Part shown: piece by piece, positions 1 through 43,939 of the stretch
Numbering within the stretch: the first letter of the stretch is position 1
Layout of the letters: each line of letters begins with the position of its first letter
Source: Clostridia bacterium
GTDB taxonomy: Bacteria; Bacillota; Clostridia; Oscillospirales; CAG-272
NCBI GenBank assembly: GCA_017628875.1
Contig: JAGBYG010000162.1
Location: 1-43,939, forward strand
Length of the DNA stretch: 43,939 bases
Reading direction: 5' to 3'
Program-made: the position numbers and the translations under genes
Notes under the pieces: generated by a model
What the model saw: the letters and a program-made list of their open reading frames with translations, nothing else
Database searches by the model: none
Told to the model about the DNA's origin: nothing

Positions 1-1
1 C

Positions 2-355
2 TTTGAGCTTCGCAACCCCGATGCTACATGCAACCCCTACTTCTGCTATGCGGCAATTCTCATGGCAGGTCTTGACGGTGTTAAGAATAAGATAGATCCT
101 CACGCAGAGGGCTGGGGTCCTTACGATTTCAACCTTTTCCACCTTTCCGACGAGGAGAAGGAAAAGCTCAAGGGCTTGCCCACTTCTCTTGATTTAGCCC
201 TTGATGCGCTTGAAGCAGACCACGATTATCTCACCGCAGGCGGAGTATTCCCCGAGGAGCTTCTCAAGAACTTTATTAAGACAAAGAGAGCAGAGTGCGC
301 AGAGCTTGCTAAAATTCCTACCCCCGCAGAATTTGATAAATACTATAATTTATAA
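2..355 (+). CDS. glnA: Glutamine synthetase, C-terminal fragment
   Basis: The reading frame is open from base 2, so the gene is cut by the window edge and only about 117 C-terminal residues are visible. The start FELRNPDATCNPYFCYAA followed by ILMAGLDGVKNKIDP matches the conserved end of the type I glutamine synthetase catalytic domain, and the SLDLALDALEADHDYL stretch and final EFDKYYNL are typical of the family C-terminus. The enzyme makes glutamine from glutamate, ammonia and ATP in the cytoplasm. It looks intact to its stop. It probably marks the host chromosome side of the junction, since the island boundary lies about 1.4 kb downstream. Confidence 0.93.
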   Translation, partial: FELRNPDATCNPYFCYAAILMAGLDGVKNKIDPHAEGWGPYDFNLFHLSDEEKEKLKGLPTSLDLALDALEADHDYLTAGGVFPEELLKNFIKTKRAECAELAKIPTPAEFDKYYNL

Positions 356-416
356 TATAGTCAAGTAAGCTCGATGACGTTGGGCTTGAATACGAAAAGT
401 GAAAGGAAGAAACAGT

Positions 417-923
417 ATGAATGTAATGAAACATGCTAAATTGGATACGGCTCAAATGGGGGCTGTGAATAGATGCCACCGTTGTGGTGCTCTCCCAATT
501 TTTAGCAAATCACCTTGCAATCATGGTTTCACAATTTTGTGTCCTAACTGTAAGAATCAGGTGGGTATGACCGTTGACTATTTATTAAAATCAGAAGCGG
601 ATAAATTATGTCGCGCTTGGAATGATACAACCTTGGACGGAACGTTCTCGATTATGGCAAATTCCAATGGCTACCAAGGTAAGATTTCCGAGGGAAGCTT
701 GGCGCTTATAAGATGCTTGGATAGTTATATCGAACAGATTACCGACAATATGGACGAGCTTTTGATTCGTTTGAAAAACGAGCATAACAAAGGGCTTGAC
801 ATCGACTATGATATATGTCAGTTTGTTCCAAATGAAACGGGCTTTGAATTGCATCATATTACAACTTCTCGCGTTTGTATTTACCTTATGTGCGGAAAGC
901 TGCCCGATGATATAATCGAATAA
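417..923 (+). CDS. Lar-like zinc-ribbon protein
   Basis: This 168-residue protein starts at ATG 417, which has an AAAGGAAG ribosome binding site; a GTG at 399 lacks one. The N-terminus has a four-cysteine ribbon (CHRCG...CPNC) followed by a conserved A-WN, the layout of Lar-type restriction alleviation zinc ribbons. The C-terminal half (DIDYDICQFV, then HHITTSRVCIYL) matches the same region of the protein at 17618 (TIDYDLTQLV, HIATSKVLSYV), so the two are clear paralogs. This copy lies outside the predicted island, beside glnA, and may be left over from an earlier insertion. The Lar-like assignment rests on motif layout only. The C-terminal domain is unknown to me. Confidence 0.55.
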   Translation: MNVMKHAKLDTAQMGAVNRCHRCGALPIFSKSPCNHGFTILCPNCKNQVGMTVDYLLKSEADKLCRAWNDTTLDGTFSIMANSNGYQGKISEGSLALIRCLDSYIEQITDNMDELLIRLKNEHNKGLDIDYDICQFVPNETGFELHHITTSRVCIYLMCGKLPDDIIE

Positions 924-944
924 ATTATTAAGGGGAAAAATAAA

Positions 945-1385
945 ATGGAAGAAAAAGAAACTGTATGCCATGAATGTGGCACAATTATTGGAAATTGGGC
1001 GGACGTTTGCATCGAATGTGGATGTCCAAAAGACGAAGATGGCGAAAGATTATCCGAAGAAAACGTTAGAGCGGAAGCGGAAGTAAGATTCATTCGCAAC
1101 AAGGACGATGAAAATAGCAACGAATACGAAATCGTTGATATTGAATATTACGTTAACGGTACAGAGTTGGAAATCATCGCATATCTTAATAAAATTTCCG
1201 AGGGTGAAGGCCGCGAGGGAGAGGGAGATGATTTCTATTTATATATGCTTGATTCTCATAGCGGTGAAATTTCTTATGGCCCCGTTACTATGCCATATAT
1301 GGAAGTTGGTGCAACCAATGACGTATGGATTAAAGGCCGTATTGACCAAATGGGAACATACCGAATCCTTGTTGAACTTCAATAG
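945..1385 (+). CDS. Zinc-ribbon hypothetical protein
   Basis: This 146-residue protein begins 22 bases after the preceding gene, with an AAGGGG ribosome binding site, so the two are probably co-transcribed. Residues 8-28 hold two CxxC-type knuckles (CHECG...CIECGCP), a short zinc ribbon. Residues 45-146 are predicted beta-rich (DIEYYVNGTELEIIAYL, then YGPVTMPYMEVG), which suggests a small Ig-like or beta-sandwich domain. No catalytic motif is visible and I do not recognise the family. A strong terminator follows at 1422-1455. It may serve as a zinc-ribbon accessory to its neighbour, but that is a guess. Confidence 0.6.
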   Translation: MEEKETVCHECGTIIGNWADVCIECGCPKDEDGERLSEENVRAEAEVRFIRNKDDENSNEYEIVDIEYYVNGTELEIIAYLNKISEGEGREGEGDDFYLYMLDSHSGEISYGPVTMPYMEVGATNDVWIKGRIDQMGTYRILVELQ

Positions 1386-1421
1386 AAACAGTATTGTTAA
1401 AAGTAAAAAATAACAAAAATG

Positions 1422-1455
1422 AAAAAAGTCACGACTAAAAGTCGTGACTTTTTTA
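1422..1455 (+). terminator. Intrinsic terminator
   Basis: A perfect 14-bp stem (1422-1435 with 1441-1454, core AAGTCACGAC/GTCGTGACTT), a 5-base loop and a T-run. It ends the two-gene zinc-ribbon operon. Because the A-run and T-run are symmetric it may work in both directions. Confidence 0.9.
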
Positions 1456-1470
1456 GGTTTGATAAAAAAC

Positions 1471-1503
1471 AGCTCAAATCCTTGATAAATAAGGATTTGA
1501 GCT
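1471..1503 (-). terminator. Terminator behind a tRNA-like 3' end
   Basis: A 13-bp stem (1471-1483 with 1491-1503), followed on the minus strand by GTTTTTT. It sits directly after the tRNA-like 3' end at 1504-1524, the same arrangement as the terminator next to the real tRNA-Ser (43868-43894) and the one next to attL (1751-1788). Confidence 0.7.
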
Positions 1504-1524
1504 TGGCGGAGAATGCGATTTGAA
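1504..1524 (-). repeat. Degenerate tRNA-Ser-like 3' end
   Basis: TGGCGGAGAA followed by ATTTGAA reproduces the CCA end, discriminator, part of the acceptor stem and T-loop of the tRNA-Ser at 43897. The T-stem bases differ, two bases are missing, and the T-stem would not pair. It may be the footprint of an older insertion at the same tRNA gene. Confidence 0.45.
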
Positions 1525-1750
1525 GCGGCTACACCGCCCACTCGCGTCGCATAGTCGGTGTTTAAATATAACAAGTGCGAACATAGTCCCACTCGAAAAT
1601 ATAGTCGTCTCGGGTGTATGCTAAAGCACACGCCCGACACTCCTTATTTTCTCCCTTCTCGTTCTCCCTTCATCTGCCACTGGCAGCGGTCGAACTCGAA
1701 GCCCTCGCGCCGCCCGTCGCTCCTACGAATTTAAATATCACAATTCAAGC
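1525..1750. other. Intergenic strip, no gene seen
   Basis: About 225 bases with no credible reading frame. The sequence is unusually C-rich for this window and has small palindromes, such as the GTATGCTAAAGCACACGCCCG area. It separates two tRNA-like 3' ends and is probably debris between old and new integration boundaries. Confidence 0.4.
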
Positions 1751-1788
1751 AAAAAGAAAAAGCAGACACAAGGTCTGCTTTCTCTTTT
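1751..1788 (-). terminator. Terminator next to attL
   Basis: Stem AAAGCAGAC (1759-1767) with GTCTGCTTT (1773-1781), extended by flanking A and T runs. Read on the minus strand it follows the tRNA 3' end copy directly, so it is probably the terminator that served the tRNA-Ser gene before the island inserted. Confidence 0.65.
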
Positions 1789-1813
1789 TGGCGGAGAAGG
1801 AGAGATTTGAACT
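1789..1813 (-). repeat. attL: 25-bp copy of tRNA-Ser 3' end
   Basis: These 25 bases are identical to 43897-43921, in the same orientation, and the match begins exactly at the CCA end of the tRNA. Identity stops at base 1814 (G here, C in the tRNA). It lies 180 bases from the end of the integrase gene. This is the expected product of site-specific integration into the 3' end of a tRNA gene. Confidence 0.88.
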
Positions 1814-1848
1814 GTGTTAGGTTAATCAAAACGGTCATATTTGTCATA

Positions 1849-1942
1849 AAAATGGCCATTTTGGTGCCATTTTGTCCTATTTTTCCTGGATTTGCTAAAA
1901 CTTTTTGATTTTGTATGGGGCGCGTATGAGGAGCGTATGGGG
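1849..1942. repeat. Left-end arm-type repeats
   Basis: This stretch holds a perfect 14-bp palindrome AAAATGGCCATTTT (1849-1862), the 12-mer ATTTTGTCCTAT (1869-1880), and three copies of a GTATGGGG-type motif (TGTATGGGG 1912-1920, GCGTATGAG 1922-1930, GCGTATGGGG 1933-1942). The 12-mer and GCGTATGGGG recur at the right end (43829-43859). They are likely Int and Xis binding sites. Confidence 0.6.
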
Positions 1943-1992
1943 AAAATACACACAAAAAAGAAGACCATATTTGAAGATGTGGGCTTCTTTTT

Positions 1993-3213
1993 TTACATTT
2001 GCTCTTTGACAGATTTGATGTATTTATCAAAGTTGTCGGCGCTTTTGGTTACTCGGGTTTGGCTCAATCCATCGTAATAATGCCACGTGGTACTAGCCTC
2101 AGAATGTCCTAATCTCTTTTGGACGGTAGTATAATCGTCACCATTGTCAAAGGAGATGATAGCGTGATTATGACGCAATCCGTGGAAATACTCTTCGGGC
2201 TTTCCAATGGCAGCTACAACTCTTTTGTAATGTTTGTAAAGCGTGTTGTGTGATATGTTGCGTCCATACTCATCTTCAAAAACAAGTCCTGGGAAGGGTT
2301 CGTGCCACAAATCTTTAGCGATTTCTCTTTGCTGGAGTTGTTCCTCATATCTTTCTTTCAAAAGATTGATAATCTCATCTTTTACTTCGATTTTTCTCAT
2401 TTGCTTGTGCTTGACAGGACCAAATGCATATTTCAACTCTGGCTGATCGTCTTGAACTTCAACGTAGTGCATCTTCTTTTTTCTGTATAGCTGTTTTCTA
2501 ACGTGGATAATTTTCTTATCCCAGTCTATACAATCCCAGGTCAAACCGATAATTTCACCCTGTCTCATACCTGTAAATAAGCAGAACGAGATCAATTTGC
2601 TAAATCTGTCTGTCTCTGCTTCTTTAAGAAGAGCTACAACTTCATCAAATTCGAAAGGGATTATTTCTTGGTCTACCACTTTGGGAAGATGCGTGTGTGT
2701 AGCAGGATTAATTTTGATGTAATCCAAGTCTACTGCAACATTGAGAGCCTTGCGCAAAACTGCGTGTATCTCTCTAATGGTTTTTTCGGAAAGAGGTTTT
2801 CCTAACCTGGATTTCTTTGTGATCAAATGATTTGCAAATTCCTGTACCTTTTCACGAGTTAATTTGCAGAGTGGTATATCACCGAGAAATGGAATAATGT
2901 GGATACGAATGCGATCCTCATACGCCTTTCGGCCAAGAGGTGACATATGCATTGTGAATGTTTGCATATAGAAGATCAAAAACTCGCGGACAGTTTTCTT
3001 GTTGGGGGTAACATAAGTGCCATCGTTAATGGAATTCAAAACTTGAAGTTTGAATTCGATGGCATCGGCTTTTTTGTCAAAAGTCTTGCTTCCCATCTTT
3101 TGTTTGTGAGTAACGGGATCGTAAGACTTCGTAAAACGAACTTCCCACTTGCCGTTTTTGGTCTTTCTGATACTGCCTTCACCGTTTCCTGCTTTAATGC
3201 TCTTTTTAGCCAT
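1993..3213 (-). CDS. int: Tyrosine integrase (Tn916/phage type)
   Basis: This 406-residue site-specific recombinase is expected to integrate and excise the element at the tRNA-Ser site. Residues about 15-65 form an AP2-like arm-binding domain (GKWEVRFTKS...FKLQVLNS). Residues 70-170 are a SAM-like core-binding domain. The catalytic domain carries the Arg in FTGMRQGE (about R217), a lysine in GPVKHKQMRK, HGLRH (about H344/R347), LGHSEASTT (about H370) and a Tyr in WHYYDG (about Y380), so all active-site residues are present. I chose ATG 3213, which has AAAGGAG about 10 bases upstream; GTG 3222 is too close to it. It is last in the xis - small gene - int operon and lies beside attL. Confidence 0.93.
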   Translation of the reverse strand: MAKKSIKAGNGEGSIRKTKNGKWEVRFTKSYDPVTHKQKMGSKTFDKKADAIEFKLQVLNSINDGTYVTPNKKTVREFLIFYMQTFTMHMSPLGRKAYEDRIRIHIIPFLGDIPLCKLTREKVQEFANHLITKKSRLGKPLSEKTIREIHAVLRKALNVAVDLDYIKINPATHTHLPKVVDQEIIPFEFDEVVALLKEAETDRFSKLISFCLFTGMRQGEIIGLTWDCIDWDKKIIHVRKQLYRKKKMHYVEVQDDQPELKYAFGPVKHKQMRKIEVKDEIINLLKERYEEQLQQREIAKDLWHEPFPGLVFEDEYGRNISHNTLYKHYKRVVAAIGKPEEYFHGLRHNHAIISFDNGDDYTTVQKRLGHSEASTTWHYYDGLSQTRVTKSADNFDKYIKSVKEQM

Positions 3214-3214
3214 A

Positions 3215-3424
3215 TCAAGCACTCTCCTTTCCCCAATTAAGATTGGATCTTTCGGAGATCATATCCATTGCACGTGAATTCAAAAACTGAGTTTTGAACA
3301 AGAGCGCTTCTTTTTGAGCGTAGAAAACTTTGGGGTTTGTGTTGTGAGCATTTACATAACGAACTTCCCATCTTCCGCCATCGCAGGGTTTAATGATTGC
3401 ACGGGGTGTTTTGTTTGTCATCAT
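3215..3424 (-). CDS. Stand-alone integrase arm-binding-like domain
   Basis: This 69-residue protein lies between xis and int; its stop is one base before the int start codon. It starts at an ATGATG pair behind AAGGAG, overlapping nothing important upstream. Its core (GGRWEVRYVN ... YAQKEALLFKTQFLNS) lines up with the N-terminal domain of the neighbouring integrase (NGKWEVRFTK ... DKKADAIEFKLQVLNS), so it looks like a free copy of the AP2-like arm-binding domain with no catalytic domain. It could occupy arm sites and bias integration against excision, but no function is known to me. A duplicated integrase start that persisted by chance is the alternative. Confidence 0.7.
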   Translation of the reverse strand: MMTNKTPRAIIKPCDGGRWEVRYVNAHNTNPKVFYAQKEALLFKTQFLNSRAMDMISERSNLNWGKESA

Positions 3425-3425
3425 A

Positions 3426-3647
3426 TTACGCACACTCCTTTCCAAGCTTGAGATCTCCACCAAGGTTAATCCAAGAGAGAAGCTGATCTCTTTTGAGGTA
3501 AAGTCTTCCTCTGATGCCGACGGTGAGTTCGGAGTGGTCGTGAGCAATGGCATAAAAGCCGTTCTTTGTGATGCCCATTTTTTGAGCATCTTTTACTGTG
3601 ATGAGCATAGGGAGCTCGGGGTGAGTGCTGGTTTGTTTCTGTGTCAT
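3426..3647 (-). CDS. xis: Excisionase-like DNA-binding protein
   Basis: This 73-residue protein starts at ATG 3647, which has GAAAGGAAAG upstream; the longer frame to 3716 has no good site. The sequence MLITVKDAQKMGITKNGFYAIA, then RGRLYLKRDQLLSWI, is the winged-helix pattern of Tn916-type Xis proteins (HTH_17/MerR-like): helix-turn-helix, a basic wing, then a closing helix. It probably bends DNA at the element ends and promotes excision. It is the first gene of the integration operon, behind a strong promoter and a leader hairpin. The family fit is good, but the role is inferred from position. Confidence 0.8.
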   Translation of the reverse strand: MTQKQTSTHPELPMLITVKDAQKMGITKNGFYAIAHDHSELTVGIRGRLYLKRDQLLSWINLGGDLKLGKECA

Positions 3648-3713
3648 AGTTTTCTTTCCTTTCATTATATAGAATTGTTTTAATTTCTTTTTTAGGAAAC
3701 ATATGCTAAGAAA

Positions 3714-3766
3714 CAAAAAAGCATAGTTATCCTTAAAAAAGAAAACTATGCTATAGAGTTAACTCT
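3714..3766 (-). promoter_or_regulatory. Leader hairpin (attenuator) and palindrome before xis
   Basis: On the minus strand, downstream of the promoter, come the 12-bp palindrome AGAGTTAACTCT (3755-3766) and then a hairpin (3720-3728 with 3744-3752, GCATAGTT/AACTATGC) directly followed by TTTTTT. This has the form of an intrinsic terminator in the leader of the xis-int transcript. An AAGGATAACTATG inside it could start an ~10-codon leader peptide. Confidence 0.6.
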
Positions 3767-3780
3767 CTAACCCTATTAAT

Positions 3781-3809
3781 ATTGTACTCGAAAAAATGAC
3801 CAATGTCAA
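3781..3809 (-). promoter_or_regulatory. Sigma-A promoter for xis-int
   Basis: On the minus strand, a consensus -35 TTGACA (3809-3804) and -10 TACAAT (3786-3781) are separated by exactly 17 bases. The transcript would start near 3774 and run through the leader hairpin into xis. Confidence 0.82.
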
Positions 3810-3942
3810 TAGGTTTTGTCCGGTTTTCAAATTTTTTAAATAAAATTTTTAGGTTTTTTTAGAAAAATATGAATAATATCAAAGCTTTTTTAAACAATAA
3901 ATTGATGCAAAAACTTATCTTTTTTGTAATTATACATATATA

Positions 3943-3972
3943 AAAAATCCCTCAAATCGTTTGATTTGAGGG
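3943..3972 (-). terminator. Terminator of the abiE operon
   Basis: A 10-bp stem CCCTCAAATC (3949-3958) with GATTTGAGGG (3963-3972), loop GTTT, followed on the minus strand by ATTTTTTA. It lies 8 bases after the abiEii stop. Confidence 0.85.
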
Positions 3973-3979
3973 TATATTG

Positions 3980-4843
3980 TTATACTGCACTTTCAAACAG
4001 TGCTATTTCTTTTTCTAAAATGTTGCAACTTGTATGCAAGACGTTTTTCCAAGCAAGGTCGCCCACATAATAGCTATATGATTTATAATTTTTCCAGTTG
4101 CTTTCGAGGTAATCACTTTGCTTGATATCTTTAAGAATGTCATCAAGATTATCAAAAAGATGTAATGTTCCTCTTTTACGAGCCACATTTAGGATTGCCT
4201 GCTCCAAAATCTTGAGATTAATCTCTGATTGCATCTCTGTCCACAAAATATGTATATCATAAAAATCTCTCATACGAGTGTTAAGTGTGGAACGCGCAAC
4301 TATAGTTTCAAGCTTTTCTGCGAGTACGGTTTCAAGATTGTATGACCAAATGTCAAGCTTTTCATCATCGAACATCATTTTGTAAGAAAATTCGATGGCA
4401 GCGGGTGTGATTTCATCACCAGTTGAAACATCTACCTTGATTGTGTCTCTAAGCTTTTCAAGAGTTACTTCCAATGTAAAACGAATACCGGCATAGTCGT
4501 GTTCTTCCATAATGTCTTCAATCTTTGTGATGCTGAAGGTAAGACCGTCGTCAAGATCCGTCTTAGCAATTTCTTTGATGATGGAAGAAGCAACTTCCTT
4601 TGTTAATGAAAGAGAACGAACGGTGGTGTCAATATCCATAGTCGCTCTTGCTTCAACACCTACAAGCGCAGAAACGAGCATACCGCCTTTGAGAATGAAG
4701 TTGTTTTTGTATTCCGATTGAGCAATTCTTGCAAGAAATCTCTCCATCATATATTTTCTGATAAGCATCTGAGCTTTTGTGCTATCGTTTCCTGACAAAT
4801 TAGAAATCTTATCTTTTAACTGTCTTGATGTTTTGATAATCAT
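3980..4843 (-). CDS. abiEii: AbiEii-type nucleotidyltransferase toxin
   Basis: This 287-residue protein has the AbiEii/MenT-like nucleotidyltransferase signature: FILKGGMLVSALVG (the GG-S-type loop) followed about 10 residues later by RATMDIDTT, which carries the metal-binding Asp pair (about residues 50-74). A C-terminal helical region includes the typical EKLETIVARS and RMRDFYDIHIL motifs (about residues 185-215). Family members are type IV toxins that block growth by nucleotidyl transfer, often to tRNA, and some give phage abortive infection. It overlaps the upstream antitoxin gene by 4 bases, so the pair is translationally coupled. All key motifs look intact. Confidence 0.87.
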   Translation of the reverse strand: MIIKTSRQLKDKISNLSGNDSTKAQMLIRKYMMERFLARIAQSEYKNNFILKGGMLVSALVGVEARATMDIDTTVRSLSLTKEVASSIIKEIAKTDLDDGLTFSITKIEDIMEEHDYAGIRFTLEVTLEKLRDTIKVDVSTGDEITPAAIEFSYKMMFDDEKLDIWSYNLETVLAEKLETIVARSTLNTRMRDFYDIHILWTEMQSEINLKILEQAILNVARKRGTLHLFDNLDDILKDIKQSDYLESNWKNYKSYSYYVGDLAWKNVLHTSCNILEKEIALFESAV

Positions 4844-5433
4844 AACAATACCTCCATATATTGACGGATTTCCGCTTCAATGCCAAATTCTTTTGCATAC
4901 GTCATTAGTCGGGGTAAATTTTTGGAAGAACTTTTCGCATATTCCTTCATAGCGTAAGCAAACATTTGAGGATCTTTTTTGTCCTTTACGCGCACAAGGT
5001 CGCAAATTGTACGCTCCATATCGTAAACGGGAACTTCATTTCCGTAAGTTGTTTTTGCGGTGCTTTTGCCTAAGTCTAACCATTCTTCTTTGACTTGATA
5101 TACAGAAATGCCCCTGCTACGCAAACGAGAAGCGTTGTATTTTCTTGGAACTGTAAGAAAGATTGTACCTGGCTCGCGCTCGGTCAATCCGTGCAACATA
5201 AGAGCAGTATCAAAAGAGCATACTGCTTTTTCGCTTTTTAATGTTGCAATGTATAGCTCGTCCGTCCATATATCGGGAGACTTATATAAACCGTGAGCAA
5301 CCTTTTCAAAATTGTTATTTTTTAGATATTCTTGGATATAAACCCTTGAAATTCCAAGCGCTTGCGCTTCGGAAATCAATACATATCCATTACATTTTTC
5401 AATCAATTCAATTAATCTATCGGTCTTTGTCAT
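4840..5433 (-). CDS. abiEi: AbiEi-type antitoxin / autoregulator
   Basis: This 197-residue protein has an N-terminal winged helix (residues 1-55: IEKCNGYVLISEAQALGISRVYIQEYLKNNNFEKVAHGLYK) followed by the AbiEi C-terminal domain (FDTALMLHGLTEREPGTIFLTVPRKYN, then VYDMERTICDLVR), matching the AbiEi antitoxin family. Known members neutralise AbiEii and repress their own promoter by binding inverted repeats. Here a sigma-A promoter upstream has an inverted repeat around its -10 box, which fits that model. Start 5433 has AAGGTAGG upstream. The pair probably stabilises the island or gives phage defence. Confidence 0.87.
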   Translation of the reverse strand: MTKTDRLIELIEKCNGYVLISEAQALGISRVYIQEYLKNNNFEKVAHGLYKSPDIWTDELYIATLKSEKAVCSFDTALMLHGLTEREPGTIFLTVPRKYNASRLRSRGISVYQVKEEWLDLGKSTAKTTYGNEVPVYDMERTICDLVRVKDKKDPQMFAYAMKEYAKSSSKNLPRLMTYAKEFGIEAEIRQYMEVLL

Positions 5434-5451
5434 AATTACACCTACCTTTTA

Positions 5452-5488
5452 TGCTTACAATTATATCATAAGTAAGCACGAATGTAAA
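5452..5488 (-). promoter_or_regulatory. abiE promoter with inverted-repeat operator
   Basis: On the minus strand, -35 TTTACA (5488-5483) and -10 TATAAT (5465-5460) have 17-base spacing. The inverted repeat TGCTTAC (5452-5458) ... GTAAGCA (5472-5478) brackets the -10 box, where an AbiEi autorepressor would act. Confidence 0.8.
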
Positions 5489-5601
5489 GTATTTTTTGAA
5501 ATTTTATTAAATATTTTATTTTTTTGCAAAAATTGAAGAATTTTGTTGAAAAGATGGGTAATATATTATGTCGTGCAAATAAAATCTTATTACAATTATT
5601 C

Positions 5602-5633
5602 AATTTTATCATTTTTGCAAAAATGATAAAATT
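5602..5633. promoter_or_regulatory. Perfect 32-bp palindrome upstream of fic
   Basis: Arms 5602-5616 and 5619-5633 (AATTTTATCATTTTT and its complement) meet at a central GC, so all 32 bases are self-complementary. It ends 4 bases before the -35 box of the fic-hsd promoter. A second copy of its centre (TTTTTTGCAAAAATT) lies near 5521-5534. It is probably an operator. Confidence 0.65.
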
Positions 5634-5637
5634 AAAC

Positions 5638-5666
5638 TTGACAATTGATTATAATAAGGGTATAAT
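5638..5666 (+). promoter_or_regulatory. Sigma-A promoter for the fic-hsd operon
   Basis: Consensus TTGACA (5638-5643), a 17-base spacer, and TATAAT (5661-5666). It lies 32 bases before the fic start codon and is the only strong promoter seen before hsdM. Confidence 0.85.
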
Positions 5667-5698
5667 ATATGTAGAAAAATATATTTTTAGAGGTTATT

Positions 5699-6760
5699 AT
5701 GAGAAATTACGCTTATAACAACAAGTGGAAAAAGCTTTTGACGCCGGAAATTGTTTTGCTGTTGACACAAATTCACGAGTATAAAGGTGAGCAAGCCTTA
5801 TTTGTGGAGACTAAAGCTGATACACTTACACAGCTTGTTGAAGTTGCAAAGATACAGAGTACAGAGGCATCAAACAAAATCGAAGGTATTTACACTTCCG
5901 ACGAGCGTTTGAAAAGCATTGTTGCAAACAAAACTATGCCCCGAACAAGAAACGAGCAGGAAATTGCCGGTTATCGTGATGTACTTGCTACTATTCACGA
6001 AAACTACACATATATCCCCGTTAAGCCATCTATCATTTTGCAGCTCCATCGCGATTTGTATAAATTTAGTGGCAAATCCATTGGTGGTAATTACAAGGTA
6101 TCTGAAAATGTGATTGCCGAAGAAGATGAAGCGGGTAATAAACGTATTCGTTTTCAGCCTGTAGTATCTTGGGAAACACCGGGAGCAATAGATACTATAT
6201 GTGCAGAATTTGATGAAATGATTTCACAAACTGATGTAGATCCTCTTTTAATCATTCCAATGTTTGTGTTGGATTTTCTTTGTATTCACCCCTTTAACGA
6301 CGGAAACGGTAGAATGAGCCGTTTGCTTACGTTGTTGCTTTTGTATCGTGCAGGATATACCGTTGGAAAATATATCAGTATTGAAAAATTGATTGAGCAA
6401 ACCAAAGAAACATATTATGAAGCATTGCAAAATAGTTCTGCGAATTGGCACGAGGGTGAAAACGATTATATTCCTTTCGTTCAATATACACTTGGTGTAG
6501 TGCTTGCGGCTTACCGCGAATTTTCAGTAAGAATGAAATCAATGGCTACCAATAATATGTCAAAGCCCGAGCGCATCAAAGAACTTATAAAAAACATACT
6601 CGGAACGATTACAAAAACAGAAATTATGAAGGAATGTCCCGATATAAGCCAAATTACTGTGCAGAGAGCACTTAATGATTTGGTTACAAGCGGAGAAATT
6701 TTGAAAATTGGCGGCGGACGTTATACCGCATATATGTGGAACCACAATAAGGAGAATTAA
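5699..6760 (+). CDS. Fic family protein (putative AMP transferase)
   Basis: This 353-residue protein has the intact Fic motif HPFNDGNGRMSR (His about 197), which catalyses transfer of AMP or another nucleotide moiety to target hydroxyls. An N-terminal inhibitory helix motif SNKIEG (S58...E62-G63) fits the class II pattern (S/T)xxxE(G/N), so activity is probably autoinhibited. Residues about 285-345 form a winged-helix domain (ILGTITKTEIMKECPDISQITVQRALNDLVTSGEILKIGGGRYTAY), so it may bind DNA or regulate the operon. It starts behind a strong promoter, and hsdM follows after two bases, so it is the first gene of the R-M operon. Fic genes beside type I R-M systems are known, but their target there is unclear. 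Confidence 0.9.
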   Translation: MRNYAYNNKWKKLLTPEIVLLLTQIHEYKGEQALFVETKADTLTQLVEVAKIQSTEASNKIEGIYTSDERLKSIVANKTMPRTRNEQEIAGYRDVLATIHENYTYIPVKPSIILQLHRDLYKFSGKSIGGNYKVSENVIAEEDEAGNKRIRFQPVVSWETPGAIDTICAEFDEMISQTDVDPLLIIPMFVLDFLCIHPFNDGNGRMSRLLTLLLLYRAGYTVGKYISIEKLIEQTKETYYEALQNSSANWHEGENDYIPFVQYTLGVVLAAYREFSVRMKSMATNNMSKPERIKELIKNILGTITKTEIMKECPDISQITVQRALNDLVTSGEILKIGGGRYTAYMWNHNKEN

Positions 6761-6762
6761 TT

Positions 6763-8265
6763 ATGATTACAGGTGAACTTAAAAATAGAATTGACGGACT
6801 TTGGGACGTATTTGCGGCGGGGGGAATTGTAAATCCCATTAGTGTAATTGAGCAAATTACATATCTTATGTTTATTCACGAGCTTGACGAAACGGATAAC
6901 CTTCGTGCAAAGGAAGCTGTTATGCTCGGACTTCCTCATAAGAGTATTTTTGCAGATAGAGTTAAGGTTGGCGACCGCGAGATTGACGGTCAGCAGCTCA
7001 AGTGGTCGGTGTTCCACGATTTTCCTGCAGGAAAGATGTATTCAACCGTGCAGGAGTGGGTTTTCCCGTTTATTAAGAATCTTCACGATGATAAGGATAG
7101 CGCATATTCCAAATATATGGACGATGCGATTTTCAAAATTCCCACACCCTTGCTTCTTGATAAAATAGTAACCATACTTGACGATATTTATGACAAAATG
7201 TCACAGATAAAGGATACGGATATCCGTGGCGACGTTTATGAATATTTGCTCTCTAAAATTGCGCAGTCGGGACTTAACGGTCAGTTCCGTACTCCTCGAC
7301 ACATCATTCGTATGATGGTCGAGCTTATGGACCCCAAGGCGGACGAGGTTATTTGTGACCCCGCGTGTGGTACTTCGGGATTTCTTGTTGCGGCAGGGGA
7401 TTACTTGAATGAAAAGCGCAAGGAAGAAATCTTCTTCAATAGACAAAAGAAGGCACACTATATGAACGGAATGTTCCACGGCTACGATATGGATAGAACA
7501 ATGCTCCGTATCGGTGCGATGAATATGATGACGCACGGTGTGGACAACCCCTATATCGAATACCGTGATAGCTTGTCCGATCAGAATACGGATAAGGAGA
7601 AATACTCACTTATACTTGCAAACCCACCTTTCAAGGGAAGTCTTGACTACGATACAGTTTCTGCAGACTTGCTTAAGGTTTGCAAAACCAAAAAGACCGA
7701 GCTTTTGTTTCTTGCATTGATGCTTCGTATGCTTCGCGTGGGCGGAAGATGTGCGGTTATCGTTCCCGATGGCGTGCTTTTCGGTTCATCAACTGCACAC
7801 AAGGCAATTCGCAAGGCTATCGTTGATGACAATAGACTTGAAGCGGTTATTTCTATGCCCTCAGGCGTGTTCAAGCCCTATGCGGGAGTTTCAACAGGAA
7901 TTCTTATTTTCACAAAGACAGGACACGGTGGAACTGATAATGTTTGGTTCTATGATATGCAAGCGGACGGATTTAGCTTGGACGATAAGCGCACCGAGGT
8001 AAAGGAAAATGACATTCCTGATATTATAGCGCGTTTCCATAATCGTGATGGCGAAATCGACCGCGCACGCACCGAAAAGAGCTTTTTCGTTCCAAAATCC
8101 GAGATAGTTGGCAACGATTATGACCTTTCAATAAATAAGTATAAAAAGACTGAATATAAGCCCGTGGAGTATGCTCCCACAAAGGAGATTTTGGCTGAAA
8201 TCAACGAACTTGAAGCACAGATCCAGCAAGGACTCAAAGAGTTGGAGGGGATGTTGAATGGATAG
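6763..8265 (+). CDS. hsdM: Type I R-M DNA methyltransferase subunit
   Basis: This 500-residue adenine-N6 methyltransferase subunit modifies the host recognition site and is also needed for the restriction complex. An N-terminal helical HsdM domain (residues 1-150) is followed by the catalytic domain, with AdoMet-binding motif DPACGTSGFLVAA (about 199-211) and catalytic NPPF (about 287-290). The GQFRTPRHIIRMMVEL stretch before motif I is characteristic of HsdM. The last 8 bases overlap the next gene. Codon use and GC resemble hsdR and differ from the AT-rich genes that follow. It appears intact. Confidence 0.95.
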   Translation: MITGELKNRIDGLWDVFAAGGIVNPISVIEQITYLMFIHELDETDNLRAKEAVMLGLPHKSIFADRVKVGDREIDGQQLKWSVFHDFPAGKMYSTVQEWVFPFIKNLHDDKDSAYSKYMDDAIFKIPTPLLLDKIVTILDDIYDKMSQIKDTDIRGDVYEYLLSKIAQSGLNGQFRTPRHIIRMMVELMDPKADEVICDPACGTSGFLVAAGDYLNEKRKEEIFFNRQKKAHYMNGMFHGYDMDRTMLRIGAMNMMTHGVDNPYIEYRDSLSDQNTDKEKYSLILANPPFKGSLDYDTVSADLLKVCKTKKTELLFLALMLRMLRVGGRCAVIVPDGVLFGSSTAHKAIRKAIVDDNRLEAVISMPSGVFKPYAGVSTGILIFTKTGHGGTDNVWFYDMQADGFSLDDKRTEVKENDIPDIIARFHNRDGEIDRARTEKSFFVPKSEIVGNDYDLSINKYKKTEYKPVEYAPTKEILAEINELEAQIQQGLKELEGMLNG

Positions 8266-8857
8266 AAAAGATAAAAAACGTACTGCGAGAGCCAGAAGAA
8301 TAAGAAACTCTGGAGAATATGTGGATGTTAGTTTTACTATTAAGCAAATGGAAAAAATGATTGATGAAAAGCTCCAATCAATGAAGTTTTTTATTCCTTT
8401 TGTGTTAACTATCGTTACTTCATTGCTTGCTTATTTATTTACAACAACCTCAAATGCTTTTGATGATTATATATACATAATAGTAGCGTATCTTTTGCTG
8501 TGTTTGGGTTCAATTTTGCGTGCATATAAGCCATCAAACAGATATATAGGAAAAGAAAGCTGGTTTAAATTTGAGAAAAAACTAAAAAGAAATTTGGAAT
8601 TTTATCCAGATATTCAACCTTGGAATATGGAAAGCTATATTAATTTAAGTGATACTGAGTTTATTACTCGTTTGGAAAAGTTTGTAAGTAGAAAGCTATA
8701 TCAAGATGAATTGATGTCAGCTCAATTTCTTAAACAAAAAATAAATGAGTATAGGTACAAAAAACGCAACATTTCCATATCTTACACAGTGATAATTGTG
8801 GGAGCATTGGCATTAGCTTTGCTTTTTGCTATTGAATATGTTTGGAGCGTAATGTAG
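8258..8857 (+). CDS. Unknown 3-TM protein between hsdM and hsdS
   Basis: This 199-residue protein overlaps hsdM by 8 bases, with a GGAGGGG ribosome binding site inside the hsdM end. After a basic N-terminus (residues 1-20) and a short helix come two membrane segments (about 44-62 and 70-89), a charged helical soluble part (about 95-170) and a third segment (about 173-195). No enzyme motif is visible and I do not recognise the family. It is much richer in A+T than hsdM. The shape recalls membrane effectors with a cytoplasmic sensor module, but that is only a resemblance. hsdS begins 8 bases after it. Confidence 0.75.
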   Translation: MDRKDKKRTARARRIRNSGEYVDVSFTIKQMEKMIDEKLQSMKFFIPFVLTIVTSLLAYLFTTTSNAFDDYIYIIVAYLLLCLGSILRAYKPSNRYIGKESWFKFEKKLKRNLEFYPDIQPWNMESYINLSDTEFITRLEKFVSRKLYQDELMSAQFLKQKINEYRYKKRNISISYTVIIVGALALALLFAIEYVWSVM

Positions 8858-8865
8858 AGGTGAAT

Positions 8866-9972
8866 ATGGCAAGATTAGGTGATTATATAGAACAAATTCG
8901 GGGAGTATCATACAAACCAGAAGATGTTTGTTCATCAACGGATATAGATGCTGTAGCAATTCTTCGTGCTAATAATATTCAGGATGATGAATTAAATTTT
9001 GATGATTTAGTTTATGTTAGGAAAAGCAAAGTTCACGAGAAGCAATATATCCAAAAAGGGGATATCGTTGTTTGTGCATCGAGTGGAAGCAAAAACTTGG
9101 TTGGAAAAGCAGCTGTAGCTAAAGAGAATATGCAGATTTCCTTTGGAGCATTTTGTAAAGTTGTACGTCCTACGGGACTTTTACCAGGTTATGTGGGTCA
9201 TTTCTTTCAAAGTCCTAAATATAGAAGCACAATTTCCGATTTATCTGGCGGTGCGAATATAAATAATATTCGAAATGAACATATTGATGAGTTGGATATT
9301 GTAATTGTTTCCGAAGAAGAACAAGAAAAAATTATAAACGAACTTGACGCAATAAGCAACTTGATTTCCCTCCGCAAACAGCAACTTGCAAAATTGGACG
9401 AGCTTGTAAAATCCCGATTTGTCGAGATGTTTGGGGATTATAGAATTAACAACAAAGGATTTAATTGTAAAAAGGGTAGTGAGTTGTTTAAGTTTTCTTC
9501 AGGTAAGTTTTTGCCCGAAGAGAAAAGGCTTGAAAGTGGTATTCCTGTATATGGTGGAAATGGAATTGCTTGGTATACAGAAGAAGCTCTTATAGACTTT
9601 TCCACCATTATTATCGGTCGTGTTGGCGCTCAATGTGGTAACATTCATGCGGTAACTACTCCAGTTTGGATTACTGATAATGCTATCTATATTAAAGAGC
9701 AGAAGACAAAGGCATATACATTAGAGTTTTTGACTGAACTTATGCGAATGATGAATTTCTATCAGTATGCTGATTTTTCTGGACAACCGAAAATCACGCA
9801 GAAACCTTTGGAAACATTAGAGTATATTATCCCTCCAATTGAACTTCAAAAAGAATACACCGCCTTCGTCGAACAAATCGACAAATCGAAATTTGAAATT
9901 CAAAAGAGCTTAAATCAGCTCGAAATACTAAAAAAAGCATTAATGCAAAAATATTTTGGGGAAGGAGTATAA
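8866..9972 (+). CDS. hsdS: Type I R-M specificity subunit
   Basis: This 368-residue protein determines which DNA sequence HsdM and HsdR act on. It has two target recognition domains (about 1-145 and 200-330). Each is followed by a coiled-coil conserved region: EEQEKIINELDAISNLISLRKQQLAKLDELVKSRFVEMFG (about 145-190) and LQKEYTAFVEQIDKSKFEIQKSLNQLEILKKALMQKYFG at the end. The start ATG 8866 has AGAGGTG upstream and replaces a longer frame from 8842. The final codons (GGG GAA GGA GTA) also form the ribosome binding site of the next gene, and a copy of this 3' end appears again at 10909-10949. Confidence 0.93.
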   Translation: MARLGDYIEQIRGVSYKPEDVCSSTDIDAVAILRANNIQDDELNFDDLVYVRKSKVHEKQYIQKGDIVVCASSGSKNLVGKAAVAKENMQISFGAFCKVVRPTGLLPGYVGHFFQSPKYRSTISDLSGGANINNIRNEHIDELDIVIVSEEEQEKIINELDAISNLISLRKQQLAKLDELVKSRFVEMFGDYRINNKGFNCKKGSELFKFSSGKFLPEEKRLESGIPVYGGNGIAWYTEEALIDFSTIIIGRVGAQCGNIHAVTTPVWITDNAIYIKEQKTKAYTLEFLTELMRMMNFYQYADFSGQPKITQKPLETLEYIIPPIELQKEYTAFVEQIDKSKFEIQKSLNQLEILKKALMQKYFGEGV

Positions 9973-9975
9973 AAA

Positions 9976-10902
9976 ATGAGGTCTATTATTAAATTATCTA
10001 TCTTTGTGTTCTTTTCTATATTTGCAGCAGCTTTTCTATTTTTGCACTTATTTATGAATATTTTTATTCAGTTTGAATTAATATCAGATGAAATGGCGGT
10101 TTATATTTCCTTAATAATATCAATAATTTTAGCAATTGTTTCTGTAATAGTTTTTTTACTGGATATCAAAGCAGAAAAGAAAACCAAAATAGGACATTGG
10201 ATGCAAATTTATACCTCTAAGATTGTATTAGGATATATATTCTTGATTTTGTTTTTCGCATCGTTTAAATCAGAAGTGTTTTTAACTAAAGAGGTGGCAA
10301 GAGAATTGCTATCATTGGAATGGGTTATTTTGGGGATATCAATAGCTATATTTTTAATTTGGAATGTTAAGGTTATAGATTATTTGGAGAAGAAAAAGCC
10401 AACAAAACCTCAAGATTGTTTGCCAACCCAAAAAATGATTTATATACAAGCAAAAGAAAATTTTTACTTTGATTGTACTATGTTGCTAAAAAATATATAC
10501 TTATTGATTGCAAATATGATGATTGTTTGTGCTGCTACAGCGGCTGTATATTTATCATCAAAAGGAATGAACTTATTCACTCAAACTATATTAGTTTTTG
10601 GATTGTTTTTGTCTACTAACACTATTATTGGATTAATTTTTGACATATTGAAAATGTTCAGTGAAAAAAAGAATGAAATGTTAAAAGAAGCGAAGACCAC
10701 AATTTCTGATGTGGAACTTCAAAACGCAATACTTAAAGATGCAGATGAACTTCTCTTGATAGCAGAAAAAATACAGAATTCTCAAAGTATTGATGAAACA
10801 CAAAGAGCATTACTGATATCTGAATTAATTATAAACTTTAAAACCAAATACAATGATGAATCGAATGATAAAGACTTAATTCACAGGGATAACGAAAATT
10901 AA
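9976..10902 (+). CDS. Unknown 6-TM protein inserted after hsdS
   Basis: This 308-residue protein begins 3 bases after hsdS, using the AAGGAG in the hsdS tail. Six membrane segments are apparent (about 5-30, 41-63, 82-97, 115-132, 172-194, 201-224), followed by a soluble helical C-terminus (about 228-308; EKKNEMLKEAKTTISDVELQ). I recognise no family and see no catalytic motif. The gene is very AT-rich: bases 10081-10140 contain 14 G/C of 60, against 29 of 60 at 13261-13320 in hsdR. It is flanked on both sides by the hsdS-tail sequence, which suggests it was added as a cassette. Confidence 0.75.
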   Translation: MRSIIKLSIFVFFSIFAAAFLFLHLFMNIFIQFELISDEMAVYISLIISIILAIVSVIVFLLDIKAEKKTKIGHWMQIYTSKIVLGYIFLILFFASFKSEVFLTKEVARELLSLEWVILGISIAIFLIWNVKVIDYLEKKKPTKPQDCLPTQKMIYIQAKENFYFDCTMLLKNIYLLIANMMIVCAATAAVYLSSKGMNLFTQTILVFGLFLSTNTIIGLIFDILKMFSEKKNEMLKEAKTTISDVELQNAILKDADELLLIAEKIQNSQSIDETQRALLISELIINFKTKYNDESNDKDLIHRDNEN

Positions 10903-10908
10903 TTTTAT

Positions 10909-10949
10909 CGCTAAAAAACATTAACACAAAAATATTTTGGGAAAAGGAA
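10909..10949 (+). repeat. Repeat of the hsdS 3' tail
   Basis: Compared with the hsdS end at 9928-9968, this segment shares CTAAAAAA, CATTAA, then CAAAAATATTTTGGG and AAGGA, with a few changes and a 2-base gap. It lies outside any gene and supplies the ribosome binding site for the gene at 10957. A weaker resemblance (TATTTTGG ... GGAAAGG) occurs at 11354-11370, before the next gene. Confidence 0.7.
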
Positions 10950-10956
10950 AATTATT

Positions 10957-11328
10957 ATGGATAGTTTAATTGATATAAAATCAAGCCTTTCGGATATGTT
11001 TGAAGAAATCGACACACGAAATTATTATTTGGCAGATTGGAAATATGAAAAAATCAAAGAAGAAATAGAGCAATTTCAAACCAATCTTTCTGATGAAATG
11101 GACGTAGGTGTAGCATTAGCATCTTTTGGGACAAATATGATAATGCAAGTTATTGATATAGAATATCAAAATCCAGATTTGCTATATTTTCACGGTTATA
11201 TAAATGGTAATCGTGCCGAATTAATTCAACATGTGTCGCAACTTAATTTTGTCTTGATGGCAATAAAAAAAGATGATCCTAAACGTCCTGCAAGAAGAAT
11301 TGGATTTATCACCGATGATGAAGTATAA
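10957..11328 (+). CDS. Small soluble protein (possibly DUF6173)
   Basis: This 123-residue soluble protein is preceded by AAAAGGA within the hsdS-tail repeat. Residues 1-45 are helical and acidic. Residues 45-115 (VGVALASFGTNMIMQVIDIEYQNPDLLYFHGYINGNRAELIQHVSQLNFVLMAI, then RRIGF) resemble, from memory, the DUF6173 family of small proteins found near phage and defence genes. I cannot verify that here. No catalytic residues are apparent. It sits between two membrane-protein genes in the hsd operon and may be their soluble partner. Confidence 0.65.
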   Translation: MDSLIDIKSSLSDMFEEIDTRNYYLADWKYEKIKEEIEQFQTNLSDEMDVGVALASFGTNMIMQVIDIEYQNPDLLYFHGYINGNRAELIQHVSQLNFVLMAIKKDDPKRPARRIGFITDDEV

Positions 11329-11381
11329 TGGCTTTAGTTAGCTGGATTTCAACACTATTTTGGATGGAAAGGTAAAAACAA

Positions 11382-12620
11382 ATGAAAAAGAGAAAAATAG
11401 CTAAAAAATCTCTATATAAGTTAAAAAGAATGATAAAAAAGCGTCATAATAGAAGACGATTTTCAAAATTACAGAGAGTGATATTTCAATGTGTTTTGTT
11501 TTTGGGTTGGGCTACATTTATTAACTACTTGGTTTCTAATACGGCACCTTTTCTTGAGCAATATGTACCCACTGAGAATGAAAGTTGGGCAGTCGCCTTG
11601 ATTGCATTACCAGTAGCATTTTTAGGAATTTGGCTATCCATTTATTTGCCTTGTTTGACAAAATATAACAGTTGTTTTGCAAATAAGACATTGAATTCTA
11701 TATACAGTAAAACATTACATTGGTTTGATTTTCAATCTTTTTTTGTGCTTAGATTTTCATTTGATTTTCTATTATGGTCAGTTGCTTTCTTTGGATTAAT
11801 GTATACAAAAATGATAGCATATTCTTTTGTTATGGCGATTGATTTGCTATATCTAATTTGTTTTACTGTTTGGAAATATAAGCAACGCCCTTGTAACATT
11901 TATATGAGTAATATTATGAAATCTTATTTTCAGTCTATATCTAAATATTCAAGTCAACAGTTAGAAAATATTAATAAGTTAATCAATGAAGATAAACTTG
12001 ATGAGGCGCAAAAGGAAGAAAAATATATTCATTTTTCTTTTTGGCAAGAGATAGACGAATTAATGTTATCTATCATTACTGACAAAAATAATAATGAAGA
12101 AAAAGATGCTTTCATATGCATTTTTTCCGAGTTGCTCAAACTTCCTTTTCAAGAAGCCAACGGACTGATTATTGACAACTATATTAACCGAGCTGCGGTT
12201 ATATTCGAGCATTCTATAGATGTTGGAGACTATTTATATGCTAAAAAAATATCGGATTTGGTATTTGAAGCTTGGTATAATTATCTTGAAAAGATATGTA
12301 ATTATTTAGAGGAATATATTAAACATTCCCAAAATATACAAGAAAATTATAAGTATTTATATTTGAATGAATTGGAAGAATATGTGTGCGTTGAGACTGA
12401 GATAGGGTGTCAATTTAATGTTATATATAAAATTTTTAAGTTACATAATAGTAGTATATTGACGCTTATAAAAAACTCAAAGAATAATGTTATTACAAGT
12501 GAATATATTAGCAATTGGCACACCGAAGAAGCATTTTTGTGTTTATGTGCCTTGCGCGAAAAACAGTTGGACAAAATTAATGATGCTCTAAAATCTAATA
12601 TAAGAGAGGTATTGAAATGA
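11382..12620 (+). CDS. Unknown 4-TM protein before hsdR
   Basis: This 412-residue protein has a strongly basic N-terminus (residues 1-31, many Lys/Arg), four membrane segments (about 32-52, 68-90, 120-140, 144-164) and a long soluble alpha-helical C-terminal domain (about 170-412). Its last 4 bases overlap the hsdR start (ATGA), so it is translationally coupled to the restriction subunit. GGAAAGG precedes the start. I do not recognise the family. The membrane anchor with a large cytoplasmic helical domain would suit a sensor or effector that responds to the R-M complex, but there is no direct evidence for that. It is AT-rich compared with hsdR. Confidence 0.75.
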   Translation: MKKRKIAKKSLYKLKRMIKKRHNRRRFSKLQRVIFQCVLFLGWATFINYLVSNTAPFLEQYVPTENESWAVALIALPVAFLGIWLSIYLPCLTKYNSCFANKTLNSIYSKTLHWFDFQSFFVLRFSFDFLLWSVAFFGLMYTKMIAYSFVMAIDLLYLICFTVWKYKQRPCNIYMSNIMKSYFQSISKYSSQQLENINKLINEDKLDEAQKEEKYIHFSFWQEIDELMLSIITDKNNNEEKDAFICIFSELLKLPFQEANGLIIDNYINRAAVIFEHSIDVGDYLYAKKISDLVFEAWYNYLEKICNYLEEYIKHSQNIQENYKYLYLNELEEYVCVETEIGCQFNVIYKIFKLHNSSILTLIKNSKNNVITSEYISNWHTEEAFLCLCALREKQLDKINDALKSNIREVLK

Positions 12621-15600
12621 CCAACTTCGATTTCTTAGAAAAGAACCCCGATTTTGACGCGTTTAGTGACGTGGCGATATCGGCGGAGAAATTATTACAT
12701 ATAGACATTGATGCCTGTGTTATAAACTGTCGCAGGGCGATGGAGTTTGCGATCAAGTGGATGTATTCCGTTGACCGTGATCTCGTTATGCCTTATCAGG
12801 ACAACCTTGTTTCACTTATGAACGAGGACAGCTTCAGGCATTTGATTGGCAACGATATTTGGCGACGTATTGAGTACATTCGCAAGCTTGGTAACAATGC
12901 GGCGCACGGTGGCAAAAAGATTACGCGCGAGCAAGCAGAACTGTGTATTGAAAACCTTTTTGTGTTCCTTGATTGTCTTGCGTGCTACTATTCTGCAGAC
13001 TACGAGGAGCAAGGGTTTGACAAGTCTTTGCTTGAGCTTACAGTTGAAGAAGCGGTTTCGTTTGTTCCCGATGTTGATATTGATATCAATCAGCTTATAG
13101 AAGAAAACAAGGCGCTCAAAATGGAGCTCACCGCCCGCCGTGCCGAACAACAACAGACATATGTGCCGAAGCCACTTGATCTTTCTGAATACAAAACGAG
13201 AAAGATTTATATTGACGTTATGCTTCAAGATGCGGGCTGGAGTGAGGGCAAGGACTGGATAAACGAGGTTGAGCTCTACGGAATGCCCAACAAGAGTGAG
13301 GTGGGATATGCCGATTATGTTCTCTATGGTGACGATGGCAAGCCCCTTGCGCTGATTGAGGCAAAGCGTACTTGCGTTGACGTTTCCAAGGGCAGACAGC
13401 AGGCAAAGCTATATGCCGATCTTTTGGAGCAGAAATACGGTCGCAGGCCGATAATCTTCCTCTCCAACGGCTTTGACACGCACATTTGGGACGACAAACA
13501 TTATCCCGAGCGCAAGGTAGCGGCCATTTATTCAAAGCGCGATCTTGAAAAGCTTTTCAATCTTCACACTATGCGCACAAGCCTTAAAAACGTGATGGTG
13601 GACAAGCACATTGCGGGACGTTATTATCAAGAGGGAGCAATCAAGGCGATTTGTGAGGCGTTTGACAAGAAAAATCGCAGAAAAGCACTTCTTGTTATGG
13701 CAACCGGTTCGGGTAAAACGAGAACCGTTATTGCTCTTTGCAAGGTGTTACTTGATCACAGTTGGGTAAAGAATATTTTGTTCCTTGCCGACCGAAATTC
13801 ACTTGTTACACAGGCAAAGCGTAGCTTTGTCAATATGTTGCCCGATCTCTCGGTTACTAACCTTTGCGAAGATAAGGATAACTTTGATGCGCGCTGCGTA
13901 TTTTCTACCTATCAAACAATGATGAATTGCATTGATACAATCAAAGATGAGAACGAAAGAAAGCTTTTTACCGTTGGGCACTTTGACCTTGTTATCGTTG
14001 ATGAAGCGCACCGTTCAATTTATAACAAATATAAGGATATTTTCAATTATTTCGATGCTCCGTTGGTAGGTTTAACAGCTACACCCAAGGACGAGATTGA
14101 CAAGAATACTTATGAGATATTTGAGCTTGAAAACGGTGTTCCTACCTATGGTTACGAGCTTGCTCAAGCAGTTACTGACGGATTTCTTGTTGATTTTGTA
14201 TCCGTTGAAAGCAAGCTGAAATTTATTGAGCAAGGAATTGTATATGATGACCTTTCCGAAACGGATAAAGAAGCATATGAAAATACATTTGAGGACGAAA
14301 ACGGAGATTTGCCCGAAAGTATTGCTTCATCTGCAATTAACGAGTGGGTATTTAATGAAGATACTATTCGTCAAGTGCTTCATATTCTTATGAGTGACGG
14401 TTTGCGCGTGGATTACGGTGAAAAGCTTGGTAAAACCATTATTTTTGCTAAAAATCACGAGCACGCGGAGAAAATTCACGAGATATTTGGCAAGGAATAT
14501 CCTCATTTGCCCGGTTATACAAAGGTAATCGACAACTATATGACCTATGCGCAAAGTGCGATTGACGAATTTTCAAATCCCACGAAAATGCCTCAAATTG
14601 CAATTTCCGTTGATATGCTTGACACAGGTATTGACGTGCCCGAGGTTCTTAATCTTGTTTTCTTTAAGAAGGTTATGAGTAAGGCAAAGTTTTGGCAGAT
14701 GATAGGCCGTGGAACTCGTCGTTGTGACGGACTTATGGACGGTAAGGATAAGGATAAATTCTATATCTTTGATTTTTGCGGCAACTTCGAATTTTTCCGT
14801 ATGAACAACGGACGTCCTACAGCAAACTTGATTGCGTTGCAAGGAGCTATATTCAAATTGAAGGCGCAAATTGCATATAAATTGCAGGATCTTGTATATC
14901 AAATTCCCGATTTGATTGATTTCCGTAAATCTTTGGTAGATGATATGGTGCGCAAGGTTAAGGAGCTAAATAAAGAAAATTTTGCTGTTCGTCAGCATTT
15001 GCGTTACGTCGAGAAGTATTCAAATGAAGAAAATTATAATGTTCTTACATATGAGGATACTCTTTTGATGTCTCAAGAACTTGCCCCTCTGATTACTCCT
15101 GATGAGGACGAGGCGTCAGCTGTACGATTTGATGCCTTGATGTATGGAATTGAGCTTGCATATCTTGCGGGTAAAAAATATTCTCGCGCTCGTACCGACT
15201 TGTACAAAAAGGTTAGTGGAATTGCAAGCGTAGCGAACATTCCCGAGATTATGGCCAAATCCGAACTTATTAATAAAATTTTACACACGGATTATATTGA
15301 TAATGCCGGTATTAACGAATTTGAATATATCCGTGAAAATCTTCGTGATTTGGTGAAATACATTCCTAAAAGACGCATAAAATATATCACTAATTTCGAT
15401 GAGGAAATTTTGAACGTTGAATGGAACGATTCCGAATTGGAGAATGACGATCTCAAAAACTATAAAGCTAAAGCGGAATATTACATTCGTCAACATCAAG
15501 ATGAATACGTTATTGCTAAACTTAGAAAGAATATTCCTCTGAATGAAGATGATATTAAGACACTTGAAAATATCTTGTGGAGTGAAGTCGGAAGCAAAAA

Positions 15601-15913
15601 GGAATATGAAGCTGAATATGGCCAAAAGCCTCTCGGTGAGCTTGTCCGAGAAATCGTTGGTCTTGATATGGCGGCAGCAAAAGAAGCCTTTGCAGAATAT
15701 TTGAACAGTGTAAATCTTGATGCAAATCAAATTTATTTTGTAAACCAAATTATAGAATATATAGTTCACAATGGTATTTTAAAGGACTTTACAGTTCTTC
15801 AAGAGCCGCCATTTACTGATAAAGGTAGTATTGTTGAAATATTCACCGATGTTTCTGTGTGGTTCGGTTTACGAAAAGTAATTGACCAAATTAATAGAAA
15901 TGCTGCGGCATAA
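12617..15913 (+). CDS. hsdR: Type I R-M restriction subunit
   Basis: This 1098-residue ATP-dependent translocase/endonuclease cuts unmodified DNA in complex with HsdM and HsdS. Residues 1-130 resemble a DUF4145-type helical domain (RRAMEFAIKWMYS, IRKLGNNAAHG). The nuclease domain follows, with the PD-(D/E)xK pattern GYADYVLYGDDGKPLALIEAKR (about 229-250). The SF2 helicase carries Walker A MATGSGKT (about 360-368), DEAH (about 460-463), GLTATP (motif III) and MIGRGTRR (motif VI). A C-terminal helical region ends the protein. All motifs look intact. A strong terminator at 15917-15945 closes the operon. Confidence 0.96.
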   Translation: MTNFDFLEKNPDFDAFSDVAISAEKLLHIDIDACVINCRRAMEFAIKWMYSVDRDLVMPYQDNLVSLMNEDSFRHLIGNDIWRRIEYIRKLGNNAAHGGKKITREQAELCIENLFVFLDCLACYYSADYEEQGFDKSLLELTVEEAVSFVPDVDIDINQLIEENKALKMELTARRAEQQQTYVPKPLDLSEYKTRKIYIDVMLQDAGWSEGKDWINEVELYGMPNKSEVGYADYVLYGDDGKPLALIEAKRTCVDVSKGRQQAKLYADLLEQKYGRRPIIFLSNGFDTHIWDDKHYPERKVAAIYSKRDLEKLFNLHTMRTSLKNVMVDKHIAGRYYQEGAIKAICEAFDKKNRRKALLVMATGSGKTRTVIALCKVLLDHSWVKNILFLADRNSLVTQAKRSFVNMLPDLSVTNLCEDKDNFDARCVFSTYQTMMNCIDTIKDENERKLFTVGHFDLVIVDEAHRSIYNKYKDIFNYFDAPLVGLTATPKDEIDKNTYEIFELENGVPTYGYELAQAVTDGFLVDFVSVESKLKFIEQGIVYDDLSETDKEAYENTFEDENGDLPESIASSAINEWVFNEDTIRQVLHILMSDGLRVDYGEKLGKTIIFAKNHEHAEKIHEIFGKEYPHLPGYTKVIDNYMTYAQSAIDEFSNPTKMPQIAISVDMLDTGIDVPEVLNLVFFKKVMSKAKFWQMIGRGTRRCDGLMDGKDKDKFYIFDFCGNFEFFRMNNGRPTANLIALQGAIFKLKAQIAYKLQDLVYQIPDLIDFRKSLVDDMVRKVKELNKENFAVRQHLRYVEKYSNEENYNVLTYEDTLLMSQELAPLITPDEDEASAVRFDALMYGIELAYLAGKKYSRARTDLYKKVSGIASVANIPEIMAKSELINKILHTDYIDNAGINEFEYIRENLRDLVKYIPKRRIKYITNFDEEILNVEWNDSELENDDLKNYKAKAEYYIRQHQDEYVIAKLRKNIPLNEDDIKTLENILWSEVGSKKEYEAEYGQKPLGELVREIVGLDMAAAKEAFAEYLNSVNLDANQIYFVNQIIEYIVHNGILKDFTVLQEPPFTDKGSIVEIFTDVSVWFGLRKVIDQINRNAAA

Positions 15914-15916
15914 TAC

Positions 15917-15945
15917 AAGGGACGAGGAGTAATCCTCGTCCCTTT
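15917..15945 (+). terminator. Terminator of the fic-hsd operon
   Basis: A 12-bp stem AAGGGACGAGGA (15917-15928) with TCCTCGTCCCTT (15933-15944), loop GTAA, and a short T-run. It lies 4 bases after the hsdR stop. Confidence 0.85.
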
Positions 15946-16048
15946 GCATTATTAACTAAAAACCTTGTATAGAAAAACGAGTTTATATTTTCATCTTTCA
16001 TAATTATAACAACGGCGATGTGCCGAAATTTTTATGAGAGGTGTTTAT

Positions 16049-16807
16049 ATGAGCTTTTTTATTATTCCGGGAGATATTTTTTCTTATGATTTGAAACCAA
16101 ATGAGATTGCGGTTTTTTCGTTTTTGTGTTCGTGCGCAGACAATAAGACTTTTGATTGTTTTCCAAGCGTTAAGAAGATTGCAAAAGCTTGCAATATGGG
16201 GCAATCTACCGTGAGGGCGGTAATTCACACCTTACAAGAAAAGGGTTTAATCAAAATCAAGTCTCAGTACAAGCCTATACCTGATAGCGACAAGCGCAGA
16301 CAAACGTCCAATCTATATCACGTATCGTTGCTTGAGGAGTGTCGCAAAGAGGAACGAGAAATGAGACAATTTTACAAATCTATGATGAGGACGGCACATA
16401 GGAAAGAGGGGGTGCCTCCAGGAAATAGAGACCAATTAACTAAACCTAATATAACTACGACCCGCATCGAAAACAAGCCTTCTGGTTCCCAAAAGTCTTG
16501 TTCTGATGCATCTATTTCTTCAAGCGAAACAGATTTTGCAATGCTTAGAGATACGTGTATTCAAGAACTTACCTACTATGGTGAAGAGCTGTCCTGTTGT
16601 GGTTGGATTGTTCGAGAGGCTTTGAACATTATATGGAACGATCTTGTATTTGATAGTGATAACCCCACTGTTCAAAGGAAGTTGATACTAAAACATCTGA
16701 ATGCTAAACTCGTGGTCAGGGTTTTGAACGGATTTGAAATAGATGGCGCCTATGATGTCACGCCGATGTCGCTATGTGGACCGTTGTACGAGGTGCTGGT
16801 TCGTTGA
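16049..16807 (+). CDS. Helix-turn-helix (HTH_36) element protein
   Basis: This 252-residue protein starts at ATG 16049 behind AGAGGTG; ATG 16034 lacks a site. Residues about 15-80 form a winged helix (LKPNEIAVFSFLCSCADNKTFDCFPSVKKIAKACNMGQSTVRAVIHTLQEKGLIKI), the HTH_36 type common in plasmid and conjugative-element replication or control proteins of Firmicutes. A low-complexity linker (about 115-165) joins a helical C-terminal domain (about 170-245). Its DNA target may be the inverted repeats just downstream (16876-16965). It could be a replication or transfer regulator; the exact role is not shown. Confidence 0.7.
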   Translation: MSFFIIPGDIFSYDLKPNEIAVFSFLCSCADNKTFDCFPSVKKIAKACNMGQSTVRAVIHTLQEKGLIKIKSQYKPIPDSDKRRQTSNLYHVSLLEECRKEEREMRQFYKSMMRTAHRKEGVPPGNRDQLTKPNITTTRIENKPSGSQKSCSDASISSSETDFAMLRDTCIQELTYYGEELSCCGWIVREALNIIWNDLVFDSDNPTVQRKLILKHLNAKLVVRVLNGFEIDGAYDVTPMSLCGPLYEVLVR

Positions 16808-17143
16808 GGTAATGTGCGTTATTTATTTCCTCTCAACACAAGTGTGTGTTTGAATGGAGCGAATACTTTGAATGTTACAATATTATGATTTCTTACTGAG
16901 GTGTTACCCTAAATAGCATAATATTAGTAGTGAATATACAATGTTGGTATTGTGTATTATTAATATCTCTTTTTTCATTTGTTTTAAGTTGCCAGGCCCC
17001 AACCTTCTTGTAAGGTTGGGGCTTCGGCTTTTCGTGATGAGCGTATAATATATCCTTCATATTAGTATTAGGATATATACAGTGCAGGAGAATAACACAC
17101 CTATATGTCAAATATTTTTTGTTATGAAAGGAAAAACAAAACA
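16808..17143. other. Intergenic region with inverted repeats
   Basis: There is no gene in these 336 bases. They contain an inverted repeat CAATATTATG/CATAATATT (about 16878-16887 and 16917-16925), a second imperfect one around 16935-16965, a GC-rich hairpin GCCCCAACCTT/AAGGTTGGGGC (16996-17022), and ATATATCC ... GGATATAT near 17046-17076. Such density of dyads next to an HTH_36 gene suggests operators or a replication or transfer site. Confidence 0.45.
16996..17022 (+). terminator. GC-rich hairpin, possible terminator
   Basis: A perfect 11-bp stem with loop CTTGT, followed by TTCGGCTTTT. It could end the HTH_36 transcript or act in the leader of the next operon. The T-run is weak. Confidence 0.55.
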
Positions 17144-17602
17144 ATGGAAAAACAAACAAACCAATCGTCTCTCGAGAGAGACCAACCGACTGAGCTTAAT
17201 CTCTGTCCCTGTTGTGCAGGGGAAGGTGAGATTGTATCAAACCCCGAGCAAAACGAACACTCAGTAGTGTGCAAATGTGGACACAAAATATCTGTGTACA
17301 ATCCAACACTTAATGAGTGGCAGTTGAACGTCTTGAAATCTTTGTGGAATATGTCCTTGGTTCAGATGGAGTTATCTCAAAAGACCAAAGATGCTCTAAA
17401 TCTTACAGACAATAGCTTGTTGGTATTCGATATCAGCAACTACACTTTGTTGAAGAGTTTCAACACGTTTCTTGATGCAATCACGTTTATGGAGCAACGT
17501 TTCAAAAAGGATATGTCCAGAAGCGTTTTATTCCAATTGCGTGAAAATCGTTTGGAATACATTATGGTAAGCGATGAGCTTTGGGAAGATTTAACGGATT
17601 AG
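17144..17602 (+). CDS. Lar-like zinc-ribbon protein
   Basis: This 152-residue protein starts at ATG 17144, with AAAGGAA upstream; the longer frame from 17105 lacks one. A four-cysteine ribbon (LCPCCAGEGEIV ... VVCKCGHKISVYNPTLNEW, about residues 20-55) followed by LWN has the Lar restriction alleviation layout. The C-terminal half (LLVFDISNYTLLKSFNTFLDAITFMEQRFKKDM) corresponds to LVIVRSGDSSIFASYDDMDDALACLKQEMKKDF in the next gene, so the two are tandem paralogs. Lar-type proteins of phages and plasmids modulate type I restriction. The presence of a type I system on the same island makes this role plausible but unproven. Confidence 0.6.
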   Translation: MEKQTNQSSLERDQPTELNLCPCCAGEGEIVSNPEQNEHSVVCKCGHKISVYNPTLNEWQLNVLKSLWNMSLVQMELSQKTKDALNLTDNSLLVFDISNYTLLKSFNTFLDAITFMEQRFKKDMSRSVLFQLRENRLEYIMVSDELWEDLTD

Positions 17603-17617
17603 AAAGGAAAAAACACA

Positions 17618-18133
17618 ATGAATGCAATGAATAGAAGATTTTCATCAAGCGAGCCTGCAGTGGCTTTTTCGGGAGTATTTAACAGTTGTCCTATATGTTC
17701 GAAGCTCCCACGATACACTCATTCAAGTTGCGGCGGATACCATTTGTCGTGTTGCGGAATACGAACAAAAAGTTGTGTGCCTAATTTGACCAAGGAAAAT
17801 GCCAACTTTTTGCGCGAAGAGTGGAATTCAATTGTGGTAAATTCAGAACTTAGCCCCAACTTTGTTAAAAAGTACAATATGGGGAACGGCGATTTGGTAA
17901 TCGTTCGTTCCGGTGACAGTTCCATATTTGCCTCATACGATGATATGGACGATGCTTTGGCTTGCTTGAAACAAGAAATGAAAAAGGATTTTACGATTGA
18001 CTATGACTTGACTCAGCTTGTTAGAATTCAAAACGGCAATTTCGTGGTAGCTCACATAGCAACAAGCAAAGTTTTGTCCTATGTTGGAAACTGGGACGGT
18101 TTCAAGTATGAATTGATGATGCCGGTAGAATAA
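17618..18133 (+). CDS. Lar-like zinc-ribbon protein, tandem paralog
   Basis: This 171-residue protein starts 15 bases after the previous gene, behind AAAGGA. The ribbon (SCPICSKLPRYTHSSCGGYHLSCCG, about residues 23-47) plus LREEWN follows the Lar-like plan. It is the closest relative of the protein at 417: both share the IDYD-x-x-QLV and H-I-x-TS-[RK]-V stretches near the C-terminus. The third cysteine pair is irregular (CCG), so zinc binding may differ. Together with the gene at 17144 it forms a two-gene operon between the R-M region and the carbohydrate region. Confidence 0.6.
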   Translation: MNAMNRRFSSSEPAVAFSGVFNSCPICSKLPRYTHSSCGGYHLSCCGIRTKSCVPNLTKENANFLREEWNSIVVNSELSPNFVKKYNMGNGDLVIVRSGDSSIFASYDDMDDALACLKQEMKKDFTIDYDLTQLVRIQNGNFVVAHIATSKVLSYVGNWDGFKYELMMPVE

Positions 18134-18139
18134 CAAAGA

Positions 18140-18165
18140 AGCACACCCACTTCGATGGGTGTGCT
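18140..18165 (+). terminator. Hairpin after the Lar-like genes
   Basis: A 10-bp stem AGCACACCCA (18140-18149) with TGGGTGTGCT (18156-18165). The T-run is poor, so termination may be incomplete. A second hairpin follows at 18231-18258. Confidence 0.55.
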
Positions 18166-18230
18166 CAAAGAAACTAAAACAATGTTTAAAAACAGGTAGT
18201 ACTGTTTTTATATAATATTCTCTTTTTGTT

Positions 18231-18258
18231 TTCCCTCAGCCATTGCGGGCTGGGGGAA
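18231..18258 (+). terminator. Second hairpin, terminator-like
   Basis: Stem TTCCCTCAGCC (18231-18241) with GGCTGGGGGAA (18248-18258), one G-T pair, followed by TATTCTTTTT. It is likely the effective end of the Lar-like operon. Confidence 0.6.
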
Positions 18259-18335
18259 TATTCTTTTTAGGGAACATTTATATATTAATTTGTATAGTTT
18301 GTTCCCCAAATTTTATTTTTTCTCTCTCATCTCTC

Positions 18336-18430
18336 CTCAATTCAAATGAAAGAAAAGAAGCAAGTAAGAATGAAAGAGTTTTGGACATGGTCACTTGCGA
18401 ACTTTCATACTTATAGTAAGAATTTATAGC
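18336..18430 (+). repeat. Flanking repeat, copy A
   Basis: It begins with the 12-mer CTCAATTCAAAT and continues through AAGAATGAA, a purine-rich site and ATGGT to TAGTA. It aligns over its whole length with 41690-41786. Both copies contain a ribosome-binding-like sequence and a 9-codon frame (MVTCELSYL here, MVIGELAYL in copy B), each ended by TAG. Confidence 0.6.
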
Positions 18431-18586
18431 GATGCTATAACAATAGTACCAACTGCGGTGATTAACGAAAAATGTGGAGACAACAAAAGCATTTCTTTGG
18501 GACGAATTAAAAACTTAGGTTTCGTTGCAAAAACTTATAGTGAAATCAAGGCGGAAATTGATATGATAATCGACAATATACAATAG
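18395..18586 (+). pseudogene. Small ORF, probably a decayed gene end
   Basis: The frame gives about 63 residues from a TTG with no clear ribosome binding site. The C-terminal 40 residues (NEKCGDNKSISLGRIKNLGFVAKTYSEIKAEIDMII) look like real protein. The upstream part overlaps repeat A, whose own 9-codon frame lies in a different phase. The simplest reading is a frameshifted remnant of one small gene. I do not recognise the family. Confidence 0.35.
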
Positions 18587-18600
18587 AAAGGAGTGCGCTT

Positions 18601-18744
18601 ATGCCACTTCAAATTATAAGACAAGACATAACTTTAATGGAGTTTGGTATTAGATATTATGTAACTTTTAAGACTTTAGAGGACAAAAACAGAGTGTTTG
18701 ATGATAGTATAAAAAAAGCTTGCAAAGAGAAAACGAAAATGTAA
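18601..18744 (+). pseudogene. Macro-domain protein remnant
   Basis: A 47-codon frame has a good AAAGGAG site and an ATG 14 bases after the previous stop. Its start MPLQIIRQDITLM matches the N-terminus of bacterial macro-domain ADP-ribose hydrolases (MPLxIVRNDITKM), and VFDDSIKKACKE recalls the later DxAIHxAAG helix. The NAAN and GGGV parts that make the binding pocket are missing, so it looks like an internally deleted fragment that cannot be active. A terminator follows. Confidence 0.5.
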
Positions 18745-18760
18745 ATAATATAAATAGTTA

Positions 18761-18793
18761 GAAAGCGGTCTTGTAATCAAGACCGCTTTTTTG
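18761..18793 (+). terminator. Intrinsic terminator
   Basis: Stem AAAGCGGTCTTG (18762-18773) with CAAGACCGCTTT (18778-18789), loop TAAT, then a T-run. It insulates the carbohydrate region from the upstream genes. Confidence 0.88.
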
Positions 18794-18912
18794 TAGCTTT
18801 TTGTTCCAAATTTATCCTTTTTTACCATATTTTTTATATAAAGCAAACAAAAATCATAGTTTTATTATAGTGTATGATATAAATCTTAAACGATTTTCAA
18901 AAACATATATGT

Positions 18913-18918
18913 TATAAT
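18913..18918 (+). promoter_or_regulatory. Probable -10 box for the first sugar operon
   Basis: TATAAT lies 37 bases before the first oxidoreductase gene, next to the palindrome ACATATATGT (18903-18912). No good -35 box is 16-18 bases upstream, which suits an activator-dependent promoter. The AraC-family protein at 23566 is a candidate activator. Confidence 0.5.
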
Positions 18919-18954
18919 GTAACTGAAGAACTTTATTTACAAAGAGAGGAAAAT

Positions 18955-19941
18955 ATGAGAGTAGGTATTATTGGAATTGGTGCTATTGCGCAATTACATA
19001 TCCCGGCATTGCTTAATGCTGAACAGGACATTGTTGCCCTTTGTGATATTAAATTAGATAGATGCTTGAAGGCTATTGAGAAATTTGAACTTAAAGCTAA
19101 ATCATACGAGGATTATAAGGAAATGATTGAGAAGGAAAATCTTGATGTTGTTCACGTTTGTACTCCTCATCATCTTCACGCAGAGATGATTTGCTCTGCA
19201 CTTGATCACAACGTAAATGTTTTGTGTGAAAAGCCTATAGCCATTAATTATGAACAGCTTGATATGATAAAAGCCTCTGTTGAAAAATCAAGCGCACAGC
19301 TTGGTGTATGTCAACAGAATAGATTTAAGGCGTCCATGCAATATGTTAAAGAACTTTTTGATGGTGAAGAAATCACTGCGGGTAGTGGATATCTGTGCTG
19401 GCAGAGAGATAAAAATTATTACTTGAGTGAAGATTGGCGCGGTCAAAAGGAAACCGAAGGTGGTGGTGTTGTAATTAATCAGGCATTGCATACATTGGAT
19501 ATGCTTCAGTGGTTTTGTGGTATGCCCAAGTCAGTTATTGCTCACACCTCTTGCGATACACTTAAGGATATTATCAACGTTGAAGAAACTGCATTTGCTA
19601 TATTTAATCTTCCTAACGGAGGACGTTTTATCTTGAATGCAACAAATTCAAATACATTCAGCTTTCCGATAACGATTATGCTTCATTCCAAGACCAAGAA
19701 TGTTGTGATTGTTGATGACAATATTATTTACAACGGTCAGTTTGTAACTCGAAGTGACGGCTTGCCATTGTTTGGCAAAGAGGTTTGGGGTGTAGGCCAC
19801 ATAATACTTATCAAGGAATTTTACGGAGCATTGGCAGAGGGTAGAAAATTCCATCTTGATTTTGAAGAAGCTCAAAAGGTTGTTAAGCTCTTGTTGGCAC
19901 TTTACGAATCCGAGGGCAAGGAAATTACTATTAGGGGGTAA
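18955..19941 (+). CDS. Gfo/Idh/MocA family oxidoreductase (1)
   Basis: This 328-residue NAD(P)-dependent sugar dehydrogenase begins behind AAAGAGAGGAAA. It has a Rossmann fold with GIGAIAQLHIPAL (about residues 6-18), an acidic residue after strand 2 (LCDIK), and the family motif CEKPIAINYEQ (about 90-100). The substrate domain contains the helix GGGVVINQALHTLDMLQWF (about 164-182), with the His used in catalysis by this family. It is the first gene of a six-gene operon that ends with nagB and nagA, so the substrate is probably an amino sugar, its acid or a glycoside of it. The exact sugar cannot be read from sequence. Confidence 0.87.
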   Translation: MRVGIIGIGAIAQLHIPALLNAEQDIVALCDIKLDRCLKAIEKFELKAKSYEDYKEMIEKENLDVVHVCTPHHLHAEMICSALDHNVNVLCEKPIAINYEQLDMIKASVEKSSAQLGVCQQNRFKASMQYVKELFDGEEITAGSGYLCWQRDKNYYLSEDWRGQKETEGGGVVINQALHTLDMLQWFCGMPKSVIAHTSCDTLKDIINVEETAFAIFNLPNGGRFILNATNSNTFSFPITIMLHSKTKNVVIVDDNIIYNGQFVTRSDGLPLFGKEVWGVGHIILIKEFYGALAEGRKFHLDFEEAQKVVKLLLALYESEGKEITIRG

Positions 19942-19944
19942 ATT

Positions 19945-20823
19945 ATGAAGAGAATTGCTTTTTTGGGTTGTGAAAATTCACATTCCGCAACATTTTTGAA
20001 TTTTATAAAGAACGATGAAAAGTTTGCTGACGTTGATGTTGTTGGTGTATATAGCCACGATAGAACAGCGGCAGATAATCTTGGTGCAAAATACGATGTA
20101 CCTGTACTTGACGATTACGCAGATGCTGTTGGCAAGGTTGACGGTGTTGTTATTACAGCAAGACACGGTGACAATCACCTTAAATATGCGCGTCCCTATA
20201 TGCAAAAGGGAATGACGATTTTTATGGATAAACCCATTACCGTAAGCGAAGAAGATGCACTTGAATTTGCTCATCTTGCAATGCAGAATGGCGTAAAGGT
20301 TACAGGCGGTTCCTCATTAAGACTTGAAGCTTGGGTTAAGGAACTTAAAGGTGACGCCGAAGAAAACAAGGGTGGGGAAACACTCAGTGGTTTTGTTAGA
20401 TGTCCAATGAGCTACACTAACGTTAACGGTGGTTTCTTCTTCTATTCACAGCATCTTGTTGAGATAGTTGGTGAAATTTTCGGGCGCTATCCCAAATCTG
20501 TTAAAGCGTTTATGAACGGTAAAAAGCTCACTGTTGTATTCCGTTATGAAAATTATGATGTAACAGGACTTTTCGTTGATGAAAGCTATAATAGTTATTA
20601 TGCAATGAGAGCAGTTGAAAACGAGGTTAAGGGAGCTTCTTTCCCCGTTACAGGAAGTAGTCCTTGCTTTAGAGAAGAATTTGATGAATTTTATGATGTT
20701 CTTTCCAGAGCAGAGCAGGTTATTAATTTTGAAGATTTCATTGCCCCTGTGTTTGTTATGAATGCAATCAAACGATCTATCGATAGCGGAAATGAAGAGT
20801 ATGTCAAGGAGTTTATTTTATAA
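19945..20823 (+). CDS. Gfo/Idh/MocA family oxidoreductase (2)
   Basis: This 292-residue protein starts 3 bases after gene 1, with an AGGGGG site. The Rossmann part MKRIAFLGCENSHSATFLNF replaces the usual GxGxxG by GCENSH, a variant seen in a Gfo/Idh subgroup. The motif FMDKPITVSEEDALEF (about 94-109) matches the EKP motif with Asp in place of Glu. The C-terminal domain is shorter than usual (family members are typically 330-400 residues). It overlaps the next gene by one base (TAATG). It may act as a second redox step or as a partner subunit of gene 1. Confidence 0.8.
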   Translation: MKRIAFLGCENSHSATFLNFIKNDEKFADVDVVGVYSHDRTAADNLGAKYDVPVLDDYADAVGKVDGVVITARHGDNHLKYARPYMQKGMTIFMDKPITVSEEDALEFAHLAMQNGVKVTGGSSLRLEAWVKELKGDAEENKGGETLSGFVRCPMSYTNVNGGFFFYSQHLVEIVGEIFGRYPKSVKAFMNGKKLTVVFRYENYDVTGLFVDESYNSYYAMRAVENEVKGASFPVTGSSPCFREEFDEFYDVLSRAEQVINFEDFIAPVFVMNAIKRSIDSGNEEYVKEFIL

Positions 20824-21671
20824 TGAAGGATATTAGATTGTCGGCGTTTATTGATGAATATTCCGACGAATTGGACGTACAAATTGAAGCACTTAAAAGA
20901 TATGGTATAGAGTACGTCGAGCTTCGTCACTGTAACGGTAAAAACGTTGCAGATTTCACAACGGAAGACATAATGACTATTAAAAATGCATTCGATGAAG
21001 CGGGCATAAAGGTTTCTGCGATAGGATCTCCTCTTGGTAAAATTGCTATTGAGGGAGATATTGATGCACACCTTGTTATTGCAAGAAGAGTTTTTGCGAT
21101 GGCTAATGTTCTTGGAGTTAAAAATATTAGAATGTTTAGCTTCTATCTTCCCGCAGGATCAAATCCTAAGGATTATAGAGAACAGGTAATTTCTAATTTA
21201 CAAAAGCTTATAGATGTTGCAGACGAATATGGTGTTGTTCTTTGTCACGAGAATGAGGCGGCAATTTATGGGGAAAACCCTGAAAACTGCCTTGACTTGT
21301 TAGAGCATTTTGGAGGCAAATTGAAATGTGTTTTTGATATGGGCAATTTTGTGCTTGACGGATATGAACCATATCCTCACGCATTTAATATGTTGAAAGA
21401 GTATATAGAATATTTTCACATTAAAGATGCGTTGTATCAGGGAGCAATCGTTCCTGCTGGTGTTGGTGAAGCATCAATTAAAGAAATTCTTAAGGATTAT
21501 ACCACAAATTACTCAAAAGATGTCTGTGTTACTATTGAGCCACATCTTCAGACGTTTGCAGGACTTAATGCGCTTGTTGGTAAAGCGTTTGAAAATCCAT
21601 ACAAATATGAAAATCAGCAGGTTGCATTTGATGATGACGTGGAAAAATTTCGCGAGCTTATCGGAGGTTAA
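20823..21671 (+). CDS. Sugar phosphate isomerase/epimerase (TIM barrel)
   Basis: This 282-residue protein belongs to the xylose-isomerase-like TIM-barrel superfamily (AP_endonuc_2). Expected metal ligands are seen: the Glu in YVELRH, HENEAA (about residue 141), FDMGNF (about 173) and FHIKDA (about 198), and IEPHL near the end. Family members isomerise, epimerise or, in some glycoside pathways, eliminate from 3-keto sugars. It overlaps oxidoreductase 2 by one base, and nagB follows after 1 base, so it is tightly coupled. Its pairing with two Gfo/Idh enzymes suggests an oxidise - rearrange - reduce sequence. Confidence 0.83.
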   Translation: MKDIRLSAFIDEYSDELDVQIEALKRYGIEYVELRHCNGKNVADFTTEDIMTIKNAFDEAGIKVSAIGSPLGKIAIEGDIDAHLVIARRVFAMANVLGVKNIRMFSFYLPAGSNPKDYREQVISNLQKLIDVADEYGVVLCHENEAAIYGENPENCLDLLEHFGGKLKCVFDMGNFVLDGYEPYPHAFNMLKEYIEYFHIKDALYQGAIVPAGVGEASIKEILKDYTTNYSKDVCVTIEPHLQTFAGLNALVGKAFENPYKYENQQVAFDDDVEKFRELIGG

Positions 21672-21672
21672 T

Positions 21673-22431
21673 ATGAAAACTTATTTGGTAGATAAATTAC
21701 AGGTGAAAATTTTTGAAAACAGAACTTTGATGGGTGAGGACGCAGCTCGTGATATTAAGAACAAGATTTGCGAGCTTTTATCTCAAAAAGAGCAAATCAA
21801 TATGATTTTTGCAGCTGCTCCTTCTCAAAACGACGTTCTCAAATCTCTCGTTGAAGATACAAGCATTGAATGGAACAGAGTAAATGCATATCATATGGAC
21901 GAGTATATCGGACTTGACAAAAATGCTCCTCAAGGATTTGGTAATTTCCTTAAGGATCACATCTTTGGCCTTGTTCCTTTTAATAGTGTAAATTACATAG
22001 ATATTTCTGCCAAAGATCCCGAGGCAGAGGCGGACAGATATGCGAAATTGTTGAAGGATAACCCCACGGATATTGTCGTTATGGGCATTGGTGAAAACGG
22101 ACATATTGCATTTAACGATCCGCCTGTAGCTGATTTTAATGATGCGAAATTGGTAAAGCCCGTTAAGCTTGACGAGATTTGCAGAAATCAGCAGGTTAAT
22201 GACGGTTGCTTTGCTTCAATTGAAGAAGTTCCTACTCACGCTATGACTTTGACTGTTCCTGCATTGGTATCAGCCCCATATTTATTCTGTATTGTTCCTG
22301 CACCCACAAAGGCAAATGCGGTATATGAAACACTTAACGGTAGCATTGACGAGCATTGTCCTGCAAGCATTTTGAGACGTCAGGATAACGCAATTTTGTA
22401 CTTGGACGCAGATAGCGCGAAATTATTATGA
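21673..22431 (+). CDS. nagB: Glucosamine-6-phosphate deaminase
   Basis: This 252-residue protein converts glucosamine-6-phosphate to fructose-6-phosphate and ammonia. ATG 21673 behind GGAGG is the proper start; the frame upstream to 21427 overlaps the previous gene and is a shadow. Visible signatures are AYHMDEYIGL (about 73-82), the catalytic-loop motif VMGIGENGHIAFNDPP (about 135-150) and THAMTLTVPALV (about 195-206). The length fits NagB. It overlaps nagA by 4 bases (ATGA). Confidence 0.93.
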   Translation: MKTYLVDKLQVKIFENRTLMGEDAARDIKNKICELLSQKEQINMIFAAAPSQNDVLKSLVEDTSIEWNRVNAYHMDEYIGLDKNAPQGFGNFLKDHIFGLVPFNSVNYIDISAKDPEAEADRYAKLLKDNPTDIVVMGIGENGHIAFNDPPVADFNDAKLVKPVKLDEICRNQQVNDGCFASIEEVPTHAMTLTVPALVSAPYLFCIVPAPTKANAVYETLNGSIDEHCPASILRRQDNAILYLDADSAKLL

Positions 22432-23576
22432 TTAGAATTAAAAGTAAAAAAATAATAACTCCCGACGGAGTTATTAACGGATACGTTTATATTGAAAACG
22501 GCAAAATAGTTGATATTTCCGCTGAAGAAAAATCTGCAGGTGAGAGTTATGATTTTGGAGAAAAATTCGTTTCTCCCGGATTTATTGATATGCATACTCA
22601 CGGTGGTGGTGGACACGCATTTATGAATAGCACAGTTGATGACGTCATAAGCGGTTCAAATCTTCATCTTAAGCACGGAACAACGACTATCGTTCCCACA
22701 ATTTCCGCGGGTTCGTTTGAAACAATGAAAAATGCCGTTGTAAATATTGACAAGGCAATGAAGGACGAAAGATCCAACGGAATTATACTTGGTGCACATC
22801 TTGAAGGCCCGTATCTTTCGGCTAAGCAGTGCGGTGCTCAGTGTCCGGTGTTTATTACAAAGCCCATTGCAAAGGATTATATTCCGTTGATTGAAGAATA
22901 TGGAGATAGCATTGTTCGTTGGACTTATGCCCCCGAAAACGATGATAATGGTGCGTTTTGCAAGTATTTGACCTCTCATGGTATTATTGCATCTGCGGGT
23001 CATACTGATGCAAAATATGAGGATATGTCAGTTGCAATTGATAACGGTTGTAATTTGATTACTCATTTGTATTCTTGTACTTCAACTGTAACAAGAGATC
23101 ACGGTTTCCGCAGCCTTGGTGTTATTGAATCTGCATTTCTTCGTGATGAGCTCTTTGTTGAGATTATTGCTGACGGAAAGCATTTACCCTCAGACCTTAT
23201 AAAAATGATAGTTAAGGTGAAGGGAACTGATAGAGTAGCCTTGATAACTGATAGCTTAGAGATAGCTGACACCGATATTAAGGAAGGTGTGATGAGCGGT
23301 ACTGAATTTATTGTTGAAGACGGTGTTTGCAAGCTAAAAGATAGGTCTGCATTCGCCGGAAGTGTGGCAACTGCAGACCGTTTAGTAAGGGTTATGGTTA
23401 AGGATTGTGGTTATGAGACACCGCTTGCTGTTAAAATGATAACTCAAATTCCCGCTAAAATATTGGGAATTAACAAGGGTGAAATAGCTGTTGGCAAAGA
23501 CGCCGATATAGTTGTATTTGATGATGATATCAATATAGAAAAAGTATTTGTTGCGGGTAAGAAAATCAATTTTTAG
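22428..23576 (+). CDS. nagA: N-acetylglucosamine-6-phosphate deacetylase
   Basis: This 382-residue amidohydrolase removes acetate from GlcNAc-6-phosphate, feeding NagB. Metal-site motifs are present: PGFIDMHTHGGGGHAF (about 48-63), LEGPYLS (about 125-131), SAGHTDAKYEDM (about 187-198), LITHLYSCTS (about 207-216) and the catalytic ITDSLE (about 276-281). It is the last gene of the operon and runs 11 bases into the convergent araC gene. Its presence implies that GlcNAc-6-phosphate or a close relative is an intermediate of the pathway, although no kinase or PTS gene is in the window. Confidence 0.93.
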   Translation: MIRIKSKKIITPDGVINGYVYIENGKIVDISAEEKSAGESYDFGEKFVSPGFIDMHTHGGGGHAFMNSTVDDVISGSNLHLKHGTTTIVPTISAGSFETMKNAVVNIDKAMKDERSNGIILGAHLEGPYLSAKQCGAQCPVFITKPIAKDYIPLIEEYGDSIVRWTYAPENDDNGAFCKYLTSHGIIASAGHTDAKYEDMSVAIDNGCNLITHLYSCTSTVTRDHGFRSLGVIESAFLRDELFVEIIADGKHLPSDLIKMIVKVKGTDRVALITDSLEIADTDIKEGVMSGTEFIVEDGVCKLKDRSAFAGSVATADRLVRVMVKDCGYETPLAVKMITQIPAKILGINKGEIAVGKDADIVVFDDDINIEKVFVAGKKINF

Positions 23577-24378
23577 TTGTTTCTTCGGATGGTGGATATC
23601 CAAAAAAGTCAACGTATCTTTGATAAAAAGATATATAGTTGTTAAAGCCGCATTTTTCAAATATTACGGTAGGATGTTCACCATTGCGCAATAATTTTTG
23701 AGCATAGAGTAATCTTTTAGATGTGATATATTTTTTAGGAGATACCTTCATTTCCTCTTTGAAAAGACGGAAAAAGTGATTTTCTGAAATGAAAATATAG
23801 TCGCAAACTTCTTTAATATCTTTTATGGTAAAGAGGTTTTTATTGATATAAGCGAGTGCATCTTCAATTACCTTTGAAGTTGGATCGTGATCTTGGGTTA
23901 CAAGAGAGTCGTTTATTAAAAGATTATAACACACCTCAGTGAGAAGATTGTTCAGCAAAATTTTAAAATCTTCTTTTGTAAGATGTTCCTTGTATATATC
24001 CATTTTCTTGAAGCAATCAATTATTATGGGTATATTGGAACAGTTAATTACTTCAAATTTATCTAAAAGCTTGTCTAATAAAGGTGTGATTTGCGAATCG
24101 GGTGTTATAAGAATATCATATCGGTCATATTTTTCATTTGTGTTGATGTCAATGTTATGATAATTCCAAGGTTTTGTGATAATTAAGTCATACTTGTTAA
24201 GGGAGTATATCTTTTCTTCAATTTGATAGCTTCCGGAGCCCGAAACAAAAAAGATTATCTCATAATCGTTATGACAATGTGTATAAAATTTTGAATGAGG
24301 TATGCTGACCTTATGCTGAAAATAAAGATTTGAAGTGAAGTCTTCGAATCTGCTTATGGGCATTCTTTCATTTGTCAT
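23566..24378 (-). CDS. AraC-family transcriptional regulator
   Basis: This 270-residue protein has an N-terminal cupin-like sensor (HKVSIPHSKFYTHCHNDYEIIFFVSGSGSY, about residues 17-46) and a C-terminal double helix-turn-helix (about 165-265; IKEVCDYIFISENHFFRLFKEEMKVSPKKYI ... CGFNNYISFYQRYVDFFGYPPSE). It probably senses a sugar and activates the flanking divergent and upstream operons. It lies between the nag operon (convergent, 11-base overlap) and the GH1/ABC operon (divergent). A GGAGGG site precedes its start at 24378. Confidence 0.9.
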   Translation of the reverse strand: MTNERMPISRFEDFTSNLYFQHKVSIPHSKFYTHCHNDYEIIFFVSGSGSYQIEEKIYSLNKYDLIITKPWNYHNIDINTNEKYDRYDILITPDSQITPLLDKLLDKFEVINCSNIPIIIDCFKKMDIYKEHLTKEDFKILLNNLLTEVCYNLLINDSLVTQDHDPTSKVIEDALAYINKNLFTIKDIKEVCDYIFISENHFFRLFKEEMKVSPKKYITSKRLLYAQKLLRNGEHPTVIFEKCGFNNYISFYQRYVDFFGYPPSEETTKN

Positions 24379-24399
24379 TATAATCCCTCCTTTTGTAGA

Positions 24400-24428
24400 A
24401 TTATATCACATTTTGCAAATAAAATCAA
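24400..24428 (-). promoter_or_regulatory. Promoter of the araC-type gene
   Basis: On the minus strand, -35 TTGATT (24428-24423) and -10 TATAAT (24405-24400) with a 17-base spacer, 22 bases before the start codon. Confidence 0.7.
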
Positions 24429-24473
24429 TAGAATTTTGATAGTTTTATTAATGTAATAGCGCATTTTTACATA

Positions 24474-24502
24474 TTTACATTTATATTTATTTGGATTACA
24501 AT
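24474..24502 (+). promoter_or_regulatory. Promoter of the GH1/ABC operon
   Basis: TTTACA (24474-24479), a 17-base spacer, and TACAAT (24497-24502). It lies 86 bases before the first start codon and back to back with the araC promoter, so one regulator could control both. Confidence 0.72.
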
Positions 24503-24538
24503 GAAGCTATAAGTATTAATTAACTATTTTAACCTATA

Positions 24539-24561
24539 TTTGCACACACTAATTGTGCAAA
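24539..24561. promoter_or_regulatory. Inverted repeat operator TTTGCACA-7-TGTGCAAA
   Basis: A perfect 8-bp inverted repeat (24539-24546 and 24554-24561) with a 7-base spacer, starting about 30 bases downstream of the predicted transcription start. The form suits a LacI- or GntR-type repressor site, or an RNA hairpin in the leader. Confidence 0.65.
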
Positions 24562-24587
24562 ATACACAAAAAGAAAAGAGGTTTTTT

Positions 24588-25661
24588 ATGAAAAAGTTAA
24601 ATTTGGCGATTATCGGTCAAGGCCGAAGTGGTAAGGATATCCACGGAAAATACTATATTTCTTCCGATAATGAATTATTTAACGTGAAGTATGTTGTTGA
24701 TGCCGATGAATATCGCAGACAAGTGTCCTTGGAAAGATATCCAGGATGCCAGGTTCTTGCAGATTATAGCGAATTGTTTGGCAAAGACGATATTGACTTG
24801 GTAGTAAATGCATCATATTCCGAGATGCACTACTCAATAACAAAGGATTTGTTGCTTCACGGCTTCAACGTTCTTGTTGAAAAGCCTTTTGCAAGAAATC
24901 AGGTTGAATGTGAAGATCTTATTCGCATTTCAAAGGAAAAGGGTGTTGTTTTGGCAGTGTTCCAGCAGACATTCTTTGCTCCGTTCTATCAAGATATCTT
25001 GAATATTATTGACTCCGGTATTCTTGGTGACATTCTTCAGGTTACTATCAGATATAACGGTTTCTCAAGAAGATGGGACTGGCAGACATTGCAAAAGAGA
25101 ATGGGTGGTAATGCCTATAACACAGGTCCCCACCCCATAGGCATTGCGTTGGGTATTCTTGGATTCGACGATAACACTCAGGTTGTGTTCAGTAAGATGG
25201 CAACAAGTAAAATGTCAAGCGGTGACTATGATGACTACTGCAAGATTATTTTGTCTACACCTAATAAGCCCGTTGTTGATATTGAAATCAATAACACAGA
25301 TGGATATACACCTTACAATGTAAAATTGCAGGGAACAAATGGTTGCTTTAAGTGTAACACAACAACATGTGAATACAAGTATATTATAGACGGTGAAAAC
25401 CCCGAACGTCCCGTTCAAGAAACCTTTATGCAGAATGAAGAGGGAAATCCAATTTATTGCGGTGAAAAACTTATTGTTCACGAGGTAAAGGGTAACTATA
25501 ACGGAACTGCTTTTGACGTTGGTACAGCTAAATTGTACGAAGATGTTTATAAAGCAATCGTAGAGGGTAAGGAACTTTACGTTACTCCCGAAAAAGCACA
25601 AAAGATTGTGGCTGTTATTGAAACTGCGCACGCGCAAAATCATTTGCCGAGAAAATATTAA
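24588..25661 (+). CDS. Gfo/Idh/MocA family oxidoreductase (3)
   Basis: This 357-residue NAD(P)-dependent dehydrogenase starts at ATG 24588 behind AAAAGAGG; the frame from 24540 runs through the operator and is unlikely to be used. The Rossmann motif IIGQGRSGKDIHGKYY (about 7-22) and VEKPFARNQVE (about 96-106) are clear. The substrate domain has the MGGNAYNTGPHPIGIALGILG helix (about 178-198), with the family His. Length is normal. It heads a transport/glycosidase operon, so it probably acts on the imported sugar. Confidence 0.88.
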   Translation: MKKLNLAIIGQGRSGKDIHGKYYISSDNELFNVKYVVDADEYRRQVSLERYPGCQVLADYSELFGKDDIDLVVNASYSEMHYSITKDLLLHGFNVLVEKPFARNQVECEDLIRISKEKGVVLAVFQQTFFAPFYQDILNIIDSGILGDILQVTIRYNGFSRRWDWQTLQKRMGGNAYNTGPHPIGIALGILGFDDNTQVVFSKMATSKMSSGDYDDYCKIILSTPNKPVVDIEINNTDGYTPYNVKLQGTNGCFKCNTTTCEYKYIIDGENPERPVQETFMQNEEGNPIYCGEKLIVHEVKGNYNGTAFDVGTAKLYEDVYKAIVEGKELYVTPEKAQKIVAVIETAHAQNHLPRKY

Positions 25662-25675
25662 TAAGGGGTGCGCTT

Positions 25676-27037
25676 ATGTATGAAGAGTTGATTTTCCCGA
25701 AGGGGTTTGTTTTCGGTGCAGCTACTGCCGCTCTTCAGGTTGAAGGTGATAGAGCAGGTCGAGGTGATTGCATTTGGGACGATTATTGTTCTAAGCCGGG
25801 CAATATTTTAGATGGAACAAATGTTGACGTTGCCTGTGATCACGTTCACAGATATAAAGAGGACGTGGCAATTATGAAGAAGATGGGACTTGATGCATAT
25901 CGTTTCTCAATTTCTTGGCCAAGAATATTTCCTGATGATAGCGGAGTGCCCAATCAAGCAGGAGTTGAGTTTTACAACAATCTTATTGATGAATTGCTCA
26001 AAAACGGTATTGAACCTTATATAACTCTCTTCCACTGGGAGCTTCCTACTTATATTCAAAGAGTGGGTGGTTGGAGTAATCCGACTATTGCCGATAAGTT
26101 TGGGGATTTTGCTCGTTTCGTTGGTCAAACCTACGGAGATAGAGTTAAAAAGTATATCACTTTCAATGAACCACAAAGCTTTTTGGGATATGGATATAGA
26201 AGAGGAAGCCATCCTCCGTCTCTTAAAATGACGGACAAGGAATACTTGTACGCAATTCATAATTTCTTTAGAGCTCACGGCATGGCAGTTAGAGCATTGA
26301 GAGCGACTGTTGAAAATGCGGAAATTGGTATTACGATGTCAACCAATGCTAACTATCCTGCAAGCAATAGCCCTGAGGATATCGAAGCTGCAAAGATGAG
26401 TAATCTTGATATTGTAAATGACGATGGTTTCATTATGAATATCGTGCATTGGTGCGATCCTATTTATTTCGGTAAATATCCCGATAAGGCTTATGAGGTG
26501 TTCGGAGACGATATGCCCTATATGTCCGAAGAGGACTCGAAATTAATTTCTGAGCCGCTTGACTTCCACGGTCAAAACTGCTATTGCTCATCGATGATTA
26601 AGTCCGATGGCAAGGGCGGTTATGAGGTTGCAAAGCGCCCGCTTGGTAGTGCTAAAAACTCATTGAACTGGCCGGTAACACCGGAAGCCATAGGTTCTGT
26701 GTGCAAAATATTATATGAAAGATATGGCAAACCTATTTACATTACTGAAAATGGTATTTGCTGTAATGACTGGATATGTGAAGATGGAGAGGTTCACGAT
26801 AGCTATCGTGTGGATTTCTATCACAAGTATCTTAAAAATTTGAATGAGGCGATTAAGGACGGTGCAGACGTCCGTGGCTATTTTGCTTGGTCTTTGATGG
26901 ACAACTTCGAGTGGACCAAGGGATATACCGCTCGCTTTGGAATCGTGTACGTTGACTACGATACACAAGAAAGAATCCCTAAGGATTCAGCTAAGTTTTA
27001 TTCTGAGATAATCAGATTAAATAAATCAAATCGATAA
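25676..27037 (+). CDS. Family 1 glycoside hydrolase (beta-glycosidase)
   Basis: This 453-residue retaining beta-glycosidase has the complete GH1 signature: N-terminal FPKGFVFGAATAALQVEG, acid/base in TFNEP (about E165), nucleophile in YITENG (about E358), and the FAWSLMDNFEW motif near the end. The length is typical (440-480). There is no signal peptide, so it works in the cytoplasm on disaccharides or aryl-glycosides brought in by the ABC transporter next to it. It lacks the phospho-binding features expected of 6-phospho-beta-glycosidases as far as I can judge, which fits ABC rather than PTS uptake. It starts behind AGGGGTG. Confidence 0.93.
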   Translation: MYEELIFPKGFVFGAATAALQVEGDRAGRGDCIWDDYCSKPGNILDGTNVDVACDHVHRYKEDVAIMKKMGLDAYRFSISWPRIFPDDSGVPNQAGVEFYNNLIDELLKNGIEPYITLFHWELPTYIQRVGGWSNPTIADKFGDFARFVGQTYGDRVKKYITFNEPQSFLGYGYRRGSHPPSLKMTDKEYLYAIHNFFRAHGMAVRALRATVENAEIGITMSTNANYPASNSPEDIEAAKMSNLDIVNDDGFIMNIVHWCDPIYFGKYPDKAYEVFGDDMPYMSEEDSKLISEPLDFHGQNCYCSSMIKSDGKGGYEVAKRPLGSAKNSLNWPVTPEAIGSVCKILYERYGKPIYITENGICCNDWICEDGEVHDSYRVDFYHKYLKNLNEAIKDGADVRGYFAWSLMDNFEWTKGYTARFGIVYVDYDTQERIPKDSAKFYSEIIRLNKSNR

Positions 27038-27050
27038 GGAGAAAATTATC

Positions 27051-28343
27051 ATGAAAAGAATAATTAGTATGATTTTAGTGCTTGTTATGATAGCTGCTAC
27101 TTTGGTAGTATTTTCAAGCTGTGGCGGTAATAATAACAATGGCAAAACAGTTGTAAGAATTGGTCGTTGGGCAAGTGAATGGGAAAAAGAAGTTTTCGAA
27201 GCTTGGACAGCAGAATTCGAATCAGAGAACCCCGATATTGATATCGTTTGGGAATGGAATGCTTATAACTCACACTTCGACAGAATTAAGACAGACCTTC
27301 TTAGCCAGATGGCTGCGGATATTATCTTCGTAAACCACTGGGGTTGGTATCCTTATCGTAACGTTGATATGTTTGTAGATCTTAGCACAGTTCCCGAGCT
27401 TCAGGAATGCTTTGATAACCTCATCCCCGAAGCACAGAATGCATTTGTATTCAATGGCAAAACAATCGGTATGCCTATCGGATTTGTAACTCGTGTTCCC
27501 GTAGTTAACACAACATTGTTTGAAAATGCAGGTGTTGAAATTCCTACTGACAGAACATCTTGCTTTACACCTTCAGAATTTGTAGAACTTATTACTCCTG
27601 TAATGAACCACCCTGCCAATAACGTTGAGCTTGGTTTGAATATCACACTTAATGACTTGCTCTATTGCATGCTTGCGAGCGTTGGTACACCTATGTTTGA
27701 TGAAAATAATGAAATTCACATTGATAATCCCACAGCTATTGCAGCAGTTAAGGAATTCCAGGATTTCGTTTACGGAAGCGGTATCGTTATTCCTTATCAG
27801 CAGTCAACAGGCTCCGGTAAATACGGTAGTGTAACAGATTGCTTGCTTTATAAGAACCCTCAGGGTGACAGACTTGTAGCTGCCGGTTACAGTAACCCCG
27901 GTAACCTTCTCACACCCACAAGTGGTGGTGTAAGTGTTGCAACAATCCCCGGTATCAAGGCAACGGGTGGCGTTGATACAATTGTAGCTGATACAAACGT
28001 TCTTGTAGTTCCTACATTCAGCAAGGTTAAGGACGAAGCTTACAGAGTAATTAAGTGGTTTATGGAAAAGGAAAATCAGCTTAAGTACGTTGAATTCGGT
28101 GATCTTCCTTGCAATGCTGAAGCATTTGAAGAAGTATTTACAGATACAGATAGATTTGATCCCGAAATTTACTCTGCTTATAAGGTGGGTATGGATAACA
28201 TTTACTTTGGTAAGTCAACCTCCTCCAGATGGCAGGCATTTATCGCAGGTTACTTTAAGAGACTTTGCGAAGGCACAATTACTCCCGAACAGTTCTGTAA
28301 AGAAGTTACAGAAAAAGGACCTCAGTATTTTGAAGAGGAATAA
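27051..28343 (+). CDS. ABC sugar transporter solute-binding lipoprotein
   Basis: This 430-residue family 1 extracellular binding protein has a lipoprotein signal peptide (residues 1-25, hydrophobic core SMILVLVMIAATLVVF) with lipobox VFSSC and mature Cys about 25. A glycine/asparagine linker (GGNNNNG) follows. Typical features are WEKEVFEAWTAEFESENPDIDIVWEW near the N-terminus and aromatic residues that would stack on sugar. It captures an oligosaccharide outside the membrane for the two permeases downstream. AGGAGA is upstream of the start. Confidence 0.93.
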   Translation: MKRIISMILVLVMIAATLVVFSSCGGNNNNGKTVVRIGRWASEWEKEVFEAWTAEFESENPDIDIVWEWNAYNSHFDRIKTDLLSQMAADIIFVNHWGWYPYRNVDMFVDLSTVPELQECFDNLIPEAQNAFVFNGKTIGMPIGFVTRVPVVNTTLFENAGVEIPTDRTSCFTPSEFVELITPVMNHPANNVELGLNITLNDLLYCMLASVGTPMFDENNEIHIDNPTAIAAVKEFQDFVYGSGIVIPYQQSTGSGKYGSVTDCLLYKNPQGDRLVAAGYSNPGNLLTPTSGGVSVATIPGIKATGGVDTIVADTNVLVVPTFSKVKDEAYRVIKWFMEKENQLKYVEFGDLPCNAEAFEEVFTDTDRFDPEIYSAYKVGMDNIYFGKSTSSRWQAFIAGYFKRLCEGTITPEQFCKEVTEKGPQYFEEE

Positions 28344-28376
28344 TTAATTTATATTCAAAAAATAAGGTGATATAAG

Positions 28377-29312
28377 ATGATTAAAAAGAAGAAAAGGAAC
28401 AAACAAAACCTCGGGTGGCTTTTTGTTAGCCCTTGGGTGTTTGGATTTGTTTCGTTAACAGTATTACCTCTTTTATATTCACTATATCTATCTTTTCACG
28501 ACTGGAATATGTTTTCTGATCCTAAATTTGTTGGGCTTAAGAATTTTGAACTTCTGTTCGATAAAACATCGATCTATGGCGATGCGTTCTATGCGGCGTT
28601 ATCGAATAACTTGATATACGTTTGTGTTGCTGCTGTGATTAACTTTACAGTTGGTATAACCATCGCCTGGTCGATATTTAGACCAAGTAAGCTAAATTCA
28701 ACATTGAGAACTATTATTTATATGCCAAGTATGATAATTAGTTTTGCTTTGTCTATGATGATGAGCCCCATATTTAGCAGCAATGAATTTTCACTTATTA
28801 ATCAGATAAGACAAGCAATGGGGCTTGATCTTCAAAACTGGCTCGGAACAAGAGGGCAGGGCGTTTGGGTTCTTTGTATCCTTTGTTTCTGGGGCGTTGG
28901 TGGTGCGATGATGACATATATTTCAGGAATGAAAAATATTGATAAAAGTGTTTATGAAGCAGCAAAGCTTGACGGTGCCGCAAATATGCGACTCCTTGTG
29001 AGTATTTGTCTTCCACTTTTGGCACCAATGATAGTATATCAGGTAATTATGACATTTGTTGGCGGTCTTCAGGCGTTTGATAACGTTATGGGCTTGGCAA
29101 CGATTTGCGGTGGTAACGGTACTGCAAACATGGGTACCGATAACTCACTTGCAACGCTTGTATTCTACCTATACAATCTTGGTTTTAAGGACTTTAAAAT
29201 GGGTATGGCGAGTGCGCTTGGTTGGATTACGTTTGCTATTACGGGCGTATTCGGTATAGCGTTGCTTGTATTTGTTCAAAAAACGGGCTATTACAGTATA
29301 GATGGTGATTGA
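28377..29312 (+). CDS. ABC sugar transporter permease (MalF type)
   Basis: This 311-residue inner membrane permease has about six membrane segments and the EAA loop YEAAKLDGAANMRLLVSICLPLLAP (about residues 203-227), which docks to the ATPase. The N-terminus (KNLGWLFVSPWVFGFVSLTVLPLLYSLYLSFHDW) is typical of MalF/UgpA-type sugar permeases. It forms the channel with the next gene. The start is preceded by AAGGTGAT. Confidence 0.93.
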   Translation: MIKKKKRNKQNLGWLFVSPWVFGFVSLTVLPLLYSLYLSFHDWNMFSDPKFVGLKNFELLFDKTSIYGDAFYAALSNNLIYVCVAAVINFTVGITIAWSIFRPSKLNSTLRTIIYMPSMIISFALSMMMSPIFSSNEFSLINQIRQAMGLDLQNWLGTRGQGVWVLCILCFWGVGGAMMTYISGMKNIDKSVYEAAKLDGAANMRLLVSICLPLLAPMIVYQVIMTFVGGLQAFDNVMGLATICGGNGTANMGTDNSLATLVFYLYNLGFKDFKMGMASALGWITFAITGVFGIALLVFVQKTGYYSIDGD

Positions 29313-29313
29313 T

Positions 29314-30156
29314 ATGAAAAAGATACATTTAAAACAAAAGCCCGCTTTGTCGGAAATATTAATGAAAACATTCACTATTTGTTTGGCGATATTGATTTTG
29401 TTCCCATTTGTATGGTTGCTTCTCACATCGCTTAAAACAGTAGATGAATATTATACTTCACCGGCTCCGTTATTCCCATCTGATCCTCAGTGGAGCAGAT
29501 TTTGGACGGTGTTGGTTGATCTTGAGTTCTATACTCCGATGCTCAACAGTATATTGATTGCTGCTTGCTCGGTAGTAATTTCACTTACGATGAACTCATT
29601 TATTGGATACGGAATGGCACGTTTCAAATTCAAAGGAAAGAACATCGTATTTATTTTGATACTTGTTACTATGTTCTTACCTGCGCAGGTAACGTCAATT
29701 CCTAAATTCCTGTTATATTACAAACTTGGTTGGCTTGATACATATTTGCCGATTATCATACCAATGTTCTTTGGTTCTTCAACGGGTATTTTGTATATCT
29801 CGCAGTTCATTAGAACAGTTCCAAAGGAAATGGACGAGGCGGCAATGGTTGACGGATGCGGACACCTCAGAATTTGGTCACAAATTGTTATACCGCAGAT
29901 TGTACCTGCATTGGTTCTTTCCGGTATCAACGCATTCCTTTCAAGCTGGAAATCAAGTATGGGCCCCTTGATTTATTTGCGTAGCCCCGATCTTTATACA
30001 GTACCACTTGCGTTGCTGTATTTCCAATCTCCTGAGTCTAACAGTAATTTGATGCTTATGACCGGTGTATTGATTTCTATGATACCTACTCTTATTGTAT
30101 TTATTATTGGACAGGTAATTATGGATAAGGGCGCTACAACAGCAGATCTTAAATAA
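29314..30156 (+). CDS. ABC sugar transporter permease (MalG type)
   Basis: This 280-residue permease partners the one upstream. I chose ATG 29314, one base after the previous stop; ATG 29302 would add four residues. It has about six membrane segments and the EAA loop DEAAMVDGCGHLRIWSQIVIPQIVP (about residues 172-196), followed by a typical MalG/UgpE C-terminus. It imports the captured oligosaccharide together with the MalF-type subunit and an ATPase (possibly the one at 36367). Confidence 0.92.
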   Translation: MKKIHLKQKPALSEILMKTFTICLAILILFPFVWLLLTSLKTVDEYYTSPAPLFPSDPQWSRFWTVLVDLEFYTPMLNSILIAACSVVISLTMNSFIGYGMARFKFKGKNIVFILILVTMFLPAQVTSIPKFLLYYKLGWLDTYLPIIIPMFFGSSTGILYISQFIRTVPKEMDEAAMVDGCGHLRIWSQIVIPQIVPALVLSGINAFLSSWKSSMGPLIYLRSPDLYTVPLALLYFQSPESNSNLMLMTGVLISMIPTLIVFIIGQVIMDKGATTADLK

Positions 30157-30171
30157 AAAGGAGTTACAAGT

Positions 30172-32697
30172 ATGAAAAAAGTTAATTTGATTGCTAAACT
30201 GCTTTTCATTGTCTATGTGTTGACAACGATTTTGAGCTCTTGTGCAGTTCAGACGCTTGTTAACATTGACATTAAAGAAAGTGATGAGCAAATTATTCAG
30301 TCAATCCTTGCAGAGAGTAAGAATAGCGTAAATACTCTTGTTCAAGATCCCGAATTCTATATGAATGGTGTTTCTGAATTTGAGGTTGACGCTACTGACC
30401 CCAATGCAGTTGCTAACGAAACTTCCTCAAGCCACGTTGTAAATGAGAAGTTCGAGTTAGATATTGATTCTGTTACAACAGGTAACAAATATGACCCCAA
30501 CGAAGTAAACGTATACGGTCAGTTCGTTTCTCCCTCGGGTGTTCTTTATGAAATGCCCGGTTTCTGGTATGTTGATTGTGATAGATACCTTGTTGAACTT
30601 GACGAAACTCTTGAATATGAGCTTAAAGGATACACAATCAACGGTGCTACTGCAACCGGCGTTATCGATGAAAAAGATGGAGTAAAGATTCCCGTTGCCA
30701 AAATCAATTTTAATTCTACATCATCTGCAGCTCAGCAGGTAGGTGTAGCACTTGACAAATCTCAGCTTAATATCAGAGTTGGAGCTGCATTTACACACGT
30801 TATCTCCGTATGGCTTCGTGTTGACGAGGGCTTTACAGGTGATGCGCTTTACCTTAGATTGTATTCATCATCTGAGGCAAACGATACCTTCTATAAAATA
30901 GATGCAAGCGAGCTTTCCACTGAATGGAAAAAGTTTGAGTTTGCATATAACGAAGGATTTTATAGTAGTGCCGCAGTTGAAGATTTCAAGAAAAACTATT
31001 CTTTGTTTATTCAGACATCCGGTATTGATGAAAATAACGGCAGCAAAAATTATGAAGCAGTAAACGGAACAGTTTACGCATCAAATTTTGCATTTGAAAA
31101 CATTATCACATATACCGACGGAACAAGTGCTGTAAACAGTACCTTTACACTTGTTGATTTTGTTGCTTCTGAACTTGCAAATTACAGAAGCGGAGATATC
31201 AATGGTAAGGAAGTAATTACTATTGGTGAAGAAGGAAACTTCAAGATTCGTTTCAGATTTACCGAGGTTGGTGAATGGACATATCGCATTGTTATGGAAA
31301 AGAACAATGTGAGAATTTGCACATACACTTCAAGTGTAGTTGCAACAGAAAACCCCGATGAAGAAGAGAATAGAGGTATTATCGTGGTTGAACCTACTCT
31401 CAAGCGTAACTTTATGTTTGAGGACGGCACACCCTATGCTCCCATCGGTATTAACGTTCCATATACTGTTGACCCCGTTAGAGGAACATACGACTATGAG
31501 TCATATTTCCCTAAGATGTCGGCAGCAGGTATGAACTTCTCAAGAACTTGGCTTACTTACGTTGGAAACGGTGTTTCTAACACAGAAGGTGGTGTTCTTA
31601 ATTATGATGCAAGACAGAATAGAGCATATGCATTTGACCATATCCTCGACCTTGCAGATGAATACGGAATTTACTTGCAAATTCCTATGGAACACACCGG
31701 TTGGTTTAGAGAAAATCAACTTTGGGACTCCTGTCCTTACAATGTGATTAATGGCGGTTACCTTGAACATTCATTTGAATTCTTTACAGATGAGCGCGCA
31801 AAGGAAGATTACAAAAAGCTTCTTAGATATTATATTGCTCGTTATTCATATTCACGTTATATTATGAACTGGGAAATCTTTAACGAGATTGGTCACGTTA
31901 CTGATTATGACGGTGATATTGCAAAGGCTTGGGCTAACGAAATGGGTAGCTACCTTCACTCAATAGATCCATATAGACATATGGTATCTATGAGTAGTGC
32001 AAATGACTACTCCGATACCTGCTATACTGCAGAAGAGCTTGATTTCACATCATTCCACAGCTATATTTACGGTAATAAATATGCAGCAAAGACAGTAAGT
32101 GAATGTGTAAGAATGTATCAGTGGCTCGATAAACCTGCTATGATTGGTGAAATCGGTGCTTCCGGTACAAGTGAAATCGTAAACTTTGCAGCAGACCCTG
32201 ATTATTACATTTTAAGACAAGCACCTTACACAATTTTTGGTGGTGCAGCTGCATCCCCGATGTATTTCTGGTGGCAGATGTGTGATAAGTATGATCATTA
32301 TGATAACGTTACACCTGCAACAAAACTTTTTGAACTTTTGCCTAATAAGTGGATAACAATGCCACAGATCAATTCTGCTAAGAAGCAGGATACAGGAGTA
32401 AACGTATTGTACGAATGCTCTCGTGGTATTGCCGTTTGGGGCTTTAAGGATAATACATCTGCATATATTTATATGATGGATAACGATTATAGTTATGCAA
32501 ATCATAATCCTGAAGAGAAGAGTGATACTGTTATTACGCTTCTTGATATGGCAAATGGTAGTTACACAGTTAGAGTATTTGATACTCAAAACGGTGTAGT
32601 ATGCGGAACATTTGATGTAAACGCAAGTGGAGGTCAGCTTAAGATTTCCGTACCTGCTTGGTCATCAGATTTGGCTCTTTTGATTGAGCAGAAATGA
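30172..32697 (+). CDS. GH5-like surface lipoprotein with DUF5060 domain
   Basis: This 841-residue protein begins with a lipoprotein signal peptide (lipobox LSSC, Cys about 24), so it is anchored outside the cell. Residues about 88-150 and 330-385 look like a DUF5060 domain (KFELDIDSVTTGNKYDPNEVNVYGQFVSPSG ... FRFTEVGEWTYRI) split by an inserted beta-sandwich, probably a carbohydrate-binding module (about 155-320). The catalytic (beta/alpha)8 barrel spans about 400-745, with acid/base NWEIFNEIGH (about E572) and nucleophile IGEIGAS (about E660), as in GH5/clan A. A small beta domain ends it. It likely trims a polysaccharide at the cell surface for the ABC importer. Confidence 0.87.
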   Translation: MKKVNLIAKLLFIVYVLTTILSSCAVQTLVNIDIKESDEQIIQSILAESKNSVNTLVQDPEFYMNGVSEFEVDATDPNAVANETSSSHVVNEKFELDIDSVTTGNKYDPNEVNVYGQFVSPSGVLYEMPGFWYVDCDRYLVELDETLEYELKGYTINGATATGVIDEKDGVKIPVAKINFNSTSSAAQQVGVALDKSQLNIRVGAAFTHVISVWLRVDEGFTGDALYLRLYSSSEANDTFYKIDASELSTEWKKFEFAYNEGFYSSAAVEDFKKNYSLFIQTSGIDENNGSKNYEAVNGTVYASNFAFENIITYTDGTSAVNSTFTLVDFVASELANYRSGDINGKEVITIGEEGNFKIRFRFTEVGEWTYRIVMEKNNVRICTYTSSVVATENPDEEENRGIIVVEPTLKRNFMFEDGTPYAPIGINVPYTVDPVRGTYDYESYFPKMSAAGMNFSRTWLTYVGNGVSNTEGGVLNYDARQNRAYAFDHILDLADEYGIYLQIPMEHTGWFRENQLWDSCPYNVINGGYLEHSFEFFTDERAKEDYKKLLRYYIARYSYSRYIMNWEIFNEIGHVTDYDGDIAKAWANEMGSYLHSIDPYRHMVSMSSANDYSDTCYTAEELDFTSFHSYIYGNKYAAKTVSECVRMYQWLDKPAMIGEIGASGTSEIVNFAADPDYYILRQAPYTIFGGAAASPMYFWWQMCDKYDHYDNVTPATKLFELLPNKWITMPQINSAKKQDTGVNVLYECSRGIAVWGFKDNTSAYIYMMDNDYSYANHNPEEKSDTVITLLDMANGSYTVRVFDTQNGVVCGTFDVNASGGQLKISVPAWSSDLALLIEQK

Positions 32698-32707
32698 GGT
32701 GAAGCAA

Positions 32708-34171
32708 ATGAAAAAATCAGTAATTACTTTAATCGCTATTATTTTGTTGGTTTCACAGCTTCTGGTTGCTTGTCAAAAATATGAAATAGTTGATGGAATA
32801 GATAATGTTCCGAGTGGCACAATGCAAATTTCTGTTTTCAAGGACGCAGAGGGCGCTACTTGTACATCTCCCTACATTACTTGGACGCAGGAAGACGGTG
32901 CTGAAGACTATATTATTCAAATTGCTTCTGACAAGGATTTTGCTAACATTGTAGAAAGTAAAATTGTTAACACAAGCAGATATTCCGTTGCTAAAATCTT
33001 GAATTATTCTACCGAATATTTTATTAGAATATTTGCTAGAAAAACTGTTGACGGAGAAAAATATGTATTTGCTATGTCAAAGAGTTCATTTATAACCAAT
33101 GAACAACACGATACAACAGCTCCCGATTACACACAAACAAGAACACTCTTTGATTTTGAAGAATATACAACAGAAAGCTTTGCTGAACTTTTCCAACCTC
33201 ACGCAGGTGGTGATACAATCACAGCTGAAATAGTTGAAGGCGCAGGCGTTGACGGTTCTAAGGCACTCAAACTCACAGGGGAGAAGGGCTCTATGGGTTG
33301 GAGCGCAGTTGTATGTAGCTTGTTGCCCACAGATAAAAAGGTTTGGACCGGTACAACAGGTATTAGATTGCATATCAGAGCAGAGGAAGGAACATCAGTT
33401 AAATTCTCTGTTAAGGTAGGTAAGCGTGGATATCAGACTTGGTCAAAGAGCTTTATCGTTAAAAACGAAGAAGGTGCTTATATCACAATTCCTTATGAAG
33501 TGATGGCAGACCAGGGCGGTGGTGACGGCATTTGGGATCTTTCAATTATGACCTTTATGCAGTTTACCTTCTCAGGTAGTGCAGGCACAGTTTATATTGA
33601 CGATATTACTATTGGTAGTACCGAGGAATATATGTACGATACTACAGAAGAAGCCGCAAAGGGAATAGCTCCCGGCATTCTCGAAACATTTGAAAGTGAA
33701 GATCTTTCTTCAAAGCTCAGTGAGAATTTCAATATTTCAAACGTTGATACAAGTCTCACAGCTATTAAAGAAAGTACAGACGGAAGTGGACACGAATTGT
33801 ATATCAAGCTTTGGGGAAATAGTTCAATGGTGCAGTTGAAAAAGGCAGCTTATGAGCTTACCAAGTACGATTACACTCAGGTTGATGGTATTACATTCAA
33901 GTTTAAGATTAGCAAGGTTAATTCTAATGCAAGTATTTTAATTAAATTTGGCTCATATCTTAATGTTTATACTGCAACATATTCACTTGAAGGTGTTCAG
34001 GCAAACGAATACGTTACAATTAAAATTCCTTTCTCTGCACTTACTCTTGCAGACGACGGTTTGAGTAGTGGAGCGCTTGACTACACCAAAATAGATACAC
34101 TTCAAATATTCGTTAAAGAAAGCCAATATTGTCACGTATATCTTGATGACATTGGATTCTATAAAGATTAA
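32708..34171 (+). CDS. Carbohydrate-binding surface lipoprotein
   Basis: This 487-residue lipoprotein starts at ATG 32708 behind GAGGTGAAG; the longer frame overlaps the upstream stop. Lipobox LVAC (Cys about 22). Residues about 45-130 form an FN3-like domain (YITWTQEDGAEDYIIQIASDKDF). Two beta-sandwich modules follow (about 145-315, with LFDFEEYTTESFAELF ... VYIDDITIGS, and about 320-487, with LETFESEDLSSKL ... VYLDDIGFYKD); the F-D-F-E starts and Y-[IL]-D-D-I ends are typical of CBM11/CBM4-like modules. There is no catalytic domain. It probably holds glycan near the cell for the GH5-like enzyme. Confidence 0.82.
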   Translation: MKKSVITLIAIILLVSQLLVACQKYEIVDGIDNVPSGTMQISVFKDAEGATCTSPYITWTQEDGAEDYIIQIASDKDFANIVESKIVNTSRYSVAKILNYSTEYFIRIFARKTVDGEKYVFAMSKSSFITNEQHDTTAPDYTQTRTLFDFEEYTTESFAELFQPHAGGDTITAEIVEGAGVDGSKALKLTGEKGSMGWSAVVCSLLPTDKKVWTGTTGIRLHIRAEEGTSVKFSVKVGKRGYQTWSKSFIVKNEEGAYITIPYEVMADQGGGDGIWDLSIMTFMQFTFSGSAGTVYIDDITIGSTEEYMYDTTEEAAKGIAPGILETFESEDLSSKLSENFNISNVDTSLTAIKESTDGSGHELYIKLWGNSSMVQLKKAAYELTKYDYTQVDGITFKFKISKVNSNASILIKFGSYLNVYTATYSLEGVQANEYVTIKIPFSALTLADDGLSSGALDYTKIDTLQIFVKESQYCHVYLDDIGFYKD

Positions 34172-34191
34172 TAAAATTTTAGGAGGCAATT

Positions 34192-36312
34192 ATGAAAAAA
34201 CTATTAGCAATTCTCTTGATTGCAATGATGCTTGTTTTTACTCTTGCATCTTGTGATTTCTTTGAACTCCCCCCCGAAACAACAACCACAACAACCACAA
34301 CAGGCGCAACTACACAGCCTGAGCCTGATCCCGCACCTGCTCACGAATGCGAACACGCTTGTGAAGAGTGCGGAAAATGCCTTGACAGCGAATGCACAGA
34401 AGCTGCATGTGCTGACAAGTGCGAAGGCCACGTACCCCCTCACGTATGCGAGCACGCTTGCGAAGAATGTGGCAAGTGCCTTGACTTAGAATGCGCAGAG
34501 TGCACAGACAAGTGCGAAGGTCATCACGAGCATAGCTATGAAGCAGAAGTAACTGCTCCTACTTGTGAAAATGGCGGTTATACAACATACACATGTGCTT
34601 GTGGACACACATATACAGATGATGAAACAGCTGCTCTTGGTCACGATAAGGTTACTCAAGAAGCTGTTGGCGCAACTTGTACTGCAACAGGTCTTACTGC
34701 TGGTGAATACTGCACAAGATGCGACTATAAGGTAGAGCAGGAAGAGGTTGCAGCTCTTGGACACAGCTATAATAAAGAAGTAACAGCTCCCAGTTGCAAA
34801 AACGGTGGCTATACAACATACACTTGCTCAGTATGTAGCGATTCTTATGTAGCAGACCAAACAGCTGCTCTTGGACATAGCTATAATGCAGAAGTAACTG
34901 CCCCCAGTTGCTTGAACGGTGGTTATACAACATACACTTGCTCAGTATGTAGCGATTCTTATGTAGCAGACCAAACAGCTGCTCTTGGACATAGCTATAA
35001 TGCAGAAGTAACCGCTCCCACTTGCTTTGCGGCAGGATTTACAACACATACTTGTCACTGTGGTGATAGCTATGTAGATAGCGAAACAGCACAGCTTATA
35101 CACATTGATGCAAATGACGATGAAATGTGCGATCACGGTTGTGGCACAGAAATGCTTAAGCCCAGATACACAGTAACTCTTAAATACGGTAGCCATACTA
35201 AGACTCTCGAAGTTAAGGAAGGCACAAAGCTCACAGAAGCAGACCTTGCTCTTGACTCCAAATATCCTTTTGCACTCGTTGAATGGCAGAAGGACGGTGT
35301 AGCTTATGATCTTGATGCTACAGTAACGGGTGAGATGACACTTACAGCAGTTTTGGAAAGCTATAAGTTGTTCGAATCTCCCGAGGCTTGGAAGAACTCC
35401 GGTTCAACAACAAATACTGAAATTGCGGATGAAACAAATCCCGAAAACACAATCTTGCAGTTTACAACAGTAGGTAACTATAGTGGTATCTATAGTCAGA
35501 ATCTCCATCTTCATGAAGATTTTGCGGATGTTCGTTATATCTACCTTAAGGTTAGAGTAAGTGTTGATACAAAGATTAATCTTAGATTCTTTAAGGAAAA
35601 CAATGCATTTGCTTCTACATATATGCAGGCAGGCGAAAACGTATCTGCTGACGGCAAGTGGCACATCGTTTGCGTAGATCTTGATTCTCTTACAACATTC
35701 TCTAAGGAAGAAATTAAGCTTATGCTTATTATGTCCAACGTTGCTGCAACAGTAGAAATTGACGATATCTATTTCGCACGTGAAGAAATTGAGATTGAAT
35801 TGCCCGAAGAAGAAAAACCCGATGATGGTATAGGAGTTAAATATGATTTTGAATCCGGTGCTGACAAATGGGTAACAACAGGTTCTACAACAACTGTTGA
35901 ACTTATTCAAACTGGTGCATTGTCCGGAACACAGAGCTTGAAGGTTTCAACTGGTGCAAATTATGCAGGTGTTATGAACTATAGTTTGAGTGATGTTGAT
36001 ATGACAAATGTTAATTATATCTATATTACAATAAAGTCTAATACCGCTATAGGTAATCTTCAATTGAGAATTTATGCCGATGCTGAGATTAATGATAATC
36101 GTACTAATGGAATTACTGCAACAACAGTTTTTGAAGGTAGTGACTATAAGATTATCAGATTTGATATTAGCAACTGGGAAGGAATAGGTTTCAAAACACA
36201 GCAATTTACCAAAGATGATATTTCAAATATTGCTTTGATAGGAGCATATAAGGGTACTATCATTACAATAGATGATATAATCTTTGCTTCCCAAGAATTA
36301 ACATTCGAATAA
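34192..36312 (+). CDS. Cys-rich repeat lipoprotein with binding modules
   Basis: This 706-residue lipoprotein (lipobox LASC, Cys about 21) carries a Thr-rich linker, then two Cys-rich modules (CEHACEECGKCLD...C...KCEGH) and five 37-40 residue repeats of the GHSYxAEVTAPxCxNGGYTTYTC type (unit starts near 34528, 34639, 34759, 34873, 34987). A MucBP/InlB-like beta domain follows (about 325-395; TVTLKYGSHTKTLEVKEGTKL). Two carbohydrate-binding-like beta-sandwich modules end it (about 397-545 and 555-706). The two last repeats are almost identical in DNA. It probably forms a metal-bound or disulphide-rigid stalk that presents binding modules beyond the wall. It is the last of three surface lipoproteins in the operon. 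Confidence 0.8.
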   Translation: MKKLLAILLIAMMLVFTLASCDFFELPPETTTTTTTTGATTQPEPDPAPAHECEHACEECGKCLDSECTEAACADKCEGHVPPHVCEHACEECGKCLDLECAECTDKCEGHHEHSYEAEVTAPTCENGGYTTYTCACGHTYTDDETAALGHDKVTQEAVGATCTATGLTAGEYCTRCDYKVEQEEVAALGHSYNKEVTAPSCKNGGYTTYTCSVCSDSYVADQTAALGHSYNAEVTAPSCLNGGYTTYTCSVCSDSYVADQTAALGHSYNAEVTAPTCFAAGFTTHTCHCGDSYVDSETAQLIHIDANDDEMCDHGCGTEMLKPRYTVTLKYGSHTKTLEVKEGTKLTEADLALDSKYPFALVEWQKDGVAYDLDATVTGEMTLTAVLESYKLFESPEAWKNSGSTTNTEIADETNPENTILQFTTVGNYSGIYSQNLHLHEDFADVRYIYLKVRVSVDTKINLRFFKENNAFASTYMQAGENVSADGKWHIVCVDLDSLTTFSKEEIKLMLIMSNVAATVEIDDIYFAREEIEIELPEEEKPDDGIGVKYDFESGADKWVTTGSTTTVELIQTGALSGTQSLKVSTGANYAGVMNYSLSDVDMTNVNYIYITIKSNTAIGNLQLRIYADAEINDNRTNGITATTVFEGSDYKIIRFDISNWEGIGFKTQQFTKDDISNIALIGAYKGTIITIDDIIFASQELTFE
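34528..35100 (+). repeat. In-frame Cys repeat array
   Basis: Five tandem units with a spacing of 111, 120, 114 and 114 bases. The units from 34759 and 34873 share most of their DNA, including long exact runs (for example through TTGCTCAGTATGTAGCGATT). Recent duplication or slippage could change the repeat number between strains. Confidence 0.85.
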
Positions 36313-36331
36313 TCAAATAAAAAGAAATGAT

Positions 36332-36355
36332 GCGGGGGCGCTTATGCGCTCCCGC
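36332..36355 (+). promoter_or_regulatory. GC-rich intercistronic hairpin
   Basis: Stem GCGGGGGCGC (36332-36341) with GCGCTCCCGC (36346-36355), one G-T pair, loop TTAT, in otherwise AT-rich DNA. No T-run follows, so it is not a standard terminator. It sits 11 bases before the ATPase start codon, which has no obvious ribosome binding site. Confidence 0.7.
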
Positions 36356-36366
36356 CACAATAAATT

Positions 36367-37116
36367 ATGGCAAAAATAGAAATTAAAAACCTTACCGTTG
36401 AGTTTACGGATAAGAAAAAAGGCAACGTGGTTGCCGTTGATAATATAAGTACTGTTTTTGATAATGGTATGTTTAATGTAATACTTGGAACCTCGGGCTC
36501 GGGAAAGACCACTCTTTTGAGGACAATAGCGGGCTTGCAGGAATACGAGGGTGATATCCTTTACGATGGAACTGATGCGGACGAGCTTTCGTTCAAAAAG
36601 AGAAATATCTCTTTTGTAACGCAAAATTATTCTCTTTATTCACATTTAAATATTTTTGATAATATTGCTTTTCCCCTCAAGACCATTGGTGCGCCAAAGG
36701 AAGAAATAATTGAAAGAGTAATGAAGCTCTCTGATCAGCTTGAGTTAGGTGTATTTCTAAATAGAAAACCTCGACATATCTCGGGTGGCCAGCAACAGAG
36801 GGTTGCGCTTGCTCGTGCGCTTGTTAAAAAGCCTTCTATATGCTTTTTAGATGAGCCACTTTCTAATATTGACCCAGAACAGCGCAGAGTTGCAAGGGAA
36901 CTTATGAGAAAAGCTCTTAAATTGAACGGTTGTACTGTTATTTACGTAACTCACGACTTTTCAGAGGCGCTATCTCTTGCAGACAGGATATATGTTATGG
37001 ATAAAGGTAAGATTATCCAAAGCGGTACTGTAGACGAAATTATAGAAAGCACAAATGAAACGGTTAATGCTTTGAAAGGAATTTGTTCTTATGACAGAAG
37101 TATATTCCAAAAATGA
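36367..37116 (+). CDS. ABC transporter ATP-binding protein, short form
   Basis: This 249-residue ATPase has Walker A GTSGSGKTT (about 40-48), the Q-loop, signature SGGQQQRVALARAL (about 140-153), Walker B CFLDEPLSNIDP (about 160-171) and H-loop VTHDF (about 197). It resembles MalK/UgpC-type sugar ATPases but stops right after the nucleotide-binding domain; those usually have another ~110 residues (TOBE/regulatory domain). It may power the importer at 27051-30156, which has no other ATPase nearby. It overlaps the next gene by 26 bases. There is no Shine-Dalgarno, and a GC-rich hairpin precedes it. Confidence 0.88.
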   Translation: MAKIEIKNLTVEFTDKKKGNVVAVDNISTVFDNGMFNVILGTSGSGKTTLLRTIAGLQEYEGDILYDGTDADELSFKKRNISFVTQNYSLYSHLNIFDNIAFPLKTIGAPKEEIIERVMKLSDQLELGVFLNRKPRHISGGQQQRVALARALVKKPSICFLDEPLSNIDPEQRRVARELMRKALKLNGCTVIYVTHDFSEALSLADRIYVMDKGKIIQSGTVDEIIESTNETVNALKGICSYDRSIFQK

Positions 37117-37567
37117 ATTGGAAGTGATTGCAAAAAAGCAGAAAAATACTATGACACTTGCTATTGCTTTGCCATCGATAGCATTTGTTCTTGCTGTGGT
37201 TTTTTGCTTTTTAGCTGACACGGATACTTTATCCATGTTTAAAGCCATAGGAAGCACGATTTCTGTTTTAAGTGTATGGATTTGTGTATATTTTGTTTTT
37301 AACAGATTACCCAAATTGAAAAACAATGCTTCTCACATAAATAAAATGTTGAACGGTGAGAAAAAGCATATATCGTTTTTTGTTGACAAAATAGAAGAAC
37401 CTAAGACTTTGGTTGAAAACATCATTGCTTATGAGGTGTATGCCAAAGATATGGACGTCGCTTTTTACTATGAGGTGAAAAACAGTGATATGCCGTTTGA
37501 AGTAGGAAACCTTGTTGAAGTTGATGTTGTCAACAATTATATAGTGGCTTACGAGGTGAGAAAATGA
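37091..37567 (+). CDS. Unknown 2-TM protein with C-terminal beta domain
   Basis: This 158-residue protein overlaps the ATPase by 26 bases. It has two membrane segments (about 20-42 and 48-70) and a C-terminal part (about 90-158; ISFFVDKIEEPKTLVENIIAYEVYAK...VGNLVEVDVVNNYIVAYEVR) predicted as a small beta barrel (OB-like). I do not recognise the family. Because the ATPase lacks its usual C-terminal barrel, a separate membrane-bound beta-domain protein next to it could be a regulatory partner; that is only inferred from position. Confidence 0.7.
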   Translation: MTEVYSKNELEVIAKKQKNTMTLAIALPSIAFVLAVVFCFLADTDTLSMFKAIGSTISVLSVWICVYFVFNRLPKLKNNASHINKMLNGEKKHISFFVDKIEEPKTLVENIIAYEVYAKDMDVAFYYEVKNSDMPFEVGNLVEVDVVNNYIVAYEVRK

Positions 37568-38169
37568 GAGAATTTTTACTTGATATAAAGCAAAAATGGT
37601 ATCTTTACCTTGCTATAGCTGTTTTGATAATTGGAGTTCAATGTGCATCCCTTGATATTGCTACAAGACACTCAAGCGACGAAAAGGTAACTATTTTCCT
37701 CACTTGTAACAGTTATGATGAAACACTCTCAACTATTATAAATGAAGATTTACCAAATGGGATAAAGTCATTTAACGTTGAAGTTTTCGATCAAGATGGA
37801 ACGTACTACGGTGCATATTTTAACACTTACGGTAAGGAGTCCGACCTTGTTACTCTCACTCAAAAATTTGCAGATATTTGCGAATGTGACAGTTATTTTG
37901 TTAGTTTAGATGAAGAAAAAGTTAAAGCATTGCTTGGTGATGTTGAATTCTATTATTATAATGGTGAAGCATACGGTATAAAGGTTTTTGATAAAGAAAC
38001 AAAAAACGGTATGGCTACTGATTATATTAAATATTTTCAAGAGGGAATGGAAGAAAACGTATATATGTTTTTTGGAAAGAACTCAAAGCATATAGGGGAT
38101 TTTTCAATTAACTCTCTTGATAATTCTGCACTTGTAATATTGGAGAAAATATGGCGAAGTTCAAAATAA
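37564..38169 (+). CDS. Unknown membrane-anchored protein
   Basis: This 201-residue protein overlaps the previous gene by 4 bases (ATGA). One N-terminal membrane anchor is clear (residues about 13-31; WYLYLAIAVLIIGVQCASL). The rest (about 35-201) is soluble alpha/beta and would lie outside the cell if the anchor is a signal-anchor. I recognise no motif. A pair of cysteines (CEC, about residue 115) lies in the outer domain. It is translationally coupled to both neighbours and so probably works with them and with the ATPase. Confidence 0.7.
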   Translation: MREFLLDIKQKWYLYLAIAVLIIGVQCASLDIATRHSSDEKVTIFLTCNSYDETLSTIINEDLPNGIKSFNVEVFDQDGTYYGAYFNTYGKESDLVTLTQKFADICECDSYFVSLDEEKVKALLGDVEFYYYNGEAYGIKVFDKETKNGMATDYIKYFQEGMEENVYMFFGKNSKHIGDFSINSLDNSALVILEKIWRSSK

Positions 38170-38984
38170 AAAGATCGGCTGACACGGATTTTACAGAAGC
38201 TCAGCTACCGCACAACAGAATAGATGCATTTTTTGATTGTATAAAGCTTAGATGGAGAGAATTTTTTATAATCGGGTTTATTATAATGCTCTCCATGCTT
38301 CCGATTTTTGCATTGGGACTTGTCCGCGATAATTTAATAGCTGATGCTATAAACAAAAATGAAATAGCAAATGCTCAATATACACTTTTGTTTTTTGATG
38401 CTGTAAGTATATTGTTCTATCTTTTGCCTGCAGTTGCTTTTGCGGGAGCATTTAGAGTAATTCGTAATATTGCTTGGGCGGATATAGTGTTCTTCAAAGA
38501 GGATTTTAAAGACGGAATAAAGCTCAATTTCAAAATATTTTCTTTTGTATTCCTTTTGGTAGGAACAGGGATATTCTTGGTTGATTATTTTATGATTTCC
38601 GCTCCCGATACGTTTAAAGGTGTGCCAATTGGACTTAGCGTTATGCTGCTAATTCCCATAGCTATATTTATTATTGTTCAAGGAACACTCTATAATATAA
38701 GCTTTAGTGCCTCATTAAGAAATGGAGTGTATTTGTTTGCTAAATCCATTTTACGTTCATTTATTGCATCATTGGTAACAGTGATGCCAATAGTGTTTAG
38801 TTTGTTGTCTGATACGATAACAAAGCACATTTGCCTTGTTGGTTATATGGTTGTATTTATGCCTTGGGTGTGCCTTGGACTTTTCTTGTTTGGTTGCTCG
38901 GTGTTAGATAAGCATATCAATGCAAAGTCGCATCCCAAAATAGTTGGTAAGGGACTTTCAAAAATTAAAGAAGAAAACAAATAA
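38151..38984 (+). CDS. Multi-pass membrane protein, possibly DUF624/YesL-like
   Basis: This 277-residue protein has about six membrane segments (around 38-58, 75-100, 120-145, 155-180, 205-225, 230-255). The N-terminus (IDAFFDCIKLRWREFFIIGFIIMLSMLPIFAL) and the middle FRVIRNIAWADIVFFKEDFKDGIKLNFK are like DUF624/YesL proteins, which often accompany sugar ABC importers. It overlaps the previous gene by 19 bases and ends the operon before a bidirectional terminator. The function of the family is not settled. Confidence 0.75.
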   Translation: MAKFKIKRSADTDFTEAQLPHNRIDAFFDCIKLRWREFFIIGFIIMLSMLPIFALGLVRDNLIADAINKNEIANAQYTLLFFDAVSILFYLLPAVAFAGAFRVIRNIAWADIVFFKEDFKDGIKLNFKIFSFVFLLVGTGIFLVDYFMISAPDTFKGVPIGLSVMLLIPIAIFIIVQGTLYNISFSASLRNGVYLFAKSILRSFIASLVTVMPIVFSLLSDTITKHICLVGYMVVFMPWVCLGLFLFGCSVLDKHINAKSHPKIVGKGLSKIKEENK

Positions 38985-39015
38985 AAAAGACTGTCCAAAA
39001 TTTGGACAGTCTTTT
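38985..39015. terminator. Bidirectional terminator
   Basis: Nearly perfect palindrome, arms 38985-38999 and 39001-39015 (core GACTGTCC/GGACAGTC), with A and T runs on both sides. It separates two convergent operons. Confidence 0.9.
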
Positions 39016-39018
39016 GTT

Positions 39019-39699
39019 TTAATTATCGGTTTTATCTTTTGTGAATTTGATAGCCACAGGTAAATTCCAAAGAAAGATGGTGGCGCACATTCTGATAATG
39101 AAAATAATGCTGATACAAGCAATAGTTGCAACGATATTCGCGCTTGGCATTCCTTTCATAAAATATGTAACTATAAGATAGTAGGACGAAGACCCTATCA
39201 AGCAAGCGATTGCATAAATGCGTTTGCGAAGAACGGTTGGAATTATACCGAGTATTACGTCACGAGTTATGCTTCCGCCGACAGAGGTCAAAAGTCCCAT
39301 GAATATAGAGATGAAAAATCCAAGCTCTATATATGCTGAGGTTCCCATAACCGAGAATACTCCAATTCCGAGAGCGTCAAGGACGTTGTTTATCTTTTCA
39401 ACGGTAGTTTCTTCTTTTATGTATTTTTCTTTTGTAGCCATTGCTATAAAGAACACAGCCAAAGCGGTCAGTATGCAAATAACTATCTCTAATTGTAGCT
39501 CTGTGAAGACCGCAGGGAGCACTTTTCCAATGCTTTGGCCTGCTATCATATCTCGGATTAAACCACCACCAAAGCAAGTGACAAGAGAAAGTGTAACAAC
39601 ACCAAAGAGGTCGGCTTCCTTGTCTATAGCAACCATTGCACCTGCTGCGGCAAAGGAGATTATTCCAATAATATTTATTATTTCAAGAAGTGTTTCCAT
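39019..39699 (-). CDS. TRIC/UPF0126 family membrane protein
   Basis: This 226-residue protein has two related halves of three membrane segments. Each half has the family motif: ITFCFGGGLIRD-like at about 41-52 (TCFGGGLIRDMIAG) and TSVGGSITRDVILG at about 136-149. Bacterial members are trimeric cation channels or, in E. coli, a glycine transporter. It ends against the bidirectional terminator and lies directly downstream (10 bases) of the broken hydrolase gene on the minus strand. It has no clear link to sugar use. Confidence 0.88.
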   Translation of the reverse strand: METLLEIINIIGIISFAAAGAMVAIDKEADLFGVVTLSLVTCFGGGLIRDMIAGQSIGKVLPAVFTELQLEIVICILTALAVFFIAMATKEKYIKEETTVEKINNVLDALGIGVFSVMGTSAYIELGFFISIFMGLLTSVGGSITRDVILGIIPTVLRKRIYAIACLIGSSSYYLIVTYFMKGMPSANIVATIACISIIFIIRMCATIFLWNLPVAIKFTKDKTDN

Positions 39700-39708
39700 A
39701 TAAGCTCC

Positions 39709-40619
39709 TTATTCTTGGTTTTTTACCCAATGGTCAAGGAAGTTGTAGCCTTCCTCAAGCGCCCACATGGGTGGACGATGACCGGTAGCGTGATTGACTA
39801 TTTTTAATCTGCCGTCGTCTTTTTTGTATCCATCTGCTTTAAGCATTATTTCATAGCTTTCGTCGGTATCGTATTGACCTGCCAAAAGACAGAAGGGCTT
39901 GGGCGAAGCAATGCTCAAAAGTTGTATATGATCCATTCCTGCAGTTATCATTTGTTGAAGTTTTTTGCTCCAATACCAATCATCACCCCAGTTGCTTTGA
40001 TGCCAACCGATACCAAAATCACTTGCCAATATTGCACAAACGCGTTCGTCGAGGCATCCTGCATAAAATGCCATTTTTCCACCAAGTGAATGACCGGCAA
40101 TGCCTATGCGTGAATTGTCAACCCTTGTATCATTGTATAAGAGGTCTATTAAAAGCTTGGTATCGTCAAAAAGCTTTCCCATTCCGGTATAGTTTGGCAT
40201 ATCCTTCAGCAAAGCATTTGCAGCATCTTGCCAACGTGTGAAATTACTGCGGTTTTTTGAACTATTAATGTAAGTCAAGTGATAGGATTCTGCAGAAGCA
40301 ACTATATACCCTCTGCGAACAAGATGAAGCATCATTTCGATTCCTTTGTAGGACTCAAGTATCTCTCCTGTAGTTATATCAAATCCTAACATAGCGTCGG
40401 GAAATAGAAGGGAACTGCGATTGCAGGTGTTTTAGCGGATATATTTTTAGGCAAAACCATCAAAGTGCGCTGATACTTCCCATCACCATTTATTTGATGA
40501 TATAATTCCGCATCAAATTCTTCATAAGAAAAAGTCGAAATAAGAGTTGTTTTGCCGTAGTCAGAGCATTTTGGAAAAGAGCCAAGTGTATCTAACCATT
40601 TTTGCTTTATAGAATTCAT
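39709..40619 (-). pseudogene. Frameshifted alpha/beta hydrolase
   Basis: Two frames cover one gene. Residues 1-77 (40619-40386) end at PFYFPTLC plus a stop, and the rest continues in another frame from about 40397 (DAMLGFDITTGEILESYKGIEMML...). Restoring one lost base in the CCC of TTCCCGAC (about 40396-40400) would join them into a ~300-residue protein. The second part has the nucleophile elbow GIAGHSLGG (about residue 98 of that frame), a possible acid in AGQYDTDESY, and a late His in NHATGHRPP. A single error in sequencing or assembly gives the same picture. It is probably an acyl or acetyl esterase; GAGGTATAAATATG gives a good start at 40619. Confidence 0.8.
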
Positions 40620-40761
40620 ATTTATACCTCGTTTTTCGAGAATATTTGCTACAACTATTATAATACTTTAAGATTAGCTTTTCAATATTATTTTGTAATT
40701 TAATTGATTATTTATATTAATAAAACTATCTATTATACCAATAAAAAAGTGTTTTTATATA

Positions 40762-40789
40762 TTGACACTTTACCATAAAAATATATAAT
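40762..40789 (+). promoter_or_regulatory. Promoter of the esterase gene
   Basis: TTGACA (40762-40767), a 16-base spacer, and TATAAT (40784-40789), 18 bases before the start codon. The -10 box is unusually close to the start, so the 5' leader is only about 12 bases. Confidence 0.72.
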
Positions 40790-40807
40790 AATATATGAGG
40801 TGATGAT

Positions 40808-41626
40808 ATGAAAATTAAGGCTTTGTATATGTTTCCCCAAGATAAGGAAGCACATTTAATTGCGTATATAAGAGATACTTCTCCTGAAATGAAAAACGAC
40901 CCACGTCCTGCGGTACTTATTTGTCCCGGCGGTGGATATCAATGGGTGTCTGATAGAGAGAATGAACCCGTTGCATTACAGTTTTTGGCGCGAGGATATA
41001 ATGTTTTTGTGCTTAAATATTCTGTTGGTCAAATGGCATCAGACCTTCGCCCTTTGTGTGAAGCTGCATTATCGATGAAGTATATTAGAGATAATGCCAA
41101 TGAATACAACATTGATCCTAATAAAGTGTATGTATTAGGTTTTTCCGCAGGAGGACATCTTGCCTGCTCATTAGGCGTGTATTGGAATCATAATGAAGTC
41201 AAAAACCTATTGACAGAAAATGATAGTGCCGATATTTGTCGTCCTGATGCGATGGTTTTGTGCTATCCTGTAATAACTGCAACTTGTGATACACATCTTG
41301 GTACATTACATAATTTTTGCGGAACAGAAACACCTGATGAAAAACTTGTAGATTTGTTTTCTCTTGATTTACACGTTAACGCAAGTACACCACCGGCATT
41401 TATTTGGCATACTGAAACAGATGCTGTTGTTCCTGTTCAAAACTCTAAAAACTTATCAATTGCATTAGAACGTGCCGGTATCAAACACGAGATTATTTTG
41501 TTTCCAGAGGGTCCTCACGGGTTGTCTATAGCAACACACGAAACATCTTATGATATACCAGAAGATAATCCACATCAGGCTTCCGTTTGGATTGATATGG
41601 CGGATAGATGGGTTAAAACTTTATAA
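40808..41626 (+). CDS. Alpha/beta hydrolase, acetyl-esterase type (BD-FAE like)
   Basis: This 272-residue cytoplasmic esterase is likely to remove acetyl or feruloyl groups from sugars. It has the oxyanion motif PGGGYQWVSDRE (about 40-51, the HGG-like variant), the nucleophile elbow LGFSAGGHLA (about Ser 115), an Asp in HTETDAVVPV (about 207-216) and a catalytic His in PEGPHGLSI (about His 238). Length and motifs fit the BD-FAE/Aes family. It begins behind AGGTGATG. It is monocistronic, with its own promoter and a strong terminator. Its location suggests it deacetylates oligosaccharides imported by the neighbouring system. Confidence 0.87.
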   Translation: MKIKALYMFPQDKEAHLIAYIRDTSPEMKNDPRPAVLICPGGGYQWVSDRENEPVALQFLARGYNVFVLKYSVGQMASDLRPLCEAALSMKYIRDNANEYNIDPNKVYVLGFSAGGHLACSLGVYWNHNEVKNLLTENDSADICRPDAMVLCYPVITATCDTHLGTLHNFCGTETPDEKLVDLFSLDLHVNASTPPAFIWHTETDAVVPVQNSKNLSIALERAGIKHEIILFPEGPHGLSIATHETSYDIPEDNPHQASVWIDMADRWVKTL

Positions 41627-41638
41627 TGGATATTAATT

Positions 41639-41671
41639 AAAAAATCAAGTCTTAAAAAGACTTGATTTTTT
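41639..41671 (+). terminator. Intrinsic terminator
   Basis: A perfect 15-bp stem AAAAAATCAAGTCTT (41639-41653) with its complement (41657-41671), loop AAA, and a T-run. It ends the carbohydrate region. Confidence 0.9.
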
Positions 41672-41689
41672 GTTTTCTCTTGAATCTTT

Positions 41690-41786
41690 CTCAATTCAAA
41701 TAAAAGAAGAAAAGCGAGAAAGAATGAAGGAGACTTGATATGGTAATTGGAGAACTCGCATATTTGTAGTAGATATGATAAGAGTA
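41690..41786 (+). repeat. Flanking repeat, copy B
   Basis: It aligns with 18336-18430: the same CTCAATTCAAAT start, then AAGAATGAA, AAGGAG, ATGGT and TAGTAG. It contains a 9-codon frame MVIGELAYL behind AAGGAG, ended by TAG. Differences from copy A in that frame are mostly silent or conservative (L, Y and L keep their identity with changed third bases). Confidence 0.6.
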
Positions 41787-42058
41787 TAGGAGGGGACAAA
41801 CTAATGAAGAAATTTGAGAAACAATGAGAGAGGAAGAAAAGAAAAAGCTGGTTACTCTTACTCGCGAGCGAAGCGAGTATGTAAGAGTAAACAGCTAAGG
41901 GGCGGTTTTAGGTTTTTTACGCACGACAAAAACTCAAACTGCGGAGGAATGCTTTAATATAGGTTCTGTCTGCAAATCCGTTCAACGATGGTGCTACCGC
42001 ATCGAAAACTCAGGTGGTGTGAATTTTCTTTAACAAAATCTTTATATAGGAGGATCAA
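41787..42058. other. Gene-free region before the second recombinase
   Basis: Apart from a 24-codon frame (41824-41898) that overlaps the large hairpin, no gene is visible. It has the 51-base hairpin (41846-41896), a T-rich stretch with TTTTTTACGCACGAC, and a smaller dyad CGATG...CATCG (about 41986-42005). It may hold a cis site used by the recombinase or a former transfer origin. Confidence 0.45.
41846..41896. repeat. Long imperfect hairpin
   Basis: AGCTG, TTACTCTTAC and TCGC on the left pair with GCGA, GTAAGAGTAA and CAGCT on the right, with one mismatch and a 4-base bulge. An inner alternative is TACTCGC (41859-41865) with GCGAGTA (41873-41879). It has no T-run, so it is not a terminator. 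Confidence 0.7.
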
Positions 42059-43069
42059 ATGGCAAGAAATAGGCACTCTTTGAGTTATCAAGCAAAGCAA
42101 ATATTGGATAGAAAATTGCGAATTGGAGAGAGCAAGCACGAATTGAAGCGAAAAGGTGAAGACGTAAGTGAATGGATTTTCTCATATAGTACATACACGA
42201 GTTATCTTAAGCACATAAATTATTTCATCAACTATGCTCGGAAAGAATACGCAACTGAATTTGGCAAGCAACCGAGAAACCTTGAGGACTGTCGTAAATA
42301 CGTTGAGCCGTTTATGAGAGAGAGCATAGCTAAACACTCACCGTGGACCTGTCAGCTACAAATTTGTGCATTAGGTAAACTATATAATTGTCGTACAACG
42401 GATTTTGGTATCGATATCCCCAAGCGCAAACGTTCTCAAATCAAACGTAGCAGGCATTCAAATCAAATGGACAAGCATTTCAGTGAGAAAAAGAATGCTG
42501 ATTTGGTTTGCTTCTGCAAGTGTTGTGGATTAAGACGTAGAGAGCTTGCAGCAATCAAGGGTTCTGACCTATACATTGACGAAAACGGTATATATAAATT
42601 AAACGTAACAAAGGCAAGCAAAGGTGGTCGCCCTCGTCAGGTGACCATATGCTATGAAAACCAAGAAGAGTTAGACACAGTAATTCGACTTTGCAAAGAA
42701 GCAGGCAATTCAAACATCTTCAAAAAGATAAGTTCGGCAGCAGACGTGCATTATTATAGACATATTTTTGCTTTACGCACCTATGAAAAGCACGCAAGAT
42801 CCTTCAAAGAATACAAAAACGAGCGAATTGTCATCTTTAGAAATAGAGTTATCGGTTCATACAAGACCGCTAACGGTAAAAAGGACTTTTTAACCTTTGA
42901 AAGTATTTGCAAAGCAAATAAAATCCCACTCAACGCAAAAGGACTTCGTGATGTGAGTTCTGCCTATTATTGCCGTGATGATTTGAAAGGTAAGGTTTTA
43001 GATAGAAAAGCGATGCTTATTTGCTCGCAAGCCCTCGGACATAATCGTGAGCAGGTGCTACAAAACTAA
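42059..43069 (+). pseudogene. Second tyrosine recombinase, stop at catalytic Tyr
   Basis: This 336-residue protein, behind AGGAGG, resembles tyrosine recombinases of Clostridia mobile elements. Catalytic residues present are Arg in CGLRRREL (about 159), Lys in TKASKGGR (about 188), HYYRH (about H231/R234) and ALGHNREQV (about H328). The protein stops with TAA nine codons after that last His, exactly where the nucleophilic Tyr is expected, and the next codons are ATC TAC TGA. It is therefore probably inactive, or it may be read through. A one-base change from TAC to TAA would explain it. Otherwise the domain is complete. It lies near the right end of the island. Confidence 0.72.
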
Positions 43070-43204
43070 ATCTACTGAATTTGAAAAATATTTTTAAAAA
43101 AGTTAAAAATCCTTGTGCAGAAAAAAAGGTAGCCCATTTCATCTTGCATAATTGTAGTACAAGCACAGAAGTGCAAATAATATCAACACAAGGAGGTTAT
43201 CACA

Positions 43205-43762
43205 ATGATAACAAATGAAATCGAAATGACTATTAGCTACAACACACACGACGCCGAGAACAACACCAAAGTACTTACTTCAAGCCCCCTTGATCTTTCC
43301 AAGTATAGTTCTTGGGAAGAAATCAGAGAAGAACTTACAAAACAGGGATTTGTCCTTGATGAGTTCAACAATTGTTTGGTTATTGAGAATTTGCAAAACA
43401 TTTCTGAGGAAATGACTGACCTCAAACAGTGGCACCCCAAACATGTGTTCAATCTTTTGAACGCAGCTGGAGTTTTGACAGATAGAAGTCGTTTTGCAAC
43501 TATGCAAGCTGTTGCTGAAGTTTGTGGTCTTGATGAGTTCGCTGATCTCGTTGAACATCGAGGGGATGCATGGGACGAGGGCATCTTCCTTTACGAAGGT
43601 TACGATTGGTACGATTTTGGCAAAATGGTATGTGAGGCCAATGAATATAAAATTCCCGAAAATCTTGAGTATTTTATTGACTATGAAGCTTACGGAGAAA
43701 GCTTTAGTCTTAATGCTAATGTGTATTCATATTCCAACGGAATTATCGAATTAGCATACTGA
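43205..43762 (+). CDS. ArdA-like antirestriction protein
   Basis: This 185-residue acidic protein follows an AAGGAGG site. The C-terminal part (about 120-185: DEGIFLYEGYDWYDFGKMV ... IPENLEYFIDYEAYGESF) resembles ArdA DNA-mimic proteins, where YIDYEAxxRDL and a terminal GYVF-like end are typical; here the end is GIIELAY. A middle segment (about 75-110) is helical. ArdA copies the shape and charge of DNA and blocks type I enzymes, aiding entry into a new host. Assignment is by motif resemblance. It is the last gene before the right end of the island, and a terminator follows. Confidence 0.6.
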   Translation: MITNEIEMTISYNTHDAENNTKVLTSSPLDLSKYSSWEEIREELTKQGFVLDEFNNCLVIENLQNISEEMTDLKQWHPKHVFNLLNAAGVLTDRSRFATMQAVAEVCGLDEFADLVEHRGDAWDEGIFLYEGYDWYDFGKMVCEANEYKIPENLEYFIDYEAYGESFSLNANVYSYSNGIIELAY

Positions 43763-43787
43763 TGCAGTTCGTATTTGATTAATAATA

Positions 43788-43816
43788 AAAGCACCGAGTT
43801 CTAAACTCGGTGCTTT
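43788..43816 (+). terminator. Terminator after the ArdA-like gene
   Basis: A 13-bp stem AAAGCACCGAGTT (43788-43800) with AACTCGGTGCTTT (43804-43816), loop CTA. It is A/T-flanked, so it may also act on the minus strand. Confidence 0.85.
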
Positions 43817-43828
43817 ACATAAAAATAC

Positions 43829-43859
43829 GCGTATGGGGTGGTATGGGATTTTGTCCTAT
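43829..43859. repeat. Right-end arm-type repeats
   Basis: GCGTATGGGG (43829-43838), GGTATGGGA (43840-43848) and the 12-mer ATTTTGTCCTAT (43848-43859) repeat motifs from the left end (1869-1942). They lie within 70 bases of attR and are likely integrase arm sites. Confidence 0.6.
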
Positions 43860-43867
43860 AAAAAACG

Positions 43868-43894
43868 AAAAAGTCCTTGAAAATCAAGGACTTT
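43868..43894 (-). terminator. Terminator behind tRNA-Ser
   Basis: Stem GTCCTTGA (43873-43880) with TCAAGGAC (43884-43891), extended by AAA/TTT, followed on the minus strand by TTTTT. It starts 3 bases after the tRNA CCA end and is carried by the island. Confidence 0.85.
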
Positions 43895-43896
43895 CG

Positions 43897-43939
43897 TGGC
43901 GGAGAAGGAGAGATTTGAACTCTCGCGCCGGGTATATCC
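43897..43939 (-). tRNA. tRNA-Ser, 3' part (gene continues past the window); attR
   Basis: Read on the minus strand the gene ends with T-stem GAGAG, T-loop TTCAAAT, T-stem CTCTC, acceptor CTTCTCC, discriminator G and an encoded CCA. A discriminator G, plus the extra sequence before the T-arm (a long variable arm), points to tRNA-Ser. The anticodon lies beyond the window. Its last 25 bases (43897-43921) are repeated at 1789-1813, so this is the attR side of the island and the tRNA stays functional. Confidence 0.85.

Follow-up and report, generated by a model that had tools for sequence, protein, structure and literature searches.

The window (the whole stretch of 43,939 nucleotides analysed here, from a Clostridia bacterium) carries a type I restriction-modification (R-M) operon whose densely spaced genes lie on a single strand in the order fic-hsdM-[3-TM]-hsdS-[6-TM, DUF6173, 4-TM]-hsdR. 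The bracketed genes, three of which encode transmembrane (TM) proteins, are hereafter called cargo, and the positions between hsdM and hsdS and between hsdS and hsdR the M-S and S-R slots. ORF coordinates were rechecked, and the layout and all positions of a preliminary description of this DNA held, including the 8-base overlap of hsdM with the 3-TM gene, the 3-base gap between hsdS and the 6-TM gene, the 4-base overlap of the 4-TM gene with hsdR and the place of fic as first gene; fic ends 2 bases before hsdM. The TM counts of 3, 6 and 4 were reproduced by a hydropathy scan, which gives the DUF6173 protein one borderline hydrophobic segment. That the genes are embedded in a genuine type I R-M operon is borne out by profile matches of HsdM (PF02384), HsdS (PF01420) and HsdR (PF04851 and PF08463), which point to an EcoEI-like system. 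Features are collected in Table 1.

Table 1. Features of the R-M operon and its cargo in the window.
Feature	Position	Strand	Basis
Sigma-70-type promoter match TTGACA-17-TATAAT, upstream of fic	5638..5666	+	12/12 consensus positions
fic, heads the operon; encodes a Fic-domain protein of 353 aa	5699..6760	+	PF02661 E 6e-13; SoFic 9.8e-37
hsdM, 500 aa	6763..8265	+	PF02384 E 3.8e-66
3-TM protein, 199 aa, M-S slot cargo	8258..8857	+	PADLOC 2TM effector E 6.9e-6; SLATT_4 0.0016
hsdS, longest frame, TTG start	8842..9972	+	PF01420 E 2.8e-20
hsdS 3' tail, reference copy of repeat	9932..9963	+	Repeat comparison
6-TM protein, 308 aa, S-R cassette 1, no family	9976..10902	+	L039 35%, L033 31%
hsdS-tail relic, gap between 6-TM and DUF6173 genes	10913..10944	+	88% of 32 nt
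DUF6173 protein, 123 aa, soluble, S-R cassette 2	10957..11328	+	PF19670 E 3.8e-16
Possible second hsdS-tail relic, decayed, before 4-TM gene (suggestive only)	11344..11364	+	Markov resampling p about 0.03
4-TM protein, 412 aa, long hydrophilic C-terminal part, S-R cargo 3, orphan	11382..12620	+	Hydropathy scan
hsdR, 1098 aa, EcoEI-type C-terminus, DUF4145 N-terminus	12617..15913	+	EcoEI_R_C 7.7e-19; DUF4145 1.7e-15; REase_I 2e-158

The perfect promoter match is the sole one within positions 5400-16100; promoter-like matches overall are near chance (50 observed, 42.5 expected from shuffled sequence). The Fic protein possibly carries a winged helix at its C-terminus, with profile matches under the cut-off, and translation of hsdS more likely begins at the in-frame ATG of position 8866 than at the TTG. 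No tRNA that might serve as integration site was found in the window. The membrane genes had been described as far more AT-rich than hsdM and hsdR. The four cargo genes do have a lower GC content (0.302, 0.273, 0.309 and 0.282 for the 3-TM, 6-TM, DUF6173 and 4-TM genes) than hsdM (0.437) and hsdR (0.404), but hsdS is also low (0.353). Since cargo GC lies below the hsdM/hsdR mean in 60/60 complete related loci with cargo as well, low GC is a hallmark of cargo generally rather than of membrane genes.

None of the four cargo genes matches a named defence family above its curated cut-off, the SieB family (PF14163) or the phage defence candidate (PDC) models of PADLOC, some of which are matched by cargo of related operons. 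Nor was an ATPase or nuclease family, as found in PrrC and RloC, detected on the four proteins, and PDB sequence searches gave no meaningful match. In profile comparisons the three TM proteins appeared unrelated to one another or to other cargo beyond their known homologues (best other probability 28.7%). The small protein is, by its profile match, a member of the named Pfam family DUF6173, which had been overlooked. Judged by dN/dS, the 3-TM, DUF6173 and 6-TM ORFs look protein-coding: values of 0.14 against the homologue in related locus L009, 0.13 against L018 and 0.39 against L039 were obtained, each with saturated dS, and two further DUF6173 pairs yielded no dS.

The 3-TM protein shows a distant likeness to SLATT/2TM effectors. 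It resembles these membrane effectors of SLATT and CBASS systems in size and by weak profile matches: the PADLOC 2TM effector profile matches it weakly (E 6.9e-6), and its SLATT_4 score of 18.3 bits (E 0.0016) lies well below the curated cut-off of 55. Its sole confident homologue among the relatives selected by HsdM, in the M-S slot of L009 (55% identity), matches no PADLOC profile, the 2TM one included, at E 0.1. Unlike CBASS, the operon has no CD-NTase gene: a scan of ten proteins, the fic, hsd and cargo products included, detected none. AbiEii, of a nucleotidyltransferase family distinct from CD-NTase, adjoins the operon. Confident homologues of the 6-TM protein were found in L039 and L033, in both cases in the corresponding hsd slot among the same relatives, and in L039 as the only cargo. 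No relatives of the 3-TM protein were found in plasmids, nor of the 6-TM protein in plasmids and phages; viral contigs gave none for either, by short peptide patterns or from the respective family alignments. For a small 3-TM family of the related loci, viral contigs likewise gave no relatives, and plasmids none of the one member searched. AlphaFold models of the 3-TM and 6-TM proteins were poor (pLDDT 42.5 and 62.2), and comparison of the latter with viral folds gave nothing at E 0.001. For the 4-TM protein no confident relative emerged from profile, genome, plasmid, phage, viral-contig, profile-comparison or PDB searches.

When genomes of the order (295) and of the class (361) were searched for cargo relatives, the window itself and six short, weak matches came back, every one of the six interrupted by stop codons. 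One of these (G060; 27%, five stops) immediately precedes the fic gene of a separate fic-hsdM-hsdS-hsdR operon and may be a chance match or a decayed copy; nothing was found in the surroundings of the G069 and G025 matches. The preliminary description had proposed counting how often homologues fall inside hsd operons. All confident homologues of the 3-TM (one) and 6-TM (two) proteins share the slot, in a tally biased by drawing on loci chosen for HsdM similarity; beyond these loci only the stop-interrupted matches came to light. Of seven DUF6173 matches in the class-wide sample, on the other hand, two are inside hsd operons, one being the window, and five are elsewhere.

Eighty related loci with an HsdM identity of 75-94% were kept. 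The genes hsdM, hsdS and hsdR are all together in 64 of them, and in 60 of these complete loci at least one of the two slots is occupied by cargo; fic lies at most 700 nt upstream of hsdM in 52/74. Cargo turnover is fast, differing among operons with similar HsdM and HsdR: the closest relative, L006 (HsdM 94%, HsdR 88%), has no cargo in common with the window. Given families occur both together and apart across loci. Families include AbiH, Abi_alpha, SieB, CAP12/Pycsar TIR, DUF4062, RhuM and Schlafen, with SieB (PF14163, E 7.2e-20) in the S-R slot of L007. Most of the relatives' cargo has no known function. At least two TM helices are predicted for 6/93 ORFs of the S-R slot; in the M-S slot such proteins are common, mostly owing to two families. 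A general membrane enrichment of the M-S slot, apparent per ORF (20/45 versus 81/619 flanking ORFs of at least 80 aa, p 1e-6), was dropped after collapse to families (4/16 versus 66/501, p 0.25). In L027, L031, L034, L069 and L080 a pair of hsdS genes flanks an integrase-family gene.

At a minority of cargo joints the 3' tail of hsdS, the 5' head of hsdR or both persist as relics. In the window the hsdS tail is repeated directly before the DUF6173 gene, a new observation overlooked in the preliminary description; the possible second copy is equalled in score by 17/773 stretches of the same length elsewhere in the window. The window itself yielded no hsdR-head relic, and BLAST with the operon's own hsdM end was empty. 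A matrix search of S-R slots (65 kb, 49 loci) gave seven hsdS-tail and five hsdR-head matches on the coding strand and none on the opposite strand, compared with two and four in 1.456 Mb of flanking strand-bases. Relics occur in 8/22 loci with at least two S-R ORFs versus 0/27 with at most a single ORF there (Fisher p 7e-4, for loci that are related and not independent). At a looser threshold with a shorter hsdR-head matrix, six coding-strand, one opposite-strand and eight flank matches were obtained. Matrix-free BLASTN with each locus's own hsd ends (E 1e-4) found 10 coding-strand matches in 7/59 S-R slots and one in 36 M-S slots, an hsdM tail in L077 (68 nt at 90%); on the opposite strand there were none in either slot. 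The matrix search for hsdM tails was uninformative (8 slot versus 400 flank matches at one threshold).

In L014 two joints read cargo - hsdR head - hsdS tail - cargo. A joint of L024 reads likewise; its hsdS tail is clear and its hsdR head weak (20 nt, E 0.04). Relics of the hsdR head measure 101 nt at 94% in L010 and 131 nt at 83% in L054, and L029 also carries one. The hsdS-tail relic of L024 has 92 nt, the others about 30-40 nt, and for 6/8, counting that of the window, no more than about 20 nt separate the relic from the likely start of the following cargo. Homologues of the DUF6173 protein occupy S-R slots of L018, L054 and L100, and in all four hsd-embedded cases an hsdS tail lies directly upstream, real in L018 and L100 and a relic in the window and L054.

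We consider it probable that the fic-headed type I R-M operon is a carrier of interchangeable accessory genes, with two slots in which cassettes are stacked via hsd ends. These slots correspond to the mlo and rlo positions of the literature. Cassettes would be bounded by the ends of hsd genes, for example [hsdS tail - cargo - hsdR head], recombination at these ends would import and stack them, and the promoter of fic would drive their expression. In the window the 6-TM gene would be one such cassette and DUF6173 a second; the 4-TM gene is probably a third or a portion of the second, and the 3-TM gene would fill the separate M-S slot. Since relics are found in multi-cargo slots, these appear to gather cassettes by hsd-end recombination, although decay or another stacking route must be assumed for the 14/22 multi-ORF loci free of relics. 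Several points count against the carrier reading: there is only one clear M-S relic (L077), the boundary ahead of the 4-TM gene is poorly marked, neither an hsdR-head nor an hsdM relic was found in the window, and the shorter hsdR-head matrix at its looser threshold also matched the opposite strand and the flanks. From company and shape we infer that the cargo are independent anti-phage accessories rather than one complex, a defence role that is by association only, since no window cargo exceeds a named-defence cut-off. The TM proteins most likely would act at the membrane, in abortive infection or exclusion, as the SieB of L007 suggests by analogy.

Another reading, that of the preliminary description, is a guard: the R-M complex would keep at least one membrane protein silent until a phage anti-restriction protein disturbs the complex, whereupon the membrane would be opened or damaged. 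There is a precedent in EcoprrI, where PrrC, a latent tRNA-cleaving nuclease encoded in the hsd operon, is set free when T4 infects, according to the part of PMC3874165 consulted, and 2TM/SLATT effectors are sometimes paired with another sensor, as the consulted part of PMC12483538 states for DRT9. The weak 2TM/SLATT likeness of the 3-TM protein, its overlap with hsdM and the dense packing would suit such a guard. Yet its L009 homologue lacks the SLATT-like match, shared cargo families occur with and without one another, and embedded TgvAB protects without the remaining R-M operon, more weakly against several phages (PMC11411939, as far as consulted). We regard a guard as unlikely. A broader claim, that two-slot type I R-M platforms of gut Clostridia capture defence cassettes at hsd ends and that the 3-, 6- and 4-TM proteins are new anti-phage membrane effectors sensing failure of the R-M enzyme around them, seems somewhat less likely still.

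The hsdS tails might instead be remains of degraded second hsdS genes and not marks of imported cassettes. The hsdS pairs around an integrase-family gene in five loci and the length of the L024 relic would agree with this, but the shortness of the remaining tails and the end of 6/8 just before cargo starts would not, and hsdS loss leaves unexplained the chimeric joints of L014, the hsdR heads of L010, L029 and L054 and the hsdM tail of L077; we find this explanation rather improbable. Much the same doubt attaches to the view that the cargo are neutral hitch-hikers, kept by the selfish stability of the R-M system and with no role in defence. Rapid turnover, four genes outside named defence families and the five DUF6173 matches away from hsd operons are in line with it, whereas the 3-TM and DUF6173 genes, with dN/dS well below 1, speak against it, as does the abundance of Abi, TIR and exclusion families among slot cargo, most of which nonetheless has no known function. 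That the four genes form a single multi-protein membrane complex, a new built-in system as the preliminary description had it, is very improbable in spite of the tight single-strand operon: 0/80 relatives hold two of the four together, the 6-TM gene stands alone in L039, DUF6173 is found without the 3-TM, 6-TM and 4-TM genes, and a relic separates it from the 6-TM gene. The apparent four-gene system thereby splits into separately testable genes, two membrane proteins without a database family among them. Relics offer a handle on single-gene anti-phage candidates, namely the sequence from an hsdS tail, real or relic, to the next relic.

Accessory genes of type I R-M loci are already known; their entry route and pile-up are not described in the literature searched, and hsdS tails and hsdR heads at joints suggest a simple, testable route. 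As far as the consulted parts of PMC5183652 and PMC2610378 go, ORFs between hsdM and hsdS are termed mlo and those between hsdS and hsdR rlo, a definition that covers the window cargo; the loci described in 2005 have ORFs in the same positions but of other gene families, whereas here the operon is EcoEI-type, usually with fic, and from Clostridia. Those parts mention no joints with hsdS-tail or hsdR-head relics. EcoprrI shares an accessory gene within the hsd operon, the cell-suicide effector PrrC, but PrrC is an anticodon nuclease. In the source portions consulted, DarTG2, in an RptR-controlled hsd island of EPEC, and TgvAB, in VPI-2 of V. cholerae, are defence genes within a type I R-M operon, like the window layout; the former is a toxin-antitoxin and the latter a type IV restriction system, and cassette joints are described there for neither. 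The hsdS-hsdR site has been termed a potential recombination hotspot (PMC12255303, in the part consulted). A relic of hsdR beside rloC in Geobacillus kaustophilus resembles those reported here in placing an hsdR fragment next to an accessory gene; in the consulted part of PMC2610378 it is a 568-residue C-terminal portion by a transposon-borne gene, rather than a short head or tail in an hsd operon.

The operon opens with fic, upstream of which lies a perfect match to the sigma-70 consensus, and carries four cargo genes, one in the slot between hsdM and hsdS (M-S slot) and three in that between hsdS and hsdR (S-R slot). The ORF check found the flagged genes as in the preliminary description, its overlaps of 8 and 4 bases and gap of 3 bases are correct, and the counts of 3, 6 and 4 TM segments agree with hydropathy. 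Profile searches identified HsdM, HsdS and HsdR as ordinary. An integrase, AbiEii toxin and AbiEi genes adjoin the operon and give the whole the look of an integrated defence island; a search of the window for tRNA genes was negative.

Coordinates of operon genes, relic joints and cargo features (L006 to L080, related hsd loci found through HsdM; L099 to L104, stretches fetched in class/order genome searches)
Locus	Feature	Position	Remark
Window	tyrosine integrase, then AbiEii toxin and AbiEi genes	1993-5433	- strand; integrase PF00589, E 7.5e-22
Window	fic	5699-6760	operon gene
Window	hsdM	6763-8265	operon gene
Window	3-TM protein, 199 aa	8258-8857	hydropathy: 3 TM segments
Window	hsdS	8842-9972	operon gene
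Window	hsdS 3' end	9932-9963	repeated at 10913-10944
Window	6-TM protein, 308 aa	9976-10902	hydropathy: 6 TM segments
Window	DUF6173 protein, 123 aa, soluble	10957-11328	PF19670, E 3.8e-16
Window	4-TM protein, 412 aa	11382-12620	hydropathy: 4 TM segments
Window	hsdR	12617-15913	EcoEI-type HsdR
L014	chimeric joints	6966-7019, 8269-8326	near-identical; hsdR start + hsdS tail
L077	hsdM-tail copy	4579-4646	68 nt, 90%
L007	SieB superinfection-exclusion protein	3300-3866	S-R cargo, E 7.2e-20
L007, L008, L033	recurrent small 3-TM family	1681-2157, 12636-13112, 11494-11931	and 10 more loci
L006, L016, L018, L043, L065	second small multi-TM family	11497-11835, 11494-11850, 7641-7994, 10851-11201, 1973-2335	~115 aa
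L099, L103	DUF6173	3251-3649, 7923-8267	
L104	weak match to window 3-TM protein	8810-9106	27%, stop-ridden

The 6-TM and 4-TM proteins have no meaningful family match in Pfam, PADLOC or NCBIfam. The 3-TM protein weakly matches a PADLOC 2TM CBASS effector (E 6.9e-6), PycTM (E 0.0012) and NCBIfam SLATT_4 (E 0.0016; 18.3 bits, where the cut-off is 55). Since PADLOC profiles do not match its homologue in L009 (55% identical) at E 0.1, these effector-like matches may be taken as a lead only. The L104 match to this protein immediately precedes the fic gene of a different fic-hsd operon.

An HsdM scan of one genome per species confirmed at least 581 relatives and the best 80 were kept; these show 75-94% identity and are for the most part animal-gut Clostridia MAGs. 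Their ORFs were called mechanically (at least 60 aa; those close to 60 aa may include false ones) and labelled by BLAST against the window proteins. All three hsd genes were found in order in 64 of these best 80 loci; cargo occupies the M-S slot in 29 of the 64, the S-R slot in 57, both in 26 and neither in 4. Gaps are short, with a median of 9 nt and a length of at most 50 nt for 228 of the 267 on the same strand. Of the 74 loci having at least 1.5 kb upstream of hsdM, 52 have fic there within 700 nt. In all 60 complete loci with cargo, the cargo is lower in GC than the hsdM/hsdR mean. In five loci (L027, L031, L034, L069, L080) two hsdS genes between hsdM and hsdR flank a ~322-aa integrase-family protein, suggesting specificity-gene shuffling; L045 has a second hsdS on the opposite strand.

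The embedded cargo turns over. L006, the closest of the best 80 relatives (HsdM 94%, HsdR 88% identical), lacks the window cargo, which among the 16 loci tabulated (L006-L021) occurs only in L009 (3-TM, M-S slot) and L018 (DUF6173, S-R slot). Across the best 80 of at least 581 loci we found one homologue of the 3-TM protein, two of the 6-TM protein (L039, as sole cargo, and L033, preceded by an unrelated 187-aa ORF), two of DUF6173 (L018, L054), none of the 4-TM protein, and no locus combining two of the four genes.

A repeat search of the window detected a 32-nt copy of the hsdS 3' end, 88% identical, in the non-coding stretch that separates the 6-TM gene from DUF6173. Such relics, short leftover copies of hsd gene ends at cargo joints, were sought in the relatives, the window not being counted, using three position-weight matrices: one for the 33-nt hsdS tail, one for the final 21 nt of that tail and one for the 30-nt hsdR head. 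The search used 49 of the 80 loci, the other 31 lacking a recognisable hsdS tail or hsdR head. With second hsdS ORFs masked, the 65,088 bases of S-R slot gave 7, 8 and 5 matches respectively on the coding strand and 0 on the opposite strand; 1,456,494 strand-bases of flank gave 2, 3 and 4. Matches to these matrices occurred in 8 of 22 loci with two or more slot ORFs on either strand and in none of the 27 with fewer; the p-value of 7e-4 is indicative, because the loci are related to one another and also supplied the matrices. A 22-nt hsdR-head matrix with a looser cut-off matched 6 times on the coding strand, once on the opposite strand and 8 times in flanks. In a matrix-free check, BLASTN compared the terminal 300 nt of each locus's hsdS and the initial 300 nt of its hsdR with the slot of that locus (E 1e-4) and found 10 coding-strand matches, spread over 7 of 59 S-R slots, and 0 on the opposite strand. 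The last 300 nt of hsdM, treated likewise, matched in 1 of 36 M-S slots, again with 0 on the opposite strand; this copy in L077, before hsdS and after DUF3791/DUF3990-type cargo, is the sole clear M-S relic.

Most hsdS-tail relics measure 30-40 nt, that of L024 92 nt (91%); hsdR-head relics reach 101 nt in L010 (94%), 131 nt in L054 (83%) and 63 nt in L029 (86%). The order cargo, hsdR head, hsdS tail, cargo is found at two joints in L014 and also in L024, where the hsdR head is weak (20 nt); it is expected from tandem joining of units consisting of hsdS tail, cargo and hsdR head. The L014 joints divide three cargo genes, the first of which shares a cluster with AbiH-like cargo in L010 and L013. 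In the four hsd-embedded cases observed (window, L018, L054, L100), DUF6173 always lies immediately 3' of an hsdS tail, either real or a relic. In the window no hsdR-head relic was found, and a possible second, decayed hsdS-tail relic before the 4-TM gene is no more than suggestive (p about 0.03).

Embedding, turnover and relic joints are what the data show. On the proposed reading, cassettes would be imported and stacked through recombination at hsd gene ends; the cargo would be transcribed together with the operon and presumably serves defence. The literature offers precedents: genes in both hsd slots of C. jejuni, named mlo and rlo (PMC5183652), the hsd-embedded accessory gene PrrC (PMC3874165), TgvAB (PMC11411939), DarTG2 (PMC12255303), an hsdR relic beside rloC (PMC2610378) and, as general approach, the "guilt-by-embedding" candidates of Payne et al. 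2024 (cited in PMC12255303 and PMC12988326). We found no description of short hsdS-tail or hsdR-head relics at cargo joints in the portion of the literature searched, which does not prove absence.

The preliminary description had proposed a candidate new membrane-protein system. Proteins with at least two TM segments are over-represented per ORF in the M-S slot (20/45 versus 81/619 flank ORFs, p 1e-6), not in the S-R slot (6/93); when families are counted instead of ORFs, significance is lost for the M-S slot too (4/16 versus 66/501, p 0.25). Since only 6 of the 64 complete loci have any multi-TM gene in the S-R slot, the window with two is unusual. Most likely its membrane proteins have a membrane-acting abortive or exclusion role, each acting independently. 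A guard role after the manner of PrrC, in which R-M failure would trigger a membrane response, finds no direct support here and is improbable; the odds given to rival explanations overlap and do not sum to one.

The slot cargo is for the most part without known function. A family scan covered all 46 M-S ORFs and 93 of 103 S-R ORFs (those of at least 80 aa). Among the 25 commonest families listed, RhuM (6 M-S, 1 S-R) and Schlafen AlbA_2 (2 M-S, 1 S-R) occur in both slots, Bro-N (3), Fic (3) and HipA_C (2, weak) in the M-S slot or both, and AbiH (3), CAP12/Pycsar TIR (3), DUF4062 (2), HNH (2), Abi_alpha (1), SieB (1, in the L007 type I R-M operon) and integrase-family proteins (5) in the S-R slot. 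The CAP12/Pycsar TIR protein of L054 (E 2.2e-37) follows DUF6173. The commonest M-S cargo among slot ORFs is a small 3-TM family (13 members, 0 in the S-R slot), often beginning MAKKK...IDYDKLAEAIVKAQ; one of two members tested (L033) matches PADLOC candidate PDC-M18B, and the family has no detectable relationship to the window 3-TM protein. The second small multi-TM family, with motif P[ND]PFECFGD, occurs among slot ORFs only in the M-S slot.

DUF6173 was present in 7 of 361 genomes of the class, the window's included. Only two of the seven hits are embedded in hsd S-R slots (window and L100, whose HsdR is 70.5% identical over 648 aligned residues). Because the other five lie elsewhere, within the stretches fetched, DUF6173 is a general accessory and not an R-M part. 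In L099 and L103 it sits among integrase- and repressor-like genes (ORFs read by eye), apparently within mobile elements, which hints that it may act in immunity to elements or phages.
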